From: Spirochaetota bacterium
Lineage (GTDB): Bacteria; Spirochaetota; Spirochaetia; Treponematales; UBA12059
Reading direction: 5' to 3'
Length of the DNA stretch: 60,542 bases
Assembly: GCA_018816345.1 (NCBI GenBank)
Contig: JAHIWG010000078.1
Location: 1 to 60,542 of the forward strand
The first letter of the stretch is position 1. Each line of letters starts with the position of its first letter. The translations under genes were made by a program, and so were the position numbers. Below the pieces are notes generated by a model. That model made no database searches. It had not been told where the DNA came from and worked only from the letters and a program-made list of their open reading frames with translations. Below are positions 1 to 60,542 of this stretch, in pieces.

Positions 1-315
1 CGATACATACCTCCATGGTCATAATGATGCGAACAATGGGGATTGGGACAAAATATGGGAATCATGGCTGTACCTCCGCCATGAGGACGCAGGGAGAGGC
101 TCTATTGCTTGCAGTAGAGATGCAAGGTTCGAGGAACTATTTATCGTTTAATAAGGCCGCGAGCCTAGGTCGACGCCGTGACGCGCCCTCCGAGAGCCGC
201 GCCCGCCTCGTCGGTAGCGAGCCGGGAAGAACCTAGGCAGGCTCGTTTGCGTACCGCTCCCGGCGTTCGCTATACTAAGATTTAAAGAATCGCGATGCGC
301 AACGGAGAGCGGATA
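1..315. other. 5' intergenic stretch before the first gene
   Basis: No convincing coding sequence is seen here. The stretch contains an 8-bp inverted repeat, GCCTAGGT at 163-170 and ACCTAGGC at 231-238, with about 60 bases between the arms, which may be the end structure of a gene lying outside the window. The promoter of the chemoreceptor gene lies at 247-276. No riboswitch or RNA gene was recognised. Confidence 0.5.
247..276 (+). promoter_or_regulatory. Sigma70-like promoter of the first chemoreceptor gene
   Basis: TTGCGT at 247-252 and TATACT at 271-276 are separated by 18 bases. The predicted transcription start near 283 leaves a leader of about 33 bases that includes the GGAG ribosome-binding site at 304-307. 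Confidence 0.5.
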
Positions 316-2577
316 ATGAAAAAACTGAGCCTTCGGATCCTCCTCATGCTCCTCGTATCGGTAGTCCCGGCCGTGACCTTCTTCCAGGCCTGGGGCGCGC
401 TCCGAACCTGGCGATCCCTCCGGGCCTCCTCCGTGTTCTTCTTCCAGCGCCTGGCCTCGGAGAGCGCGGCCGGGCTCTCCGAGGAGCTGTCCTCGGCGGC
501 CCGGACGGCGGAGTTCCTCGCCGACGCGCTGACCGAGACCAGGAACGCGGGCAAGGCCGACCGCTCCTTCCCCCAGGCGCTGTTCAGGAGGTCGCTCGAG
601 CGCGACGCGAGCCTCCAGGCCGCGTGGGCGTTCTTCGAGCCCGACGCGTGGGACGGGCGGGACGGGTCGTTCGTCGACGCGGAAGGCTACGACGGGACAG
701 GGGGCTACTCTCCCTGGGTCCATAGGGACGAAGGCGGCATCGCCGAGGAGCTGATGTACTGGGGCGAGGATTACTACGATAGCGATTACTACGCCATTCC
801 CGCGAAGTCGGGCCGGCCGGTCCTCATAGAGCCGTACAAGGACGACGACGCGGCCGGTACGCCGATGACCACGATCTCCGTCCCGCTCATGGGCGAGGAC
901 GGGACGGCCTACGGCGTCGTAGGGGTCGACATCGGGCTGGCCTACCTCTCGGGCGTCGTCTCCTCGATGGTATCGGCCAGCGACGGCTGGGCCGCGCTCG
1001 TCTCGAGGAAGGGCGTGATCCTCGCGCACAGCGATCCCGGGAAGCTATTCGGCCTCTTCGCCGACGACCAGGGCCCGGAGAACGCCGAGGCCATCCTCGC
1101 CCTCGCCGACGCGGGCGCCGACGGGCTGTCGGCCGCCTCCGGAGCCGACGCCGACTGGCACGAGGCCGAGCGGTCGACCGAGCCTATCAGGATACGCTCC
1201 GGGGGCTCGGACCGGCTCGTAGTGGCGGTTCCCGTCGATATAGGCGGGCTCGAGACCTGGAGGCTGGCCGTATCGGTCCCGGTCTCGGAGATAGAGGCCC
1301 CGGCCAACGCCTCGGCCTATTCGCAGGCGTTCATAGCGGCGACGATGGTCGTCCTCCTCCTCGTATCGTCCATCCTCGTCGCGAGAACGATTACGAAGCC
1401 TATTACGGCGCTGGCGGCGGCCTTCGGCCGCATGGCCGACGGCGACTTCTCCGGCCGGATAGAGTCGAGGCGCAAGGACGAGATAGGGGCGCTCACCTCG
1501 GGGAGCAACGTCGTCGGGGAGAGCGTCTCGGCTATAGTCAGGACATTGCGCGAGTCGACGGTCGAGCTCCAGAACGACGCGACGGCCCTGCTCGAGGCCA
1601 CGGGCGCTACCGAGCGCACCGTCACGGCGGTATCCGGGCGGATAGCCGAGATGAAGGGCTTCGTCTCCGACGAGGACGCGAGGCTGCGGGCCTCGGCCTC
1701 GGCTATAGAGCAGATCATCGGGGAGGTATCCGAGTTATCGGGCCTGGCGGACGAGCAGGCCGAGGCCATCCGCCGCTCCAGGGACTCCGTGGACTCCCTC
1801 GCCTCGCGCATATCGGCGTCCTCCGAGGGCATGGACTCGATGGCCCTCGCCTTCTCGGAACTGAACAGCGCGTCGATCGCCGGCGCCGAGACGATAGCCG
1901 AGGTCAGGGAGCTCTCGGACGACGTCCTCAAGAAGTCCGACAGCCTGGCGGAGGCGAGCGACGTGATCACGAGCATCGCGGGGCAGACTAACCTGCTGGC
2001 CATGAACGCCGCGATCGAGGCGGCCCACGCGGGGGAGGCCGGCAAGGGCTTCGCCGTCGTCGCGGACGAGATCAGGAGGCTTGCCGAGTCGACGGCCGAG
2101 CGCTCCGGCGAGATAGAGCGGACCCTGGTCGACGTCAAGGCCACGATAGCCGCGATGAGGAACCGGTCCGGCGACGCCGAGGCGTCGTTCGAGCGGATGA
2201 GGAACCTGATACGCGAGGTCGGCGACCTGGAGGAGCGCATCAGGAGCGCGGTATCCGACGAGCGGCGGGAGAGCCTCGCGGTCGTAGCCGAGCTAGATAC
2301 CATGTCGTCGCTATCCGAGGAAGTGCGGGGCAGCGCAGCCGAGATACGGCAGGCGGGAGGCGTCGTATCCGCCGACGTAGGCCGCATCACCGAGCTGAGC
2401 GCGAGGATCAGCGGCCTCGCCGCGGAAATAGCCGGCGAGACAGAGGGGCTCAGGTCCGTCGCGGCGGGGCTCGGGGAAGGCGCGAACAGGAACAGCGAGC
2501 AGGCGGGGCGCGCCATGGCGAATATGAGGCGATTCGTCGTGAGGGAAGCCCGAGACGCGGATTTAACCGTTCTCTAA
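316..2577 (+). CDS. Methyl-accepting chemotaxis protein with Cache-type sensor
   Basis: Transmembrane chemoreceptor that would signal to CheA/CheW. An N-terminal membrane segment (about residues 5-25) is followed by an extracytoplasmic domain of about 300 residues with dCache character (a YSPWV / [10 protein letters not shown] region and a [11 protein letters not shown] segment), then a second membrane helix near residues 330-355, a HAMP domain (ITKPI, MADGDF) and a long coiled-coil signalling domain. The hairpin tip motif [20 protein letters not shown] is intact. There is no C-terminal receptor pentapeptide. The ATG at 316 is preferred over the upstream ATG at 295 because GGAG at 304-307 lies correctly before it. 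The ligand cannot be told from the sequence. Confidence 0.9.
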
Positions 2578-2660
2578 CGCGGAGCTCACGGTAAGCGAAT
2601 CGCGGCGCTGTAGTTTCCTACTCGACGCGGCGAACGAAGGCCCGCGTCGGGAGGTAAGCA

Positions 2661-3491
2661 ATGAAGAGGATAGTCATCGCGACGCTCGCGCTAGTCGCCG
2701 CCGCGGGCGCCTACGCGCAGTACTCGGGCAGCTACACGTTCGGCGGTTCCACGACCGTCGCCCCTATCGCCTACGCGGCGATAGAGCGTTTCCAGAAGGA
2801 GAACCCCGGCCTCAAGATATCCTACGAAGCGGTGGGATCGGGCGGCGGGCTCAAGGCCCTGCTCGCCGGGCAGATCAGCCTCTCCGGCTCGTCCGCCGAC
2901 TTCTCGGCCGATCAGCTCAAGGGGGCAGTCGCCACCCCCATCGCCCTCGACGGGCTCTCGGTCATCGTCAACAAGAAGGGCACCGGCATCAAGAACATCT
3001 CCATGGAGGATCTCGCGAGGATATACCACGGCGACGTCACCAACTGGAAGCAGCTCGGAGGCGCGAACGCGCCGATAGTCGTCGTCAACCGCGACGAGTC
3101 GTCGGGGACCTACGCCGCCTTCTGGGAGCTGGTCTGCCAGAAGCCCTTCGGCAAGGCGATAGCCTACACGAAGAACGCCATCGTCACCAAGGAGAACGGG
3201 GAGGTCGCCGTCAAGGTGCTCGCCACTCCGGGCGCCATCGGCTACGTCGGCATGGCCTTCGCCCAGGAGGTCATCAAGGCCGGCGGCCTCGAGCTCTCCA
3301 TCGACAAGGTCATGCCCACCACCGCCAACGTGGTGGCCAAGAAGTACCCGATATCCCGCTACCTCTACATCGTCACCAAGTCGCAACCGGTCGAGGGGAC
3401 CGTCGAGAAGGCGTTCATCGACTACATCCTCTCCCCCATGGGCCAGGCCATAGTCAAGTCGGCCGACTACATACCGCTACCCAAGAAATAA
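2661..3491 (+). CDS. pstS: Phosphate ABC transporter, phosphate-binding protein PstS
   Basis: Extracytoplasmic phosphate receptor of the Pst importer. The signal peptide ends at about residue 20 (AGAYAQ). The mature protein shows the PstS hallmarks: GGSTTVAPIAYAA near the N terminus, VGSGGGLKAL, the ISLSGSSADFS stretch, DVTNWKQLGG, and NRDESSGTYAAF for phosphate binding. At 276 residues it is slightly shorter than the E. coli protein. The start has a good GGGAGG ribosome-binding site about 6 bases upstream. It heads a pst-pho gene run and is followed by intercistronic hairpins that may raise its level over the permeases. No lipobox is seen, so it is probably periplasmic. Confidence 0.93.
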   Translation: MKRIVIATLALVAAAGAYAQYSGSYTFGGSTTVAPIAYAAIERFQKENPGLKISYEAVGSGGGLKALLAGQISLSGSSADFSADQLKGAVATPIALDGLSVIVNKKGTGIKNISMEDLARIYHGDVTNWKQLGGANAPIVVVNRDESSGTYAAFWELVCQKPFGKAIAYTKNAIVTKENGEVAVKVLATPGAIGYVGMAFAQEVIKAGGLELSIDKVMPTTANVVAKKYPISRYLYIVTKSQPVEGTVEKAFIDYILSPMGQAIVKSADYIPLPKK

Positions 3492-3542
3492 GGGCGGCAT
3501 CCGCCCCGGGCCGGTCCTTCGCGAGACGCGGGGGCCGGCCTT
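3492..3542 (+). terminator. Intercistronic hairpins after pstS (attenuator or mRNA stabiliser)
   Basis: Two GC-rich stems follow the stop codon: GGGCGG/CCGCCC at 3492-3506 and GGCCGG/CCGGCC at 3509-3540, the latter followed only by TTAT. Partial termination or 3' end protection after the binding-protein gene would explain excess PstS over PstC and PstA. This is inferred from structure and position. Confidence 0.45.
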
Positions 3543-3566
3543 ATCGCGCGCAGGAGAAGCCAGAGG

Positions 3567-4454
3567 ATGAGAAGAAGGAAGATCCTGGAAGGCGCCGTCG
3601 AGGCGACGCTATTCGCCGCCGCCCTGCTTTCCGTCGTGACGGTCGTCTTCATAACGGCGTTCCTATTCCAGCGGGGATCGCCTCTCTTCGAGAAGGTGCC
3701 CGTCCTGGAATTCCTGTTCAGCTCCCGATGGGAGCCGACGGCGGAGAATCCCGGCTACGGGATCCTGTCGTTCATACTAGGATCGTTCCTGGTGACGGGG
3801 TTGGCGCTGCTGATCGCCGTCCCGGCGGGACTGGCGGTGGGCATCTACCTGGCCGAGCTCTCCGACGGGAGGTCGGCTCGGTTCATAAGGTCCGCCGTGG
3901 AGCTGCTCGCCGGCATACCGTCCGTCGTGTACGGACTGTTCGGCATCGCCGTTATCAGCGCCGTATCGCGGACGCTGTTCGGCGGCTCGGGCTACGGCGC
4001 GCTATCGGCGGCCATGATCCTGGCGATCATGACCCTGCCTACGATCATCAGCGTCACGGAGGTATCGCTCCGGGCCATTCCGAGGGAGCTCAAGGAAGGC
4101 TCCCTGGCGCTCGGCGCGACGCATTGGCAGACCATTACGCGGGTACTCGTGCCCGCGGCCCGCTCGGGCATCCTGGCCGGCGTCATACTGGGTATGGGCC
4201 GCGCCATAGGCGAGACGATGGCCGTGCTCATGGTCGGAGGCAACGCGCCCATAATGCCTAGCGGCTTGAACGGCATGGTACGGACCCTGACCATGAACAT
4301 AATCACCGACATGAGCTACGCGACGGGCGACCACCTGACGAGCCTCTTCGCCACCGGGATGGTGCTGTTCGCGTTCATCCTGGTCCTCAACCTCGTCGTC
4401 CAGCTGGCCCTCAAGAAGTCGATATCCGACCTGGAAGGAAAAAGCGGTGAATGA
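3567..4454 (+). CDS. pstC: Phosphate ABC transporter permease PstC
   Basis: Inner-membrane permease of the Pst importer, 295 residues, the usual family length. Six hydrophobic segments are visible, beginning about residues 15-35. The ABC-permease EAA loop is clear around REGSLALGATHWQTITRVLVP-type sequence (read here as KEGSLALGATHWQTITRV), and GIPSVVYGLFG is typical of PstC/PstA. The end overlaps the start of pstA by 8 bases, indicating translational coupling. Confidence 0.93.
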   Translation: MRRRKILEGAVEATLFAAALLSVVTVVFITAFLFQRGSPLFEKVPVLEFLFSSRWEPTAENPGYGILSFILGSFLVTGLALLIAVPAGLAVGIYLAELSDGRSARFIRSAVELLAGIPSVVYGLFGIAVISAVSRTLFGGSGYGALSAAMILAIMTLPTIISVTEVSLRAIPRELKEGSLALGATHWQTITRVLVPAARSGILAGVILGMGRAIGETMAVLMVGGNAPIMPSGLNGMVRTLTMNIITDMSYATGDHLTSLFATGMVLFAFILVLNLVVQLALKKSISDLEGKSGE

Positions 4455-6117
4455 TACCTCGGCAACCCGGAGCGTCGGGACCCGGAGCGTCGGGACCCGG
4501 AGCGCCGGGACCCGGCATAGGGCGGCGATAGGAAGCCAGGCAGTCGCGTTCACGGCGATCAGGGGGCTATCGATCCTGACGATAGCCGTGCTCGGGCTCA
4601 TCCTCGGCTTCATCCTGTATAAGGGACTCAGGTATTCCAACATCGACAGGTCCGCGTACCTCCCCTACGCCGAGGACGCGCCTGACGGCCTCGTAGTGGC
4701 GGTGAACTCGGGGCGCGCCCCGGGCGCGCTCGATTGGGGCGTCCTCTACGGCATGTTCACCGACGAGTATATAGACTGGGCCAAGATCGACGGCTCCGAC
4801 GACGACCTGACGCCTATCGCGATCGATCCGGCCACGCCCGAGGGCGCCCGCGCGGAGGCGTTCCTGTTCGGGACGGAGGAGGCCGGCGGGTACCCCGCCT
4901 GGGGCGGGCTCGTGCAAACGGCTTCGACGAGCGCGGCCGCGCTGGCGGCGGTGGCCGAGACCCCCGGCGCCGTCGCGATCGTGCCCGAGGCCGCCGCCAG
5001 AGGCGCCCCCGGCGTCATGACCCTGCCGCTCAGGCGCCTCGTCCTCGCCGTGAATCCCGAGGTCGCCGAATTCGTGGACGATAGCTACATCGAGGACCTG
5101 AGCGGGCGCGACGTCATGGACCTGCTGTCGGGGCGCGCCCGCAACTGGAAGGAATTCGGCGGCCCCGACCTGGCCGTAGCGCCCGTCGCCCCGCCGGAAG
5201 GCTCGGTGCTCGCGGCGGCCGTACGCTCCGCCGGCCTCGAGTACCCGGCGGGCCCGGGCTCTCCGGTACCGGGGGGCGGCCTCGAGTACCTGGCAGCCAT
5301 AGGCGGGACGAGCGGCGCCGCCGGGCTCGCGTTCGCCGGCGACGCGGCGGTCGCGGGGCTGCCCGCCGCCATGCTGACGAGGAGGACGTCGGGATGGAAC
5401 CTGACGATCGGCTACCTCCTCGAGGCGCCTCGCCTGTCCGGCAGGACGGGCGGCATCTCGACTATCATCGCCAACACGTTCCTCATGCTCCTCCTGACCG
5501 TCGCGTTCGCCGCCCCGCTCGGGCTGGCCGCGGCGGTCTACTTCGTCGAGTACGCGAGGCAGGGCCCGTTCGTGCGCGCGCTCAGGCTCGGCACGGAGAC
5601 CCTGGCCGGCATCCCGTCGATAATCTTCGGCCTCTTCGGCTTCCTCTTCTTCGTGAACATCCTAGGGTTCGGCTTCGGCCTGCTCTCGGGATCGCTGACC
5701 CTCACCCTGATGATACTGCCGACGATAATCCGCACCTCCGAGGAGGCGCTCAAGTCGGTGCCCCGGGCCATGCGCGAAGGATCCCTCGCGCTAGGGGCCA
5801 CGAAGCTCCAGACCGTAGCGCGCGTCGTCGTCCCCGCGGCCATGCCCGGCATCCTTACAGGCCTGATACTGGCCGTGGGACGGGCGGTGGGCGAGACCGC
5901 CGCGCTCCTGTTCACCATGGGCTCCGACTACCAGCTGGCCAAGGGCCTGTTCTCCTCGGCGAGGGGGCTGTCCGCGCACGTATACCTGCTCTTCTCGGAA
6001 GGGATCTCGTTCGACAGGGCCTTCTCGACGGCGGCCGTGCTGGTCTTCGTCGTGCTCCTGTTCAATTTCGCCGCCAAGCGGCTCATCGGCCGGATGAACC
6101 GCTCCGCGGCCGCGTAA
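4447..6117 (+). CDS. pstA: Phosphate permease PstA with large extracytoplasmic PstS-like insert
   Basis: Second permease subunit of the Pst importer. At 556 residues it is nearly twice the usual PstA length of about 290. A short cytoplasmic tail with a three-copy SVGTR repeat precedes TM1 (about 40-60). Residues about 62-305 form a non-membrane insert; the classical permease resumes at about 315, with GIPSIIFGLFG and the EAA loop REGSLALGATKLQTVARVVV. Inside the insert, SGRARNWKEFGGPDLAVAPV resembles the PstS segment HGDVTNWKQLGGANAPIVVV encoded at 3030-3085, and LVLAVNPEVAEF resembles the strand before it. The SGT phosphate-binding triad of PstS appears to be replaced (PPEGSVLAA). It could be a docking, gating or sensing domain; the function is inferred. 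Confidence 0.88.
   Translation: MNDTSATRSVGTRSVGTRSAGTRHRAAIGSQAVAFTAIRGLSILTIAVLGLILGFILYKGLRYSNIDRSAYLPYAEDAPDGLVVAVNSGRAPGALDWGVLYGMFTDEYIDWAKIDGSDDDLTPIAIDPATPEGARAEAFLFGTEEAGGYPAWGGLVQTASTSAAALAAVAETPGAVAIVPEAAARGAPGVMTLPLRRLVLAVNPEVAEFVDDSYIEDLSGRDVMDLLSGRARNWKEFGGPDLAVAPVAPPEGSVLAAAVRSAGLEYPAGPGSPVPGGGLEYLAAIGGTSGAAGLAFAGDAAVAGLPAAMLTRRTSGWNLTIGYLLEAPRLSGRTGGISTIIANTFLMLLLTVAFAAPLGLAAAVYFVEYARQGPFVRALRLGTETLAGIPSIIFGLFGFLFFVNILGFGFGLLSGSLTLTLMILPTIIRTSEEALKSVPRAMREGSLALGATKLQTVARVVVPAAMPGILTGLILAVGRAVGETAALLFTMGSDYQLAKGLFSSARGLSAHVYLLFSEGISFDRAFSTAAVLVFVVLLFNFAAKRLIGRMNRSAAA
4465..4515 (+). repeat. 15-bp in-frame tandem repeat in pstA
   Basis: About 3.3 copies of ACCCGGAGCGTCGGG (4465-4479, 4480-4494, 4495-4509, then a partial). 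Each copy encodes five residues (TRSVG or TRSAG) in the cytoplasmic N-terminal tail. Because the unit is a multiple of three, copy number could vary without a frameshift. Confidence 0.85.
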
Positions 6118-6129
6118 AGGATGCGCTCG

Positions 6130-6894
<765 letters not shown>

Positions 6895-6915
6895 TGGGCC
6901 TATAAAGGAGACGAG

Positions 6916-7575
6916 ATGACCACCCGCATCCAGTTCAACGAGGAGCTAGGCAGGCTCCATCACGATATACTGACCATGGGCGCCCGGGTCGAGGAGGACC
7001 TGACCAAGGCACTGCTGGCCCTCAAGACCGGCGACGTGGCCCTGGCCAAGGAGGTCAAGGCGGGGGACGAGCTCGTCAACGCCATGCAGCTCAAGATCGA
7101 GGACCAGGCCGCCAAGCTCATAGCGACCCAGCAGCCGGTAGCCAGGGACCTGCGGGAGCTGGTGACGGTATTCAAGATAACCGACAACCTCGAGCGCATA
7201 GGGGACCACGCGGTGCACCTGGCCAAGGCCGCCAGGCGCCTCTCCGAGGACCCGTATCCTCGCTCCCTCGAGCGGCTGGAGCGGATGGCCGCCGTCGACC
7301 TGGCCATGGTCCACGAGGCCGTGGCCGCCTACCTGGAGCACGACGAGGCGAGGGCGCGCGCGGCGGCCGCTCGCGACGACGAGGTCGACGCCGAGCATAA
7401 GGCCTTCGTGCAGGAGGTCCTCGCCTACCTCGCCGAGAATCCCGGCAAGGCCCAGCAGGCGACCAAGCTGATCGCGACGTCCAGCTTCCTCGAGCGCCTG
7501 GGCGACCACGTCACAAACCTATGCGAGGCCGTGGTCTTCATGCTGACAGGCGCGCATACCGAGCTAAACGAATAG
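6916..7575 (+). CDS. phoU: Phosphate signalling protein PhoU
   Basis: Cytoplasmic regulator linking the Pst transporter to the PhoR kinase. It has 219 residues and two three-helix repeats: the first around LRELVTVFKITDNLERIGDH, the second around KLIATSSFLERLGDHVTNLCE. The paired ER(I/L)GDH motifs are the metal-binding signatures of the family. AAAGGAGA stands 6 bases before the ATG. It lies 21 bases after pstB and 10 bases before phoB. Confidence 0.94.
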   Translation: MTTRIQFNEELGRLHHDILTMGARVEEDLTKALLALKTGDVALAKEVKAGDELVNAMQLKIEDQAAKLIATQQPVARDLRELVTVFKITDNLERIGDHAVHLAKAARRLSEDPYPRSLERLERMAAVDLAMVHEAVAAYLEHDEARARAAAARDDEVDAEHKAFVQEVLAYLAENPGKAQQATKLIATSSFLERLGDHVTNLCEAVVFMLTGAHTELNE

Positions 7576-7585
7576 GAGCGGCGCC

Positions 7586-8278
7586 ATGGCGAAAGCCTCG
7601 ATACTCGTCGTTGAGGACGACCCCGACATCAGGGAGCTACTCGCCTATACCCTCGGCAAGGAGGGCTACGAGGTCCTCCAGGCCCCGAGCGGGGAGGCGG
7701 GACTCAAGGCGATAGAGGAGAGGAAGCCCGACCTCGTCGTCCTCGACGTGATGCTCCCCGGCATGGACGGCCTCGAGCTGCTCCGCAGGGTCAAGGCCGA
7801 CCAAGGCGCGCGGGCGGCGGCCGTCATCATGGTGAGCGCCAGGGGCGAGGAAACGGACGTCGTCGCGGGCCTCGAGCTGGGCGCTGACGACTACGTGACG
7901 AAGCCCTTCAGCCCCCGGGTGCTCGTCGCCAGGGTCAGGACCGCGCTCCGGCGCGCGTCCGCCGTCCCGAAGGAAGCGGAGGACGACGCGCTCGCCATAG
8001 GCGACTTCCGCCTGGACCCCGGCCGGCACGAGCTGCGCATAGCGGGCCGGCTCGTAGACCTGTCGGCCACGGAATTCGCCATTCTCGAGCGGCTCGCCAG
8101 GGCCCCTGGCCGCGTATTCACGCGCTCGCAGATAATAGACCGCGTGCGCGGCCGCGACTATCCCGTCACCGATCGCTCTATAGACGTGCAGGTCCTGTCG
8201 ATACGCAAGAAGCTCGGCGACCGCGCCGACCTCGTGGAGACCGTCAGGGGCGTCGGCTACCGCTTCAAGGACGAGTGA
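7586..8278 (+). CDS. phoB: OmpR/PhoB-family response regulator
   Basis: Two-component DNA-binding regulator, presumably of the phosphate regulon. The receiver domain (about 1-120) has the acidic pair in VVEDDPD, the phosphoacceptor Asp in LVVLDVMLPGMDG and the conserved Lys in VTKPFSP. The C-terminal winged helix (about 135-230) ends with ETVRGVGYRFKDE, typical of PhoB. AGGAG precedes the ATG. The stop overlaps the next gene's start, so regulator and kinase are translationally coupled. Regulation of pst is inferred from gene order; no Pho box was identified. Confidence 0.9.
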   Translation: MAKASILVVEDDPDIRELLAYTLGKEGYEVLQAPSGEAGLKAIEERKPDLVVLDVMLPGMDGLELLRRVKADQGARAAAVIMVSARGEETDVVAGLELGADDYVTKPFSPRVLVARVRTALRRASAVPKEAEDDALAIGDFRLDPGRHELRIAGRLVDLSATEFAILERLARAPGRVFTRSQIIDRVRGRDYPVTDRSIDVQVLSIRKKLGDRADLVETVRGVGYRFKDE

Positions 8279-10128
8279 TGCGCCGCGCCCGACTCGCCGA
8301 GCGGACCTTCGCAGCGCTCATCTCCATATCGGCGGCGGCGATCGTCTTGATGGCGGCGGCGTCCGCGCTCTCCATGAGGCGGCTGTATTCCGAGGCCACG
8401 CTGTCCGCCCTCGCCCAGAGCGCCGCCGCCCTGGCCAACGCCGCGCAAGCCGTCGGCCAGGGCGGCCAGGCCCTCGACGCGTTCTGCGACCGGGCCGCGG
8501 CGGGCACCGGCCTCAGGGTGACGGCCATAGCGCCGGACGGATCGGTGCTCGGCGATTCGGGCTCCGATACCGGCGCCATGGACAACCACGCCGGGCGCCC
8601 GGAGATAGCCTCGGCCCTACGCGGCCAGGCGGCCACGAGCATGCGTCCCTCGCCCACCCTGGGCATTACGATGGCCTACGCGGCCGCGCCTATCCTTTCC
8701 GGCGACGCCGTCACCGGCGTGGTACGCATAGCGATGGGCGCCCCCGAGCTACGGGCGGGCATGGCGCCGTTCATAGCCGCGTTCGCGGCGGTGGCGGCGG
8801 CGATGATAGCGGCCATGGCGGCGGCGAGCGCCCGCATCGGCGCGTCGGTAGCGAGGCCCATGGGCGCCCTTCAGGACACGGCCAAGGAATGGTCGGCCGG
8901 CAGGCTCGACCGCCGCGCCAGGCGCTTCGACGACCCCGAGCTCGGCCCCTTAGCCGACACCATGAACGCCATGGCCGCCGAGCTCGCCGATAGGGTCGTC
9001 GCCATGGAGAGCCAGAAACGGGAGCTCGAGGCCATACTCGACGGGATGGGCGAGGCGGTAATATCCACGGACGAGAACCTCGTCATAAGGCTCGCCAACC
9101 CCAAGGCCAGGGAACTGCTCGGCAGGGCCGGGGACGAGGAAGGGCTCGAGGGGCGCGGCGTCCTTAAGGCCTGCGGGAGCGTCGCCCTCGACGAGATGGC
9201 CAGGCGATGCGCCTCGGGCGGCGTCCGTGAAGAGGCCGAGATAACGCTGTACGGAGAGGGGACCAGGTACCTTTGGACTAACGCCGCGCCGCTCCCGCTC
9301 GGCGAGGGCCGTTCCGGCGTCGTGATAGTCCTCAACGACATAACCAGGCTCAAGCGCCTGGAGCGCGTCCGCAAGGATTTCGTCGCCAACGTCTCGCACG
9401 AGCTGCGAACGCCCATAACGCTCATCAAGGGCTTCATCGAGACGCTCGAGGACGTCAGAGACCCGGCCGAGGCCAAGCGATTCCTCGGCATAGCCGGGCG
9501 GCATGCCGACAGGATGACGTCGATCATAGAGGACCTGCTCACGCTCGCCAGGCTCGAGGGCCCCGAGCGCGGCGGCGTCGAGGCCTCCAGGGTCGACGCC
9601 CTGCGCGTGATGGAACGCGCCGTCGAGTCGATAGGCGACGTTCCCGCTTCCAAGGGCGTTTCCATACGGCTACGGTCGGAGCCGGGCCTAGCCGTCATGG
9701 CTAACGAGGGGCTGCTCGAGCAGGCCCTTTTAAACCTGCTCGACAACGCGGTCAAGTACGGCCCTGAAGGCGGTACGATACGAGTGGAGGCCTCGAGGGA
9801 GGCGTCGCCCGGGGGCGGCTTCGCGCGGTTCGCGGTGATCGACGACGGGCCGGGCATACCGGCGCGCGACGTACCTAGGCTTTTCGAGCGATTCTACCGC
9901 GTCGACCGGGCCCGGAGCAGGGAACTCGGGGGCACGGGCCTCGGCCTGGCCATAGTCAGGCATATCGCGCTCGCCCACGGCGGCGACGCCTCCGTAGAGA
10001 GCAGGGAGGGCTCGGGCAGCTCGTTCATAGTGAGGATACCGCTCTGGACGGGAGACGAGAGCGCGACGGGGGCCGACAGCGTCCAGGCAGCCTCCCCCGA
10101 CGCGGATACCGCGACCGTTAGCTCGTAG
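8278..10128 (+). CDS. phoR: PhoR-like sensor histidine kinase
   Basis: Membrane histidine kinase partner of the preceding regulator. Order of parts: TM1 (about 12-32), a short extracytoplasmic region, TM2 (about 165-185), HAMP, a PAS domain (about 245-350), the dimerisation/phosphoacceptor box VSHELRTPITLIKG near residue 374, then the ATPase domain with NLLDNAVKYGPEGG, DDGPGIP and GLGLAIVRH. The ATG at 8278 overlaps the phoB stop (TGATG); a GTG at 8275 is also possible. The last 30 residues, after SFIVRIPL, are a low-complexity tail in a region shared with the antisense lipoprotein gene. Confidence 0.9.
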   Translation: MRRARLAERTFAALISISAAAIVLMAAASALSMRRLYSEATLSALAQSAAALANAAQAVGQGGQALDAFCDRAAAGTGLRVTAIAPDGSVLGDSGSDTGAMDNHAGRPEIASALRGQAATSMRPSPTLGITMAYAAAPILSGDAVTGVVRIAMGAPELRAGMAPFIAAFAAVAAAMIAAMAAASARIGASVARPMGALQDTAKEWSAGRLDRRARRFDDPELGPLADTMNAMAAELADRVVAMESQKRELEAILDGMGEAVISTDENLVIRLANPKARELLGRAGDEEGLEGRGVLKACGSVALDEMARRCASGGVREEAEITLYGEGTRYLWTNAAPLPLGEGRSGVVIVLNDITRLKRLERVRKDFVANVSHELRTPITLIKGFIETLEDVRDPAEAKRFLGIAGRHADRMTSIIEDLLTLARLEGPERGGVEASRVDALRVMERAVESIGDVPASKGVSIRLRSEPGLAVMANEGLLEQALLNLLDNAVKYGPEGGTIRVEASREASPGGGFARFAVIDDGPGIPARDVPRLFERFYRVDRARSRELGGTGLGLAIVRHIALAHGGDASVESREGSGSSFIVRIPLWTGDESATGADSVQAASPDADTATVSS

Positions 10129-10811
10129 CCTCCCCCCATCCATCGCCTGACGCGTCCCGACGGCAGCTCCAGCGCGGCGCGCCCCTCCGCGTCGGGCGCG
10201 GCCGCCCTTCCCCACGGGCTATCCGGGACGAGCGCGCCGGGCAGCCCCGTAAGCCCGACGACCGACTTGGGGGGAGTCCTAAGGTAGTCCGCCCTGAATC
10301 GCCTCTCCGCGGCCACGGCCGCCAGGGCCGCGGGCTCCAGGTCCCACGGATCGGCCAGCCTCGACTCCGCCTCCGAGGCCAGGCGCTGCAAGTCTAGGCC
10401 GCAGGCCTCGTAGCCGGCCCGGTATAGCGTGGCCGCCAAGGCCGCGGCGAAGCCTCCGGCCGCGCCCGGTCGAAGCGTCCCCTCGGCTGATAGCCCCTGC
10501 GGCCAAGCCGCCCCGTACGGCAGGCTCCTCTGAGCGCCGAACGCGGCCCGGCAGAGCACCGCCGCCTCCGAGCCCCTGGGAAGGTCGATGACGGCGATAC
10601 GCCCTGGCCGCGCGAGCAGCGGGCCGCCCTCGCTCCCGCTCGACACCCAGGTCAGCTCCCACGAGTCGGCGCCGGCCCAGCACGGCGGGAAGGCCGGGAG
10701 CTCCACGGGCACCGGCATGCTACCGGCGATGGGCGAGCACGAATAGAGCGTCGCGGCGAGGCAAGCCGCCCGTAAGGCGGTCGCGCTCCACGATCCTAGC
10801 GGACTACGCAT
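9894..10811 (-). CDS. Predicted lipoprotein of unknown function, overlapping phoR
   Basis: Unrecognised protein of 305 residues. The N terminus has a basic start, a hydrophobic stretch and a lipobox-like LYSC followed by SPIAG, so it is probably lipid-anchored. The mature part is Ala/Gly-rich with no motif I recognise; it contains GAAWPQGLSAEGTL and AGYEACGLDLQRL. The reading frame runs 235 bases into the 3' end of phoR on the other strand. The last 75-80 residues therefore lie antisense to the kinase ATPase domain and may not be a real part of the ancestral protein. A shorter functional form ending near 10130 cannot be excluded, since no earlier in-frame stop is present. Confidence 0.6.
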   Translation of the reverse strand: MRSPLGSWSATALRAACLAATLYSCSPIAGSMPVPVELPAFPPCWAGADSWELTWVSSGSEGGPLLARPGRIAVIDLPRGSEAAVLCRAAFGAQRSLPYGAAWPQGLSAEGTLRPGAAGGFAAALAATLYRAGYEACGLDLQRLASEAESRLADPWDLEPAALAAVAAERRFRADYLRTPPKSVVGLTGLPGALVPDSPWGRAAAPDAEGRAALELPSGRVRRWMGGGYELTVAVSASGEAAWTLSAPVALSSPVQSGILTMNELPEPSLLSTEASPPWASAICLTMARPRPVPPSSLLRARSTR

Positions 10812-10875
10812 ACTCCGGACACGGCCCCCGGAGCCTACGCGCTTTCGCCGCGGCGAGCGGGGCGGCGATAAGCGC

Positions 10876-10904
10876 TTGCCTCCCTAGCGGTTTTATTCCA
10901 TACT
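10876..10904 (+). promoter_or_regulatory. Promoter directly abutting the coiled-coil gene
   Basis: TTGCCT at 10876-10881 and CATACT at 10899-10904, 17 bases apart; TACTAG at 10901-10906 is an alternative -10. The predicted start site (10911-10914) coincides with the ATG at 10914, leaving essentially no leader and no room for a ribosome-binding site. Confidence 0.5.
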
Positions 10905-10913
10905 AGCCTGAAG

Positions 10914-12332
10914 ATGGAAGAAAACGCGGCGTACACGAATCGCCTCGAACAGGCGTTGCTCGGCAAGATCGAGCGGATGGATACTCAGGAGCTCAAGCAG
11001 CTCAAGGACGACTTCAAGCTATTCCAGTCGGCCTATCAGGCTATCTATAACGTGCTCCTCAGGAAGGGGCTCATCATCGAGGACCCGTACAAGTACGAGC
11101 TCAAGATCTCGGAGGTGACCACGCCTTCCGAGAGCCCCTTCGCCGAGAGCGATAAGATAGACCAGATGTGCATCAGGCTCTCCCAGTTCGAGTCGTACCT
11201 GGATTTCCTCAACAACTACTATCAGTTCAGCGTCGACTTCCTGACGATGGGCCGCATAAAGCGTCTGGCGGCTCTTACTAAGTACTTCGCCTTCACCCAG
11301 TTCACCGAGAACAGCCCGCATACCAATACGAGGTACTTCGCCGAGCTGGTCTCCCAGGTCAGGAAGGGGACGGACCCCCTCTCCGCGGGTATCATAAACG
11401 AGGGGCTGCTCCAGCTCGAGAAGACGAGCCGTAAGATATTCCAGGCCCTCAAGGACCTGACGCTCATCCATAAGGAGCGCTACAAGCTCGAGCTCAGGCG
11501 CGTCGCGGTCGACGGGATGCGACTCGAGCGCGACTACGTCGTTACCCACCAGGACGACGTGATCCGCAAGATACGGCAGAGAGCCACCGAGGCCGCCGGG
11601 GACCGGCCCTTCTACCCGGAGCTCGTGGCAGAGGTCCTTGCCGAGGACTACGGCTCCGACGGCGAGAACCTGAAGGACGAGATCCTCAAGCGGCTCGAGG
11701 TGGAAGAGGAGAAGGGCAAGGACAAGTCGACGGAGCGCAACTTCAAGACCGTCCTGCTCGACGGCGCGAGGGTGATTATCGGGGTGGGATTCCAGCTCGA
11801 CGACGCGATCAAGAAGCTCGAGGAGAACCAGTCCCTGCTGGAATCGATGGACAAGTCGTTCATGACCAAGGTCAAGCGTGCGCTCCGGGAGATGTTCGGG
11901 AAGAAGGGCGAGCACGTCGTGCACGAGGTAGAGTACCTCGACCCCGTGTCCAGCGAGCGCAGGAACGAGTCGATAGACTTCAGCGCCTTCTGCTTCGAGG
12001 CCGCGAAACGCGCCCAGAGCCTCGTCGGCATGATATCCAAGACGAGCGCTCCGTATAAGCGGATGGAAGGCTCCTCCGAGGATATAATCTATAAATTCCT
12101 CTCCAAGAGCATAGAGGAACTCCAGGCGTACCATAGGAAGGTCTCGGCGCTCGACGATTTCTTCCTCGGGGCCATAGAGGATCCGGAGTTCAAGGGCCGC
12201 GTAAGGAACGTCAAGATCGAGCTAGGGGCCTTGAAGAACGCTATAATCAAGGCTAACCAGAAGAAGCACGAGTATATAGCCCAGAAGGAAGAGCTCGAGC
12301 AGATGAAGCGCCTGGGCATCCGGGACGCATGA
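10914..12332 (+). CDS. Conserved coiled-coil protein, spirochaete type
   Basis: Protein of 472 residues without signal peptide or membrane segment, rich in charged helices. It has a tyrosine- and phenylalanine-rich N-terminal half (QFESYLDFLNNYYQFSVDFL), a mixed central part (residues 225-330) and a helical C terminus ending in EYIAQKEELEQMKRLGI. I associate this type with spirochaete genomes but cannot name a function. It heads a tight cluster with a solute-binding protein, a membrane protein and a thymidine-kinase-like protein. No Shine-Dalgarno sequence is evident and the promoter -10 box lies within 10 bases of the ATG. Confidence 0.8.
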   Translation: MEENAAYTNRLEQALLGKIERMDTQELKQLKDDFKLFQSAYQAIYNVLLRKGLIIEDPYKYELKISEVTTPSESPFAESDKIDQMCIRLSQFESYLDFLNNYYQFSVDFLTMGRIKRLAALTKYFAFTQFTENSPHTNTRYFAELVSQVRKGTDPLSAGIINEGLLQLEKTSRKIFQALKDLTLIHKERYKLELRRVAVDGMRLERDYVVTHQDDVIRKIRQRATEAAGDRPFYPELVAEVLAEDYGSDGENLKDEILKRLEVEEEKGKDKSTERNFKTVLLDGARVIIGVGFQLDDAIKKLEENQSLLESMDKSFMTKVKRALREMFGKKGEHVVHEVEYLDPVSSERRNESIDFSAFCFEAAKRAQSLVGMISKTSAPYKRMEGSSEDIIYKFLSKSIEELQAYHRKVSALDDFFLGAIEDPEFKGRVRNVKIELGALKNAIIKANQKKHEYIAQKEELEQMKRLGIRDA

Positions 12333-12365
12333 TCGACGCGAAGGCGTAGTCACCGAGGAGCGACG

Positions 12366-13976
12366 ATGAAGATATCCCCGAGGCCCTTCGCGGCCGCGCT
12401 AGTCCCGTTAGCGGCGCTGCTACTGTCGGCGGCGCCGCGCCTATTTGCCGCGGGCGCGGATTCGCCGCGCGAGCTCGTCGTCGGCATGGGCAGGTACGAC
12501 GTAGAGTTGAATCCGTACAAATCCATATACGCCCATGAGATGCAAATATTCACGGCCCTCTACGAAGGTTTGTTCACCTACGATCCGCAGAGCCTCGACC
12601 CGGTCCGCGCGCAGGCCGAGTCGTTCGAGAAGTCGAAGGACGGCAAGACGTGGACGTTCAGGCTCAGGGAGGACGCGCGGTGGTCTGACGGCTCGAGCGT
12701 CACAGCCGCGGACTTCGTCGAGTCGTGGCTCTACTTGCTATCGCCCGATACGAAGGCCGAATACGCGGTCTTCCTCGATATAGTCAAGGGCGCCAAGGCC
12801 TTCAGGACCGGCAGGAACAAGTCCCGCGCCTCCGTGGGCATCAAGGCGACCGGCGAGAGGACTCTCGTCGTGACTCTCGCGTCGCCGGCCGCGTACTTCA
12901 CCAGGCTCCTCTGCCATAGCGCCTTCGTGCCCGTCCACCCCTCGCTGCGCGGCGTCCGCGCCTGGGACGCGGCGTCCGTCGTCGGGAACGGCCCCTTCGT
13001 CATAGCCTCGTCGGACCGATCGGCGTTGACCCTGGCCAGGAACGAGGGATACTGGGACGCCGAGAACGTAGCCGCCGGGGGTATCAGGATACTGTTCCTC
13101 GACGACGACGAGACCGCGACGAGGCTCTTCAACGACGGCGAGGTAGATTGGCTCACCGATACCGCGGACTTGGACGGGCTCGCGTCCGCCGAGTCAATAA
13201 AGTTCGCGCCGATGTTCGCCACCGGCTACTATTTCTGGGATTCCTCTCGCAGGCCGTGGAACGACGCGCGGGTCCGCAGGGCGCTCGCCCTGCTCGTGCC
13301 TTGGGAGAAGATACGCGATCCCGAGAGCTATTACGAGCCGACGAGCGTGCTCGTGCTCCCCTTCGCGGGCTACGAGTCTCCCGCGGGCATTTCATCGCGC
13401 GACGAGGAGGAAGCGCTGAGGCTCCTGGCCAAGGCGGGCTATCCGGAAGGCAGGGGCCTGCCGGCGGTGCGGTTCGTCTCGTACCGATCGGGGACCCACG
13501 ACGCCAACATCGCCGTCATAGAGGAAGCCTGGAAGCGCGTCGGGCTCTCGGTGGAGCGCGTCGTCGTGCCCGAGGGCGCGACGATACGGGACGTCAGGCA
13601 AGAAGGCTTCTCGCTCTCGTTCACGAGCTGGATAGGGGACTTCGCCGATCCGGCCGCCTTCCTCCTCATGTGGACCGGCGACTCCGGGCTTAACGAGGCA
13701 GGCTACAAGAGCCGCGAGTACGACGCTCTCATGGAGCGCTCCATGGCGGAGGAAGGCGCCGTCAGGCTCTCTACCCTCGCGGAGGCCGAAGGCAAGCTAT
13801 TGTCCGACGCTCCGCTATTGCCGCTCTACCATTCGGTATCGTTCAACGTCATAGATACCGATTCGATAGTCGGCTGGTACCAGAATCCCCTAGACATCCA
13901 TCCGTTCAAGTCCATGGGATTCGGCTCGCCGAAGGCTCGGCCGTACGTCGTCTACGCAGGAAAGGCACGATCATGA
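12366..13976 (+). CDS. Orphan peptide-type solute-binding protein (OppA/DppA family)
   Basis: SBP family 5 protein of 536 residues. The signal peptide ends near residue 29 (RLFAAGADS). Family features include IFTALYEGLFTYDP near the N terminus, GKTWTFRLREDARWSDG, TAADFVESWLY and VVGNGPF. No lipobox is seen. GAGGAG lies 6 bases before the ATG. No permease or ATPase genes are adjacent in this operon; instead the stop overlaps the start of a membrane protein of unknown family. The partner could be the DppBCDF system encoded at 16351-20092, which has its own binding protein, or the protein may have become a sensor. Confidence 0.88.
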   Translation: MKISPRPFAAALVPLAALLLSAAPRLFAAGADSPRELVVGMGRYDVELNPYKSIYAHEMQIFTALYEGLFTYDPQSLDPVRAQAESFEKSKDGKTWTFRLREDARWSDGSSVTAADFVESWLYLLSPDTKAEYAVFLDIVKGAKAFRTGRNKSRASVGIKATGERTLVVTLASPAAYFTRLLCHSAFVPVHPSLRGVRAWDAASVVGNGPFVIASSDRSALTLARNEGYWDAENVAAGGIRILFLDDDETATRLFNDGEVDWLTDTADLDGLASAESIKFAPMFATGYYFWDSSRRPWNDARVRRALALLVPWEKIRDPESYYEPTSVLVLPFAGYESPAGISSRDEEEALRLLAKAGYPEGRGLPAVRFVSYRSGTHDANIAVIEEAWKRVGLSVERVVVPEGATIRDVRQEGFSLSFTSWIGDFADPAAFLLMWTGDSGLNEAGYKSREYDALMERSMAEEGAVRLSTLAEAEGKLLSDAPLLPLYHSVSFNVIDTDSIVGWYQNPLDIHPFKSMGFGSPKARPYVVYAGKARS

Positions 13977-14998
13977 AAGGTTTCAGGCGTCTACTAGGGT
14001 TCGGGCTCTATATCTGCATGGCTTTCCCCCTATTGCTGGGAGGGCTGTCCCTGGCCTCGCTCAGGCCGATAGCGAGCGATCCGGCGACGGTGAAGTCGAT
14101 GGTTACCGACGCCCGGTTCACCGCGCTCCTCGAGTCGCCCGACCTCGTCCAGATGGCGCCCGAGACGCTGACGCTCGGCCGCGCGACGCTGGACGGCAAG
14201 GCCGCCGTCACCGCCTTCCAAGCCTCCGTGCCTCCTGGCGTCGTCGTAGCCACGGCCGAGGACGCGATAGACGCCGCCTACGAGGCGCTGGGCCGCCGCG
14301 AGGCCTACTTCACGGTCGACGCCAGGCCGCTCAAGGCCGCGCTAGTCTCCGGGGCCCCCGTCTTCGCGGATACCTACGTGGCCGCAGCGAGCCTGCCCGT
14401 CGGCGTCGCCCTCCCCGGCCGAGCCGGGGACCCCGGTTCGGCCGGGGACCCCGGTTCAACCGGGGACCCCGCCACGCTTCCCGCGGTGATAACGGTTCCG
14501 GCGGGTCCGGCGGGCCGAGAGGCGGTCAAGACGGCCGTCGTCGAGGCCGCCAGGGAGCAGCCCGACGCCTGGAAAGTCGGCGAGCCCGGCTCCAGGTTCG
14601 AGACTCCCGCGAGGCTAGGCACCATCGGCGCCGGCCTTTCCGGGGCGAGCGCGTGGCTGCTCATAACCGGAGCGGGGCTATGCTTCGCCAGCGTCATGGT
14701 ATCCGACTCCGAGTGGCGCAAGAGGCTCGCTCGCATGGGCAAGCGCGTCCTCTTCCCGAGCGCCATAGTGCTCGTCATAGGCCTCGTCCCCTACCTGGTC
14801 GCCCCAGGCGGGCTCTACAGGCTGCCTTCCGGAGCCAGCGGCGCGTCCCTGCCCGACCTGGCCGAGTACCTGCGCTTCGTGGCCACCAAGGTCGGCGGCG
14901 GATTCCTCACGGCCGGCCTCATAGGCGTAGGCGTGGGCACGGCCTTCGTATCGGCCAAGCGCGCCCTGCCGCTGCCTGAAGAGGACGAGGAGGAGTGA
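13973..14998 (+). CDS. Membrane protein of unknown function
   Basis: Not recognised. The 341 residues show an N-terminal membrane segment (about 8-28), an extracytoplasmic domain of about 180 residues, then three or four membrane helices (about 215-240, 258-277, 305-330) and an acidic C-terminal tail EEDEEE. The soluble domain contains SMVTDARFTALLESPDL, like start-of-domain sequences in helical exported regions, and a low-complexity GDPGS repeat. It overlaps the genes on both sides by 4 bases (ATGA and GTGA), so it is probably made together with the binding protein and the kinase-like protein. Confidence 0.75.
   Translation: MKGFRRLLGFGLYICMAFPLLLGGLSLASLRPIASDPATVKSMVTDARFTALLESPDLVQMAPETLTLGRATLDGKAAVTAFQASVPPGVVVATAEDAIDAAYEALGRREAYFTVDARPLKAALVSGAPVFADTYVAAASLPVGVALPGRAGDPGSAGDPGSTGDPATLPAVITVPAGPAGREAVKTAVVEAAREQPDAWKVGEPGSRFETPARLGTIGAGLSGASAWLLITGAGLCFASVMVSDSEWRKRLARMGKRVLFPSAIVLVIGLVPYLVAPGGLYRLPSGASGASLPDLAEYLRFVATKVGGGFLTAGLIGVGVGTAFVSAKRALPLPEEDEEE
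14423..14470 (+). repeat. 18-bp in-frame tandem repeat with embedded palindromes
   Basis: Two full 18-bp copies (14423-14440, 14441-14458) and a partial third to 14470, each containing the palindrome CCGGGGACCCCGG. The repeat encodes AGDPGS-type sextets in the extracytoplasmic part of the membrane protein. Confidence 0.85.
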
Positions 14999-16140
14999 GC
15001 TCGGACGAGAGCAGGTCCCCGGGCGCGGCGCGCGACCCGGGGGAGTCATTCCTCCTCAGCCTCGGATTCCCGAGCATACGCGTCCACCGCTCGTTCGACC
15101 ATTTCGACTTCGCCAAGCCCGGCCGGCGTATCCTCGTCATAGGCCCCATGGGCTCGGGCAAGACGGAGTACAGCGCCCGCGTCTGGCGCGATTCCCGGGT
15201 GGCCCTCCGCAAGGGCGACGCCGTCGCCGCTCGCACGACGACGGCCGGGGCGGACCGTCGGCTCATGCACTTCGTCAGGTTCGGCATAGACTCCGACAGG
15301 TTCAAGGAGTACCCCGACGACGCCCTGCCCTACCGGGGCGGCTACGAGCGATGCGGCGACTCCATAAGCCAGGCCGCCGACTCGTTCGGGCTCGAGACCG
15401 CTATCGCCGAGCACCCCGAGGCCGGCACCTGGATTATTGACGAGGCCTCGTTCTACGACGAGCGCGTAGCCTACCTCATCAGGAACGAATCGGATTCCCG
15501 CGGCCTCGTGTTCATACTGCCGACCCTCGTCCTCAACTTCCGCAAGGAGATATTCAACCAGGCGGCCAGGCTACTCCTGGAGAACGCCACCGACGTGTTC
15601 CCCCTGACCGCGTACTGCGAGCACTCGGACTGCATAGCCGACTCGCTGTATACCTATCGATACTACAACGCCGGCGGCCTAGAATGCCCCGCCCTCTACT
15701 TCGACCCGTTAATAATCGTAGGCGGCGACAGGGTCAAGGACGACCCCCGCGAGCCCAACTACTGCACCCGCTGCGACGAGCACCACTATCTTCCCGGCAA
15801 GGAATACACGTTCTTCACGCTCAAGCCCCTCGGGGAGGCGGCCTCGCGGGGAGACCTGAAGCCCCTGCTCGCCGAGCTGGCGGCCATCGGCGGCGATATA
15901 GGGCGCTCCAGGCTCTACGCCAGCCTCAAGCGCCTCCACCTCGACGGGCCGCGCCCGAGCCCCGAGAACATGGCCGCCCTCGAGGTTCCCTGCATCGCGG
16001 AGAAGGCCCTCTGCTACCTGTACGCCGAGCAGAACCTGCTCTCCGCGGAGCAGCTCCGCAAGGTCGTCTCGGACCTCGGCCTTGACAGGGACTACCTCCG
16101 CAAGCGCCTGTCCGATAACCATAGGCCGCTGGAACTGTAA
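14995..16140 (+). CDS. Divergent type II thymidine-kinase-like P-loop protein
   Basis: P-loop protein of 381 residues, about twice the usual TK length. Walker A GPMGSGKT is at residues 50-57, as in type II TKs (GPMFSGKT). IIDEASF is at the TK DEAQF position, with Gln replaced by Ser. The zinc-ribbon and lasso area is recognisable: CEHSDC, then IVGGDRVKDDPREPNYCTRC, comparable to the TK VGGxxxYxAxCRxC stretch. The N terminus and the C-terminal 115 residues are not TK-like. The start is GTG overlapping the previous stop (GTGA). It may be a true nucleoside kinase with added domains or a repurposed ATPase; the substrate is uncertain. Confidence 0.72.
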   Translation: MSSDESRSPGAARDPGESFLLSLGFPSIRVHRSFDHFDFAKPGRRILVIGPMGSGKTEYSARVWRDSRVALRKGDAVAARTTTAGADRRLMHFVRFGIDSDRFKEYPDDALPYRGGYERCGDSISQAADSFGLETAIAEHPEAGTWIIDEASFYDERVAYLIRNESDSRGLVFILPTLVLNFRKEIFNQAARLLLENATDVFPLTAYCEHSDCIADSLYTYRYYNAGGLECPALYFDPLIIVGGDRVKDDPREPNYCTRCDEHHYLPGKEYTFFTLKPLGEAASRGDLKPLLAELAAIGGDIGRSRLYASLKRLHLDGPRPSPENMAALEVPCIAEKALCYLYAEQNLLSAEQLRKVVSDLGLDRDYLRKRLSDNHRPLEL

Positions 16141-16267
16141 GCGCCTCTCGGCCCCGCGCGGCCTCTTCCATAGCGCGCCCCGGCCTCTTCCCCTGCCCTG
16201 CGCCGCCTCCTCCATAGCGCGCCCCGGCCGCGACGCATCGTAGCCGCGACGCGCCCAATTAAATGCT

Positions 16268-16293
16268 AGATGAAACTATTTTTCATCTTTTTT
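16268..16293 (+). terminator. Rho-independent terminator of the 10.9-16.1 kb operon
   Basis: Stem AGATGAAA (16268-16275) and TTTCATCT (16281-16288) with a five-base loop, running into a T tract to 16293. It separates the kinase-like gene from the ABC importer promoter. Upstream, 16141-16260 is GC-rich non-coding sequence with the repeat TCCATAGCGCGCCCCGGCC present twice. Confidence 0.75.
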
Positions 16294-16315
16294 AGTATTT
16301 CTATAAAAAAAAGAG

Positions 16316-16343
16316 TTGCGATATCCTAAATCGAGTTTATACT
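16316..16343 (+). promoter_or_regulatory. Promoter of the dpp-type operon, start site at the ATG
   Basis: TTGCGA at 16316-16321 and TATACT at 16338-16343 with 16 bases between. Transcription should begin about 16350-16351 and the first gene's ATG is at 16351, so the mRNA would be leaderless. No Shine-Dalgarno motif fits in the seven bases between the -10 box and the ATG. Confidence 0.6.
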
Positions 16344-16350
16344 ATCGAGT

Positions 16351-17295
16351 ATGCGAACGTATATTCTAAGGCGGCTAGCGCTGTTCATCCCGGTACTCTT
16401 CGGCATCTCGCTCGCGGTATTCATACTGCTCCATATGATACCGGGGGACGCCGTCGACCTCATGATGGGCATCGAGGGCAATCCCGAGCTGAGGCAGCAG
16501 CTCCTTAAGCAGTACGGCATGGACTACCCGTGGTACGCGCAGTACTGGAACTGGATCTCGGGCGTGCTACGGGGCGACTTCGGGGTGTCGATGCGGACCG
16601 GCCTGCCGGTCCTGCCCGAGATCGTGAGCCGCTTCAAGGTCACGCTGATGCTGACAGTCTACTCGTCGGTCATCTCGTGGATCATCGCCATCCCGCTAGG
16701 CGTAGTCGCGGCGGTCAAGCGCAATACCTGGGTCGACGGGGGGGCCAGGGTATTCGCGCTGATCTGGGTATCGGTCCCCAACTTCGCCCTCGGCACCATG
16801 CTCCTATTGGTCTTGTCCCTGGTATTCCAGTACTACCCCCCCCTCGAGTACACGCCCTTCTTCGCGAGTCCTCTGGGCAACCTCGGCTCGCTCATATGGC
16901 CGTCCCTCGTGCTCGGGGCCATCATGGCGGGCTCGGTCATGCGTATGACCCGTTCCGCCCTCCTCGAGAACCTCCAGCAGGACTACATCAGAACGGTCCG
17001 GGCCAAGGGCGCCACGGAGCGGGTCGTCATAGGGCGCCACGCGCTCAAGAACTCGCTCCTGCCCATAGTCACCATCATAGGGATGCAGGTCGGGTCGCTC
17101 CTGGGCGGCACGGTGGTCACGGAGCAGATATTCTCCCTGCCCGGGCTCGGGCTATATACGCTGACCGGAATCAACCAGCGGGACTACCCGGTCGTGCAGG
17201 GATCGATACTCTTTTTCGCCTTCATCTTCGTGATCATCAACCTGATCGTCGATGTTATCTATTCCTGGATAGACCCCAGGATCAGCTACCGATAG
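16351..17295 (+). CDS. dppB: Peptide/nickel-family ABC permease, DppB type
   Basis: First inner-membrane permease of a five-gene importer; 314 residues, the normal DppB length. Start MRTYILRRLALFIPVLFGIS is typical of DppB/OppB, followed by six membrane segments and the EAA-loop region DYIRTVRAKGATERVVIGRH. It ends with IVDVIYSWIDPRISY, a common DppB ending. The gene begins immediately at its predicted transcription start. The four following genes are spaced by 0-55 bases and belong to the same operon. Substrate (peptide, nickel or other) is not evident. Confidence 0.92.
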   Translation: MRTYILRRLALFIPVLFGISLAVFILLHMIPGDAVDLMMGIEGNPELRQQLLKQYGMDYPWYAQYWNWISGVLRGDFGVSMRTGLPVLPEIVSRFKVTLMLTVYSSVISWIIAIPLGVVAAVKRNTWVDGGARVFALIWVSVPNFALGTMLLLVLSLVFQYYPPLEYTPFFASPLGNLGSLIWPSLVLGAIMAGSVMRMTRSALLENLQQDYIRTVRAKGATERVVIGRHALKNSLLPIVTIIGMQVGSLLGGTVVTEQIFSLPGLGLYTLTGINQRDYPVVQGSILFFAFIFVIINLIVDVIYSWIDPRISYR

Positions 17296-17305
17296 GCGGA
17301 CATCA

Positions 17306-18139
17306 ATGAAGCAATTCTTCGCCGAGCTATTGCGCGACAAGACGGGCCGCGTCGGGTTGGCGGGCGTCCTCGCGGTCGTCGTCGTAGCCGTCTTCGCCCC
17401 GCTCATAGCGACGCACGACCCGCTCGAGATGAGCGACTTCCTCCGCCAGGCGCCCGGGGCCGGGTTCCTCCTAGGGACGGACGAATTCGGGCGCGACGTA
17501 TTCTCGCGCCTGGTGTACGGCGCGCGGGTCTCGGTCTACGTAGGCCTCGTCGCGACGGGCATAGGGGCGATCGGAGGCCTAGCGCTCGGTCTCGCCGCCG
17601 GATACTACGGCGGTGTCGTCGACAACGTCATCATGCGCCTTATGGACGTGCTCTTCGCCTTCCCTTCGATCCTGCTGGCGCTCGCCATCGTGGCGGTGCT
17701 CGGGCCGGACCTCGGGAACACCATCATCGCCATAGGCATAGTAAGGATCCCCGTCTTCACGCGGACGGTCCGCGCGGAGGTGCTCTCCGTGAAGGCCCAG
17801 GAGTACATCACGAGCGTACGGTCGATAGGCGTCAAGGACGGCAGGGTCATCCTGAGGCACGTGCTGCCTAACGTCATGGCGCCGTTCATAGTCCAGACGA
17901 CGCTGTCGCTATCGAGCGCGATACTCGTCGAGGCGTCACTGTCGTTCCTCGGCCTGGGGATTCAGCCTCCCAACCCGTCCTGGGGCTCGATGCTGTCGGA
18001 GAGCCGGCGGATCATGGAACTGGCGCCGTGGACCGCCATCGCGCCGACCGTGGCTATAATCCTGGCCATCCTATCGTTCAACCTGCTCGGGGACGGCGTC
18101 AGGGACATCCTCGACCCCAAGCTAAAGAACGTCGAGTGA
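17306..18139 (+). CDS. dppC: Peptide/nickel-family ABC permease, DppC type
   Basis: Second permease, 277 residues. An N-terminal membrane helix near 15-32 is followed by HDPLEMSDFLRQAPGAGFLLGTD-type DppC sequence (LLGTDEFGRDVFSRLVYGAR), four or five more helices and the EAA loop AQEYITSVRSIGVKDGRVILRH. It ends with NLLGDGVRDILDPKLKN, diagnostic of DppC/OppC. Located 10 bases after dppB. Confidence 0.93.
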   Translation: MKQFFAELLRDKTGRVGLAGVLAVVVVAVFAPLIATHDPLEMSDFLRQAPGAGFLLGTDEFGRDVFSRLVYGARVSVYVGLVATGIGAIGGLALGLAAGYYGGVVDNVIMRLMDVLFAFPSILLALAIVAVLGPDLGNTIIAIGIVRIPVFTRTVRAEVLSVKAQEYITSVRSIGVKDGRVILRHVLPNVMAPFIVQTTLSLSSAILVEASLSFLGLGIQPPNPSWGSMLSESRRIMELAPWTAIAPTVAIILAILSFNLLGDGVRDILDPKLKNVE

Positions 18140-18158
18140 CCGTGAGGAACGTACAACG

Positions 18159-19133
18159 ATGAACACGCTACTGTCAGTGCAAGGACTATCCATCGGCCTC
18201 GCCACCCGCGGCGCGAAGGCGAGCATAGTAGACGACGCCTCCTTCGAGGTCGGCCAGGGGGAGGTCTTCGGCATAGTAGGCGAATCGGGCTGCGGCAAGA
18301 GCGTAACCGCCTACGCCGTCGCCGGCCTCCTAGCCTCGCCCCCGCTCTCGGTAGAGTCCGGATCGATCATGATGGGCGGCGTCGATCTCCTGTCCCTCCC
18401 CCCCTCGCGCATGCGCTCAGTCCGGGGCAAGGACATCGGAATGATTTTCCAGGAGCCGATGACGGCCCTCGATCCCCTGTATACCATCGGCGAGCAGATA
18501 GCGGAGAGCCTCGAGTTCCACGCGAAGGTCGGCAAGCGCGAGGGCATCGAGAGGGCGGTCGCCATGCTCGGGAAGGTAGGCATACCGGAGCCCAGGCGCA
18601 TCGCGGCGGAGTACCCGCACAGGCTCTCCGGGGGCATGCTGCAGCGCGTCGTCATCGCTATCGCCATGATAAACGAGCCCAGGCTCCTCATCGCCGACGA
18701 GCCGACGACCGCCCTCGACGTGACGATACAGGCCCAGATACTCGACCTTATGAACGGCCTCGTCCGTTCCAACGGCATGTCGATGATAATGATAACCCAC
18801 GACCTCGGGGTCGTCGCGGAGACTTGCGACCGGGTCGCGGTGTTCTACGGCGGTCACCTGGTCGAGACGGCCCCCGTGGACAGGATCTTCTCCGATCCCC
18901 TCCACCCCTATACCGAAGGCCTGCGGAAGTCGGTAGCGTCGATAGGCGACAGGGACGGCAAGCTATACGCCATCCCCGGGTCCGTGCCGAAGGCGGGGTC
19001 GTTCGGGCCCGGCTGCCGTTTCCAGGGGCGCTGCGCGCGCCGCATGGAACGCTGCGGCCGCGAGGCTCCGCCCGTCTCGATCCGGCCCGACGGAAGGTCG
19101 GTCCGCTGCTGGCTCTACGGGGAGGAAGCATGA
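18159..19133 (+). CDS. dppD: Peptide/nickel-family ABC ATPase, DppD type
   Basis: First ATPase, 324 residues. Walker A GESGCGKS, signature LSGGMLQRVVIAIAM, Walker B LLIADEPTTALDVT and the switch His in MITHDLGVVAE. The C terminus has the oligopeptide-transporter cysteine motif CRFQGRCARRMERC, expected to bind an iron-sulphur cluster or metal in this family. The stop overlaps the ATG of dppF (ATGA). Confidence 0.93.
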   Translation: MNTLLSVQGLSIGLATRGAKASIVDDASFEVGQGEVFGIVGESGCGKSVTAYAVAGLLASPPLSVESGSIMMGGVDLLSLPPSRMRSVRGKDIGMIFQEPMTALDPLYTIGEQIAESLEFHAKVGKREGIERAVAMLGKVGIPEPRRIAAEYPHRLSGGMLQRVVIAIAMINEPRLLIADEPTTALDVTIQAQILDLMNGLVRSNGMSMIMITHDLGVVAETCDRVAVFYGGHLVETAPVDRIFSDPLHPYTEGLRKSVASIGDRDGKLYAIPGSVPKAGSFGPGCRFQGRCARRMERCGREAPPVSIRPDGRSVRCWLYGEEA

Positions 19134-20092
19134 GCGCGCTACTCGAGGTCGAGGGCCTCCAGAAGCATTTCCCCGTCAGGTCGGGGGTATTCAACAGGAT
19201 CACGGGGGCCATTCGCGTCGTCGAAGGCGTATCGTTCTCGGTGGACAAGGGCAAGACCTTCGCGCTCGTAGGCGAATCCGGCTGCGGGAAGACGACGGCG
19301 GGGCGCACCATCCTCAGGCTCCACGAGCCGACAGGCGGATCGGTCAGGCTCGCCGGCGTTGACCTCGCCGCGCTCGAGGGAGAAGGGCTCCGGACGGCCA
19401 GGAGGGACATGCAGATGGTGTTCCAGAATCCCTTCGGCTCGCTCAATCCCCGTATGAAGGTAGGGAAGCTCCTCGAGGAACCCCTGGTCGTGCACGGGAT
19501 AGCCTCGGGCAAGAGGGCCCAGGAGATGGTAGACGCCATGATGGAGAAGGTGGGCCTCGCCGCCGAGTTCGGCAGGCGCTATCCCCATCAGTTCTCCGGC
19601 GGTCAGCGGCAGCGGATAGCCATAGCCAGGGCCCTTATGTGCTCGCCCAAGCTCGTGATAGCCGACGAGCCCGTCAGCGCCCTGGACGTGTCGATACAAT
19701 CGCAGATACTCAACCTGCTCGTCGACCTGAGGACGGAGCTGGGCCTCACGTACGTCTTCATCTCCCACGACCTGAACGTCGTCAGGCGCATCAGCGACGC
19801 CATAGGGGTCATGTACCTGGGGCGCCTCGTGGAGCGGGCCGAGACCGGCGCCCTCTACGAGCGCCCGCTGCACCCGTACTCTGAGGCCCTGCTATCGGCG
19901 GTCCCCTCGCTGGAGCCGTCGAAGCGCAAGGAGAGGATCATTCTCTCCGGCGACGTGCCTAACCCCGCCTCCCCGCCCCCCGGCTGCGTGTTCCACCCGC
20001 GCTGCCCCAAGGCGATGGAGGTCTGCAGGCGATCCGTTCCGCCGGATAAGGAGCCGAGCCCCGGGAGGCTCGTCGCCTGCCACCTATACTAA
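19130..20092 (+). CDS. dppF: Peptide/nickel-family ABC ATPase, DppF type
   Basis: Second ATPase, 320 residues from the ATG at 19130, preceded by GGAGGA. The frame stays open about 300 bases further upstream, but that part is out-of-frame dppD sequence. It starts LLEVEGLQKHFPV, typical of OppF/DppF. Walker A GESGCGKT, signature FSGGQRQRIAIARAL, Walker B LVIADEPVSALDVS, and the cysteine motif CVFHPRCPKAMEVC near the C terminus. It pairs with DppD as a heterodimeric ATPase. Confidence 0.93.
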   Translation: MSALLEVEGLQKHFPVRSGVFNRITGAIRVVEGVSFSVDKGKTFALVGESGCGKTTAGRTILRLHEPTGGSVRLAGVDLAALEGEGLRTARRDMQMVFQNPFGSLNPRMKVGKLLEEPLVVHGIASGKRAQEMVDAMMEKVGLAAEFGRRYPHQFSGGQRQRIAIARALMCSPKLVIADEPVSALDVSIQSQILNLLVDLRTELGLTYVFISHDLNVVRRISDAIGVMYLGRLVERAETGALYERPLHPYSEALLSAVPSLEPSKRKERIILSGDVPNPASPPPGCVFHPRCPKAMEVCRRSVPPDKEPSPGRLVACHLY

Positions 20093-20145
20093 GGCAGAAA
20101 CGGCGGCCCCGCGGGGCGCCGACGAAATAGAGCAAGGAGGACCTA

Positions 20146-21657
20146 ATGAAAAGAATCGTAGCGATCGTCGCGATGCTCGCCGTCGCGTTCGGCGCGGCGT
20201 TCGGCCAGAAGCTGGCCGACAAGCAGGTGCTGATTGTCGGCGCGGACGCCAACCCGGCGGGCATCGACCCGCACAAGAGCACCGCCTACTCGTCGGTGCG
20301 CATCACCAACAGGATCTACGAGACCCTGGTGGACATGGACGAGACCGGGAAGCTCGTGGGCAAGCTCGCGGAGTCGTGGACCAACCCTAACGACACGACC
20401 TACGTCTTCACGGTCCGCAAGGGCGTATACTTCCACAACGGCCGCGAGATGACCGCCCAGGACGTGAAGTACACCTTCGACCGTATCCTCGACCCGGCGA
20501 ACGGCTGCACCGGCCGATCCAACTTCAAGCTCGTCGAGTCCGTCAACGTGCTGGACAAGTACCGCGTCGAGTTCAAGCTATCCCAGCCGCTCGCGCCCTT
20601 CCTCTCCAACTTCACGAGCATCTACACGGCAATCATCGCCAAGGAAGTCCTGGACGCGAACGCCGGGAGCCTCGCCAACGTCGCCTGCGGCACCGGCCCC
20701 TTCAAGCTCGCCGAGTGGATACCCGACAACCAGGTCCGCCTCGTCAAGCACGACAAGTACTGGCTCGCCGGCTACCCCAAGCTCGACGGCGTCACGTACA
20801 TGATCATCCCCGACGAGTCGGCTCGCCTCGCCGCCCTCAGGACCGGGTCCATCCACTACACCACCCTCTCGGCCCAGAACGTGGAGCTCGTAAAGAAGAA
20901 CAGGAATATAGTCGTCAAGTCGTTCCAGACCCGCGACTACTACTTCCTCGGCTTCAACTTCACCCAGAAGCCCTTCGACGACGTTAAAGTCAGGCAGGCG
21001 TTCTCCCTCGCCGTCGACCGCCCCGACCTCATCAGGAAGGCGCTCAAGGGCGAGGGCGTCATCGCCGGCGCGGTATCCCCCACCCTCAAGCAGTGGGCCA
21101 TCGACGTCTCGAAGAATACCTGGTTCCGCAAGAACCAGACCAAGGCCAAGGCCCTGCTCGCCGAGGCCGGCTACGCGTCCGGTATCGACGTGGAGATGAC
21201 CGTGCCCAGCAGCTACCCCGACGTGGTCGCGATATCCCAGGTACTGCAGCAGCAGCTCGCCGGCGTCGGCATCAGGGTAACCCTCAAGCAGATGGAGATA
21301 GGCCAGTACGTAGACGCCTGGAAGAAGAAGGGCCACCAGGTCATGGCCGGCAAGAACGGCGCCGGCATCGATCCCGACCGATCGCTCTACTTCTTCTTCC
21401 ACTCGACCGGCAGCGCCAACGTCTGGGGCTACTCCAACCCCGATTTCGATAAGCTCGTCGAAGAGGCCAAGGTAACGCTCGACCAGGCCAAGCGCTCCGC
21501 GCTGTACAACCAGGCGCAGGAGATCCTCTACCAGGACGCCGCGAACCTCTTCTTCGCGTCTCCCATGACCTACTGCTTCATCAACGCCAAGGTAAAGGGC
21601 TTCGAGCCTATAGTATCGAACCCGGAAGACTTCAAGTTCGCCACTATCCTTAAGTAG
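20146..21657 (+). CDS. dppA: Peptide/nickel-family solute-binding protein of the dpp operon
   Basis: Extracytoplasmic binding protein of 503 residues. Signal peptide of about 20 residues ends AFGAAFG|Q. Family features: DANPAGIDPHKSTAYSSVRI, RIYETLVDMD, TYVFTVRKGVYFHNGRE, VKYTFDRILDP, CGTGPFKLAEW and LGFNFTQKPFDDVKVRQAFS. The ribosome-binding site AAGGAGG is nearly perfect. It is last in the operon, after a short hairpin near 20103-20120. It lacks a lipobox cysteine. More highly expressed genes of this kind usually come first; here the strong ribosome-binding site may compensate. Confidence 0.92.
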   Translation: MKRIVAIVAMLAVAFGAAFGQKLADKQVLIVGADANPAGIDPHKSTAYSSVRITNRIYETLVDMDETGKLVGKLAESWTNPNDTTYVFTVRKGVYFHNGREMTAQDVKYTFDRILDPANGCTGRSNFKLVESVNVLDKYRVEFKLSQPLAPFLSNFTSIYTAIIAKEVLDANAGSLANVACGTGPFKLAEWIPDNQVRLVKHDKYWLAGYPKLDGVTYMIIPDESARLAALRTGSIHYTTLSAQNVELVKKNRNIVVKSFQTRDYYFLGFNFTQKPFDDVKVRQAFSLAVDRPDLIRKALKGEGVIAGAVSPTLKQWAIDVSKNTWFRKNQTKAKALLAEAGYASGIDVEMTVPSSYPDVVAISQVLQQQLAGVGIRVTLKQMEIGQYVDAWKKKGHQVMAGKNGAGIDPDRSLYFFFHSTGSANVWGYSNPDFDKLVEEAKVTLDQAKRSALYNQAQEILYQDAANLFFASPMTYCFINAKVKGFEPIVSNPEDFKFATILK

Positions 21658-21672
21658 CCCCTCCCGGGGGGC

Positions 21673-21714
21673 CGAAGGCGCTACGAAGCCGGAAACGGCG
21701 GCGTAGCGCCTTCG
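21673..21714 (+). terminator. Long hairpin at the end of the dpp operon
   Basis: A perfect 13-bp stem, CGAAGGCGCTACG (21673-21685) with CGTAGCGCCTTCG (21702-21714), encloses a small inner stem-loop (GCCG gaaa CGGC, 21688-21699). No T tract follows, so it may be a rho-independent terminator of the high-GC type or a 3' stabiliser. Confidence 0.55.
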
Positions 21715-21774
21715 CCGCGGCCCTCCAACGGGCCCAGCCCCGCCCGGATGCCGAAGCCCGCGGCTAATAATTCC

Positions 21775-21802
21775 TTGACACTCCCCCGATATCGGCTAAA
21801 TA
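21775..21802 (+). promoter_or_regulatory. Promoter of the sugar symporter and fructosidase genes
   Basis: A perfect TTGACA at 21775-21780 with TAAATA at 21797-21802, 16 bases apart. The predicted start near 21809 leaves a leader of about 15 bases containing GAGGAAG before the ATG at 21824. No operator-like palindrome was noticed. Confidence 0.6.
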
Positions 21803-21823
21803 TGGCTCGAAAGCGAGGAAGAC

Positions 21824-23305
21824 ATGCACGAGGACGCCATAGCGAAGACCGCGGCTAAGGAAGGCAAGGTTCCCTTCGGGATAAAAATAGCCTTCGGCAT
21901 GGGCGATATATACGGCGGCGGCTCGTTCAACATCGTCAATTTCCTGTATGCGTTCTATCTCGCCAACATACTGGGCATACCGACGGCCTGGGCCGCCGTC
22001 ATCATGGTAGTAGCCAGGCTGTGGGACGCCGTCAGCGATCCGCTCATGGGGGCGATCAGCGACAATACGCGCACGAGGCTAGGCCGCCGTAAGCCGTGGT
22101 TCCTCGCCGGGATGCCGCTCATAGTCGTCTCGATGATCTGGCTCTGGTACCCGCCGTCCATCCCGAGCGAGGCCCTAAGGATCGCCTACGCCGCCGCGGC
22201 ATACGTTTTCTACAACACCGTCACGACCATGGTGCTCGTGCCCTATATGTCCATGGCCGCGGAAGTCACCCTCGACTATTACGAGCGCAACTCGCTCAAT
22301 ACCGTACGCATGATGTTCTCACTAGGAGCCTCCCTCATGTGCGCCGTGGTACCGCTCGCCATAGTGAAGGCTGTATCCTCCTCGAGCGGGAGCTACTCCC
22401 GCGGCTACCTCGCCATGGCCGCCTTGATGGGCCTGGTATTCGCCCTCCCCTACCTGGCGATCGTGTTCTTCGTGCCGGAGCGGAAGGACTTCTCGGCGTC
22501 GCCGGCGGCCGGGATAAGCCTCAGGGCGATGAGGGACGCGTTCAGGCTCAAGTCGTTCAGGGCCCTCGTCGCCCTGTACCTGGCGGTCTTCGTCTCCCTG
22601 GACCTGATCACGACGTCATTCCAGTTCTACATGACCTACGTCCTCGAACGGCCCGACGACTTCACGGCGGTGCTGGCCCTGCTGATAGTAGTGGAGATTC
22701 TCGCCGCCATGCTCATACCTCCGCTCGTACGGCTGTCGAGCAAGCGCGCGGTGACTATCGCCGGGTGCTTCATGTGGATCGGCGCCGGCCTGGCCACGCT
22801 CCTCGTGACGCCCCGGAACCCTGCCCTCGTCTACGGAGTAGCGGCCGTCATGGGCGTCTCGATGGCCTTCCCCGTAGTGCTCCTCAACAGCCTCTTCGCC
22901 GACGTGACGGACGTCGGGGAGCTATTCTTCGGCTCCCGCATGGAAGGGACCTTCTCAGGCGTGCAGACCTTCGTAAGGAAATGCGCCTCGGCTCTCGCCA
23001 ACGCGTCGTTCATGGCGGCCCTCGGCATTTCCGGGTTCGTCCAGCCGAGGCGCGTCGTGGAGGGCCTCGCCGAGCGGCTCGTTTTCCAGTCCCAGCCCGA
23101 GGCTCTCAAGCTGTTCATAAGGGCGACCATCGCCTTCGCGCCGGCCGTCCTCCTCTCCCTGGGCATCCTCGTCGTCTGGAACTGGCCGATAACGAGCTCC
23201 CGTCACGCCCGCCTCCTATCGTACCTCGAGACGAGGAGGTCGGGAGGCGAGCCGGATCCGGGCCTCGCGGCGGAGATGAAGACCCTGCGGGATACGGTGT
23301 TCTAG
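21824..23305 (+). CDS. GPH-family sugar:cation symporter
   Basis: Inner-membrane carrier of 493 residues in the glycoside-pentoside-hexuronide family of the MFS. KIAFGMGDIYGGGSFNIVN and ARLWDAVSDPLMGAISDN, then TRLGRRKPW, are the classical N-terminal GPH motifs. About twelve membrane segments are visible. The neighbouring beta-fructosidase gene, starting 5 bases after the stop, suggests that sucrose, raffinose or a fructo-oligosaccharide is carried, with a cation as co-substrate. Specificity is inferred from context only. Confidence 0.88.
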   Translation: MHEDAIAKTAAKEGKVPFGIKIAFGMGDIYGGGSFNIVNFLYAFYLANILGIPTAWAAVIMVVARLWDAVSDPLMGAISDNTRTRLGRRKPWFLAGMPLIVVSMIWLWYPPSIPSEALRIAYAAAAYVFYNTVTTMVLVPYMSMAAEVTLDYYERNSLNTVRMMFSLGASLMCAVVPLAIVKAVSSSSGSYSRGYLAMAALMGLVFALPYLAIVFFVPERKDFSASPAAGISLRAMRDAFRLKSFRALVALYLAVFVSLDLITTSFQFYMTYVLERPDDFTAVLALLIVVEILAAMLIPPLVRLSSKRAVTIAGCFMWIGAGLATLLVTPRNPALVYGVAAVMGVSMAFPVVLLNSLFADVTDVGELFFGSRMEGTFSGVQTFVRKCASALANASFMAALGISGFVQPRRVVEGLAERLVFQSQPEALKLFIRATIAFAPAVLLSLGILVVWNWPITSSRHARLLSYLETRRSGGEPDPGLAAEMKTLRDTVF

Positions 23306-23310
23306 CCGCC

Positions 23311-24777
23311 ATGAATGCCTTGGACCGGGCAAACTCCGCCGTTAACGCCGCTAGGGTCGACCCGCGATACCGCGGGGCCTACCACCTATCGCCGCCTTCC
23401 GGCTGGATGAACGATCCCAACGGCCTCGCGTCGTTCGGAGGAGCCTACCACGTCTTCTACCAGCACAATCCGTTCGCGCCGCGCTGGGGCAAGATGCACT
23501 GGGGGCACGCGACGACGACCGACTTCGTCTCGTGGAGGCACGAGCCCGTCGCCCTGGCCCCGGAGCGCTGGTACGAGAGCCTTCTCGGTTGCTTCTCGGG
23601 CACGGCGATCGCGGAGGACGGCCGGCTGACCGTCATGTATACAGGCGTCTCGCCGTTCGGCCAGCTCCAATGCCTCGCGTCCTCCGCGGACGGCCTATCC
23701 TTCGAGCGGCGCCCGAGCAACCCGGCTATCCGGGCCAAGGACCTTCCCCGGCACGCGAGCGTCTTCCGCTTCCGCGACCCGAAGATAACGGCGCGGGACG
23801 GCGCCTATTATTGCCTCGTCGGGGCCCGCGACAGGCGTAGCGGCTCCGGTATAATCCTCCTTTTCCGCTCCGCGGACCTGGCGGGGTGGGAATACGCCGG
23901 GGACGCCTGGTCGTGCCCGGACGCCGACATGGTCGAGTGCCCGGATATCGTGCGCATGGACGACGGCCGGGACCTCCTCATATGCTCCCCGACCAACATC
24001 AGGAAGGAAGGCCACCGTAACCTGCACTCCGTCGTATACTCGGTCGGCGCCTTGGATACCGTCTCGGGTACCTTCCGCGGCTCCCCGTACAGGCAGGTAG
24101 ACCTCGGCTACGATTTCTACGCGGCGCAGGCCATGAAGGCCGACGACGGCAGGACGGTCATGATAGCCTGGATGCAGATGTGGAAGCGCTCCATGCCTAC
24201 GGCCGAGCTCGGGCACGGCTGGGCCGGATCGATGACCCTCCCGCGGGAGCTGACGCTCGACGGCGACGCGCTGATCCAGGCGCCCGTACGGGAGCTCTCG
24301 GCGTATCGGCGCGGCGCGGTCAGGCGAGAGGCCGTGGCGTTCTCTGGCGTACTGCGCGTGGACGGCGTGGAAGGCGACCGCCTCGAGCTAGCGATCGAGG
24401 CCGACGTCAGCCAGGCCAGGGCTTTCGGCCTTCGCGTCCTGGCCGGGAAGGGCGGGGCGACCGTGATCGCTTGGTCGGCCGAGAGCGGCATGGTCGCTAT
24501 GGACCGGAGCGGGTGCGGCGTCCCCATCCGCGACCTGTCCGCTCCGGCCCGCGGGACCGCGGGCTGCGGCACTCGATCCGCGCGGGTCGATACCCGGGGA
24601 GGAGTCCTGAGCATGAGGGTATTCATCGACCGCTGTAGCGTCGAGGTATTCCTCCAGGGAGGGCGGGCGACGCTGACGGCTACCGTATATCCCGAGGACG
24701 GCGATACCGGCGTCGAGTTCTTCAGCGAAGGCGCGGCGGTGATCCGCTCGCTTGAGAAATACGATATCGTCGCGTGA
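23311..24777 (+). CDS. GH32 beta-fructosidase (sucrose or sucrose-phosphate hydrolase)
   Basis: Glycoside hydrolase of 488 residues without a signal peptide, so cytoplasmic. The family 32 triad is present: nucleophile Asp in GWMNDPNG, FRDPK for the transition-state Asp, and the acid/base Glu in ECPD. The N-terminal five-bladed propeller ends near residue 310 and a beta-sandwich domain follows to the end (MRVFIDRCSVEVFLQGG). The ATG at 23311 is chosen because GH32 similarity begins just after it (RGAYHLSPPSGWMNDP); the open frame upstream is out-of-frame symporter sequence. No clear ribosome-binding site, so translation is probably coupled to the symporter. Confidence 0.92.
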   Translation: MNALDRANSAVNAARVDPRYRGAYHLSPPSGWMNDPNGLASFGGAYHVFYQHNPFAPRWGKMHWGHATTTDFVSWRHEPVALAPERWYESLLGCFSGTAIAEDGRLTVMYTGVSPFGQLQCLASSADGLSFERRPSNPAIRAKDLPRHASVFRFRDPKITARDGAYYCLVGARDRRSGSGIILLFRSADLAGWEYAGDAWSCPDADMVECPDIVRMDDGRDLLICSPTNIRKEGHRNLHSVVYSVGALDTVSGTFRGSPYRQVDLGYDFYAAQAMKADDGRTVMIAWMQMWKRSMPTAELGHGWAGSMTLPRELTLDGDALIQAPVRELSAYRRGAVRREAVAFSGVLRVDGVEGDRLELAIEADVSQARAFGLRVLAGKGGATVIAWSAESGMVAMDRSGCGVPIRDLSAPARGTAGCGTRSARVDTRGGVLSMRVFIDRCSVEVFLQGGRATLTATVYPEDGDTGVEFFSEGAAVIRSLEKYDIVA

Positions 24778-24785
24778 GACGGGCC

Positions 24786-24810
24786 GCTACGATCCCTCCG
24801 CGATCGTAGC
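24786..24810 (+). terminator. Hairpin after the fructosidase gene
   Basis: Stem GCTACGATC (24786-24794) and GATCGTAGC (24802-24810), seven-base loop, no T tract. It shares the GCTACG/CGTAGC core with the hairpin at 21673-21714. Confidence 0.5.
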
Positions 24811-24853
24811 GCCGCCGGACCCGGCGCGTATAGAAACGCGGGGGCTTTTGCGC

Positions 24854-24859
24854 TAGACT
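24854..24859 (+). promoter_or_regulatory. Possible -10 box directly before the acyltransferase gene
   Basis: TAGACT at 24854-24859 lies exactly six bases before the ATG at 24866, so transcription would begin at the start codon. No good -35 box is seen at the expected place (TAGAAA at 24831-24836) and no ribosome-binding site is present. Confidence 0.35.
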
Positions 24860-24865
24860 CGCATC

Positions 24866-26212
24866 ATGGAGCCATCGTCGTCCGCTCGCGGACAGAGCCG
24901 TAACGAGCGGTATTCGAAGACGGAGAAGCGCGAAGGAGAGGACCGCTGGTTCATCCTGGATAACGCCGCCAGCTTCATGCCGGCCCTGACGAACGCTACC
25001 GCGACCCTGGCGTTCCGCGTATCTGCGACGCTTACCGAACGGATACGGTTGCCAGCGCTGCAGGAGGCGATGGCAAGCCTAGGCCCTCGCTTCCCCTACT
25101 TCGCCGTGGAGCTCCGCAGCGGCTTCTTCTGGTATTACCTCGAGCCGCTTACCGATAGGACGCCCGCGCCAGTCGCCGATTCCAGGTATCCGTGCCTTAA
25201 CATGAGGGCGAGGAGGCGCGGGAGCCTCCTCTACCGCGTCAGGGCCTACGGTTCCAGGATAGCGGTGGAATTCTGCCACGTGCTCACCGACGGAGCGGGC
25301 GCCCTAGCCTACCTGAAGGCCGTCATCATGGAGTATTACAGGCTGCTCGGCGTCGAGACCGCCGAGCCATGCGGAATCCTCAGGCCGGGCGAGACTCCCT
25401 CCCCCGAGGAATCGGAGGACTCGTTCAACAAGTACTTCGATAGGGGCATGCCGTTCCCGGAGCGCGGCCGCAAGGCGTTCCACATTCCTAGCCTGCCGCT
25501 CCTGCCTGGCCAGTACCGCGTTACCACGGGGATAATCCCCCTCGCGGACGCGCTCCGCGCGGCCAGGGAGCACGGGGCGACCCTTACCGAGTTCATGGTC
25601 GCGGTGTACTTCGCAAGCCTCCAGGACATCTTCCGCGCCTTGCCGGCCCCGATACGGCGCGGTATGAGGCCTATCCTGTCCGTCGAGGTGCCCGTCAACC
25701 TCCGCCGTATCTTCGCGAGCGGCACGATGCGGAACTTCTCCCTCTTCGTGCTGCCGACCCTCGATACCAGGCTGGGTTCCTACGACTTCCCGGAAATAGT
25801 CGGCCGCGTCCACCACTACATGCAGGCGGAGGTGCATCGAAAGGGTATTTCCAGGCAGATAGCCAGGAACGTCGGAGGCGGGAGGAACCTGATCGTCAGG
25901 ATGCTCCCGCTCGCCTTGAAAGGCCTGGCCGCGAAGTGGGTTCATTCCCACCTGGGCGAGGATACGATATCCGGGAGCGTCTCCAACCTGGGGCCGGTAG
26001 AGCTGCCGGAGCCGCTCGCGAGCCGCGTCGAGCGGTTCGAGTTCATACCGGCTCCGCGCGTCAGGTGCAAGAGCAACGTCAACCTCGTCAGCTGGAAGGA
26101 CAGGCTCTACGTCTGCTTCGGCTCGCTAGCCTCGTCGCCGGAGATGGAGAGGCATTTCTTCACGAGGCTTGCCGGCATGGGTCTGCCGGTAAGGTTAGAA
26201 TCCAATATGTGA
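24866..26212 (+). CDS. Condensation-domain-like acyltransferase
   Basis: Soluble-looking protein of 448 residues related to alcohol acetyltransferase and condensation-domain acyltransferases. The key sign is EFCHVLTDGAGALAYLKA, a variant of HHxxxDG in which the catalytic His is His in CHVLTDG. Later, GSVSNLGPVELPEPL and VNLRRIF resemble structural motifs of the same fold. It probably transfers an acyl group to an alcohol, amine or sugar-lipid; donor and acceptor are unknown. A zinc-ribbon membrane protein begins 10 bases downstream. The first 30 residues are charged and poorly conserved-looking, so a later start is possible, although the ATG at 24866 sits right after a -10 box. Confidence 0.75.
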   Translation: MEPSSSARGQSRNERYSKTEKREGEDRWFILDNAASFMPALTNATATLAFRVSATLTERIRLPALQEAMASLGPRFPYFAVELRSGFFWYYLEPLTDRTPAPVADSRYPCLNMRARRRGSLLYRVRAYGSRIAVEFCHVLTDGAGALAYLKAVIMEYYRLLGVETAEPCGILRPGETPSPEESEDSFNKYFDRGMPFPERGRKAFHIPSLPLLPGQYRVTTGIIPLADALRAAREHGATLTEFMVAVYFASLQDIFRALPAPIRRGMRPILSVEVPVNLRRIFASGTMRNFSLFVLPTLDTRLGSYDFPEIVGRVHHYMQAEVHRKGISRQIARNVGGGRNLIVRMLPLALKGLAAKWVHSHLGEDTISGSVSNLGPVELPEPLASRVERFEFIPAPRVRCKSNVNLVSWKDRLYVCFGSLASSPEMERHFFTRLAGMGLPVRLESNM

Positions 26213-26221
26213 GGTGAGCCC

Positions 26222-26980
26222 ATGCCGATTTGCCCGAATTGCCGAGTGGAGCTAGCCGAGACCGCCAAGCATTGCCCGCTGTGCCACGCCCCCGTCCAGC
26301 AGGCCCAGCCTGTCCAGCCGACCGAGTCGACCCAGCCGCCCCAAACGTCGGAACCCGGGCCTGCCGCCTCGGCCTATCCCGAGCTTGCGATCGACGTCGA
26401 TCAGTTCGAGCGGCTCACCGAGCCGCAGAAGCGGAAGGTCTTCCTCGAGCTATCCGCCGTCCTGTCGATAATAGCGTGCCTAACCGTGCTGGCGGTCGAG
26501 CTATTAATAGAGCGCCGCGTCGGCTGGTCGCTCTATCCCGTAGCCTCGATAGCGTACCTCTACGTCATCGTCGCCGTACCGGTAGCGATGCGCGGCCGCG
26601 GATGGACGGCGGCCTGGGCGGTGGCCATCGCGACGCCGCTTTACCTGCTCGCGCTCGACCTCTTCGACCCGTCCAGCTCGTGGTTCCCCGCGATAGGCGC
26701 TCCTATCGTCGCCGTCGTGGAGGCTACGGTCATGGCGTGCGCGGCCTTGATATCGCGCATGGGGCGCAGGGGCCTGAACGCCATTGGCGTGGCCCTAGTC
26801 GGCGCGTCAGCCGTCTGCATCGGCGTGGAGATAGTACTAGACGCGGCCCGCGGGAGGCCCGTCTACCCGGAATGGTCAGCCATCGTGGCTATCACCTGCC
26901 TGCCGATAGCCGGCGCCCTCGCCTACCTGCACTACCGCGTGATGAGGCGCGCGAGCCTCAAGAAGCTCTTCCACCTCTAA
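26222..26980 (+). CDS. Zinc-ribbon membrane protein paired with the acyltransferase
   Basis: Protein of 252 residues. The N terminus is a zinc ribbon (CPNC at residues 4-7, CPLC about 14 residues later), then a Pro/Gln-rich linker, then about six membrane helices from residue 75 onward. It looks like the DUF6320-type proteins that I recall beside alcohol-acetyltransferase-like genes, but this is from memory. GAGGTGAG precedes the ATG. It may anchor or regulate the acyltransferase at the membrane. Confidence 0.75.
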   Translation: MPICPNCRVELAETAKHCPLCHAPVQQAQPVQPTESTQPPQTSEPGPAASAYPELAIDVDQFERLTEPQKRKVFLELSAVLSIIACLTVLAVELLIERRVGWSLYPVASIAYLYVIVAVPVAMRGRGWTAAWAVAIATPLYLLALDLFDPSSSWFPAIGAPIVAVVEATVMACAALISRMGRRGLNAIGVALVGASAVCIGVEIVLDAARGRPVYPEWSAIVAITCLPIAGALAYLHYRVMRRASLKKLFHL

Positions 26981-27015
26981 GGGGGCTCGCCGGATACGGG
27001 CGGGCTCGGGCCGCC

Positions 27016-29232
27016 CTAGACTACGAACCTGCCTATGACCTCGTCCATGGCGCGTATGCTCTCGCGGGTCGCCTCGGCGAGGTTGGATACCGATTGGGCC
27101 GCCTTGTTTATCTGCTCGGCGCCGGCGCCCATCTCGTCCATGCTCCCCCTTATAGTCGAGGTCGTGTCGAGGAGCGACGACATGCCTTCCCGGGCGCGCT
27201 GGGCGTCGATGGTCATGGCCTTGGCCCTGTCCCGCACCGACTCCGCGGAGGCGTTCATGTCCCGGAGCGCCTCGAGTATCTGCCTCGAGCCTTCGCGCTG
27301 CTCGGCCATCGCGTGATCCACCTGGCGGACGAGCTCGTCGGTCGCGTCGATGCTCGACGAGACCGTATTGAACGATTCCTCGGACTCGGCCGAGGCTATC
27401 ACGACCTCGGCTATCGTCGTCTTGATGCTGGATAGCTCCGCCCCTATGGTCCGCGACTGCTCCGACGAGGTCTCCGACAGGCGGCGTATCTCGTCCGCCA
27501 CGACGGAGAACCCCTTGCCCGCCTCGCCGGCGTGGGCGGCCTCGATCGCGGCGTTCATGGCCAGGAGGTTAGTCTGGCTGGCGATGCTGGCTATGACCTG
27601 GTTGGCCTCGAGCAGCAGTTCCGACTGGGAGGCTATGATGCCGACCTTGGCGACGACCGCTTCCTGCTTCTCCCTGCCCGCCACGGCGGTCTTCATCAGT
27701 TCCTCGAAGCGCTCGGCCATGTGCCCGATGGACGAGCTCACCGAGCCGATATTGCCTATCATCTGCTCTATCGACGCGGAGGCCTCGGATATGCCGGCCG
27801 CCTGCGTCTCCGTCAGCGAATCGAGGTCGGATATCGCCCCTACCACCGAGACGACGGAACTGGTGGCGACGCTGGTGCTCGACTCCTGATTGGCCGAGAG
27901 TCGCCGCACCCCTTCGATATTGGCCAGTATCTGGGCGGTCGCGCTGGCCGCCTCGTGGGAGCTGGTAGCCAGCTCCTCCCCTATGCCGCCCATGGAGCCC
28001 TGGGCGCCTTTGAGCGTCGCGATTATTCCGCGCAGCTTGCCTACGAAGGCGTTGAAGCCTTCCACGAGATCGCCTATCTCGTCGTTGCGCTTGAGCTCAA
28101 TGGTACGAGTCAGGTCCGCGTCGCCCTGGGCCAATTCGCCGAAGGCGACGGCCGTGCGCTCCAGCGGCTTTATGGCCCGACCGACGACGAGCCATAGGGC
28201 CGCGACGGAGAGAAGGAGCACGGCGCCGGCCATGGCGATGACGAGGATGATCAGCTTTCCTACCGCACGTAGCATCCCGTCTATCGGGGTCAGTACCCCT
28301 AGGCCCCAGTATCGGCCCGTGCCCCTTAGCGGCATCGGCACGACGACTATATGCGACAGCGTGCCGTCGGCTATCGAGTTCCTAATCTCCGTATGCATCC
28401 ACCCCTGGGTGTACGAGCCGATGAGCTGCCGGGTCGCCTCGTCGGTATCCCCCGCGTAGGGCTGGCCCACCGCCTCGGCGACGGGATGCGCGACGATCGT
28501 TCCCTTATCGCTTATGAGGAAAGCGTAGCCGAGGCCGAACGGCTTTATCGAGCCCACGAGCGCGCTGAGGGTATCCATCGATACGTCCACTCCCGCTACG
28601 CCGACGGCCTTGCCCTCGACGATGATAGGCGCGCAGTACGAGACGACCATGGTCGGCGTCCCGGCGATCTGGTAGACAGTCGGCTCGGTGACCGTGACCT
28701 TGCCCGTGGATAACGGCTCGGCATAGTAGGCCGACGAGGGGCCGCCCTCGTAATCGACGCATTCCTCCAGGATGAGCTCGCCGGAGAAGCGGTTCCAGTA
28801 CGGGACGAAGCGGCCGTCGGGGGCCATGCCTCGCGAATCGCCCCGCTTAGCCCCTTCGACGGCGAACGACTCGTCGTCGCCGTCGAAGGCCCCGGGCTCG
28901 AAGATGAACCAAGCGCCGCCGAAATGTGTATTCGTCTCCATATAATGATGGAGGAAATCAAGCGCCTGGGTCCTGTCGGCGCCTATGCTGCGTAACGACG
29001 AGACGACGGTGGCCAGCTGCTCGGCCGCGAAGATGCTGATATCCAGCTCTCCTTCGACCTCGGAGGCGTAGCCCTTGCCCGCGGTCTCCGAGGCCGCGTA
29101 GCTAGACGTCGATAATTCTTTCTTCACTAGGAAGGATAGCCCGGTAACCATGCCGACGAAACCGAGCGTCGTGATCCCGGCGATCCAAAGGATCATCGTA
29201 CCCCTGAAGCCTAACATTCTTTTTCGAGCCAC
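27016..29232 (-). CDS. Methyl-accepting chemotaxis protein with dCache sensor
   Basis: Chemoreceptor of 738 residues. TM1 is near residues 10-32, a dCache ligand-binding region follows ([33 protein letters not shown]), TM2 is near 330-352, then HAMP ([19 protein letters not shown]) and a signalling coiled coil with tip sequence [20 protein letters not shown]. No terminal pentapeptide. The start is GTG at 29232 with AGGGA 8 bases before it; an in-frame ATG five codons later is an alternative. It lies 55 bases after the alaX-like gene and may be cotranscribed with it. It ends tail to tail with the zinc-ribbon gene. Confidence 0.9.
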
Positions 29233-29287
29233 TCTATGTTCCCTTCGATGCTATCTAATCAAAGTCTCGTTAACTCAGTAGCCGCTG

Positions 29288-30490
29288 TCAAGGCAGGCGG
29301 CAATCCGATAGGAACGCGTCCAAGGCGGCCGAGTCCGCGAAGGCCGCCTGGAAGAAGGTCCTGCCGCCGCCCCCCTTGCCGCCTCGAGCCTTGGCCGCGG
29401 GCCCGAAGAGGAGGTCGACGGGCTTGGCGCCCGCGTCGGGCTGAGGGGGCGAGCCTGCCGCTACCTTAAGCTCCGCCCGGCTCGCCGCCAGCGATACCCG
29501 ACCGAGCCTCGCGAGGGCGCGAACCAAGCCCGAGGCCGTCTCGAAGTCCCGGGCCTCGGCGAAGACGACCTCGCCCGGGGGCGTCGCGCCGTCGAGCGCG
29601 GAGGCCTCGTAACCCGCTATCGCGTCGCGGGCCTCCTCGAGGCTCCGATCGCCGTACCTGACCCTATCCTTGAGCGCGACGATAGCCCGGGGAAGCTCGT
29701 CCTCGGGCGCGCCGGCGGCCGCGGAACAGTCCCTGGCGAGGCCGGCCAGACGCCTATAGTCGGCGAAGGCCCGGCGGCCGGCTACGAAATAGACGCGGCA
29801 GCCCGACTTGTATTTCTCGACCTTGGTGACGCGGAACAGGCCGAGAGCGCCCGAGCTCTGCACGTGCGTACCGCAGCACGCGGAATACTCGAGCCCGTCT
29901 ATCTCCACGACGCGAAGCTGCCCGGTTCCGACGCTGGGCCGCTTGCGGAGCGGGAAGCCGGCGGGATCCTCGGGAGGGCACAGGTGCGTCACGACAGCGT
30001 AGTCGTCGGATACGATGCGCATCACCTCGTCCTCCACCGCATCGACGTCGGCGCGCTCCGGGGGGGCGCGGTCGATATCTATGGACGAGTAGCGCTCGCC
30101 CAGGTGGAACGACAGCGTCGTCGCGCCGAGCAGCCTCAGAATCACCGAGGAGAGCAGGTGCTGCGCGGTATGCTGCTCCGAGTGGTCCAGCCTACGCCGT
30201 AGGTCTACGCGGCAGCGTACGGACGCGCCCACCTCTACCCCGGCCTCCGCGAGCGAGGCCCGGGAGGCGACGACGACGTGCGCTACGTCGTCGCCTTCTT
30301 CTATCACCGACTCTACCGGGAGCCCGGCTATAGTCCCAAGGTCGCAGGGCTGGCCTCCGCCCTCCGGGTAGAAGATAGTACTATCTAGGACGAGGCTGAA
30401 CCGGCCGTCGCCGCCGTCGATCGCGCGAACGACCGCCGAATCGGCCTCCTCGGTTCCAGGCTCCTCGTAATACAGCTTAATTGTTGACAT
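29288..30490 (-). CDS. Alanyl-tRNA editing protein, AlaX type
   Basis: Free-standing editing domain of 400 residues, expected to hydrolyse mischarged Ser- or Gly-tRNA(Ala). Zinc and catalytic residues are present: HSEQHTAQH (HxxxH) and CCGTH (CxxxH). FYPEGGGQPCDLG is the glycine-rich motif of the AlaRS second domain. The extra C-terminal 150 residues end in a GGGRTFFQAAF segment like the AlaRS C-terminal DHHA1 domain, so it is a long AlaX form. The ATG at 30490 has no Shine-Dalgarno sequence; a promoter -10 box ends six bases before it. Confidence 0.88.
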   Translation of the reverse strand: MSTIKLYYEEPGTEEADSAVVRAIDGGDGRFSLVLDSTIFYPEGGGQPCDLGTIAGLPVESVIEEGDDVAHVVVASRASLAEAGVEVGASVRCRVDLRRRLDHSEQHTAQHLLSSVILRLLGATTLSFHLGERYSSIDIDRAPPERADVDAVEDEVMRIVSDDYAVVTHLCPPEDPAGFPLRKRPSVGTGQLRVVEIDGLEYSACCGTHVQSSGALGLFRVTKVEKYKSGCRVYFVAGRRAFADYRRLAGLARDCSAAAGAPEDELPRAIVALKDRVRYGDRSLEEARDAIAGYEASALDGATPPGEVVFAEARDFETASGLVRALARLGRVSLAASRAELKVAAGSPPQPDAGAKPVDLLFGPAAKARGGKGGGGRTFFQAAFADSAALDAFLSDCRLP

Positions 30491-30496
30491 GACAAG

Positions 30497-30525
30497 ATGA
30501 TATCACAAGCGAAAAGGGGCTACAA
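30497..30525 (-). promoter_or_regulatory. Promoter of the AlaX gene, start site at the ATG
   Basis: On the minus strand TTGTAG (30525-30520) and TATCAT (30502-30497) are 17 bases apart; the ATG at 30490 begins seven bases downstream of the -10 box. The promoter fits in the 39-base gap after the lipoprotein gene. It predicts a leaderless mRNA. Confidence 0.5.
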
Positions 30526-30529
30526 GCGC

Positions 30530-31936
30530 TCAGCGAAGGCCGAAGTAATGGCGCTCCAGGTAAGCGGCCCGGTCGGCGGCCTCGCGCCAGCGAGAGCTCC
30601 TGGGGTATTCGTTCTTCACCCGCGAATAGTACTCGTAGGCCTTCTTGACGTTCCTGAACGGCGTATCCTGCTCGTACGCGAGGCCGTAGAGATAGAAGAC
30701 CTCGTCGTTGCCGTACGGGTAGAGCGATAGGTAGCGATCGAGCGTTTGGATGGCGGATTGGACGCGCTTAGCCTCGAGCTCGGCCTTGGCCAAGGCGAGC
30801 AAAGACGCCGGATCGGCCGCGGCGGGCTCGCTCGCTGGTATCGCGGCGCCTACGGGAGCCGCGGCGCCGGAGGGAGCCGCGGGCGCGGCCGAGGCGGCTG
30901 GGTCCGTCGCCTTGACGGGAGCCGTCGCCACGGGCGAAGCCGCCGTCGGCGCCGTAGCTGCGGGCGGCGCGATAGGGGCGGCGGCGACTTGAGAGCCAGG
31001 CTTTTCGGAGACGACGACCCGTACGAGGCTAAGCTCTGTAGACCTATCTACCGGATTCTGCCTCTGGAAGCGCAGGACGTATTCGCCGACGCTCTCGGGA
31101 TCCAAGGCGAACACGGCCTGACTGCCCTCGAAGCGCCTCGTCTCGTAGCGGAGGCCTTCCTTGCCTTCCTCGTCGCCGAGGTATATCCACCCGGACCCGG
31201 GAAAGCGTAGCTCGAAGCGTTCGCCTCGGGCCGTCTCGACCCGAGTCTCGGCTACCGGCTGGGCCGGCGCGGCTATTACGGATCGGGCCGAGGACGCGGG
31301 CGCCGCCGGAAGAACGCCGGCCGGCTTGGCCGCTTCGGCGCTCGCTAACGGGGTCTCTGGGACGGCGGGCTTAGCATCAACCGGCTTAGCATCAACTGGC
31401 TTAGGCTCTACCGGCTTCGGGACGGCTAGCTTAGGGGCCGCCGGTTTTGGGATCGCGGCCTTAGGCGGCGCGGGGCTGGGAGCCGCGGGGTCCGGCTTGG
31501 CGACGGTCGGCGGAGCTACGGCGGGAGGCGCGGGCGGCGCGATCGAGGAAGATACCGGATCTGGAACCTTCGGTTCAGGAAGGGCTAGCGTCGGGGGCGC
31601 CGGCGTCGGGATGGTAGAGAGCACGGTGATATCGACCGGCGGGGCTAACGGCGAGGCAGGGGGTGGGATAGCGAGCGCCGGCTCCTCGAGGGTAACGGCC
31701 GCCTCGAGGGCCTCGGGCGGCGCGACTCGCATCGAGGCGTATACGGAGGCTGCTTCCGGGCTAGCGGCGGGCGATCCGGCCAAAGGCTCGGCGGCGACAG
31801 GACCGCCGGCGACCGGCTCCGCGGGAGGAGGCTCGGAGACGCACGAGAGCGCGACCATAGACAGGCAGGCTACGACGAATGCGCATCGGGCCGACCGAAA
31901 GAGGCTATCAATCGACTGCGCCGTATATAGCTTCAA
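30530..31936 (-). CDS. Pro/Ala-rich lipoprotein with C-terminal TPR-like region
   Basis: Unrecognised protein of 468 residues. A hydrophobic segment with a lipobox-like VALSC places Cys near residue 32. Residues about 33-215 are very rich in Pro, Ala, Val and Lys (including VEPKPVDAKPVDAKPAVPE), giving a long extended stalk. A beta-type domain at about 225-305 (RFELRFPGSGWIYLGDEEG) follows, then another Ala/Pro linker, and the end (about 380-468) has two TPR-like units (DRYLSLYPYGNDEVFYLYGL and the YYSRVKNEYPRSS stretch). The layout suggests an envelope protein that crosses or binds peptidoglycan. It overlaps the upstream gene by 29 bases. Confidence 0.75.
   Translation of the reverse strand: MKLYTAQSIDSLFRSARCAFVVACLSMVALSCVSEPPPAEPVAGGPVAAEPLAGSPAASPEAASVYASMRVAPPEALEAAVTLEEPALAIPPPASPLAPPVDITVLSTIPTPAPPTLALPEPKVPDPVSSSIAPPAPPAVAPPTVAKPDPAAPSPAPPKAAIPKPAAPKLAVPKPVEPKPVDAKPVDAKPAVPETPLASAEAAKPAGVLPAAPASSARSVIAAPAQPVAETRVETARGERFELRFPGSGWIYLGDEEGKEGLRYETRRFEGSQAVFALDPESVGEYVLRFQRQNPVDRSTELSLVRVVVSEKPGSQVAAAPIAPPAATAPTAASPVATAPVKATDPAASAAPAAPSGAAAPVGAAIPASEPAAADPASLLALAKAELEAKRVQSAIQTLDRYLSLYPYGNDEVFYLYGLAYEQDTPFRNVKKAYEYYSRVKNEYPRSSRWREAADRAAYLERHYFGLR
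31368..31420 (-). repeat. 15-bp in-frame repeat in the lipoprotein stalk
   Basis: Three to four imperfect copies of GGCTTAGCATCAACC (plus-strand reading; 31368-31382, 31383-31397, 31398-31412, then a partial) encode the VDAKP/VEPKP pentapeptides of the Pro-rich stalk. Confidence 0.8.
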
Positions 31937-32393
31937 GCTCTGCCTTCCTACGCCGTGTAAGCTCCGAGACGTCCACCGCGCCTATATCCGGGCGGAACGC
32001 GGCCGCCTCGGCCTCAGTATACCTCGGCTTGGGTTCGAGCGCCAGCGGATAGGGCCACTCGTCGGCCTCGGGTATCAGGAGCATCGCGGCGAGCTCGGGC
32101 CCTGACCGGGGGACTTCCGCCGCCGAGTAGGACGGCGCCTGAGTCCGGCCGCCGACCCGGGGGGAGCCAAGGCCCGAGTCGGCCCGGCGCTGGCGATAGC
32201 CAAGGCCCGCTATAAGGGCCCCGGCCGCTATAGCGACGGCGAGGGCGCCGAGGCCTATCGCGATGAAGCGAAGAGCTCTCCCGCCCACGAGCGACACTAA
32301 GCGACCGGACAGCGACGGGACTACCTTGCCGAGCCGGCCCGCGAGCCTGATGAGCCCGCTACGCGCCGAGACCAGGAAGGCGGGCGCCTTCAT
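31908..32393 (-). CDS. Small single-span membrane protein of unknown function
   Basis: Unrecognised protein of 161 residues. A basic N terminus (about 1-40) is followed by one membrane helix (about 42-65, FIAIGLGALAVAIAAGALIAG) and a polar C-terminal part, probably extracytoplasmic, with a proline-rich segment (PYPLALEPKPRYTEAE). Its ATG overlaps the smc stop (ATGA), so it is translationally coupled to smc, and it overlaps the downstream lipoprotein gene. Confidence 0.7.
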   Translation of the reverse strand: MKAPAFLVSARSGLIRLAGRLGKVVPSLSGRLVSLVGGRALRFIAIGLGALAVAIAAGALIAGLGYRQRRADSGLGSPRVGGRTQAPSYSAAEVPRSGPELAAMLLIPEADEWPYPLALEPKPRYTEAEAAAFRPDIGAVDVSELTRRRKAELEAIYGAVD

Positions 32394-35300
32394 GCGTCCT
32401 TCGTTTCCTCGACCGGGGTTCCCTCGGCGGGAACCGCCTCTATCGGAGTTTCCACGGCCGAGGATGCCTCTGGCGGCGCTTCCTCGGCGGAGGGTTCTTC
32501 TGCGATGGCTTCCTCCGCGGGAGCTCCATTCTCGGAGGCTCCATCCTCGGAGGCTTCCTCGGCGGGAGCTTCCTCCGCGGCGGCTTCTTCTCGCGGCGTT
32601 TCCTCGGCGGCGGGTTCCGCGGTAACGGCCCGGGGCTTGCGCTGCCTCTCGGGAGGAGCCTCCGTGAGCTCGCGGCCCTCCTCGTATTCCACGTCCTCGT
32701 CGTCGAAGTCCTCGCTCGGGGCGGGCATGGTAATAGGCTTGCCGTCGGATCGCTCCAGCCGGACCGCGATCACCTTGGTGACGCCCGACTCCTCCATCGT
32801 GACGCCGAGGAGGGCGTCGGCGCCGGTGACCGTCTTCTTATTGTGCGTGATGACGATGAACTGGCTCGTCCTGCCGAACTCGCGGAGCAGGTTGACGAAG
32901 CGTATGACGTTCTGCTCGTCTAGGGCCGCGTCGATCTCGTCGAGGAAGCAGAACGGCGATGGCCTGACCATGTAGGTGGCGAACAGGAGCGCGATGGCCG
33001 TGAGGCTCTTCTCCCCTCCCGACAAGAGCGATATGTTCTCCAGCTTCTTCCCGGGCGGCTGGGCGTATATCTCGATGCCCGACTCGAGGACGTGATCGGG
33101 GTCGATCAGCCTCAGCTCGCCGCGGCCGCCTCCGAACAAGCGCCTGAACATGTTATGGAAGTTCTTCTTGACGCGGTTGTACGTGGACAGGAACATCTCG
33201 GCGCTCTCGTCGCGTATCTCCTGCGTGATGCGTTTCAGGTCGTCGCGCGCCTTCTGCAGGTCCCCTAGCTGGGTGGAGAGGAACTCGTAGCGCTCCTTGA
33301 CCTCGGCGTACTCCTCGGGCGCCATCAGGTTCACCGAGCCTAGGTCCTTGAGCTTCTGCTTGCGCTCGGCGAGCCTGTCCCTAAGGTCCGAGGCCTGCGC
33401 GCGCAGCTCGTACATGCGCTCCTCGAACTCCAAGAGCTCGCGGCCGTACTGCTCGCGGAAGTTATCCTTGACGTTGCGTATCTCCGTCTCGGTCTGCGCG
33501 AGCCCCAGGTGCTGGCGCTCCAGTTCCGTCTGAAGGGAGCCGAGCTTGTCTATCTTCTTCTTGAGCTCCTCCTGGCGCTTGCCGAGGTCGGAGTTCTTTA
33601 TGGCGATGTCCTTCTCGAGGCGCTCGAGCTCCGATGTGAGCTCGCGGCCGCGCTTCTCGATGTCGGCTATCTCCTCGTCGATGGACGACAGGTCCTCCTC
33701 GGCCTCGGACAGCCTGCGGACCTCCATGCTCGTCTCGCTATCCAGCTCGCGGTAGTAGCCCTCCTGGCTGACTATCTCGCGCTTTATCATGCCGAGCTGC
33801 TCCTCGGCGGACTGCACCTGGGTCTGCATGCGTATCCGGTTGCCTCGGAGCTCCTCGAGCGTCTTCCGGTACTCGTCGATGCGGAGCGAAAGCTCCCGGT
33901 TCTCCTCGCGCAGGGCCGCGATGCGCTCGCGGCGCTCGGCGACGCCGTCCTTGAACGAGGCCATGAGGGCGTCGACGGCGCGCTTCTTCGTGATGATGCC
34001 CTCGGGGGACAGGAACTCGTCTATGAACGACGGGGTCGCCCGACGGTAGGTCTCGTAGCGCTCCTTGAGCTCCTTGGCGCGGTCGGCCGCCTCCGCCATC
34101 GCGGTCCTGGCGCTCTCGATCAGCGCCCTGGCCTCGGCCGCGCCGTAATCCTTGAGGGTAGCGAGGTCCTCCAGTATGGCCGCCTTGCCGGAGAGCCGCG
34201 CGATGATGCCGGCGATGAGGCTCTCGATGGCCTCCTCGGCGGCCTTGCGCTCGCTAGCCGAGTAGCCCGTCTCCTTGAGCCGCGCGTCCAGCTCGCTGAC
34301 GATGTCCTCGGTGATGGCGTCCAGCTCTGACTGGGCCGTCACCAGCTCCGATTCGAACGAGCCGATCTCCGATTCCGCCTTGGCTATGGCCGCGTCGTTG
34401 GCCTTGATGCGGTCCTCGGCGGAGCGGATCGACCCCTCGAAACCGACGATATTCTTCTCTATCTCGGCGATGCGACCCTTATGGCCGCGCAGGATCTCGT
34501 TCTTCTCGTCCTCGTCCTCGCGAAGGCCCTCGAGCTTCTCGGCGAGGGCCCGGAGCTTGAGCCGGGCCTGGTCGATCTTGGCCCGCGTCTCGGCGACGCG
34601 CTCCGACAGGAGCTTCCGCTCCTTCTCCTTGCCGACGCGCTCCACGGCGAGGCCGTAGACCGTCTTCTGAACCTCGATGAGCTTGGCCTCCATCGAGTTG
34701 ACGATATCCAGGTTCTCCTCGAGCGACACGTTGATGCCGTCTATCTGGCCCCGCAGCCCGTCGCGCTCGGCCGTCTTGGCGGCGATGTCGGTGTCGCGGC
34801 GTTCCTTCTCGTTGACGAAGCCTCGGAGGCGTAGCAGGTGCAGGTCCAGCTCGGCGTTGAAGACCTCGTCGCGGAGAGAGCGGTAGGCGAGCGTCTTCTC
34901 AGACTGGGCCTTGAGCGTGTCGTGGCTCCGCTTGACCTCTCCGAGTATGCCCTCGACCTGGCGCATGTTCTCCTCGGTGCGCTCGAGCTTCAGCTCGGCC
35001 TCGCGGGAACGCGCCTTGTGCTTCGTGATGCCGGCGGCCTCCTCGAAGAGATAGCGGCGCTCCTCGGGCTTGCTGGACAGGATCTGGTCTATGCGTCCCT
35101 GCTCCATCACCGAGTACGCGCTCTTCCCGATGCCCGTATCCCAGAACAGCTCCCGGAGCTCCTTGAGCTTGGCCGGCTGGTTGTTGATGAAATACTCGCT
35201 CTCCCCCGTACGGTACAGGCGGCGCTTTATAGCCACCTCGGGCACGTCGAGGAGGAGGACGCCCTTCTCGTTAGATATAGTGAGGGTGACCTCGGCTACG

Positions 35301-35527
35301 TTGAGAGCCTTCCTGGTCTCGGTGCCGTTGAAGATTATGTCTTCCATCGACTCGGCGCGCAGGGATCTCGCCGACTGCTCGCCTACCACCCATTTGATGG
35401 CGTCCACGACGTTCGACTTGCCGCATCCGTTAGGGCCGAGCAGCGCGGATATGCCCTCGGAGAAATCGACCCTGGCCCTGTCCGCGAAGCTCTTGAAACC
35501 GAATATCTCGAGGCTTTTCAGGAACAC
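32390..35527 (-). CDS. smc: Chromosome segregation SMC protein lacking a recognisable hinge
   Basis: Chromosome condensation ATPase of 1045 residues. The N-terminal head begins FLKSLEIFGFKSFADR and has Walker A GPNGCGKS near 32-39. The C-terminal head has signature LLSGGEKSLTAIALLFA near 830 and Walker B PFCFLDEIDAALDE near 860. Coiled coils occupy about 170-790. The middle, where SMCs carry a hinge of about 150 residues with conserved glycines, contains only helical sequence and a short break (PSFIDEFLSPEGIITKKR near 500). A Glu/Ala/Pro tail of about 110 residues follows the C-terminal head. The start is GTG with GAGGTG 7 bases upstream. Partner ScpA/ScpB genes are not in the window. Confidence 0.93.
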   Translation of the reverse strand: MFLKSLEIFGFKSFADRARVDFSEGISALLGPNGCGKSNVVDAIKWVVGEQSARSLRAESMEDIIFNGTETRKALNVAEVTLTISNEKGVLLLDVPEVAIKRRLYRTGESEYFINNQPAKLKELRELFWDTGIGKSAYSVMEQGRIDQILSSKPEERRYLFEEAAGITKHKARSREAELKLERTEENMRQVEGILGEVKRSHDTLKAQSEKTLAYRSLRDEVFNAELDLHLLRLRGFVNEKERRDTDIAAKTAERDGLRGQIDGINVSLEENLDIVNSMEAKLIEVQKTVYGLAVERVGKEKERKLLSERVAETRAKIDQARLKLRALAEKLEGLREDEDEKNEILRGHKGRIAEIEKNIVGFEGSIRSAEDRIKANDAAIAKAESEIGSFESELVTAQSELDAITEDIVSELDARLKETGYSASERKAAEEAIESLIAGIIARLSGKAAILEDLATLKDYGAAEARALIESARTAMAEAADRAKELKERYETYRRATPSFIDEFLSPEGIITKKRAVDALMASFKDGVAERRERIAALREENRELSLRIDEYRKTLEELRGNRIRMQTQVQSAEEQLGMIKREIVSQEGYYRELDSETSMEVRRLSEAEEDLSSIDEEIADIEKRGRELTSELERLEKDIAIKNSDLGKRQEELKKKIDKLGSLQTELERQHLGLAQTETEIRNVKDNFREQYGRELLEFEERMYELRAQASDLRDRLAERKQKLKDLGSVNLMAPEEYAEVKERYEFLSTQLGDLQKARDDLKRITQEIRDESAEMFLSTYNRVKKNFHNMFRRLFGGGRGELRLIDPDHVLESGIEIYAQPPGKKLENISLLSGGEKSLTAIALLFATYMVRPSPFCFLDEIDAALDEQNVIRFVNLLREFGRTSQFIVITHNKKTVTGADALLGVTMEESGVTKVIAVRLERSDGKPITMPAPSEDFDDEDVEYEEGRELTEAPPERQRKPRAVTAEPAAEETPREEAAAEEAPAEEASEDGASENGAPAEEAIAEEPSAEEAPPEASSAVETPIEAVPAEGTPVEETKDA

Positions 35528-35631
35528 GTGTACGCACCTCGTATAGCATGGATTTTATTGTGAATAGCTAGCAATCGTACCACGAATACCCCTCGCCGCG
35601 CAATGTTATGCCAAGTATACAAGGATCAGGC

Positions 35632-35791
35632 ACGGAGACACAGAGAAGATGGGTAAAACGAAATATAAGAATCGAACAACGGCGTCGACGAAAACCTTTT
35701 ATTGAGTATTTCTATTCGCCGAGCGAAGGATTAAAAAAAGGGTGCCCTCATTGGGCACCCTCCCTAATACTCATCTTCTCCGCGTCTCTGT
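35632..35791. repeat. Inverted-repeat-bounded intergenic element (MITE-like)
   Basis: Left arm 35632-35655 (ACGGAGACACAGAGAAGATG and GGTA) and right arm 35768-35791 are imperfect inverted copies, 17 of 20 core bases matching. Between them lie about 110 bases with a minus-strand terminator. The arm resembles CACGGAGACACAGAG-type intergenic repeats known from many bacterial genomes. It fills most of the gap 35528-35819, in which no gene is seen. Confidence 0.5.
35733..35761 (-). terminator. Terminator of the HTH-EIIA regulator gene
   Basis: Stem of nine pairs (AGGGTGCCC at 35739-35747 with GGGCACCCT at 35753-35761), five-base loop, and on the minus strand a run of seven T (35739-35733). A textbook rho-independent terminator for the gene ending at 35820; it lies inside the inverted-repeat element. 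Confidence 0.85.
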
Positions 35792-35819
35792 ATAGAATTC
35801 TTCGTCTTTCGAACTGTTC

Positions 35820-36476
35820 TCAGTCCTCGTCCTGGGCTATGAGGAGCTCGTAGGCGGCGGCGGGATCGGCTGCGGCCAGTATCCCGGCCCTGAGCTCATT
35901 CGACTTCAGCTTGGCGCTGAAGTACGAAAGGGTCTGCAGGTAGTAGGCGTGCTGGTTATAGGCGGCCGCGATCATGAACAGGAGCCTGACGGGCGCGTCG
36001 TCGAACGCGTTAAAATCCTGGATATCGCACTTGCTCACGCCGACGGCTACCACCAAGTCGGTCACGCTCGATAGGCGAACATGGGGTATGGCGATATTCC
36101 TGCCTATGGCCGTGCTCATGAGCTCTTCGCGGCGAAGGAGCTCCGTGACAAGCTCTTGCTTGCTCTTAATCTGGGGCGCGGCCCCGAGACGCTCGGCGAG
36201 CGCGACGAGCGCGTCCCTTTTACGGGGGTAGTCCAGGAACACGACCCGATCCGGCGAGAGGACGTTACGCATACGGACGGGATGCAGAGAAGAAATCGGC
36301 TTATTAGATGAAAGCCTCTCGTTTACCCAGCGTTCTATCTCGCTTTTTTTGAAACGCCACACGGTTCCGATCTTGCCGGCGGGGATCTCTCCCTTTTGGG
36401 CCCAATCGTAAACGGTACGCTCAGAAACGCGTAGGTACTTGGCCACTTCCTCAATTGTTAGGATGTCGTCATCCAT
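35820..36476 (-). CDS. Excisionase-type HTH fused to a PTS EIIA (PtsN-like) domain
   Basis: Protein of 218 residues from the chosen start. Residues about 3-55 are an excisionase/MerR-like helix-turn-helix (LTIEEVAKYLRVSERTVYDW, then a wing with GTVWRFKKSEIERWV). Residues about 75-215 are an EIIA fructose/nitrogen-type domain with the phosphorylatable His in GRNIAIPHVR. The combination suggests a DNA-binding regulator controlled by phosphorylation. The ATG at 36476 is preferred to the one at 36506 because GGGAG lies 7 bases upstream of it. A palindrome overlaps its predicted transcription start, so autoregulation is plausible. Confidence 0.88.
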   Translation of the reverse strand: MDDDILTIEEVAKYLRVSERTVYDWAQKGEIPAGKIGTVWRFKKSEIERWVNERLSSNKPISSLHPVRMRNVLSPDRVVFLDYPRKRDALVALAERLGAAPQIKSKQELVTELLRREELMSTAIGRNIAIPHVRLSSVTDLVVAVGVSKCDIQDFNAFDDAPVRLLFMIAAAYNQHAYYLQTLSYFSAKLKSNELRAGILAAADPAAAYELLIAQDED

Positions 36477-36495
36477 TGCGGCTCTCCCATACGGT

Positions 36496-36537
36496 ATGAT
36501 TTGCAATCATTCTGCAAGAAAGGTGACGAAATGTCAA
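36496..36537 (-). promoter_or_regulatory. Promoter with palindromic operator for the HTH-EIIA gene
   Basis: On the minus strand a perfect TTGACA (36537-36532) and CAGAAT (36514-36509) are 17 bases apart. The perfect 15-bp palindrome ATGATT-TGC-AATCAT at 36496-36510 touches the -10 box and covers the predicted start near 36502, the position of a repressor site. Confidence 0.6.
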
Positions 36538-36544
36538 GGTATTT

Positions 36545-37162
36545 CTACTGCTCGATGGCGTCGATGGCATCATCGACCTCTCCGGAACGCCAGCCGAGCT
36601 CAATCAGAATAGCGCGCGACCGCCTTGTATCGAAGCCTTTGGCCGCGAGCGAGGCGGCAGCCCGGGCTATCGCCTCGCCCCTCGCCTCGCCCTCGAACGC
36701 CCGGGATAGAGCCGTCTTTATCGCGCGCCTGTCCACCCCTCGCGACGACAGCGAGGCCGACAGGCTCCTCGGACCCTCGGCCCTAGAACGGCAGCGCTGC
36801 CGGATCCACGACTCCGCGTAGCGCTCGTCAGATAGGAGCCCCTCCGCCTCGAGCCTGTCGAGGGCGGCCTTCGCCGCGGCTTTCGGGGCGCCTCGGGAGG
36901 CGAGCTTCAGCTCCAATCCGAAGCGGAACTGCTCGGCCCTGGCCAGGAGGGAGAGGGCGCGCGCCTCCGCCTCGGTGGCCTCGACGGCCGCCGACAGCAG
37001 CTCGTCCGGGATATCCAGGGGAGGCTCAGGACGGACGCCGACCGGAGCCGCGAATAGCCCGGTGGCGTCGTAGGCCGATTTAAAACGAAAAAGGGAGCCG
37101 TCTTCGGCGACCGCCTTGACGGTGCCGAGGGCTCCCTCCTCGTAGGAGACGATACGGGCCAC
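36545..37162 (-). CDS. recX: Regulatory protein RecX
   Basis: Modulator of RecA filaments, 205 residues, within the family range. The helical repeats are visible: LLARAEQFRFGLELKLASRG, then ALDRLEAEGLLSDERYAESW, and near the end ILIELGWRSGEVDDAI. The first 45 residues form a beta-like region found in longer RecX proteins. It lies 23 bases downstream of rpsI and is probably cotranscribed with the ribosomal protein genes, an unusual setting since recX is normally next to recA. Confidence 0.88.
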   Translation of the reverse strand: MARIVSYEEGALGTVKAVAEDGSLFRFKSAYDATGLFAAPVGVRPEPPLDIPDELLSAAVEATEAEARALSLLARAEQFRFGLELKLASRGAPKAAAKAALDRLEAEGLLSDERYAESWIRQRCRSRAEGPRSLSASLSSRGVDRRAIKTALSRAFEGEARGEAIARAAASLAAKGFDTRRSRAILIELGWRSGEVDDAIDAIEQ

Positions 37163-37185
37163 CTGGCCGCCTTCGTCCGTTCTTC

Positions 37186-37578
37186 TTAGCGCTTGGAGAA
37201 CTGGAAGCGCCTGCGGGCTCCGCGTTGTCCGTACTTCTTGCGCTCGACCATTCGCGGATCGCGGGTAAGGAACCCGTTGTTCCTGAGCGCCAGGCTCGAG
37301 GCGGGATCGACCTGGCTGAGCGCCCGGGCGATACCGTGCTTACAGGCGCCGGCCTGGCCGTTGGGGCCGCCGCCGACCACGTTGATCACGATGTCGAACT
37401 TATTGTCGCTCGCGGTCACGACGAGGGGCTGACGGACGGAACCGGCGATTTCGGCTACCGGGAAGTACTTGTCGAGCTCGAGGTTATTGACGGTGATCTT
37501 GCCGCTGCCTTCGCGAAGGTAGACGCGCGCGACGGCGGTCTTGCGCCTTCCGGTTCCAATTCCGAGATTCCTGACCAT
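37186..37578 (-). CDS. rpsI: 30S ribosomal protein S9
   Basis: 130 residues, standard length. GTGRRKTAVARVYLREG at the start, GGGPNGQAGACKHGIARAL in the middle and the invariant C terminus RRFQFSKR, which reaches the ribosomal P site. Lies 12 bases after rplM, the conserved L13-S9 pair. GAGG precedes the ATG. Confidence 0.97.
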   Translation of the reverse strand: MVRNLGIGTGRRKTAVARVYLREGSGKITVNNLELDKYFPVAEIAGSVRQPLVVTASDNKFDIVINVVGGGPNGQAGACKHGIARALSQVDPASSLALRNNGFLTRDPRMVERKKYGQRGARRRFQFSKR

Positions 37579-37590
37579 CGTATACCTCTC

Positions 37591-38019
37591 TTAGACTTCG
37601 ATAGCGACGGGCGCCTGGGCCGCGTGCGGGTGGTTCGGCCCAGAATAGACCTTGACGTTCCTCGCGAGCTTGCGGCCGAGCGGTCCCTTGGGGAGCATGC
37701 CTCGGATGGCTATCTCGAGCGGGTCGATCGGATGCCGCTCTATGAGCGACGCGAACGTGTTCTTCTTGAGCCCGCCCGCGAAGCCGGTGTGCCTATAGTA
37801 CATCTTGTCGTTGAACTTATTGCCGGTCACTTCGATCTTCTCGGCGTTAACGATCACGACGTAGTCACCGATTTCCTGGTGCGGGGTGTAGCAAGCCTTG
37901 TGCTTGCCGCGGACGAGGATAGCCGCCTTGGCGGCTACGCGGCCGAGGCGCTGGCCCTGGGCGTCTATCACGAACCAGGAACGAGCTACTTCAGCCGGCT
38001 TAACGAATAGGGTCTTCAT
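37591..38019 (-). CDS. rplM: 50S ribosomal protein L13
   Basis: 142 residues. Family signatures include ARSWFVIDAQGQRLGRVA, GDYVVIVNAEKIEVTGNK and MLPKGPLGRKLARNVKVYSG with the typical ending GPNHPHAAQ. The ATG at 38019 follows AAGGT; a TTG one codon earlier is also open. Promoter at 38073-38102. Confidence 0.96.
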   Translation of the reverse strand: MKTLFVKPAEVARSWFVIDAQGQRLGRVAAKAAILVRGKHKACYTPHQEIGDYVVIVNAEKIEVTGNKFNDKMYYRHTGFAGGLKKNTFASLIERHPIDPLEIAIRGMLPKGPLGRKLARNVKVYSGPNHPHAAQAPVAIEV

Positions 38020-38072
38020 CAATCTATACCTTCACCTTCGTGGAGTTCATTAGCGTAAAAAACGGCGAGCGG

Positions 38073-38102
38073 TATAATCACATACATCGCATATCGTGTC
38101 AA
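38073..38102 (-). promoter_or_regulatory. Promoter of rplM-rpsI-recX
   Basis: On the minus strand a perfect TTGACA (38102-38097) and ATTATA (38078-38073) are 18 bases apart, preceding the L13 gene by about 50 bases. It sits just beyond the end of the small membrane protein gene, so the ribosomal operon has its own promoter. Confidence 0.6.
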
Positions 38103-38116
38103 GCGGACCCGGGGCC

Positions 38117-38347
38117 TTACTCTTTCTTCTCGGTCGCCGCCTCTTCGGCCTCTTCCTTCTTGGCTTCTATCCTGTCCTTGATGTCGGCGACGCCAATGAA
38201 CACGGCTATGAGGCCTATGAAGGCCGCGAGCACCGGAATCGAGCCGCGAAGGAAGGCCAGGACGTCCTGCCACCAGCCCAGCGGGCCAGGGATGCAGGCG
38301 AAAACGGCGAACGCGATGCAGACGATACCGACTATTAGAGCTACCAT
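38117..38347 (-). CDS. Small membrane protein of unknown function
   Basis: 76 residues starting MVALIVGIVCIAFAVF: two membrane helices (about 2-20 and 35-55) and a charged Glu/Lys tail (KDRIEAKKEEAEEA). The ATG at 38347 is chosen since GGAGG lies 5 bases upstream; the open frame begins 6 codons earlier. It has its own promoter (38410-38437) divergent from the ribonuclease gene. Function unknown. Confidence 0.8.
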   Translation of the reverse strand: MVALIVGIVCIAFAVFACIPGPLGWWQDVLAFLRGSIPVLAAFIGLIAVFIGVADIKDRIEAKKEEAEEAATEKKE

Positions 38348-38409
38348 GATTTCCTCCGATTTCATAGAACGACCCGCGCTTCAATCCGGGGCGCTATCCG
38401 CACCGCATA

Positions 38410-38437
38410 AGCATACCCGAAACGAGGGTTTCGTCAA
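38410..38437 (-). promoter_or_regulatory. Promoter of the small membrane protein gene
   Basis: On the minus strand TTGACG (38437-38432) and TATGCT (38415-38410) are 16 bases apart, about 60 bases before the start codon. Confidence 0.6.
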
Positions 38438-38457
38438 TAAGGCTACTCCGACGGGCG

Positions 38458-38487
38458 TTGCCTCGGGCGACTCATCGCCCCTATACT
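38458..38487 (+). promoter_or_regulatory. Promoter of the RNB ribonuclease gene
   Basis: TTGCCT (38458-38463) and TATACT (38482-38487) are 18 bases apart. The leader of about 20 bases carries AAAGGA before the ATG at 38515. It is back to back with the promoter at 38410-38437. Confidence 0.6.
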
Positions 38488-38514
38488 ACATCCATCAGCC
38501 CCGAAAGGATAGTC

Positions 38515-40335
38515 ATGATACCCGATGGAGCCCTCGTATTCTTCAAGTCACGTCCCGCGATCGTCAGGCGCGACGGGGATCGCATCGAGCTTACCTTCGA
38601 GGGCGGCGCTCCGGCCCGCGTACGCGACAAGGACGTCGAGCCAATCCACCCCGGCCCGCTCAAGGCGGTGCCGAGGCCAGCCCAAGGCGGTGAGTTCCAG
38701 ACGGCCTGGGACATGACCGCCGGGTCGTCGCTATCGCTCGGCGAGCTCGCCGACCTGGCGTTCGGGTCGGCCGGTCCGTCGGAGACGCTCGCGTGCAGGC
38801 TCGCGGCCGCAGAGGGAATCCTCTTCCGGATGGACGGAGAGCGCGTCGCGGCGCTCTCGGCCGAGGAGCGGGAGGCCGAGGAAGCCAAGCGCAGGCGCAA
38901 GGAAGGCGAGGCCGCCGAGAGGGCCGCCTTCGTGGAGCGGGCCAAGCGCGGGAAGACCGAACCGGGCGACGAGCGGTTCTGGGGCGAGGTAGAGGCCCTG
39001 GCGCTCGGGCGCACACAGAAATCCCGTATGGCCAGCGATATCGGAGCCGGCGAAGGCCCGGAATCCGCTCAGGCCTGGCTCCTCAAAGCCGGCCTGTGGA
39101 CGACGAGGACTAATCCCCACCCCGCCCGCTCGGGGCATCCTTCCAAGGCGCCCGATCTCGAGCTGGGGCCGGACGACGACGAGGGCCGCGTCGACCTGAC
39201 GGGCATGGAGGCCTGGGCCATCGACAACGCCTGGAGCCACGACCCCGACGACGCCGTATCCTGGGACGGCGAGGCCGTCTGGGTGCACGTCGCCGACCCG
39301 GCGAGCGCCATAACGCCGGGCAGCCCCGCCGACCTGGAGGCCTCGAACCGATCGGGCACCCTGTACCTGCCCGAAGGCGCGATCCCCATGCTGCCTGACG
39401 CCGCCCTAGAGCGCTTCGGGCTCGGCCTCTCGGCGACGTCCCGGGCGCTGTCGTTCAGGATAGCGCTAGACCCCGACGGCCTCGTCTCCGACGTCAGGGT
39501 CGCGCCGAGCCTCGTCAGGGTCTCGAGGGCCTCGTACGGCCAGGCCGACCCCATGCTCGCCTCGGGCCCGCTAGCCGAGCTCGCGCGGGTAGCCGAGCTC
39601 CGCAAGGCCTACAGGCTCCGCAACGGCGCCGTGGACATCGATATTCCCGAGGTGCGCGTCTGGGTAGACTCCGGCGAGCCGAGGATCGATCCGGTGGCTC
39701 GTTACGCCTCGAGCGGCGTAGTGCGGGAGATGATGGTGATGGCGGGCGAGGGCCTGGCTAGGTGGGCCTTCGACAGGGGGTTGCCGTTCCCGTATTACAG
39801 CCAGGAAGCGCCTGGCTCGCGGGAAGGGCTCCCGGGGGGCCTGGCGGGAGAATTCGCCAAGCGCAGGCTGATGAAGGCCGGCATGGCGGGGGCGCAGCCT
39901 CGGGCCCACCAGGGGCTAGGGGTGACCATGTACGCGCAGGCGACGAGCCCGCTCCGCCGCTACGGAGACCTCTTAGGGCACCAGCAGGCCCGGGCCGCCC
40001 TCGCGGCCGAATCGGGACGATCCTCGCCGCCGCCCCTCCCCGCCGACGAGCTGTCTATGAGGCTGGCCCGGGCCGCCGCCGGAGCCCAGGCGGTGCGCAA
40101 GGCGGAGCGCCAGAGCGAGCTGCACTGGACGATCGCGTGGCTGCTCGACAGGCCGGGCTGGGAAGGCGACGCGGTGGCGGTACAGGCCGGCGGAGGGGAC
40201 GCTCAGCTCTACCTGCCGGAGATAGGCCTGGAAACGAGGATCAGGGCATCGGGCCTCGAGCAAGGCGCTGCCGTCAGGGTCAGGTTCCAGAAGGCCGATA
40301 TTGCCAGGCTCGACGTCCAGTTCTCCATAATATAG
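38515..40335 (+). CDS. RNase II/R-family (RNB domain) exoribonuclease
   Basis: 3'-5' exoribonuclease of 606 residues, shorter than RNase R and close to RNase II. A small N-terminal beta domain (about 1-60) and a charged helical linker (EEREAEEAKRRRKEGEAAER) come before the RNB domain, which starts near residue 220. AIDNAWSHDPDDAVSW holds the catalytic Asp cluster; AEGLARWAF and YAQATSPLRRYGDLLGHQQ are further RNB motifs (the first read here as GEGLARWAF). A C-terminal S1-like stretch is short. The ATG at 38515 has AAAGGA 5 bases upstream; the frame is open 57 bases further. Confidence 0.88.
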   Translation: MIPDGALVFFKSRPAIVRRDGDRIELTFEGGAPARVRDKDVEPIHPGPLKAVPRPAQGGEFQTAWDMTAGSSLSLGELADLAFGSAGPSETLACRLAAAEGILFRMDGERVAALSAEEREAEEAKRRRKEGEAAERAAFVERAKRGKTEPGDERFWGEVEALALGRTQKSRMASDIGAGEGPESAQAWLLKAGLWTTRTNPHPARSGHPSKAPDLELGPDDDEGRVDLTGMEAWAIDNAWSHDPDDAVSWDGEAVWVHVADPASAITPGSPADLEASNRSGTLYLPEGAIPMLPDAALERFGLGLSATSRALSFRIALDPDGLVSDVRVAPSLVRVSRASYGQADPMLASGPLAELARVAELRKAYRLRNGAVDIDIPEVRVWVDSGEPRIDPVARYASSGVVREMMVMAGEGLARWAFDRGLPFPYYSQEAPGSREGLPGGLAGEFAKRRLMKAGMAGAQPRAHQGLGVTMYAQATSPLRRYGDLLGHQQARAALAAESGRSSPPPLPADELSMRLARAAAGAQAVRKAERQSELHWTIAWLLDRPGWEGDAVAVQAGGGDAQLYLPEIGLETRIRASGLEQGAAVRVRFQKADIARLDVQFSII

Positions 40336-40364
40336 TTGACCCTAAGCCGTCGCTCATCTATGCT
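40336..40364 (+). promoter_or_regulatory. Promoter of the adenylate cyclase gene
   Basis: TTGACC (40336-40341), beginning directly after the ribonuclease stop codon, and TATGCT (40359-40364), with 17 bases between. Transcription should start near 40371, which is the first base of an in-frame GTG two codons before the ATG at 40377. The leader is therefore 0-6 bases. Confidence 0.65.
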
Positions 40365-40376
40365 AGCGTGGTGAGC

Positions 40377-42839
40377 ATGGAACAAAAAGATTATCGCCTC
40401 GCGGCGATCATGTACACCGACATAGTCGGGTTCTCTCGCATGATGGAACGGGACGAGGCGGGTACGCTCGACGTGCTCCGTTACCATAATACGCTGATCA
40501 CCGACATCGTGACGAAGCGGCACGGGACGGTCATCAAGACGATAGGCGACGCCTTCCTCGTCGACTTCCGCAATACCGTGGACGCGCTCCAATGCGCCAT
40601 GGAGATACAGGCGGCCGTCTACGAGCATAATAAGGAAGGCAAGGGACAGGCCCTCCTGCTGCGGATAGGCCTGCACCTCGGCGACATCTACTTCTTCGAG
40701 AACGACGCCCTCGGCGAGGGCATCAATATCGCCAGCCGCCTCCAGTCGTTCGCCAGGCCAGGCACCATCTGCTTCTCGCAGGACGTCTATAATCAGGTAC
40801 TCAATAAGCTCGACTTCAGGGCGGAGAAACTGGGCAAGGTCTCCCTCAAGAATATCACCAAGGAAATCCACGCCTACGAGGTCGCCAGCCCCAACGTCGA
40901 ATTCGACCCCGACCGCGACAAGCCGCGGCCCGGCTTCAAGCCGGCGGAGATAGACGACGCCGCCGCGACCGCGGCCCCGTTGCCGGGCACGCCCTCCCCC
41001 GCCCACCGCGGCTACGGCCCCGAGGCCGCGAAGGCCGTACTCGACGACATACGCAAGGCGATACTCGAGGATACCAAGACCATGGGGCGCCGCCTCACGG
41101 TGGCCGAGGCCCTCGAGCGCTACGGGGAATACGGCGTCGAGGCCAAGGAAGTCATCGCGTCGATGGCCGACAAGGGCCTCGTGCAGAAGACCGGGCCGTC
41201 CGGCGGCTCCTTGGCGCAGGGAGACCGGCCGTTCGGCCAGGCCTTCTCCGGCCCAGGCGGCGCCAAGGCGGGGGAAACGGATCTCGCCTCGGATATAGGC
41301 CGGGCCGTCGAGGGCATAGCCCGCGCTATAGAGCAGAGCGTCGGGGACTGGCAGAAAGCCGGCTCCCGAGGCAGGGGAAGCCGCCGCGGACGGGACTACG
41401 ACTCCCGCTACGAGGACGTCGGCGGCCGAGCCGAGCGCTCGATAGAGCGCGCCGCGGAGAAGCTCGAGCGTACCATAGACAGGATCTCCGGCGGTGACGA
41501 GAAGAGCGCCATCAAGGCGGAATTCCGCAGGCACCAGGCCGAGGTCGGGACGGGGAAGTGGGACGCAGAGCTCAGGAGCTCGGAGCACTTCAAGCCCGGC
41601 TCCGAGGAGATAGAGACCGATTTCGCGCGCTACCGCGACAAGCTAGAGGCGCGAGCCAGGAAGTCCAGCGCCGGTTTCATAGGCAACCTGCTATCGTTCG
41701 CCGGCGTCAACGCGCTCCTATGGTATATTAACCTGACCTTCGCCCCCGGGTTCACTTGGGCCGCCATCGTTACCGCGGCATGGGGGACGGGCCTCGTGAG
41801 CAACCTGTTCGCGACGGTACGCGGGAAGGCCAAGGCGTCGGAGGTAGATAAGATCCCGGAGCTAGCCCCAAGCGAGCTGGACGTCTACAAGAAGATCAAT
41901 AGGGTCCGGGACGGCATGGCCATGCATCTCGCCAGCGTCGTCTCCGTACCGCCGCTCCTCTTCACCATCAATCTCCTGACCTCCCCGGGATTCCTCTGGG
42001 CCGCCATACCGTCCGGCATCATGGCGCTGAGCTTCCTAGGCCACCTCGCTTCCTACCCGGGCACGCTCCGGGGACTCGAGAAGAAGCTATGGCGCCTGCT
42101 CGGCGTGGATTCGTGGCGGGAGCTGTTCAGGATAGGCGCGAACCGCAGGGCCGGGGCCTCGGCCGGGCAGTACGCGTCGGTCTACGCCGAGGTCGCGTCG
42201 ATCCGCGACCAGATCGTCAAGGACCTCAAGGCGGGCAAGGGCTCCGACGAGTTCGGCAAGGACATGATCCCGACCCTCGACCGCTACGTCGATCAAGTCA
42301 AGATGCTCTCGCACTCGGTCAACGAGATAGACGGCATCGTCTCGACCATACCCATGGACGCCTTGAGGCGCGACCGGGAAGAGCTGGAGGCGAAGCGCTC
42401 CGGCTCGACCAGCCAGGCCCTCAAGGACGAATACGGCCGTTCCATCGCCGAGATAGCGAGGCAGGAGAAGGCCTGCAAGGACCTGGAGGACCAGCGGGAG
42501 CTCCTGCGGCTAAGGCTCGGATCGTCCGCGAACGCCCTTAAGCAGCTCAAGATAGACATGGCCAGGATGAAGGCCCTGCCCGAGGCCGGCGAGCGCCAGG
42601 CCCTGGAGGACATACGGAAGAAGGCGAGCGAGCTTTCAGGGTACCTCGACGATCTCAAGACGGGCTACGACGAGACCTCGGCCGACCCGTACGCGGAACT
42701 CGAGCGGCTCGCCGCGGAAGCCGACGAGCGCGCGAGGCTGGAAGGCCGCCCGGCAGGCGTCGAAGGCTCCGGCGCCGAAGGCTCCGGCGCCGAGGGCTCC
42801 GGCGCCGAGGGCTCCGGCGGGAGGGGGGCCGGCCGTTGA
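40377..42839 (+). CDS. Class III adenylate cyclase with two 2TM modules and coiled coil
   Basis: Protein of 820 residues. The cyclase domain is N-terminal (about 1-180), which is unusual: metal-binding Asp15 in YTDIVGFSRMM and Asp58 in KTIGDAFLVDF, and the transition-state Asn/Arg in GEGINIASRLQ. Lys54 is consistent with ATP as substrate. A helical linker follows, then two hairpins of paired membrane helices resembling the 2TM domain (about 432-480, with WYINLTFAPGFTWAAIV, and 515-565, with TINLLTSPGFLWAAIPSG). A long coiled coil (about 600-780) ends in GSGAE repeats. The frame is open far upstream, but that is ribonuclease sequence in another frame. A GTG at 40371 is an alternative start. 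Confidence 0.88.
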   Translation: MEQKDYRLAAIMYTDIVGFSRMMERDEAGTLDVLRYHNTLITDIVTKRHGTVIKTIGDAFLVDFRNTVDALQCAMEIQAAVYEHNKEGKGQALLLRIGLHLGDIYFFENDALGEGINIASRLQSFARPGTICFSQDVYNQVLNKLDFRAEKLGKVSLKNITKEIHAYEVASPNVEFDPDRDKPRPGFKPAEIDDAAATAAPLPGTPSPAHRGYGPEAAKAVLDDIRKAILEDTKTMGRRLTVAEALERYGEYGVEAKEVIASMADKGLVQKTGPSGGSLAQGDRPFGQAFSGPGGAKAGETDLASDIGRAVEGIARAIEQSVGDWQKAGSRGRGSRRGRDYDSRYEDVGGRAERSIERAAEKLERTIDRISGGDEKSAIKAEFRRHQAEVGTGKWDAELRSSEHFKPGSEEIETDFARYRDKLEARARKSSAGFIGNLLSFAGVNALLWYINLTFAPGFTWAAIVTAAWGTGLVSNLFATVRGKAKASEVDKIPELAPSELDVYKKINRVRDGMAMHLASVVSVPPLLFTINLLTSPGFLWAAIPSGIMALSFLGHLASYPGTLRGLEKKLWRLLGVDSWRELFRIGANRRAGASAGQYASVYAEVASIRDQIVKDLKAGKGSDEFGKDMIPTLDRYVDQVKMLSHSVNEIDGIVSTIPMDALRRDREELEAKRSGSTSQALKDEYGRSIAEIARQEKACKDLEDQRELLRLRLGSSANALKQLKIDMARMKALPEAGERQALEDIRKKASELSGYLDDLKTGYDETSADPYAELERLAAEADERARLEGRPAGVEGSGAEGSGAEGSGAEGSGGRGAGR
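42765..42821 (+). repeat. 15-bp in-frame repeat at the 3' end of the cyclase gene
   Basis: Almost four copies of GGCTCCGGCGCCGAG (42765-42779, 42780-42794, 42795-42809, then partial) encode the GSGAE repeats at the extreme C terminus. Confidence 0.88.
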
Positions 42840-42865
42840 CAGGCTCGCCCGCTTCGATCTACTAT
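42836..42865 (+). promoter_or_regulatory. tRNA-Arg promoter overlapping the cyclase stop codon
   Basis: A perfect TTGACA at 42836-42841 contains the TGA stop of the cyclase gene (42837-42839). TACTAT follows at 42860-42865 after 18 bases. Predicted start near 42872, two bases before the mature tRNA. Confidence 0.65.
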
Positions 42866-42873
42866 CTGCCTAC

Positions 42874-42947
42874 GGTCCGGTAGCTCACTTGGATAGAGCG
42901 ATTGCCTCCTAAGCAATAGGTAGTGGGTTCGATTCCCGCCCGGATCA
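42874..42947 (+). tRNA. tRNA-Arg (anticodon CCT)
   Basis: Complete cloverleaf: acceptor GGTCCGG with CCGGATC (one G-T pair), D arm GCTC...GAGC, anticodon stem ATTGC/GCAAT around loop CTCCTAA, T arm GTGGG/CCCGC with TTCGATT. The anticodon CCT reads AGG, which is heavily used in this window. The CCA end is not encoded (the discriminator A is followed by AAA). Confidence 0.95.
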
Positions 42948-42977
42948 AAACGGAACGACATGCTAGTAATAGGTAGG

Positions 42978-43018
42978 AAGCCCGCAGGCTGCTCTAGGAA
43001 GCAGGATGCGGGCTTTTT
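42978..43018 (+). terminator. Terminator of the tRNA-Arg transcript
   Basis: Outer stem AAGCCCGCA (42978-42986) with TGCGGGCTT (43007-43015), inner stem CTGCT/AGCAG, then a T tract to 43018. It lies between the tRNA and the convergent TRAP permease gene. Confidence 0.85.
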
Positions 43019-43026
43019 CGTATCGC

Positions 43027-44349
43027 CTATTTGTTATAGTACAGATTCGGCAGCCACGTAGCGATTCCCGGGAAGACCATGATAATCGCCAGGCCGACGA
43101 TCATCAGGAGCACGAAGGGTACGACCGAGCGGTAGATGTCGCCCAGAGTAATCTCCTTGGGGGCCATGGCCTTCATGAGGAAGAGGTTATAGCCGAAAGG
43201 CGGCGTAAGGTACGCGATCTGGCAGGTTACGGTATAGAGGATACCGTACCATATGGGATCGAATCCCAGCTTGATGATGAGCGGGATATAGAGCGGCGCC
43301 ACGATTATCAGCATGGCCGTATCGTCGAGGAACATCCCCATGATGATGTACGACAGCTGCATCATTATGATGACGCCCCAGGGGCCGAAGCCGTTATTGA
43401 GGAACAGATCCCGTATGGCGTTCACGGCTCCGAGCCCGTCGAATATGGACCCGAACGCCAGGGCGGCGAGGATGACCCACATGAACATGCAGCTGACGCT
43501 CAGGGTATCGCGGAGGACCTCTCCCATGACCTTCTTGGTCAGGCGTCCCTTGAGCAGCGCGGCGATGGTAGTGACTACGGCGCCGACGGCCGAGCTCTCT
43601 ACCAGGTTCGTGATGCCCATGAAGAACAGGCCCGACATCATGAAGATGATGAACAACGGCAGCAGGCCCGCGCGGAGCAGCAGCAGCTTCTGCCCTAGCG
43701 GCATCGTGCGCTCCTCCTTGGGCAAGACGGGCCCGAGTTTCGGGTTGATGGCGCACCTGATTAGGATATAGGCGATGAAGAGGCCCGCCAGGAGGAATCC
43801 GGGCATGAAGCCGGCGAGCCAGAGCCTCCCGACGGGTTGCCTCGCTATCATGCCGTAGAGCACCAGCACGACGCTCGGCGGTATCATGATCCCGAGGGAG
43901 CTGCCGGCCTGGATGACCCCCGTCACCATCCTCTTGTCGTACTTCCTCTTGAGCATCTCGGGCAGCGCTATGCTCGAGCCGACCGCCATGCCGGCTACGC
44001 TCAGGCCGTTGATCGCCGACACCACGCACATGAGCAGTATCGTGCCGATCGCCAATCCCCCGGGGATCGGCCCGGTCCAGACGTGTATCATCTGGTACAG
44101 GTCGTCGGCTATGCCCGACTTGGCGAACATGTAGCCAATGTAGATGAAAATAGGCAGCGTAAGGAGCGGGTACCAGACGAGGAGCTTGAAGGCGGCCTGG
44201 AACGCCATGCCCACCCCTCCCACGCCCCATAGCATCACCGCGAATATGGACGCGACGCTGCCTATGACGGCGAAGATATGCCGGCCCGATAGCAGCATGA
44301 TGAGCATCGAGGAGAACATCATCAGCGCCATGAAGGAATAGCCGCTCAT
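43027..44349 (-). CDS. dctM: TRAP transporter large permease DctM
   Basis: 440 residues with about twelve membrane segments, the normal size for DctM. Family signs: the N-terminal membrane pair, INGLSVAGMAVGSSIALPEM, GSSLGIMIPPSVVLVLYG and PPFGYNLFLMKA near the end. GAGGAA precedes the ATG, which overlaps the dctQ stop (ATGA). It forms the Na+-driven importer with DctQ and DctP. Confidence 0.94.
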   Translation of the reverse strand: MSGYSFMALMMFSSMLIMLLSGRHIFAVIGSVASIFAVMLWGVGGVGMAFQAAFKLLVWYPLLTLPIFIYIGYMFAKSGIADDLYQMIHVWTGPIPGGLAIGTILLMCVVSAINGLSVAGMAVGSSIALPEMLKRKYDKRMVTGVIQAGSSLGIMIPPSVVLVLYGMIARQPVGRLWLAGFMPGFLLAGLFIAYILIRCAINPKLGPVLPKEERTMPLGQKLLLLRAGLLPLFIIFMMSGLFFMGITNLVESSAVGAVVTTIAALLKGRLTKKVMGEVLRDTLSVSCMFMWVILAALAFGSIFDGLGAVNAIRDLFLNNGFGPWGVIIMMQLSYIIMGMFLDDTAMLIIVAPLYIPLIIKLGFDPIWYGILYTVTCQIAYLTPPFGYNLFLMKAMAPKEITLGDIYRSVVPFVLLMIVGLAIIMVFPGIATWLPNLYYNK

Positions 44350-44873
44350 GATTTTTCCTCGATCCGCAGATTCTCGCCCTTGATATCGGCTACGTCCTTG
44401 ATCAGCTCCGATATGACCTGCAGGAACATGAGGAAGATGCCCGCTACCATGAAGATCTTTATCGGCGTCACCTGCGGAGCCCAGGCCGAGTAGGTGATCT
44501 GCTTATACTCGATGGCGTACTGGATGCCCTGTATCCCGCCCCATAGGAGGATTATCATATAGACGAGCAGGGGTACGAACGTGATGACGTCGGCGACGGC
44601 CTTCCCCTTCTTGGTCCACCTACTATAGAACAGGTCCATCCTGACGTGCCCGCCGACGAGCAGGGTGAATCCGCCGCCGAGCAGATAATAGGCGGCCATG
44701 AAGAACTGGGTCAGCTCCACGGCCCAGATATTAGGACGGCCGAAGACGGTCCTCATGATCGTATCGTATAGCAGTATCCCCATCATTATGAAAATCAAGA
44801 ACATCACGACCTTGCCGACTAGCCGGCTCGTCGCGTCTACGATGCGCACGTACGTTTTTGCCGCCCTTAGCAT
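44346..44873 (-). CDS. dctQ: TRAP transporter small permease DctQ
   Basis: 175 residues with four membrane helices. GRPNIWAVELTQFFMAAYYLLGGGF is the family signature region (split here as RPNIWAVELTQFFM). A GGAGGG ribosome-binding site precedes the ATG. Lies between the binding-protein and large-permease genes. Confidence 0.93.
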   Translation of the reverse strand: MLRAAKTYVRIVDATSRLVGKVVMFLIFIMMGILLYDTIMRTVFGRPNIWAVELTQFFMAAYYLLGGGFTLLVGGHVRMDLFYSRWTKKGKAVADVITFVPLLVYMIILLWGGIQGIQYAIEYKQITYSAWAPQVTPIKIFMVAGIFLMFLQVISELIKDVADIKGENLRIEEKS

Positions 44874-44908
44874 CGATCCCTCCTGGCAATTAGACAGGCT
44901 TTCCCAGA

Positions 44909-44946
44909 GCCCCCGTCCTACCGCCGGGGGGCGGCGGGACGGGGGC
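44909..44946 (-). terminator. Intercistronic hairpin between dctP and dctQ
   Basis: CCCCGTCC (44911-44918) pairs with GGGACGGGG (44937-44944, one mismatch or bulge) around an inner CCGCC/GGCGG stem. No T tract on the minus strand, so it more likely protects dctP mRNA or attenuates readthrough to the permeases. Confidence 0.45.
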
Positions 44947-44983
44947 GCGCATGGGAAATAGCTTTAGAACGTAGCGCCGCGGC

Positions 44984-46084
44984 CTAGTACCTGTACGGAG
45001 CCCCGGCCTTCTCCATGGTGTCGATATACTTCTTGAGGATGGCGACCACCTTGGCGTTCCTGGGGCTCTTCTTCGCGATCTCGTCCCAGTACTTGTACGC
45101 GGCCTCCTCGACTATCTTCCACTCCGAGTCGGGGATGGTCGTCAGCGTGAGCTTCCCGCCGTTCACGCGGTAGTTAGCCTCGCCGTACCAGTACCAGTGG
45201 AGCCTGAAGTAGTGGGACTTGTCTATCGCGAGCTTGAACAGCTGCTGCAGGTGCGGGGGCACCTTGGCCCAGGCGTCGGTGTTGACGAACCAGCCTCCGG
45301 ACCACGCTCCCGAGACAGGATTGGTTAAATAATATTTCGTTACGTCCGCCCATCCGACGGTATAGTCCTCGGTGATGCCGGACCAGGCCACGCCGTCGAG
45401 CATGCCGGTCTGTATGGCCATCTCCACGTCCTGGTACGGTAGCACGGTGGGCACCACGCCGAACTGCTGCATGAACTGCCCGCCCGTCGGGAACATGTAC
45501 ATCCTGAGTCCCTTAAGGTCGCTCAGGTGGTTGATCGGCTTGGTCGTGGCGAAGTTGCACGGATCCCAGCTTCCCTGGCTCAGCCAGGTGACGCCCTTGA
45601 TCTCGTCGTACGCCTCTTTCCATATCTCGTTAAGGCCGTACCAGTTCCAGAGCACGTTTACGTCGAGGCCGTACCTCGCCGCGAGCGGGAAGTAGGCCGC
45701 GAAGACGGAGACGTCGACCGGCGACGCCATCGAGTCGTCGTCGCTCACGACCGCGTCGATCGTGCCTTCCTGCAGCGCGCGGAACAGCTCGCCTTGCGGC
45801 ACGAGCTGGTCCGCCGTGTACACGTCGATGATCATCTCGCCGTTCGCGGCGATATTGAATTCGTCGATGGCGTTCTTCACGACGAAATCGTTAAGCGCAG
45901 GTCCGGCGTACGACTGCAGCCTCCACCTGATCACTTCCTTCTTGGCCTGCCCTTCCGCCGCGGGTCCCGCCTCCTTCGCGCCGCACGCGCCCGTCATAAG
46001 CGCGGCTCCGCCCACAATCGCCACCATGACCAGGAATTTATTTCGCTTCCTTTTAATGCCCACGGTTGATGCTCCGGCTTTCAT
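44984..46084 (-). CDS. dctP: TRAP transporter substrate-binding lipoprotein DctP
   Basis: Extracytoplasmic receptor of 366 residues. Basic start (KRKRNK), a hydrophobic segment and lipobox LMTGAC make it a lipoprotein. Family features: ADQLVPQGELFRALQEGTIDA, DLKGLRMYMFPTGGQFMQQF with the substrate-carboxylate Arg (GLRMY), and VLPYQDVEMAIQTGMLDGV. Such proteins mostly bind carboxylated compounds. The ATG at 46084 has AAGGAGG 4 bases upstream and is preferred to the upstream open frame starting at 46132. Divergent from the molybdenum hydroxylase operon. Confidence 0.93.
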   Translation of the reverse strand: MKAGASTVGIKRKRNKFLVMVAIVGGAALMTGACGAKEAGPAAEGQAKKEVIRWRLQSYAGPALNDFVVKNAIDEFNIAANGEMIIDVYTADQLVPQGELFRALQEGTIDAVVSDDDSMASPVDVSVFAAYFPLAARYGLDVNVLWNWYGLNEIWKEAYDEIKGVTWLSQGSWDPCNFATTKPINHLSDLKGLRMYMFPTGGQFMQQFGVVPTVLPYQDVEMAIQTGMLDGVAWSGITEDYTVGWADVTKYYLTNPVSGAWSGGWFVNTDAWAKVPPHLQQLFKLAIDKSHYFRLHWYWYGEANYRVNGGKLTLTTIPDSEWKIVEEAAYKYWDEIAKKSPRNAKVVAILKKYIDTMEKAGAPYRY

Positions 46085-46114
46085 AAAGCCTCCTTGTGGT
46101 GTGAATAGAACTCC

Positions 46115-46132
46115 GTGCAGGCGTGCCTGCAC
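46115..46132. promoter_or_regulatory. 18-bp perfect palindrome, likely operator of the TRAP operon
   Basis: GTGCAGGC-GT-GCCTGCAC at 46115-46132. Its right edge falls on the predicted transcription start of dctP (about 46132), so a bound regulator would block initiation. No regulator gene lies next to it in the window. Confidence 0.6.
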
Positions 46133-46138
46133 ACGTTA

Positions 46139-46166
46139 ACTATATGGCATTACCAAGTCGCGTCAA
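46139..46166 (-). promoter_or_regulatory. Promoter of the TRAP operon
   Basis: On the minus strand TTGACG (46166-46161) and TATAGT (46144-46139) are 16 bases apart. The leader is about 48 bases, contains the palindrome and ends with a strong ribosome-binding site. The region 46140-46290 is strikingly A+T-rich compared with the rest of the window; nothing else is seen in it. Confidence 0.65.
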
Positions 46167-46291
46167 TAAAAATTATTAATTCTCTATAGCCGTCGCCCGC
46201 ATTACTCCAATTGATAAATTATATTAATTTTGTTAATTAATTATTTATACTTTTTCCACCTTCGATTTATCAACGGGGAAAGAAATTTTAA

Positions 46292-46320
46292 TTGACAGCT
46301 CGGGCCGGCGACCCTATGCT
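46292..46320 (+). promoter_or_regulatory. Promoter of the molybdenum hydroxylase operon
   Basis: A perfect TTGACA (46292-46297) and TATGCT (46315-46320) with the ideal 17 bases between. The start near 46327 gives a leader of about 115 bases before the ATG at 46442, long enough to hold a regulatory structure, though none was recognised. Confidence 0.7.
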
Positions 46321-46441
46321 GAAGAAATATTATCCACATGGGCTCGCGAACTATTTCATTCGCTTGCTTGGCACCTGATTGCGTATGAAGGCCCGGAAGC
46401 GAAGACAGTCCGCCGGTCCATGACGATCGGGAAGGAATACC

Positions 46442-47011
46442 ATGCCAAACAAGGAAAACGGGGTTACGCGTGGCGTCAGGGAACCGGCAGTCGCGGGCTC
46501 GGATCAGCCCCGCGAGATCCGGATCCGGGTGAACGGCTCGTGGCGTAGTTTCAGGCTCGAATCCGACCTGAGCCCCGCCACGACGCTTTCGTACGTCCTC
46601 AGGGAGAAGCTCGGCTTCACCGGGCTGAAGGTGTCTTGCGACGAGGGAGCCTGCGGGGCCTGTACCGTGATCCAGGACGGCAAGGCCGTCCTCTCGTGCA
46701 TGGTGCTCGCGGTCGAGGCCGACGGGCGCGACGTCACCACGATCGAGGGCCTCCCCGCCGACGACCCGGTCGTCCAGGCCTTCGCCGAGCAATCGGAGCC
46801 CGGCTACGGAACGGCCATGCAGTGCGGCTACTGCACGCCCGGGTTCGTCATGACCGCGAGGGCCCTGCTTAACGACAACCCGTCCCCGACGCTATCCGAG
46901 ATAAAGGACGCGCTGGCGGGCAACATCTGCCGCTGCGGCTGCTACGCCGGGATCGCCCAGGCCGTCCTGCGCGCGTCCGCCAAGATCGCGGCCGGAAGGA
47001 GCGCGTCATGA
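46442..47011 (+). CDS. Molybdenum hydroxylase, [2Fe-2S] small subunit
   Basis: 189 residues with two [2Fe-2S] clusters. The N-terminal plant-type ferredoxin domain has CDEGACGACTV and a distal Cys (SCMVLAVEADG); the C-terminal helical domain has CGYCTPG and ICRCGCY. It passes electrons from the Mo centre to the flavin subunit. An N-terminal extension of about 22 residues precedes the usual start. AAGGA lies 6 bases before the ATG. The stop overlaps the next gene by 4 bases. Confidence 0.94.
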   Translation: MPNKENGVTRGVREPAVAGSDQPREIRIRVNGSWRSFRLESDLSPATTLSYVLREKLGFTGLKVSCDEGACGACTVIQDGKAVLSCMVLAVEADGRDVTTIEGLPADDPVVQAFAEQSEPGYGTAMQCGYCTPGFVMTARALLNDNPSPTLSEIKDALAGNICRCGCYAGIAQAVLRASAKIAAGRSAS

Positions 47012-49365
47012 GCCAAGCGTATAAGCCGCGGGTACCCCGCAAATTCGTAGGCGGCTATAGGCCGAAGATCGACGGCCCGGACAAGGCCAGCGGAAGGGCG
47101 CTGTACGCGGACGACATGACCATCAAGTCCCGCTTCCCGGACATGCTGTACGCCAAGATACTCCGCAGCCCCTATCCTAACGCCAGGATAAGGAAATTCG
47201 ACCTAAGCAAAGCCGAGGCCCTTCCCGGCGTCGTCTCGATAATGACCTACGAGGACCCCGAGTTCAAGTCGCTCAAGCTGACGAACGCCGGCTGGACCGA
47301 CTGCGTCGATACGGTGAGCTGGGACCGCATGATGTTCCAGTTCCGCGACCGGCGCGTGCTGGGCGAGTACGCGTGCTGGGTCGGCGACGAGATGGGAATA
47401 GCCGTGGCCGCCGAGACCGAGGAGATCGCGGACGAGGCGCTGGGCCTCATCGACATAGACTGGGAGACTTCGCCGTTCGTGCTCGACCCTCTCGAGGCGA
47501 TGAAGAAGGGCGCGCCGCTGGTGCACCCCGACATCCAGGAGACGAACGTCCTGGCGCCGGACCCGACGGGCGGCCCCGACGTGTTCGAGGATCGGGGCGA
47601 CGTCGAGGAGGATTTCAAGCGGGCCGAATTCGTCGTCGAAGGCGAATCGGTATTCCACAACGCCACGCAGGGCTCCATGGACAACTGGTGCTGCCTCATG
47701 CAGTGGAAGGCGGACCAGCTGACGGTCTGGTCGAACCATTACGCGGCGGACCAGCTACGCATGCACATAAAGGAGATGCTCGGGTTGCCCCTCCACAAGA
47801 TACGCGCAATAGCGTCGTACGTCGGGGGACAGTTCGGGCGCGGCGACACGGGCGACCAGCCGTTCTTCCTCGTAACGAGCCTGCTGGCGATGAGGACCGG
47901 CAGGCCGGTCAAGTACCGTCATACCAGGCACCAGAGCTTCCTCAACACCAGGCAGCCGGCAATCTACACCTTCAAGGCCGGGGCGAAGAGGGACGGGACG
48001 ATCACGTCGCTGCACTTCAAGTCGATAGGCAACGTCGGCGCCTACGCCGACCTGTCGATGTTCGCGCTCAAGTTCGTTCCCAAGGAACTGGCCGAGGTAT
48101 TCATGGCCCACATCCCCAACCTACGGATGGAATCGTACGGCGTCTACACGAACGTCATCCCCGGCTGCATGATGCGCGGCGTGGGGAACTCGCAGTTCAA
48201 CCTGGTCTTCGCGCACGTCATGGACGCCGTAGCCGAGAGGCTGGGCATGGATCCCATCGACCTATGCATCAAGAACTTCGCGCACGAGTGGGAGAAGCTA
48301 CCGAGCGAGAGCCTCGTAGCGGTGCTGAACGAGGGCGCCGAGCGTCTCGGATGGAAGGACAAGCGGCACCTGCCGGGCAAGGGCAGGGCCTACGACGGCG
48401 TCAAGAGGCGCGGCGTCGGGTTCTCGTGCCATCCCTCTTGGCACGCCGAGTGGCAGGAGAAGCGCCGAGGCAAGGTGCAGGTCAACCTTACGCTCAACCC
48501 GGATTGCACGGTACTGCTCAACGCGGCGACCATAGAGGTCGGCGGCGGCTCGAACACCTGCAACGTCCTCGGCTGCGCGGAGGCGCTGGGCTTCCTCGGT
48601 ATAGGAGTGGAGGATATACACTGGACCAGCATCACCGATACCAACGACGGCATCAAGGATTGCGTCCAGACGGACAGCGCCGTTTCGTTCCTCCAGGCCG
48701 AGGTCATGATCGATTCGGCGAAGGAGCTCAAGCTGAGGCTCAGGGAAGCCGGCGCCGAGATCCTGAACGTCAAGGCCTCCGACATCGACATCGTCGAGGG
48801 AGAGGTAATAGTCGCGTCGCGGCCCGACCTGAGGATGACGGTGAAGCAGATGCTCCATAAGGGGGACAACGCGCCCATCACCGTGGCCAAGAGCCGATCG
48901 CCCGACGTCGCCCTGACTGGCGTCCCCTTTTTCGCCAACTTCGCCGAGGTCGAGGTAGACACGAGCACGGGCAAGGTCGACGTACTGAGGCTCGTCGTGG
49001 TCAACGACTGCGGCACCGTGATGTACGCCTCCGGCGCGGAGTCCCAGCAGATAGGCGGGCAGTGCATGGGCATGGGCGAGGCCCTCACCGAGGAGATAAT
49101 CTACGACAAGGCGACGGGCATACCGCTTAACTTCAACTGGGTAGACTACACCATCCCGACCATGGCCGACATGCCTGACATCGACCCCGTGCTGCTCGAG
49201 GTATGGAAGGGCACCGGAGAGTACGGGGCCTGCGGCATCGGCGAAGGCACGGTGTCGTGCACGCCGGGGGCGATCCTCAACGCGATATACAACGCCATAG
49301 GGGTAAGGGTGAACGATATTCCGATCAAGCCGGAGAAGATTCTCAAAGCCCTGGGAAAGGACTGA
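47008..49365 (+). CDS. Molybdenum hydroxylase, molybdopterin-binding catalytic subunit
   Basis: 785 residues, xanthine dehydrogenase/CO dehydrogenase large-subunit family. GRALYADDM and LYAKILRSPYPNARI begin the N-terminal domain; SYVGGQFGRGD binds the cofactor; TIEVGGGSNTCN and NDCGTVMYASGAESQQIGGQ are further cofactor motifs. The catalytic Glu is in ACGIGEGTV near residue 745. The cofactor site lacks the AYRG[AP]G-type active loop of CO dehydrogenase, so substrates such as purines or N-heterocycles are more likely. Whether it needs selenium cannot be told here. Confidence 0.92.
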   Translation: MSQAYKPRVPRKFVGGYRPKIDGPDKASGRALYADDMTIKSRFPDMLYAKILRSPYPNARIRKFDLSKAEALPGVVSIMTYEDPEFKSLKLTNAGWTDCVDTVSWDRMMFQFRDRRVLGEYACWVGDEMGIAVAAETEEIADEALGLIDIDWETSPFVLDPLEAMKKGAPLVHPDIQETNVLAPDPTGGPDVFEDRGDVEEDFKRAEFVVEGESVFHNATQGSMDNWCCLMQWKADQLTVWSNHYAADQLRMHIKEMLGLPLHKIRAIASYVGGQFGRGDTGDQPFFLVTSLLAMRTGRPVKYRHTRHQSFLNTRQPAIYTFKAGAKRDGTITSLHFKSIGNVGAYADLSMFALKFVPKELAEVFMAHIPNLRMESYGVYTNVIPGCMMRGVGNSQFNLVFAHVMDAVAERLGMDPIDLCIKNFAHEWEKLPSESLVAVLNEGAERLGWKDKRHLPGKGRAYDGVKRRGVGFSCHPSWHAEWQEKRRGKVQVNLTLNPDCTVLLNAATIEVGGGSNTCNVLGCAEALGFLGIGVEDIHWTSITDTNDGIKDCVQTDSAVSFLQAEVMIDSAKELKLRLREAGAEILNVKASDIDIVEGEVIVASRPDLRMTVKQMLHKGDNAPITVAKSRSPDVALTGVPFFANFAEVEVDTSTGKVDVLRLVVVNDCGTVMYASGAESQQIGGQCMGMGEALTEEIIYDKATGIPLNFNWVDYTIPTMADMPDIDPVLLEVWKGTGEYGACGIGEGTVSCTPGAILNAIYNAIGVRVNDIPIKPEKILKALGKD

Positions 49366-49375
49366 GGGTACAACC

Positions 49376-51766
49376 ATGGGAATGCGAAAATTCGAACACG
49401 TATCGGCTACGTCGCTCGGCGACGCGGTCACGAAGCTCGGCGAATACCGCAAGGGGGCCGTAGCGGTAGCGGGCGGCACCGACATACTAGGAGTGCTCAA
49501 GGACGAAGTGCATCCCGTATACCCTCGGGTGCTCGTCGACCTCAAGGGCATCGGGGGTCTCGACTTCATCCGCGAGGAAAAAGGCGGGATCAAGATAGGC
49601 GCCCTTACCACCCTCTCCGCGATAGCGAGGAGCGACGTCGTCAGGAAGTCCGTACCCCTGCTCGCCGACGCCGCGCACGCCGTCGCGTCCCCCCAGCTCC
49701 GGAACATGGGCACGCTGGGAGGCAACATCTGCCAGGAGCCGCGATGCTGGTACTACCGCGGCTACGACAACGTCTTCCATTGCCTCCGCAAGGGCGGCGA
49801 CAAGTGCCCCGCGCTGACCGGCGAGAACAGGTTCCATTCGATCTTCGGGTCGATGCGCGTAGGCGCGCCCGGATGCTCCTCGGGCTGTCCCGACAGTATA
49901 GACATACCGCGCTACATGGAGAGGATACGCGAGGGAAGGATCGAGGAGGCGGGGCGCATCATCCTGGAGAACAACCCGATGCCGGCCGTAACGGGCCGCG
50001 TCTGCCCGCACTTCTGCGAGCAGGGATGCAACCGTACCGACCAGGACAGCGCGGTATCGATCAGGGCGGTCGAGAGGCGGGTCGGCGACTATATACTCGA
50101 GAACGCCGGGAAGTACAAGAACCCGCCGGCCGCGGAGAACGGCAAGAAAGTAGCGATAGTAGGCGGAGGGCCGGCCGGCCTCTCCTGCGCGTACTACCTC
50201 AGGCGGCGAGGCTTCGGGGTCGTCGTATACGATAAGCAGCCGAAGCTCGGCGGCATGCTGCGCTACGGCATCCCGGATTTCCGCCTATCACAGGGCGTCC
50301 TCGACAGGGAGCTGGATTTCCTCCTGTCGACGGGCATAGTCGCCAAGACCGGGCAACGGCTCGGCAAGGACTTCACGCTCGACGGACTCAGGAAAGAAGG
50401 CTTCGACGCCGTCTTCCTCGCCATGGGCTCATGGGTCGCCAAGGGCATGGGCATCGAGAACGAGAGCCATGCGAGCGTCGTACCGGGCATATCGTTCCTC
50501 GAAGGCGTGAAGTGGAACGGCCCGCCCGCCCTCTCCGGCGTGGTCGCCGTGGTCGGCGGCGGCAACACCGCCATCGACGCGGCCAGGACGGCGCTCCGCT
50601 GCGGCGCGAAGAAGGTCGTGCTGCTGTACCGCCGGACGAGGCCCGAGATGCCGGCCGAGGACGAGGAGATAGAAGACGCCATAAAGGAAGGCGTCGAGCT
50701 GCAGTTCCTGGTCGCCCCGAAGAAAGCGGTACTCGACGGAAAGAACCTCGTCGGCCTCGAATGCGCGAAGATGAGGCTTGGCGAGGCCGACGCGTCGGGC
50801 AGGCCGCGGCCGGTCGAGATCAAGGGCAGCGATTTCCTGTTCAAGGCCGACTGGGTCATATCCGCCATAGGCCAGGACCAGAGCCTGCTGGGCCTCGATA
50901 ACGCCTCGTACGGCGCCATCAAGCTTACCAAGGGCAACGGCATCGAAGCGGACGAGGAAACCTTCCAGACCAGCGTGACAGGCGTGTTCGCCGGCGGCGA
51001 CGTCGTGACGGGACCGGCGACGGCTGTCGAGGCCCTGGCGGCCGGCAGGAAATCGGCGAGGTCCATCGCCGCCTACCTTACCGGCGATAGGCCTGAGCCG
51101 TCCGGCGTCGACGCGGCGAGGGAAGCGCTCAGGGGGATCAACGCCGAGGCGCTCAAGGCATCCGAGAGGGTCGGCGTCAAGGAGGTCGCGCCTTCGAGCC
51201 GATGCCTCGACGCCGAGGACTACGCGACGCTGGACGACGGCAAGGTGGGCATCGAGGCCCATCGCTGCCTCGACTGCAGCTGCGTAGCGGTCAACGCCTC
51301 TGACGTCGCGCCCGCCCTCGTCGCCCTCGGGGCCAGCGTAAAGACTACGAAGCGGACGATAGCCGCGGAGGACTTCTACACCGTCGGCGTCATGGCGACT
51401 ACGGTACTGGAGATGGACGAACTGGTGACGGAGATATTCGTACCGGCGCCGAAGCCGGGAACCAGGTTCAGTTTCCAGAAGTTCAGGATACGCAACTCCA
51501 TCGACTTCCCGATAGTAAGCGTCGCGTCCGCCCTGACCTTCGACGGCGCGACGATCAAGGACGCCAGGATAGTGTTCGGAGCCGTCGCCCCCATTCCGCT
51601 TCGAGCGGTGAACGTGGAGGAAGCCCTCGTCGGCAAGGCGGCCAGCGAGGAGACCGCGGAGGCGGCGGGAGCGGTAGCGGCCAGGCAGGTATTCCCGCTG
51701 GAGCATAACCGCTACAAGGTCCAGATACTGAAAGGACTCCTAAGGAAGGCTATCCTGGCTCCCTAG
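49376..51766 (+). CDS. FAD subunit with an inserted GltD/YgfK-like NAD(P)H oxidoreductase
   Basis: 796 residues. Residues 1-158 are the N-terminal part of a CoxM-type FAD subunit (VAVAGGTDILG; MGTLGGNICQEPRCWYYRG; then CLRKGGDKC and HSIFG). At that point a GltD-like module of about 470 residues is inserted: an Fe-S helical domain (CSSGCPDSIDIPRY, CPHFCEQGCNR), a first nucleotide site VAIVGGGPAGLSCAYYLRR, a second VAVVGGGNTAIDAARTA, and GVFAGGDVVTGPATAVEA. From about 634 the FAD subunit resumes with CVAVNASDVAPALVALGA and runs to the end. This joins the functions of separate E. coli proteins YgfM and YgfK. Probably feeds electrons between the Mo hydroxylase and NADPH. Confidence 0.9.
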   Translation: MGMRKFEHVSATSLGDAVTKLGEYRKGAVAVAGGTDILGVLKDEVHPVYPRVLVDLKGIGGLDFIREEKGGIKIGALTTLSAIARSDVVRKSVPLLADAAHAVASPQLRNMGTLGGNICQEPRCWYYRGYDNVFHCLRKGGDKCPALTGENRFHSIFGSMRVGAPGCSSGCPDSIDIPRYMERIREGRIEEAGRIILENNPMPAVTGRVCPHFCEQGCNRTDQDSAVSIRAVERRVGDYILENAGKYKNPPAAENGKKVAIVGGGPAGLSCAYYLRRRGFGVVVYDKQPKLGGMLRYGIPDFRLSQGVLDRELDFLLSTGIVAKTGQRLGKDFTLDGLRKEGFDAVFLAMGSWVAKGMGIENESHASVVPGISFLEGVKWNGPPALSGVVAVVGGGNTAIDAARTALRCGAKKVVLLYRRTRPEMPAEDEEIEDAIKEGVELQFLVAPKKAVLDGKNLVGLECAKMRLGEADASGRPRPVEIKGSDFLFKADWVISAIGQDQSLLGLDNASYGAIKLTKGNGIEADEETFQTSVTGVFAGGDVVTGPATAVEALAAGRKSARSIAAYLTGDRPEPSGVDAAREALRGINAEALKASERVGVKEVAPSSRCLDAEDYATLDDGKVGIEAHRCLDCSCVAVNASDVAPALVALGASVKTTKRTIAAEDFYTVGVMATTVLEMDELVTEIFVPAPKPGTRFSFQKFRIRNSIDFPIVSVASALTFDGATIKDARIVFGAVAPIPLRAVNVEEALVGKAASEETAEAAGAVAARQVFPLEHNRYKVQILKGLLRKAILAP

Positions 51767-51785
51767 CGACCCAAGCCCCGCTTAT

Positions 51786-51823
51786 AAGCCCCCGGCCGTC
51801 GGCTACGACGACCGGGGGCTTGT
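51786..51823 (+). terminator. Terminator of the molybdenum hydroxylase operon
   Basis: Ten-pair stem AAGCCCCCGG (51786-51795) and CCGGGGGCTT (51812-51821) with a 16-base loop, followed by GTT only. Strong stem, weak T tract. Confidence 0.65.
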
Positions 51824-51879
51824 TCGCGCCCGGCTACCGGAGGCGACGAGCGGTGGAAGAGGCGCTAAGGGGAAGAGCC

Positions 51880-52478
51880 CTGGACGGGAGACGCGCTAGC
51901 GACGCTATCCGAGGCGTTCGACGCCCAGATACGCGACGGGCTGCACTACGGAGCCCAGGTATCCATATGGCGGGGCGGAGGCGTTCAATCGAGCCGGGGG
52001 CGCTATCGCCGCTCAGGGCTCGGCACCGGTGATCCGCTCGACGCCGTTCATGATCTACTCCGTCACGAAGTCGATCGTCGCGACCGCCGTGCATATGCTG
52101 GCCGACCGGGGCGAGCTGGACCTCGACGCCCCGGTTTCCAGGTACTGGCCGGGATTCGGCAAGCGGGGCAAGGACAGAATCACCGTAGCCCAGTTGCTGT
52201 CGCATACGGCGGGCATTCCGGGCAAGCCCGGGCTCCTGGACCTAGCCTCCCGGCTCTCTCCCCGGCCGATGTCGAGCCGGGTAGCGGCGCTCGCCCCCGA
52301 TTACGAACCGGGCTCCCGGCGGCTTCCTATATCCGCGACGAGATATTCAAGCCGCTCGGCATGGCCGATAGCTTCGCGGGCCTGCCCTCGAGCAGGTACC
52401 GCTCGGCCTCGACCGTTAATTCGGGCGACCCGGCGCAGGATACGGCCTCCAGGGTCTTCGGGAACCGCCTCATCCTAA
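51880..52478 (+). pseudogene. Broken serine beta-lactamase-like hydrolase gene
   Basis: Remains of a class C beta-lactamase/esterase-fold protein in three reading frames. Frame one (51880 to about 51985) gives LATLSEAFDAQIRDGLHYGA and QVSIW. Frame two (about 51993-52310) gives FMIYSVTKSIVATAVHMLAD with the SxxK nucleophile motif, and VAQLLSHTAGIPG. Frame three (about 52325-52478) gives YIRDEIFKPLGMADSFAGLP. The central part after APDYEPGS, including the YxN motif region, is shortened, and the C-terminal half is missing. At least two frameshifts, an internal deletion and a truncation make it non-functional. Confidence 0.75.
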
Positions 52479-52809
52479 AAAAAAGCCGATATCGGCCCCA
52501 AACCGCGAGCGCGTTCCGCTATAGTAAGAGGAATGTGTTCGACACCGCTCGAATCATATCGATTCCCAAGGAACCGGCTCGCGGCGGGCCTCCGTAGCGC
52601 GCGAGCGGGGCCAAGGCCGCCGCTCGCCTTCGCCCCGATACAGCCGCCCCGGGCCTCCTTGGGAAAAAAGCCGGCGAGCCCCTCGGCCAATGGGTCGACG
52701 GGAATAAAAATATCCAATGTCGTATATTTCGATTTACATATATCCAAATGCCCTTATACTATCTCATCCTCTCGTCCGCCTGCGGCTGGCGAGCAATCGG
52801 GAGCATTCC
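52479..52809. other. Intergenic region before the Mrp-linked respiratory operon
   Basis: No gene seen. It holds a short AAAAAAAAGCCGATATCGGCC palindrome-type stretch near 52478-52497 (written here in full, 21 characters shortened in effect to GCCGATATCGGC), a lone TATAGT near 52520, and the operon promoter with two ATATCCAA(A)TG repeats. It becomes A+T-rich from 52700. Confidence 0.4.
52710..52760 (+). promoter_or_regulatory. Promoter of the mrp-type operon with direct repeats
   Basis: TTTACA (52733-52738) and TATACT (52755-52760), 16 bases apart. ATATCCAATG (52710-52719) and ATATCCAAATG (52740-52750) are direct repeats about three helical turns apart, one upstream of the -35 box and one inside the spacer, and may bind a regulator. 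Confidence 0.5.
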
Positions 52810-53307
52810 ATGAAAGCACTCAAGGCTAGGTTCCTAGTATTCCTCGCGCTATGGGGCGCGTGGCTCGTGCTCACGGCGCCGTGGAGCGGCGAAGAGGCGA
52901 TCGCCGGGGCCGCGGCGGCGCTCCTCGTCGCCGTACTGCCCTTCTTCCCGGCGTCCCCGCTTTGCGACTTAAGGCTAGGCCCCAAGCCGCTGGCCTACTC
53001 GGTAGCCTTCGGGTTCGTCTTCCTGAAGGCCCTGGTCCTCTCCAACCTCGACGTCGCCTTCAGGGTACTGCATCCCCGCCTGCCGATCGCCCCCGGTATC
53101 GTCAAGGTAAAGACCGCGCTCAAGACTCCCTTGGGAAGGCTACTGCTAGCCAACGCGATCACGCTGACGCCCGGGACCATCACCGTCGAGACGAGGGGAG
53201 AGGATCTATACATACACTGGATCAAGGTAGCGGCGGCGGACCCCGAGGGGGCGACCGAGGCTATCGTGTCTCAATTCGAGAAATACCTGGAGGTGATCTG
53301 TGGCTAA
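52810..53307 (+). CDS. mrpE: MrpE-like subunit of the Mrp-linked complex
   Basis: 165 residues: three membrane helices in the first 95 residues (starting FLVFLALWGAWLVLTAPWSG) and a cytoplasmic beta/helical tail with LANAITLTPGTITVET, the MrpE signature. It corresponds to subunit A of archaeal Mbh/Mbs complexes. The ATG at 52810 has GGGAG 6 bases upstream; the frame is open earlier without support. Overlaps the next gene by 8 bases. Confidence 0.9.
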   Translation: MKALKARFLVFLALWGAWLVLTAPWSGEEAIAGAAAALLVAVLPFFPASPLCDLRLGPKPLAYSVAFGFVFLKALVLSNLDVAFRVLHPRLPIAPGIVKVKTALKTPLGRLLLANAITLTPGTITVETRGEDLYIHWIKVAAADPEGATEAIVSQFEKYLEVICG

Positions 53308-53560
53308 CGGGATTTTCAGCGTCGCCACCGGCATCGCGATACTCGGCCTGCTGCTCGCGAGCGTCAGGCTCGCCAAAGGCCCTTGGGCCGTCGACAGGAT
53401 CGTCGCCCTCGACGCGATGACCATCATCGCGACCTCGCTCATCGTCGCCTTCGCGGTTTTCTCGGGCAGGCGGATATACGTAGACGTCGCCATGGTGTAC
53501 GGGCTCGTCGGCTTCGCGGGCGTCGTGGCCTTCGCGCGTTACCTGGAAGGAGGCTTGTGA
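53300..53560 (+). CDS. mrpF: MrpF-like subunit
   Basis: 86 residues with three membrane helices. RLAKGPWAVDRIVALDAMT is the MrpF signature. Start is GTG at 53300. Subunit B equivalent in the archaeal complexes. Confidence 0.9.
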   Translation: MANGIFSVATGIAILGLLLASVRLAKGPWAVDRIVALDAMTIIATSLIVAFAVFSGRRIYVDVAMVYGLVGFAGVVAFARYLEGGL

Positions 53561-53919
53561 TGGCGGAAATACTAGGCGCCTGCATCAGCCTCGTCGGGGC
53601 CGTCTTCTTCTTGCTATCGGCCATAGGGCTACTGCGCATGCCCGACGCCTTTACCCGCATGCAGACGGGCACCAAGGCGACGACGCTAGGCTCGATACTC
53701 TTCCTTATAGGCATAGGCGTCATGAGGCCGGACTACCTGGGGAGGACGGTCCTCCTCGCGGGCTTCATCGCCCTTACCAACCCGGTAAGCTCCAACGCGC
53801 TCGCGCGGGCCGCGCACGGCTTCAGGAAGCGCCTTGGCGCTAGGCTGGAACCGGACGCACTGGCGGCGGACGAGCCGATCGCGGCGAGCGCGCCGCAGGA
53901 GGCCGAGCATGGCGACTGA
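53560..53919 (+). CDS. mrpG: MrpG-like subunit
   Basis: 119 residues, three membrane helices. LLRMPDAFTRMQTGTKATTL is the MrpG signature (family form LRLPDxYxRxHAxTKxxTLG). The ATG shares one base with the mrpF stop. The C-terminal 30 residues are Ala/Glu-rich and variable. Confidence 0.9.
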   Translation: MAEILGACISLVGAVFFLLSAIGLLRMPDAFTRMQTGTKATTLGSILFLIGIGVMRPDYLGRTVLLAGFIALTNPVSSNALARAAHGFRKRLGARLEPDALAADEPIAASAPQEAEHGD

Positions 53920-54208
53920 CATAGCGATACTCGCGGCCGGGATACTCATGATCGCCGCGGGCGTAGGGGCGGTCCTCGCTAAGAGCCTCCTCGTCTCCAT
54001 CATCCTCTCTGGCGGGGTCAGCCTCGTAGCCAGCGCCGTGTTCCTCCTCATGGGGGCCCCGGACGTGGCGATGGCCGAGGCGGCGATAGGCTCGGGCCTG
54101 ACCATGGTCGTGTTCCTCTACGCCCTGGCCCGGTCCAAGCAGGCCGACGCCGAGGACTCGGACGAGCGCGTCGAGAGCCCCGCCTCCGAGACGGGAGGCG
54201 CGGTATGA
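53909..54208 (+). CDS. DUF4040/MbhD-like antiporter subunit
   Basis: 99 residues with three membrane helices; GAPDVAMAEAAIGSGLTMVVF is typical of the MbhD/MrpA C-terminal (DUF4040) domain, with the conserved acidic residues in PDVAMAEA. AGGAGG lies about 7 bases before the ATG. Overlaps mrpG by 11 bases and the next gene by 4. Confidence 0.88.
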   Translation: MATDIAILAAGILMIAAGVGAVLAKSLLVSIILSGGVSLVASAVFLLMGAPDVAMAEAAIGSGLTMVVFLYALARSKQADAEDSDERVESPASETGGAV

Positions 54209-54903
54209 TGCGCAAGGTTCTCGTTACCCTGGCTATCCTGGGCTTCGCCCTCGCGCTGCTGCCCCTGGCCTACCGCGCCGGCGTGCAGGACCGGCCCGGC
54301 GCCCTCGCGGCCGGGTACCTCGATGACGCCCCGCGCGAGCTAGGCGCCGCCAACGTCGTCACCGCCATAGTGGTGAGCTACCGAGGATTCGATACGCTCG
54401 GCGAGGTGGCGGTGCTTTTCGCCGCGACGGCGGGCGTCGGGGCGATGCTGACTAAGAAGCGCCTGGGACCGGACGCCGCCTCTGGCCGCGGGACGCCCGC
54501 GACCGAGGTGCTCCGCACGGCGACGGGCCTCCTGACGGGCCTCCTCGTGATGTTCGGCGTCTATATCTTCACGCACGGGCACCTCACTCCGGGAGGCGGG
54601 TTCCAAGGCGGCGTGGTGATCGCTACGGCGATCCTCCTCAACCTCATGTCCCGGCCCGAGTCCCGGCTTTCCCACGGCCTCATGACGGGTATCGAGTCCC
54701 TGTCCGGCGCGGCCTACGTGGCCCTAGGCCTCCTGGGAGCCATCTTCGCCCTGGGCTTCCTCGATCCCAGGATACTGCCGATCGGCCGCGTCGGCTCGCT
54801 CCTGAGCGCCGGAAGCGTACCGCTCATATACTCGGTCATCGGCCTGAAGGTAGGCGCCGAGCTCTCGGGCATCCTCGAGGCCCTGAAAGGAGACCGCGAA
54901 TGA
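54205..54903 (+). CDS. Fused MbhE- and MrpB-like subunit
   Basis: 232 residues. The first about 90 residues match the E-type subunit (NVVTAIVVSYRGFDTLGEVA, VLFAATAGV); residues about 100-225 match MrpB/MbhF (GVYIFTHGHLTPGGGFQGG, VVIATAIL). In archaeal Mbh these are two proteins, MbhE and MbhF. The start is ATG at 54205 or 54208 overlapping the previous stop. Confidence 0.88.
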   Translation: MMRKVLVTLAILGFALALLPLAYRAGVQDRPGALAAGYLDDAPRELGAANVVTAIVVSYRGFDTLGEVAVLFAATAGVGAMLTKKRLGPDAASGRGTPATEVLRTATGLLTGLLVMFGVYIFTHGHLTPGGGFQGGVVIATAILLNLMSRPESRLSHGLMTGIESLSGAAYVALGLLGAIFALGFLDPRILPIGRVGSLLSAGSVPLIYSVIGLKVGAELSGILEALKGDRE

Positions 54904-55280
54904 ACGCGCTGGAAGTATTAGCGAAGATCAACCCGGTCGCCGCCTCGGGGGCGGTCCTCGTGCTCGTGGGGCTTTGGGGAGTCATGGCCAAGCCCAACCT
55001 GTTCAAGATAGCGGTAGCCTTCTCGGTCATGGAGACGGGCGTCAACCTAGTCATCCTATCGGTCGGCTATATACGCGGCCGCACCGCCCCGATCCTCGAT
55101 TCGGCGGCCGACGCCGCCTCAGCGTCGGCCAGGATGACCGACCCGGTCCCCCAGGCGCTGGTGCTGACGGCCATAGTCATAGGCCTGGCCGTGACGGCCC
55201 TGATGCTCAGCTACGCCGTGCGCCTCAAGGCCGGCGGCGGCGGCTCGTCGATAGAATCATACGGAGAGGAAAAATGGTAA
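54900..55280 (+). CDS. mrpC: MrpC/NuoK-like subunit
   Basis: 126 residues with three membrane helices. LVGLWGVMAKPNLFKIAVAF, SVMETGVNL and VPQALVLTAIVIGLAVTAL are the MrpC/NuoK signatures. A loop rich in Ala and Ser (SAADAASASAR) separates helices two and three. Overlaps neighbours by 4 and 7 bases. Confidence 0.9.
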   Translation: MNALEVLAKINPVAASGAVLVLVGLWGVMAKPNLFKIAVAFSVMETGVNLVILSVGYIRGRTAPILDSAADAASASARMTDPVPQALVLTAIVIGLAVTALMLSYAVRLKAGGGGSSIESYGEEKW

Positions 55281-58200
55281 ACCCGCTCTACCTATTCGCC
55301 GCGTCGCTCGCGGCGGCCTTCCTGCTGCCTCTCGTCGACAAGCTGGGACGGCGCGTATCGCTGGCCCTCGTCTACGCGACGATCGCCGCGTGGGGCGCCG
55401 TCGCGCTATCGTACCTATGGGCACTGCTGTACGCGGGCGTCGGCGCGCGGGCTTTCGGCACCGCCGGGTTCGTCGCCCCGCTGGCCATCATGCTGCGCGT
55501 GGGCCCGGAGGAGGCCGCGGGCCTCCTTGCGATTTCGGGCGTCGGCCTCCTGGCGGCGGGCGCGATGCGCCGGCCGCTGGCCGAGGCGCCGATAGGCGGA
55601 GCGATGACCCTCATTACGGCGCTGATGGGCATGTCGGGCATCGTGCTGACGAGGGACCTCTTCAACCTATTCGTCTTCCTCGAGATAGCCTCTATCTCGA
55701 CCTACGGCCTCATCGCCTTCGACGACAGGCGAGGCGCCCTGCGAGCGGGCTTCAAGTACATGATAGCCGGCGGCATCGCGAGCGCCCTCTACCTCATCGG
55801 CGTCATCTACGTATACCGCTTCTCGGGCCACCTGAACCTCGACATGGCGGCGGCGGCGCCGGGGTTATTCGGCGGCGCCGGGACGATAGCCGTATTCTTC
55901 CTCCTGGCCGCCCTCCTCGTGGAGCTCAAGCCCTTCCCAGCCAACGGATGGGCCATCGACGCCTATCAGACGGCCGATCCCGGCGTCTCGGCCATCCTGT
56001 CGGGCGCGTCGGCGACGGCGCTGCTCCTGGCGCTCTGGAAGGTGATGCCGCTCCTGGGCGAGGCCCACCTGGCCGCGGTCGCCGGCTCGGGCCTAGCGAC
56101 CTTCGCGGCCGGGAACCTGGCCGGCGCAAGGCAGGGGCGAGCAAGGCGCATGCTCGGCTATTCGTCCGTCGCCCAGGTCGGCCTCGTCGCCGCCGTCGCG
56201 GCCCTGGACCGCCTGCTCGGGCTCGGAGGCCTCCGCTTCACGTACCTGGTCGCCGGCGGCCTCCTCCTCAACCACCTGCTGGCTAAGACGGGCCTCTTCC
56301 TGCTATCCAGCGCCATAGGCGACGACGAGGCGGCGCGCGGCGGCGCGGCGGGAAAACGCGGCGAGGGAGCGCTCTCGCCCTTCGGCGCGGTCGTCGCCGG
56401 AGTCCTGGCGGCGGCGCTCGTCGGGCTACCGCCCTTCCCCGGCTTCTGGGCCAAGTGGACGCTTATCCAGGCCCTGGCCGGGCGCGAGTCGTGGTGGCTG
56501 ATAGCGCTCATACTGGGGGCGAGCCTCGTGGAGGCGTTCTACGTGCTCCGCTGGCTCATCGCCATCGTCAAGGGCGAGGCCGGCGCGCTCGCGAAGGGAG
56601 AACGGGGAACGATCGAGCCTGGCGCGCCGATTCCGGCCCGTATCAGGCTCGGCGCCGGCGCGCTGGCCCCGGCGCTCGCGGCCGCGGCCCTCGTCGTCTC
56701 GGGCGTCATGCTCGGCTGGAACCTGTCCGTGAGCGACCCGCTCCTATGGGCGCCCTTCGCGGCGGCGGCGATCCTCTTCGCCATCGACCGCGCGCCGGGC
56801 TGGCTCAAGTCGCTGCTATCCATCGCGGCCGCGGCGGCTTTCGGGTGGCTAGCCTACGACAGGCTCGACGGCCTACGGCAACTGTTCGCCATCATGCTCC
56901 TGGGCGGCGGAGCCATGTACTCCTTCGCGGCCATGTACAAAGGCGGCGCGAGGAGGGGACTGCACCCGCTGTTATCCGCGGCAACCCTGGCCCTGGGCTC
57001 GGTCCTCGTCGCCGAGACGCCGCTAGGCTTCTTCTTCGCCTGGGAGACGATGACCCTGGCGAGCTTCCTCCTCGTCCTGCGCGGACGGGAGAGCCGGGCC
57101 GCGGCGCTTAGCTATATTGTCTTCGGGCTAGGGGGCGCCTTCCTCCTCATGGTCGGCCTCGTGGCGATCCCGGGCGCCTGGTCGTCAGGATCGACGGGGT
57201 CCGCCGGCGCGGGCTGGCCCGTTTTCCTGATACTCGCGGGGCTCCTCGTCAAGCTCGGCGCCCTGGGCGCGCACGTCTGGCTACCGGGGGCCTACGCGGA
57301 GTCGGACGACGAGGCCTCGGGCTTCCTATCGTCGTCGCTTTCCAAGGCGGGCGTATTCGTCATGGTCGTAGCGCTAGCCGCCTTCGGCCGCGTCCTGCCC
57401 TTCCAGGCTACGTCCATGAGGATACTCGGCTGGATAGGGCTCGCGACGGCCCTCTTCGGCGCTCTGTACGCGATCTACCAGGAGGACATCAAGAAGACCC
57501 TGGCATGGTCGTCGATGGGCCAGATAGGCTACGTGATCCTGGCTCTGGCCATATACGACCAGGCCGGCTGGACGACGGCGCTATACCTTGCTTTAAACCA
57601 TTTCCTCTATAAGAGCATGCTTTTCCTCGCGATAGCCGGCGTGATACAGCGCGTCGGCACGCGCAACATGTACGAGATGGGCGGCCTCATAAAGAAGATG
57701 CCGTTCTCCTTCCTGTCCGTGCTGATGGCCATCATCGCGCTGTCGGGCGTACCTCCGCTATCGGGCTTCGGGGGCAAGTGGCTCCTGTACTCGTCGCTCC
57801 TAGAGAAGGGCTGGTACATCGAGGCGGCCGTCGCGTTCTTCGCGAGCGCCGTCGCGTTCCTGTACCTGTTCAGGCTCATACATACCATCTTCCTAGGCCA
57901 GCCGAAGCCCTCCCAGGCGATGGTGCGGGAGGCGCCGCTGGCCCTGACGATACCGCAGGGGCTCTTGATGGTCGTCCTCTTCGCGGTCTCGGCCTTTCCG
58001 CGGCTGATGCTCGACCCCATCATGAGGGTAGTAGGAGAGGCGTTCGATCCAGTGCTGCGCTTCGAGGGATCCGCGCTCGTCTCCCCGCTAGGCTACTGGG
58101 ACGGGACGCTATCGATGATAGTAACCATAGCGGTCTTCGCGTTGTGCTTCCTCTGGATGATCGCGAACCTCCACAACCCGCAGACCGTCAAGCAGTTCAA

Positions 58201-58453
58201 CATCGTATACGCCGCCGAGAGGCCCTTCAGGCCCGAGACGACCCACTACGCGTGGAACTTCTACGCGCCCTACGAGAAGGCGCTCGGCTTCCTGACGCGC
58301 CATAGGGGCGAGCGCTTCTGGGCGGCCGTAGGCACGGGCGTCGATGCCGTAGGCGGCGCGATAAGGCGCGTGTATACGGGCAACGGGCAGACCTACGCCC
58401 TACACGTCGTCCTGTACGTCGTGGCGCTCTATCTCCTCATGGGGGCCCTCTGA
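55274..58453 (+). CDS. Double MrpD/NuoN-type antiporter-like subunit (two modules fused)
   Basis: 1059 residues, about twice a single MrpD. Module one (about 1-445): TRDLFNLFVFLEIASISTYG with the pump Glu, FKYMIAGGIASALYL with the TM7 Lys, and LKPFPANGWAIDAYQTADPG. Module two (about 475-930): LGFFFAWETMTLASFLLVLR with its Glu, KLGALGAHVWLPGAYAESDD with its Lys, and KTLAWSSMGQIGYVILALA; at the TM7 Lys position it has Ser (AALSYIVFG). A C-terminal extension of about 120 residues follows with two more helices. The two modules correspond to MbsH and MbsH'. The ATG at 55274 has GGAGAGGA upstream; the open frame before it is shadow sequence. Confidence 0.9.
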   Translation: MVNPLYLFAASLAAAFLLPLVDKLGRRVSLALVYATIAAWGAVALSYLWALLYAGVGARAFGTAGFVAPLAIMLRVGPEEAAGLLAISGVGLLAAGAMRRPLAEAPIGGAMTLITALMGMSGIVLTRDLFNLFVFLEIASISTYGLIAFDDRRGALRAGFKYMIAGGIASALYLIGVIYVYRFSGHLNLDMAAAAPGLFGGAGTIAVFFLLAALLVELKPFPANGWAIDAYQTADPGVSAILSGASATALLLALWKVMPLLGEAHLAAVAGSGLATFAAGNLAGARQGRARRMLGYSSVAQVGLVAAVAALDRLLGLGGLRFTYLVAGGLLLNHLLAKTGLFLLSSAIGDDEAARGGAAGKRGEGALSPFGAVVAGVLAAALVGLPPFPGFWAKWTLIQALAGRESWWLIALILGASLVEAFYVLRWLIAIVKGEAGALAKGERGTIEPGAPIPARIRLGAGALAPALAAAALVVSGVMLGWNLSVSDPLLWAPFAAAAILFAIDRAPGWLKSLLSIAAAAAFGWLAYDRLDGLRQLFAIMLLGGGAMYSFAAMYKGGARRGLHPLLSAATLALGSVLVAETPLGFFFAWETMTLASFLLVLRGRESRAAALSYIVFGLGGAFLLMVGLVAIPGAWSSGSTGSAGAGWPVFLILAGLLVKLGALGAHVWLPGAYAESDDEASGFLSSSLSKAGVFVMVVALAAFGRVLPFQATSMRILGWIGLATALFGALYAIYQEDIKKTLAWSSMGQIGYVILALAIYDQAGWTTALYLALNHFLYKSMLFLAIAGVIQRVGTRNMYEMGGLIKKMPFSFLSVLMAIIALSGVPPLSGFGGKWLLYSSLLEKGWYIEAAVAFFASAVAFLYLFRLIHTIFLGQPKPSQAMVREAPLALTIPQGLLMVVLFAVSAFPRLMLDPIMRVVGEAFDPVLRFEGSALVSPLGYWDGTLSMIVTIAVFALCFLWMIANLHNPQTVKQFNIVYAAERPFRPETTHYAWNFYAPYEKALGFLTRHRGERFWAAVGTGVDAVGGAIRRVYTGNGQTYALHVVLYVVALYLLMGAL

Positions 58454-59367
58454 TGGAACCGACACTACTAGGGCGCATAGGCTACGCCTTCGTCTCGCTC
58501 TTCGTGATAACTAACTACGGCCTCCTGCTCATCGGTTCCATGGCGCGGATAAGCGCCAAGGTCCAGGGCCGCGTCGGCCAGCCCGTCTGGCAGCCGTACA
58601 TAGACATCATCAAGAGCTCCGCCAAGCGCAACGCGATCGGCCACGGCGTGATGTTCTACCTGGGGCCGGTCTTCAGGCTAGCGGGCGGCATAGGCACCTA
58701 CATGTTCATACCGGCGGTGTTCGGCTCGGTCGTGTTCAGGAATTTCTCCGACTCCGGCGACCTGCTCCTGGTGATGTACTTCATCTTCTTCGGGCAGCTG
58801 GGCATGGCCCTGGGCGCCGGCGAGGGAGGCCACCCGTACAGCGCCATAGGCGTCAGCCGGGGCCTGGCGCAGATGACAGCCTTCGAGGTGCCGTTCGCGC
58901 TGTCGGTCATAGCCGTCGCCGTCCAGTACGGCACGCTCGACATCAACGCCATAGTCGCGGCCCAGCAGGGCGGCTTCGCTCGCTGGACGCTGGCGACCAA
59001 CCCGCTCGCGGTCGTGGCCGCGATCATCGCGTTCCTGGGCATGTCGGGGCACAATCCGTTCAGCGTCGTCATAGCGCCCCAGGAGATCCCCATAGGCCCG
59101 CCTACGGAGTACCAGAGCAACCTCCTGGGCATGCTCCAGACCAACAGGGCTATCTTCAACGGCGCCAAGCTGGTGCTGTACATGAACCTGTTCTTCGGCG
59201 GGGCCACGAACATAGTCGCGATGGTGATCAAGACCTTCCTTATCTACTTCGTCAACGTGTTCGTCGGGCAGGCCTTCCCACGGTTCCGGACCGACCAGTC
59301 GATCCGGTTCTTCCTCGGCGTGCCGACGCTCATCGGCATCGCCTCGGTCATCATAGCGGTCATCTAG
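58453..59367 (+). CDS. NuoH-like membrane subunit (Mbh/Mbs M type)
   Basis: 304 residues, about eight membrane helices. It links the membrane arm to the catalytic arm and lies on the proton or quinone path in complex I relatives. Visible signs: RISAKVQGRVGQPVWQPYID, a complex I NuoH signature form; GVSRGLAQMTAFEVPFALSV; and the acidic loop PQEIPIGPPTEYQSN. The start ATG shares one base with the previous stop. Its place directly before the NuoB-like gene follows the mbx/mbs order. Confidence 0.9.
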   Translation: MEPTLLGRIGYAFVSLFVITNYGLLLIGSMARISAKVQGRVGQPVWQPYIDIIKSSAKRNAIGHGVMFYLGPVFRLAGGIGTYMFIPAVFGSVVFRNFSDSGDLLLVMYFIFFGQLGMALGAGEGGHPYSAIGVSRGLAQMTAFEVPFALSVIAVAVQYGTLDINAIVAAQQGGFARWTLATNPLAVVAAIIAFLGMSGHNPFSVVIAPQEIPIGPPTEYQSNLLGMLQTNRAIFNGAKLVLYMNLFFGGATNIVAMVIKTFLIYFVNVFVGQAFPRFRTDQSIRFFLGVPTLIGIASVIIAVI

Positions 59368-59377
59368 GAGGCGCGGC

Positions 59378-60007
59378 ATGAGCGACAAGAGACTGAAACC
59401 GGCGCCCCTGGCCAACGAGGGACTGCCGCCCGAGGAGCGGGGCCTGTTCTGCGACGCCGCCCCGAGGGAATACGAGCCCGCACGGGGAGCCTGGGAGAAT
59501 TTCCTCAATTGGGCGCGCTCCGAGAGCCTCTGGCTCCTGGGCTTCGGCACCGGCTGCGGCGCGATAGAGCTGCGGCCCCTCATGACCAGCCGCTTCGACA
59601 TGTACCGCTACGGCATACAGCCGAGGCCGACGCCCCGGCAGTCGTCGGTTTTCGTGATAGGAGGCTACGCCTCGGTCAAGACGCTCAAGCGCATCGTCCG
59701 CAGCTACGAGCAGATGATGGGCCCGAAATTCGTGGTCGCGCTCGGCTCTTGCACCATCAACGGGGGCATGTACTGGGACAGCTATAACACGATTAAGCGC
59801 ATCGACCAGTACATCCCGGTCGACGTGTACATAGCCGGCTGCATGCCGCGGCCCGAGGCCCTGCTCGCCGGCTTCCAGGAGCTCAAGAGGATAATCAAGG
59901 CCGGCGACGGCGAGGGGCAGAACGAGTACGCCCGCAACTTCGACTGGTACAAGGCTAACCAGAAGAAGGTCATCAAGGACTGGAACATGCCCGACTACAA
60001 CTGGTAG
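59378..60007 (+). CDS. NuoB-like [4Fe-4S] subunit (J type) with altered cysteine pattern
   Basis: 209 residues. GFGTGCGAIELRPLMTSRFD, VVALGSCTINGGMYW and VDVYIAGCMPRPEALLAGF are the three cluster-binding regions, giving Cys60, Cys125 and Cys155. NuoB has a tandem Cys-Cys at the first site; here the second is Gly61. Cys25 in GLFCDAAP is the only other nearby Cys. It should carry the last cluster before the active site. AGGAGG lies before the ATG. Confidence 0.9.
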   Translation: MSDKRLKPAPLANEGLPPEERGLFCDAAPREYEPARGAWENFLNWARSESLWLLGFGTGCGAIELRPLMTSRFDMYRYGIQPRPTPRQSSVFVIGGYASVKTLKRIVRSYEQMMGPKFVVALGSCTINGGMYWDSYNTIKRIDQYIPVDVYIAGCMPRPEALLAGFQELKRIIKAGDGEGQNEYARNFDWYKANQKKVIKDWNMPDYNW

Positions 60008-60017
60008 GAGACCGTAG

Positions 60018-60542
60018 ATGAACGAACTGGCAACGAGGCTGGCCGGCCGCTACGGCGCCCGGGACTGGCACGATCAAAGGAAAGACCTGGCCGCGGCGAC
60101 GGTAGACGTAGCGAGGATCCGCGACGTCATGGCGTGGCTTCGCGACGAGGAAGGCTACAGGCACCTGTCCTTCATGACGGCGATAGACAACATCGAGCGA
60201 GGGGTCTTCACGCTGGCCTACGCGCTACGCAACCACGGGACCGGGCACGGCCTCATCATCCACGCCGACGTGGGCCGCGACGACCCGAAGGTCGACTCGA
60301 TACACCTCCTGTGGGGCCAGGCCTGGACCTACCAGCGCGAGATGAAGGAGTGGTACGGGATAGACTTCCCGGGCAGCCCACGGGTCGACGAGGAATTCGT
60401 GCTGGAGGGCTGGGATGAAATACCCATGATGCGACGGGACTTCGACTCCCTGGCCTACAGCGACGCCACCTATTCCGAGCGACCCGGCCGCGTCACGCAC
60501 GACCCGGCGACGCACATGAAAGAGAAACTTTACCCGGAGGCC
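60018..60542 (+). CDS. NuoC-like subunit (K type), cut by the window end
   Basis: The first 175 codons are present; no stop is reached. It begins MNELATRLAGRYGARDWHD; the family region is WTYQREMKEWYGIDFPGSPR, comparable to the NuoC/30-kDa signature ERExxDMFGIxFxGHP, and then EGWDEIPMMRRDFDSLAY. GGAG lies 7 bases before the ATG. The NuoD-like catalytic subunit is expected to follow outside the window. Confidence 0.88.
   Translation, partial: MNELATRLAGRYGARDWHDQRKDLAAATVDVARIRDVMAWLRDEEGYRHLSFMTAIDNIERGVFTLAYALRNHGTGHGLIIHADVGRDDPKVDSIHLLWGQAWTYQREMKEWYGIDFPGSPRVDEEFVLEGWDEIPMMRRDFDSLAYSDATYSERPGRVTHDPATHMKEKLYPEA

Follow-up and report, generated by a model that had tools for sequence, protein, structure and literature searches.

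The nested gene and its neighbours

The window analysed here, a stretch of 60,542 nucleotides from a Spirochaetota genome (contig JAHIWG010000078.1), contains at positions 49376-51766 of the plus strand an uninterrupted reading frame encoding a protein of 796 amino acids. The Pfam domains assigned along its length are FAD_binding_5 (residues 5-120), Fer4_20 (164-243), Pyr_redox_2 (257-557) and CO_deh_flav_C (700-794), and the protein was confirmed as a FAD subunit of the xanthine oxidase family (residues 1-158 and 636-796) split by a complete GltD/NfnB/StnC-type module (residues 159-635). The N-terminal half of the host subunit (49376..49849, containing FAD_binding_5) aligns continuously to 5y6q_B and 1rm6_B and bears the FAD-binding motifs AGGTD and MGTLGGN as well as C124, C136 and C144, the first three cysteines of an HcrB-type loop. 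The inserted module (49850..51280; Fer4_20 and Pyr_redox_2 with Rossmann motifs for FAD and NAD(P), PRK12771, 9bov_A) is predicted to hold two [4Fe-4S] clusters, an FAD and an NADP(H) site. Within it lie the Fe-S ligands C167, C171, C210, C214, C218 and E233 (49874..50074) and, at residues 418-420 (50627..50635), a YRR motif of NADP(H) type that is also found in the NADPH-binding StnC. The sequence C631-x-x-C634-x-C636 (51266..51283) spans the second junction, and the C-terminal half of the host, with CO_deh_flav_C and the stop codon, occupies 51281..51766, its fold being matched as far as residue 796. All these features are on the plus strand.

A first-pass annotation of this DNA had placed the break in the FAD subunit at HSIFG (residue 158) and its resumption at CVAVNASD (residue 634). 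Both motifs are as written and the break stands, although the exact residue of resumption is C636 rather than 634. The same annotation took the two ends to be adjacent in ordinary members of the family; ordinary relatives have at the insertion site only a short linker of a few residues, from 'HAILGGGPC' to 'HSIFGGSVEKGCVAVHPSD'. When residues 159-635 are removed in silico, the remainder forms one continuous chain in alignment with 5y6q_B (query 23-319, E 1e-40) and also aligns continuously to HcrB, 1rm6_B (12-288, E 3e-35). Alignments to these FAD subunits score higher without the insert than with it. Discontinuity of the two FAD halves, named at the outset as something that would speak against nesting, was thus checked and the halves were found to align as one chain.

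Structure prediction gives the same picture. The AlphaFold model of the 796-residue protein, calculated for the protein without cofactors, has a mean pLDDT of 91 and a pTM of 0.86 (59 sequences) and contains both folds intact. In VIA-align comparisons the host fold matched 5y6q_B over residues 3..796 (Z 37.8, 2.0 Å, 314 aligned) and 1rm6_B over residues 1..796 (Z 35.0), FAD_binding_5 and CO_deh_flav_C together forming one fold. The NfnB-like fold was matched across residues 159..670, the insert superimposing on NfnABC-NfnA (9bov_A) with Z 48.8 and 2.4 Å for 461 aligned residues and on StnC (8oh5_C) with Z 47.0. A second model, again of protein alone, for the homologue at locus L053 (around 44% identical; pLDDT 86) likewise has both folds intact. 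Fold model, chain continuity and recurrence in other genomes (see below) all bear out the original suggestion of a true domain insertion.

The nested gene lies directly 3' of genes, also on the plus strand, for the [2Fe-2S] subunit of a Mo hydroxylase (46442..47011; Fer2, Fer2_2) and for its molybdenum-binding subunit (47008..49365; MoCoBD_1, MoCoBD_2, Ald_Xan_dh_C), and these partner genes adjoin it in nearly all nested loci. The best solved relative of the Mo subunit is 1rm6_A, the alpha subunit of 4-hydroxybenzoyl-CoA reductase (E 1.7e-70; next match 1.5e-46). Its residues around 215-285 (ATQGSMDNWCC, GGQFGRGD) appear to us unusual for the family at what are presumably active-site positions, and may hint at an unusual substrate. 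Divergent from this set, on the minus strand, are the genes of a TRAP transporter identified through Pfam (43027..46132; DctM 43027-44349, DctQ 44346-44873, DctP 44984-46132). Several other loci, too, have TRAP genes next to the nested gene set, their order and strand varying; loci L033, L034, L035 and L047 have ABC-type transporter and solute-binding genes in the corresponding position, and L118 has an Opp-type set a few genes away. The TRAP transporter is likely to be a substrate importer, and the Mo enzyme likely acts on the imported compound. In Desulfobacula-type loci, genes for XdhC, MoCF_biosynth and MobA-like proteins are found alongside. No catabolic pathway was seen among the neighbours, which comprise transporter, solute-binding, Mo-cofactor maturation and apparently unrelated genes, so that gene context names no substrate. 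The Rosetta-stone arrangement, in which the module would be encoded separately next to a FAD subunit of ordinary type, was encountered neither in 39 ordinary FAD loci nor in 14 loci with free-standing modules, a sample that thus lends the proposed wiring no support of this kind.

Two further regions of the window may be mentioned. On the plus strand at 54974-60007, a frame of 1159 amino acids with two Proton_antipo_M stretches is followed by NuoH-like and NuoB-like genes; these may belong to an Mrp/Mbh-type membrane complex, truncated where the window ends, in which two antiporter modules are fused. At 39762-42839, also on the plus strand, a long frame encodes an adenylate/guanylate cyclase domain together with a 2TM region and, C-terminally, a repeat of GSGAE type.

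Relatives and cluster ligands

Sequence searches matched the module to 9bov_A (E 8e-124) and to the PRK12771 family, and StnC/NfnABC-NfnA are closer to it than YgfK and GltD are. The equivalence to E. coli YgfK that was proposed initially has accordingly been given up. YgfK (TIGR03315) is only the fourth-ranked NCBIfam family for the nested protein, scoring 345 bits against a curated cutoff of 835, which is not reached, and matching profile positions 447-901 only. Furthermore, YgfK has a catalytic site of its own with FMN (PMC12507026), a site that the insert lacks. The score and the missing FMN part together rule out YgfK as the closest relative. A looser parallel exists, in that E. coli XdhD-YgfM and YgfK also bring a Mo hydroxylase, a FAD subunit and a GltD-containing protein into one pathway, that of reductive urate degradation (PMC12507026). 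There, however, the proteins are separate, YgfK reduces the next intermediate and the sequences are more distant.

StnC and NfnABC-NfnA (8oh5, 9bov, 9n5u), the closest solved relatives of the insert, resemble it in the combination of NAD(P)H, FAD, two [4Fe-4S] clusters, a GltD-like domain and a C-terminal RCxxC motif, but there the module is fused linearly with NuoG/FdhF-like Fe-S domains, as part of bifurcating transhydrogenases. NfnB (NfnL) of NfnAB, GltD and DPD share the GltD-like fold with two [4Fe-4S] clusters and differ in having the RCLxC pair N-terminally; in addition, NfnB bifurcates with its NfnA partner and DPD includes a fused pyrimidine reductase. As regards the host, HcrABC of Thauera aromatica (1rm6) is alike in its three subunits, in having the Mo subunit closest by sequence and in the four-cysteine [4Fe-4S] loop, whereas the loop of HcrB is short and contains no NAD(P)H module. 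None of the three models for 4-hydroxybenzoyl-CoA reductase reached its cutoff (TIGR03194, 367 against 995 bits; TIGR03195, 163.5 against 405; TIGR03193, 138 against 258). The electron donor of that reductase is ferredoxin (PMC12771579). Urolithin C dehydroxylase (Ucdh) is another xanthine-oxidase-family reductive dehydroxylase near 4-hydroxybenzoyl-CoA reductase (4-HBCR), to which it is closest; it is anaerobic, employs NADH as reductive donor and has a putative transporter in its cluster, but an ordinary FAD subunit (UcdhA) is described for it and no nested module is reported (PMC12771579).

The insertion point falls exactly between the third and fourth cysteines of the [4Fe-4S] loop of 4-hydroxybenzoyl-CoA-reductase type, with C124, C136, C144 and C636 aligning to the four loop cysteines of 1rm6_B. 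In HcrB-type FAD subunits such as 1rm6 this loop holds an extra [4Fe-4S] cluster. These four residues are invariant in all 26 nested homologues compared (down to 43% identity), as are C167, C171, C210, C214, C218, C631, C634 and E233 of the insert. The latter, seven cysteines and one glutamate, provide the eight ligands required by two [4Fe-4S] clusters, and the complete invariant set, 11 Cys and one Glu, amounts to 12 ligands, exactly enough for three. C119 is also invariant but, since 5y6q_B lacks it, was left out of this count. The last ligand of the insert, C634, and the last of the host, C636, are only two residues apart. The earlier expectation of two flavins and several Fe-S clusters in one chain is thus matched by two predicted flavins and three predicted [4Fe-4S] clusters.

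Ligands may be allotted to individual clusters by homology, in part with the DPD structure. The proximal cluster of the insert would be bound by C171, C210, C214 and E233, the distal cluster by C167, C218, C631 and C634, and the HcrB-type cluster of the host by C124, C136, C144 and C636. E233 sits at the place of K170 in StnC and, by homology, would be the counterpart of the glutamate ligand of NfnB, the ligands of the StnC and NfnB clusters being as given in PMC10482914.

The position of one cysteine pair separates the related families. True GltD proteins, for example that at locus L004 of the window's own genome, have EAxRCLxC directly N-terminal of the first Fer4_20 cysteines. In free-standing relatives of PRK12771 type the N-terminal motif is absent; EAxRCxxC occurs instead close to the C-terminal end, with a ferredoxin domain after it. 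A C-terminal location of the motif is shared by the nested proteins, but in these the ferredoxin domain is gone and the fourth host cysteine follows (RCLDC-S-C636). Judging from this pattern, C631 and C634 would complete the distal cluster of the insert, and the cluster of the host would have replaced the ferredoxin domain of the free-standing relatives. Such positioning of the motif next to the fourth host cysteine would explain why both ends of the module meet in one loop, and a host cluster in place of the ferredoxin domain would mean that no diffusible ferredoxin is needed.

Proposed electron path and direction

The separation of C634 and C636 by only two residues makes an electron wire between insert and host likely. 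We consider it probable that the NAD(P)H module is wired, via the clusters of the insert and the [4Fe-4S] cluster and FAD of the host, to the molybdenum of a three-subunit Mo enzyme. In such a path NADPH, or NADH in subtypes lacking YRR, would reduce the FAD of the insert, from which single electrons would pass to the proximal, then the distal and then the host [4Fe-4S] cluster, and onward through the host FAD and the pair of [2Fe-2S] clusters in the small subunit to Mo. The proposal joins two known routes. In 4-hydroxybenzoyl-CoA reductase (1rm6), electrons proceed from the [4Fe-4S] cluster and FAD of HcrB through [2Fe-2S] clusters to Mo. In StnABC, NADPH is oxidised by the GltD domain of StnC at an FAD described as non-bifurcating, and electrons leave via the [4Fe-4S] clusters C7 and C6 (PMC10482914); according to a review (PMC8097209), GltD-like domains as a class use such clusters to supply a partner with electrons from NAD(P)H. 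The direct path from NADPH to Mo suggested in the first-pass annotation is therefore plausible in the light of ligand conservation and of the StnC and HcrB precedents.

The nucleotide used may vary. Comparison of the segment corresponding to residues 415-427 revealed YRR at the NADP(H) site in proteins of the Spirochaetota type and in L048, L049 and L051, CLES, CLEC or CLER in Desulfobacula, L047 and L052-L055, and CLEA in L046. This suggests an NADP(H)-type site where YRR is present and an NAD(H)-type site in proteins with the CLES-type motif.

The same wiring could run either way: NAD(P)H could drive the reductive dehydroxylation of a substrate taken up by the cell, or the enzyme could hydroxylate with NAD(P)+ as acceptor. 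The Mo subunit and the loop are closest to those of 4-hydroxybenzoyl-CoA reductase, and for this reason we lean towards the reductive direction. The loop itself does not fix the direction, since oxidative aldehyde oxidoreductases, as represented by the matches to PaoB and 5y6q_B, have it too. An enzyme in which Mo hydroxylates the imported substrate and electrons exit through the insert to NADP+ or NAD+ is a real, if somewhat doubtful, alternative: it would have the usual direction of most xanthine-oxidase-family enzymes and the company of those aldehyde oxidoreductases. Against it may be set the closeness of the Mo subunit to the reductive HcrA and the reductive use of NADH by the anaerobic Ucdh, near 4-HBCR (PMC12771579), neither point being decisive.

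Other destinations for the electrons were also considered. The insert might serve to reduce free ferredoxin or flavodoxin, with the Mo enzyme merely tethered to it, as NfnB can pass electrons to ferredoxin and GltD-like domains have varied partners (PMC10482914, PMC8097209). We think this unlikely, given that the nested proteins have a ligand of the host cluster at the point where free-standing relatives continue into their ferredoxin domain, and that the invariant C634-x-C636 favours direct transfer. More improbable still is flavin-based bifurcation of the NfnB kind, also raised in the first-pass annotation, in which the insert FAD would split the electron pair of NADPH between the Mo substrate at high potential and ferredoxin at low potential. 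The NfnB-type Glu (E233) and R303 are invariant in all 26 nested homologues, R303 corresponding in sequence to the NfnB Arg that contacts FAD N5, and StnC differs at the Glu place (Lys170). Both features are, however, common among GltD-like proteins, and E233 and R303 alone are not diagnostic of a bifurcating NfnB. StnC has the same Arg, yet its FAD is described as non-bifurcating (PMC10482914), and in the nested sequence a single chain of clusters leads away from the FAD of the insert. Inspection of the neighbourhoods of the nested gene sets revealed no recognisable gene for an NfnA-like [2Fe-2S]/FAD partner. With StnC, reported as non-bifurcating, among the closest solved modules and no second exit recognised in the gene set, bifurcation is very improbable, and direct transfer from NAD(P)H through the host cluster to Mo is the reading we prefer.

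Distribution and apparent exchange of the nested module

Four further genomes from the group contain full-length colinear homologues, with identities of 86, 84, 76 and 74%. A scan of around 85,000 species genomes by junction alignment yielded 27 loci, which appear to include these four genomes, with a FAD half and the insert in one frame; 25 are full length and two are cut by contig ends. Separately, the nested gene was found in 8 of 393 Spirochaetota genomes, five of them outside the 27 scan loci and one of these five a finished, single-contig complete genome. The total outside the window's genome, answering the suggestion in the first-pass annotation that other nested fusions be sought, is 32 nested loci, 30 of which are full length. 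They span Spirochaetota, Desulfobacterota, Myxococcota, Actinomycetota and Chloroflexota, the carriers being named as Spirochaetes, Desulfobacula, other Desulfobacterales, Myxococcales, Acidimicrobiaceae, Dehalococcoidia, 'Proteobacteria' and 'Bacteroidales', although names of metagenome-assembled genomes may be imprecise. One homologue (L032:6811-9216) has a short run of N within the insert, appearing as X in alignments.

Most nested sequences come from metagenome assemblies, which might lead one to suspect an assembly or annotation artefact fusing two genes. The probability of this is negligible, however: an identical junction is present in one frame in the 27 scan loci and again in the finished single-contig genome, and the N-terminal half of the host has a dN/dS of approximately 0.1-0.16 and the insert one of approximately 0.1, values indicating that both parts are under purifying selection. 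Independent assemblies, the finished genome and dN/dS together rule out a frameshift or assembly error, the other circumstance that had been foreseen as fatal to the nesting.

The nested subunit serves at least three groups of Mo subunit, those of the window, of L051 and of L052-L055, the latter two types being only around 30% identical to the window Mo subunit. Between L048:6358-8724 and L051:7686-10052 the inserts are 93% identical and the host halves 54%, with a sharp rise in identity at the position of window residue 159 and a drop after 660. The module has apparently been exchanged as a cassette between these two different Mo operons. Tentatively, and with some doubt as to its generality, one may picture an exchangeable NAD(P)H-input cassette that fits into the [4Fe-4S] loop of HcrB-type subunits, swapped between operons by recombination, serving at least three different Mo enzymes and giving rise to self-contained, ferredoxin-free, NAD(P)H-driven reductive Mo hydroxylases.

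Linear fusions of GltD modules are common and both halves of the nested protein are of known kinds, but we know of no described GltD module nested in the FAD subunit of a Mo hydroxylase, and no published description of the nested architecture was found in the open-access literature. It is a clear instance in which two ligands of one metal cluster are separated by a large catalytic domain. To our knowledge, the source or sink of the low-potential electrons of anaerobic molybdenum hydroxylases is often unknown, the ferredoxin of 4-hydroxybenzoyl-CoA reductase being diffusible; a pyridine-nucleotide module wired into the cluster loop points to an electron path that can be tested and to a natural donor or acceptor, and possibly offers a template for NAD(P)H-driven Mo dehydroxylases.

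In the insert tree, 12 outgroups give one nested clade; with more outgroups two changes are needed, a single clade not being rejected (p-AU 0.196). In the host tree the nested set includes three subunits of ordinary type, L058, L060 and L061, a pattern compatible with loss of the insert as well as with a second gain. These three FAD subunits (L058:937-1941, L060:6016-6996, L061:7683-8663) lack the insert and have a longer linker, for example GGSVEKG, which may represent either insert loss or the ancestral state.
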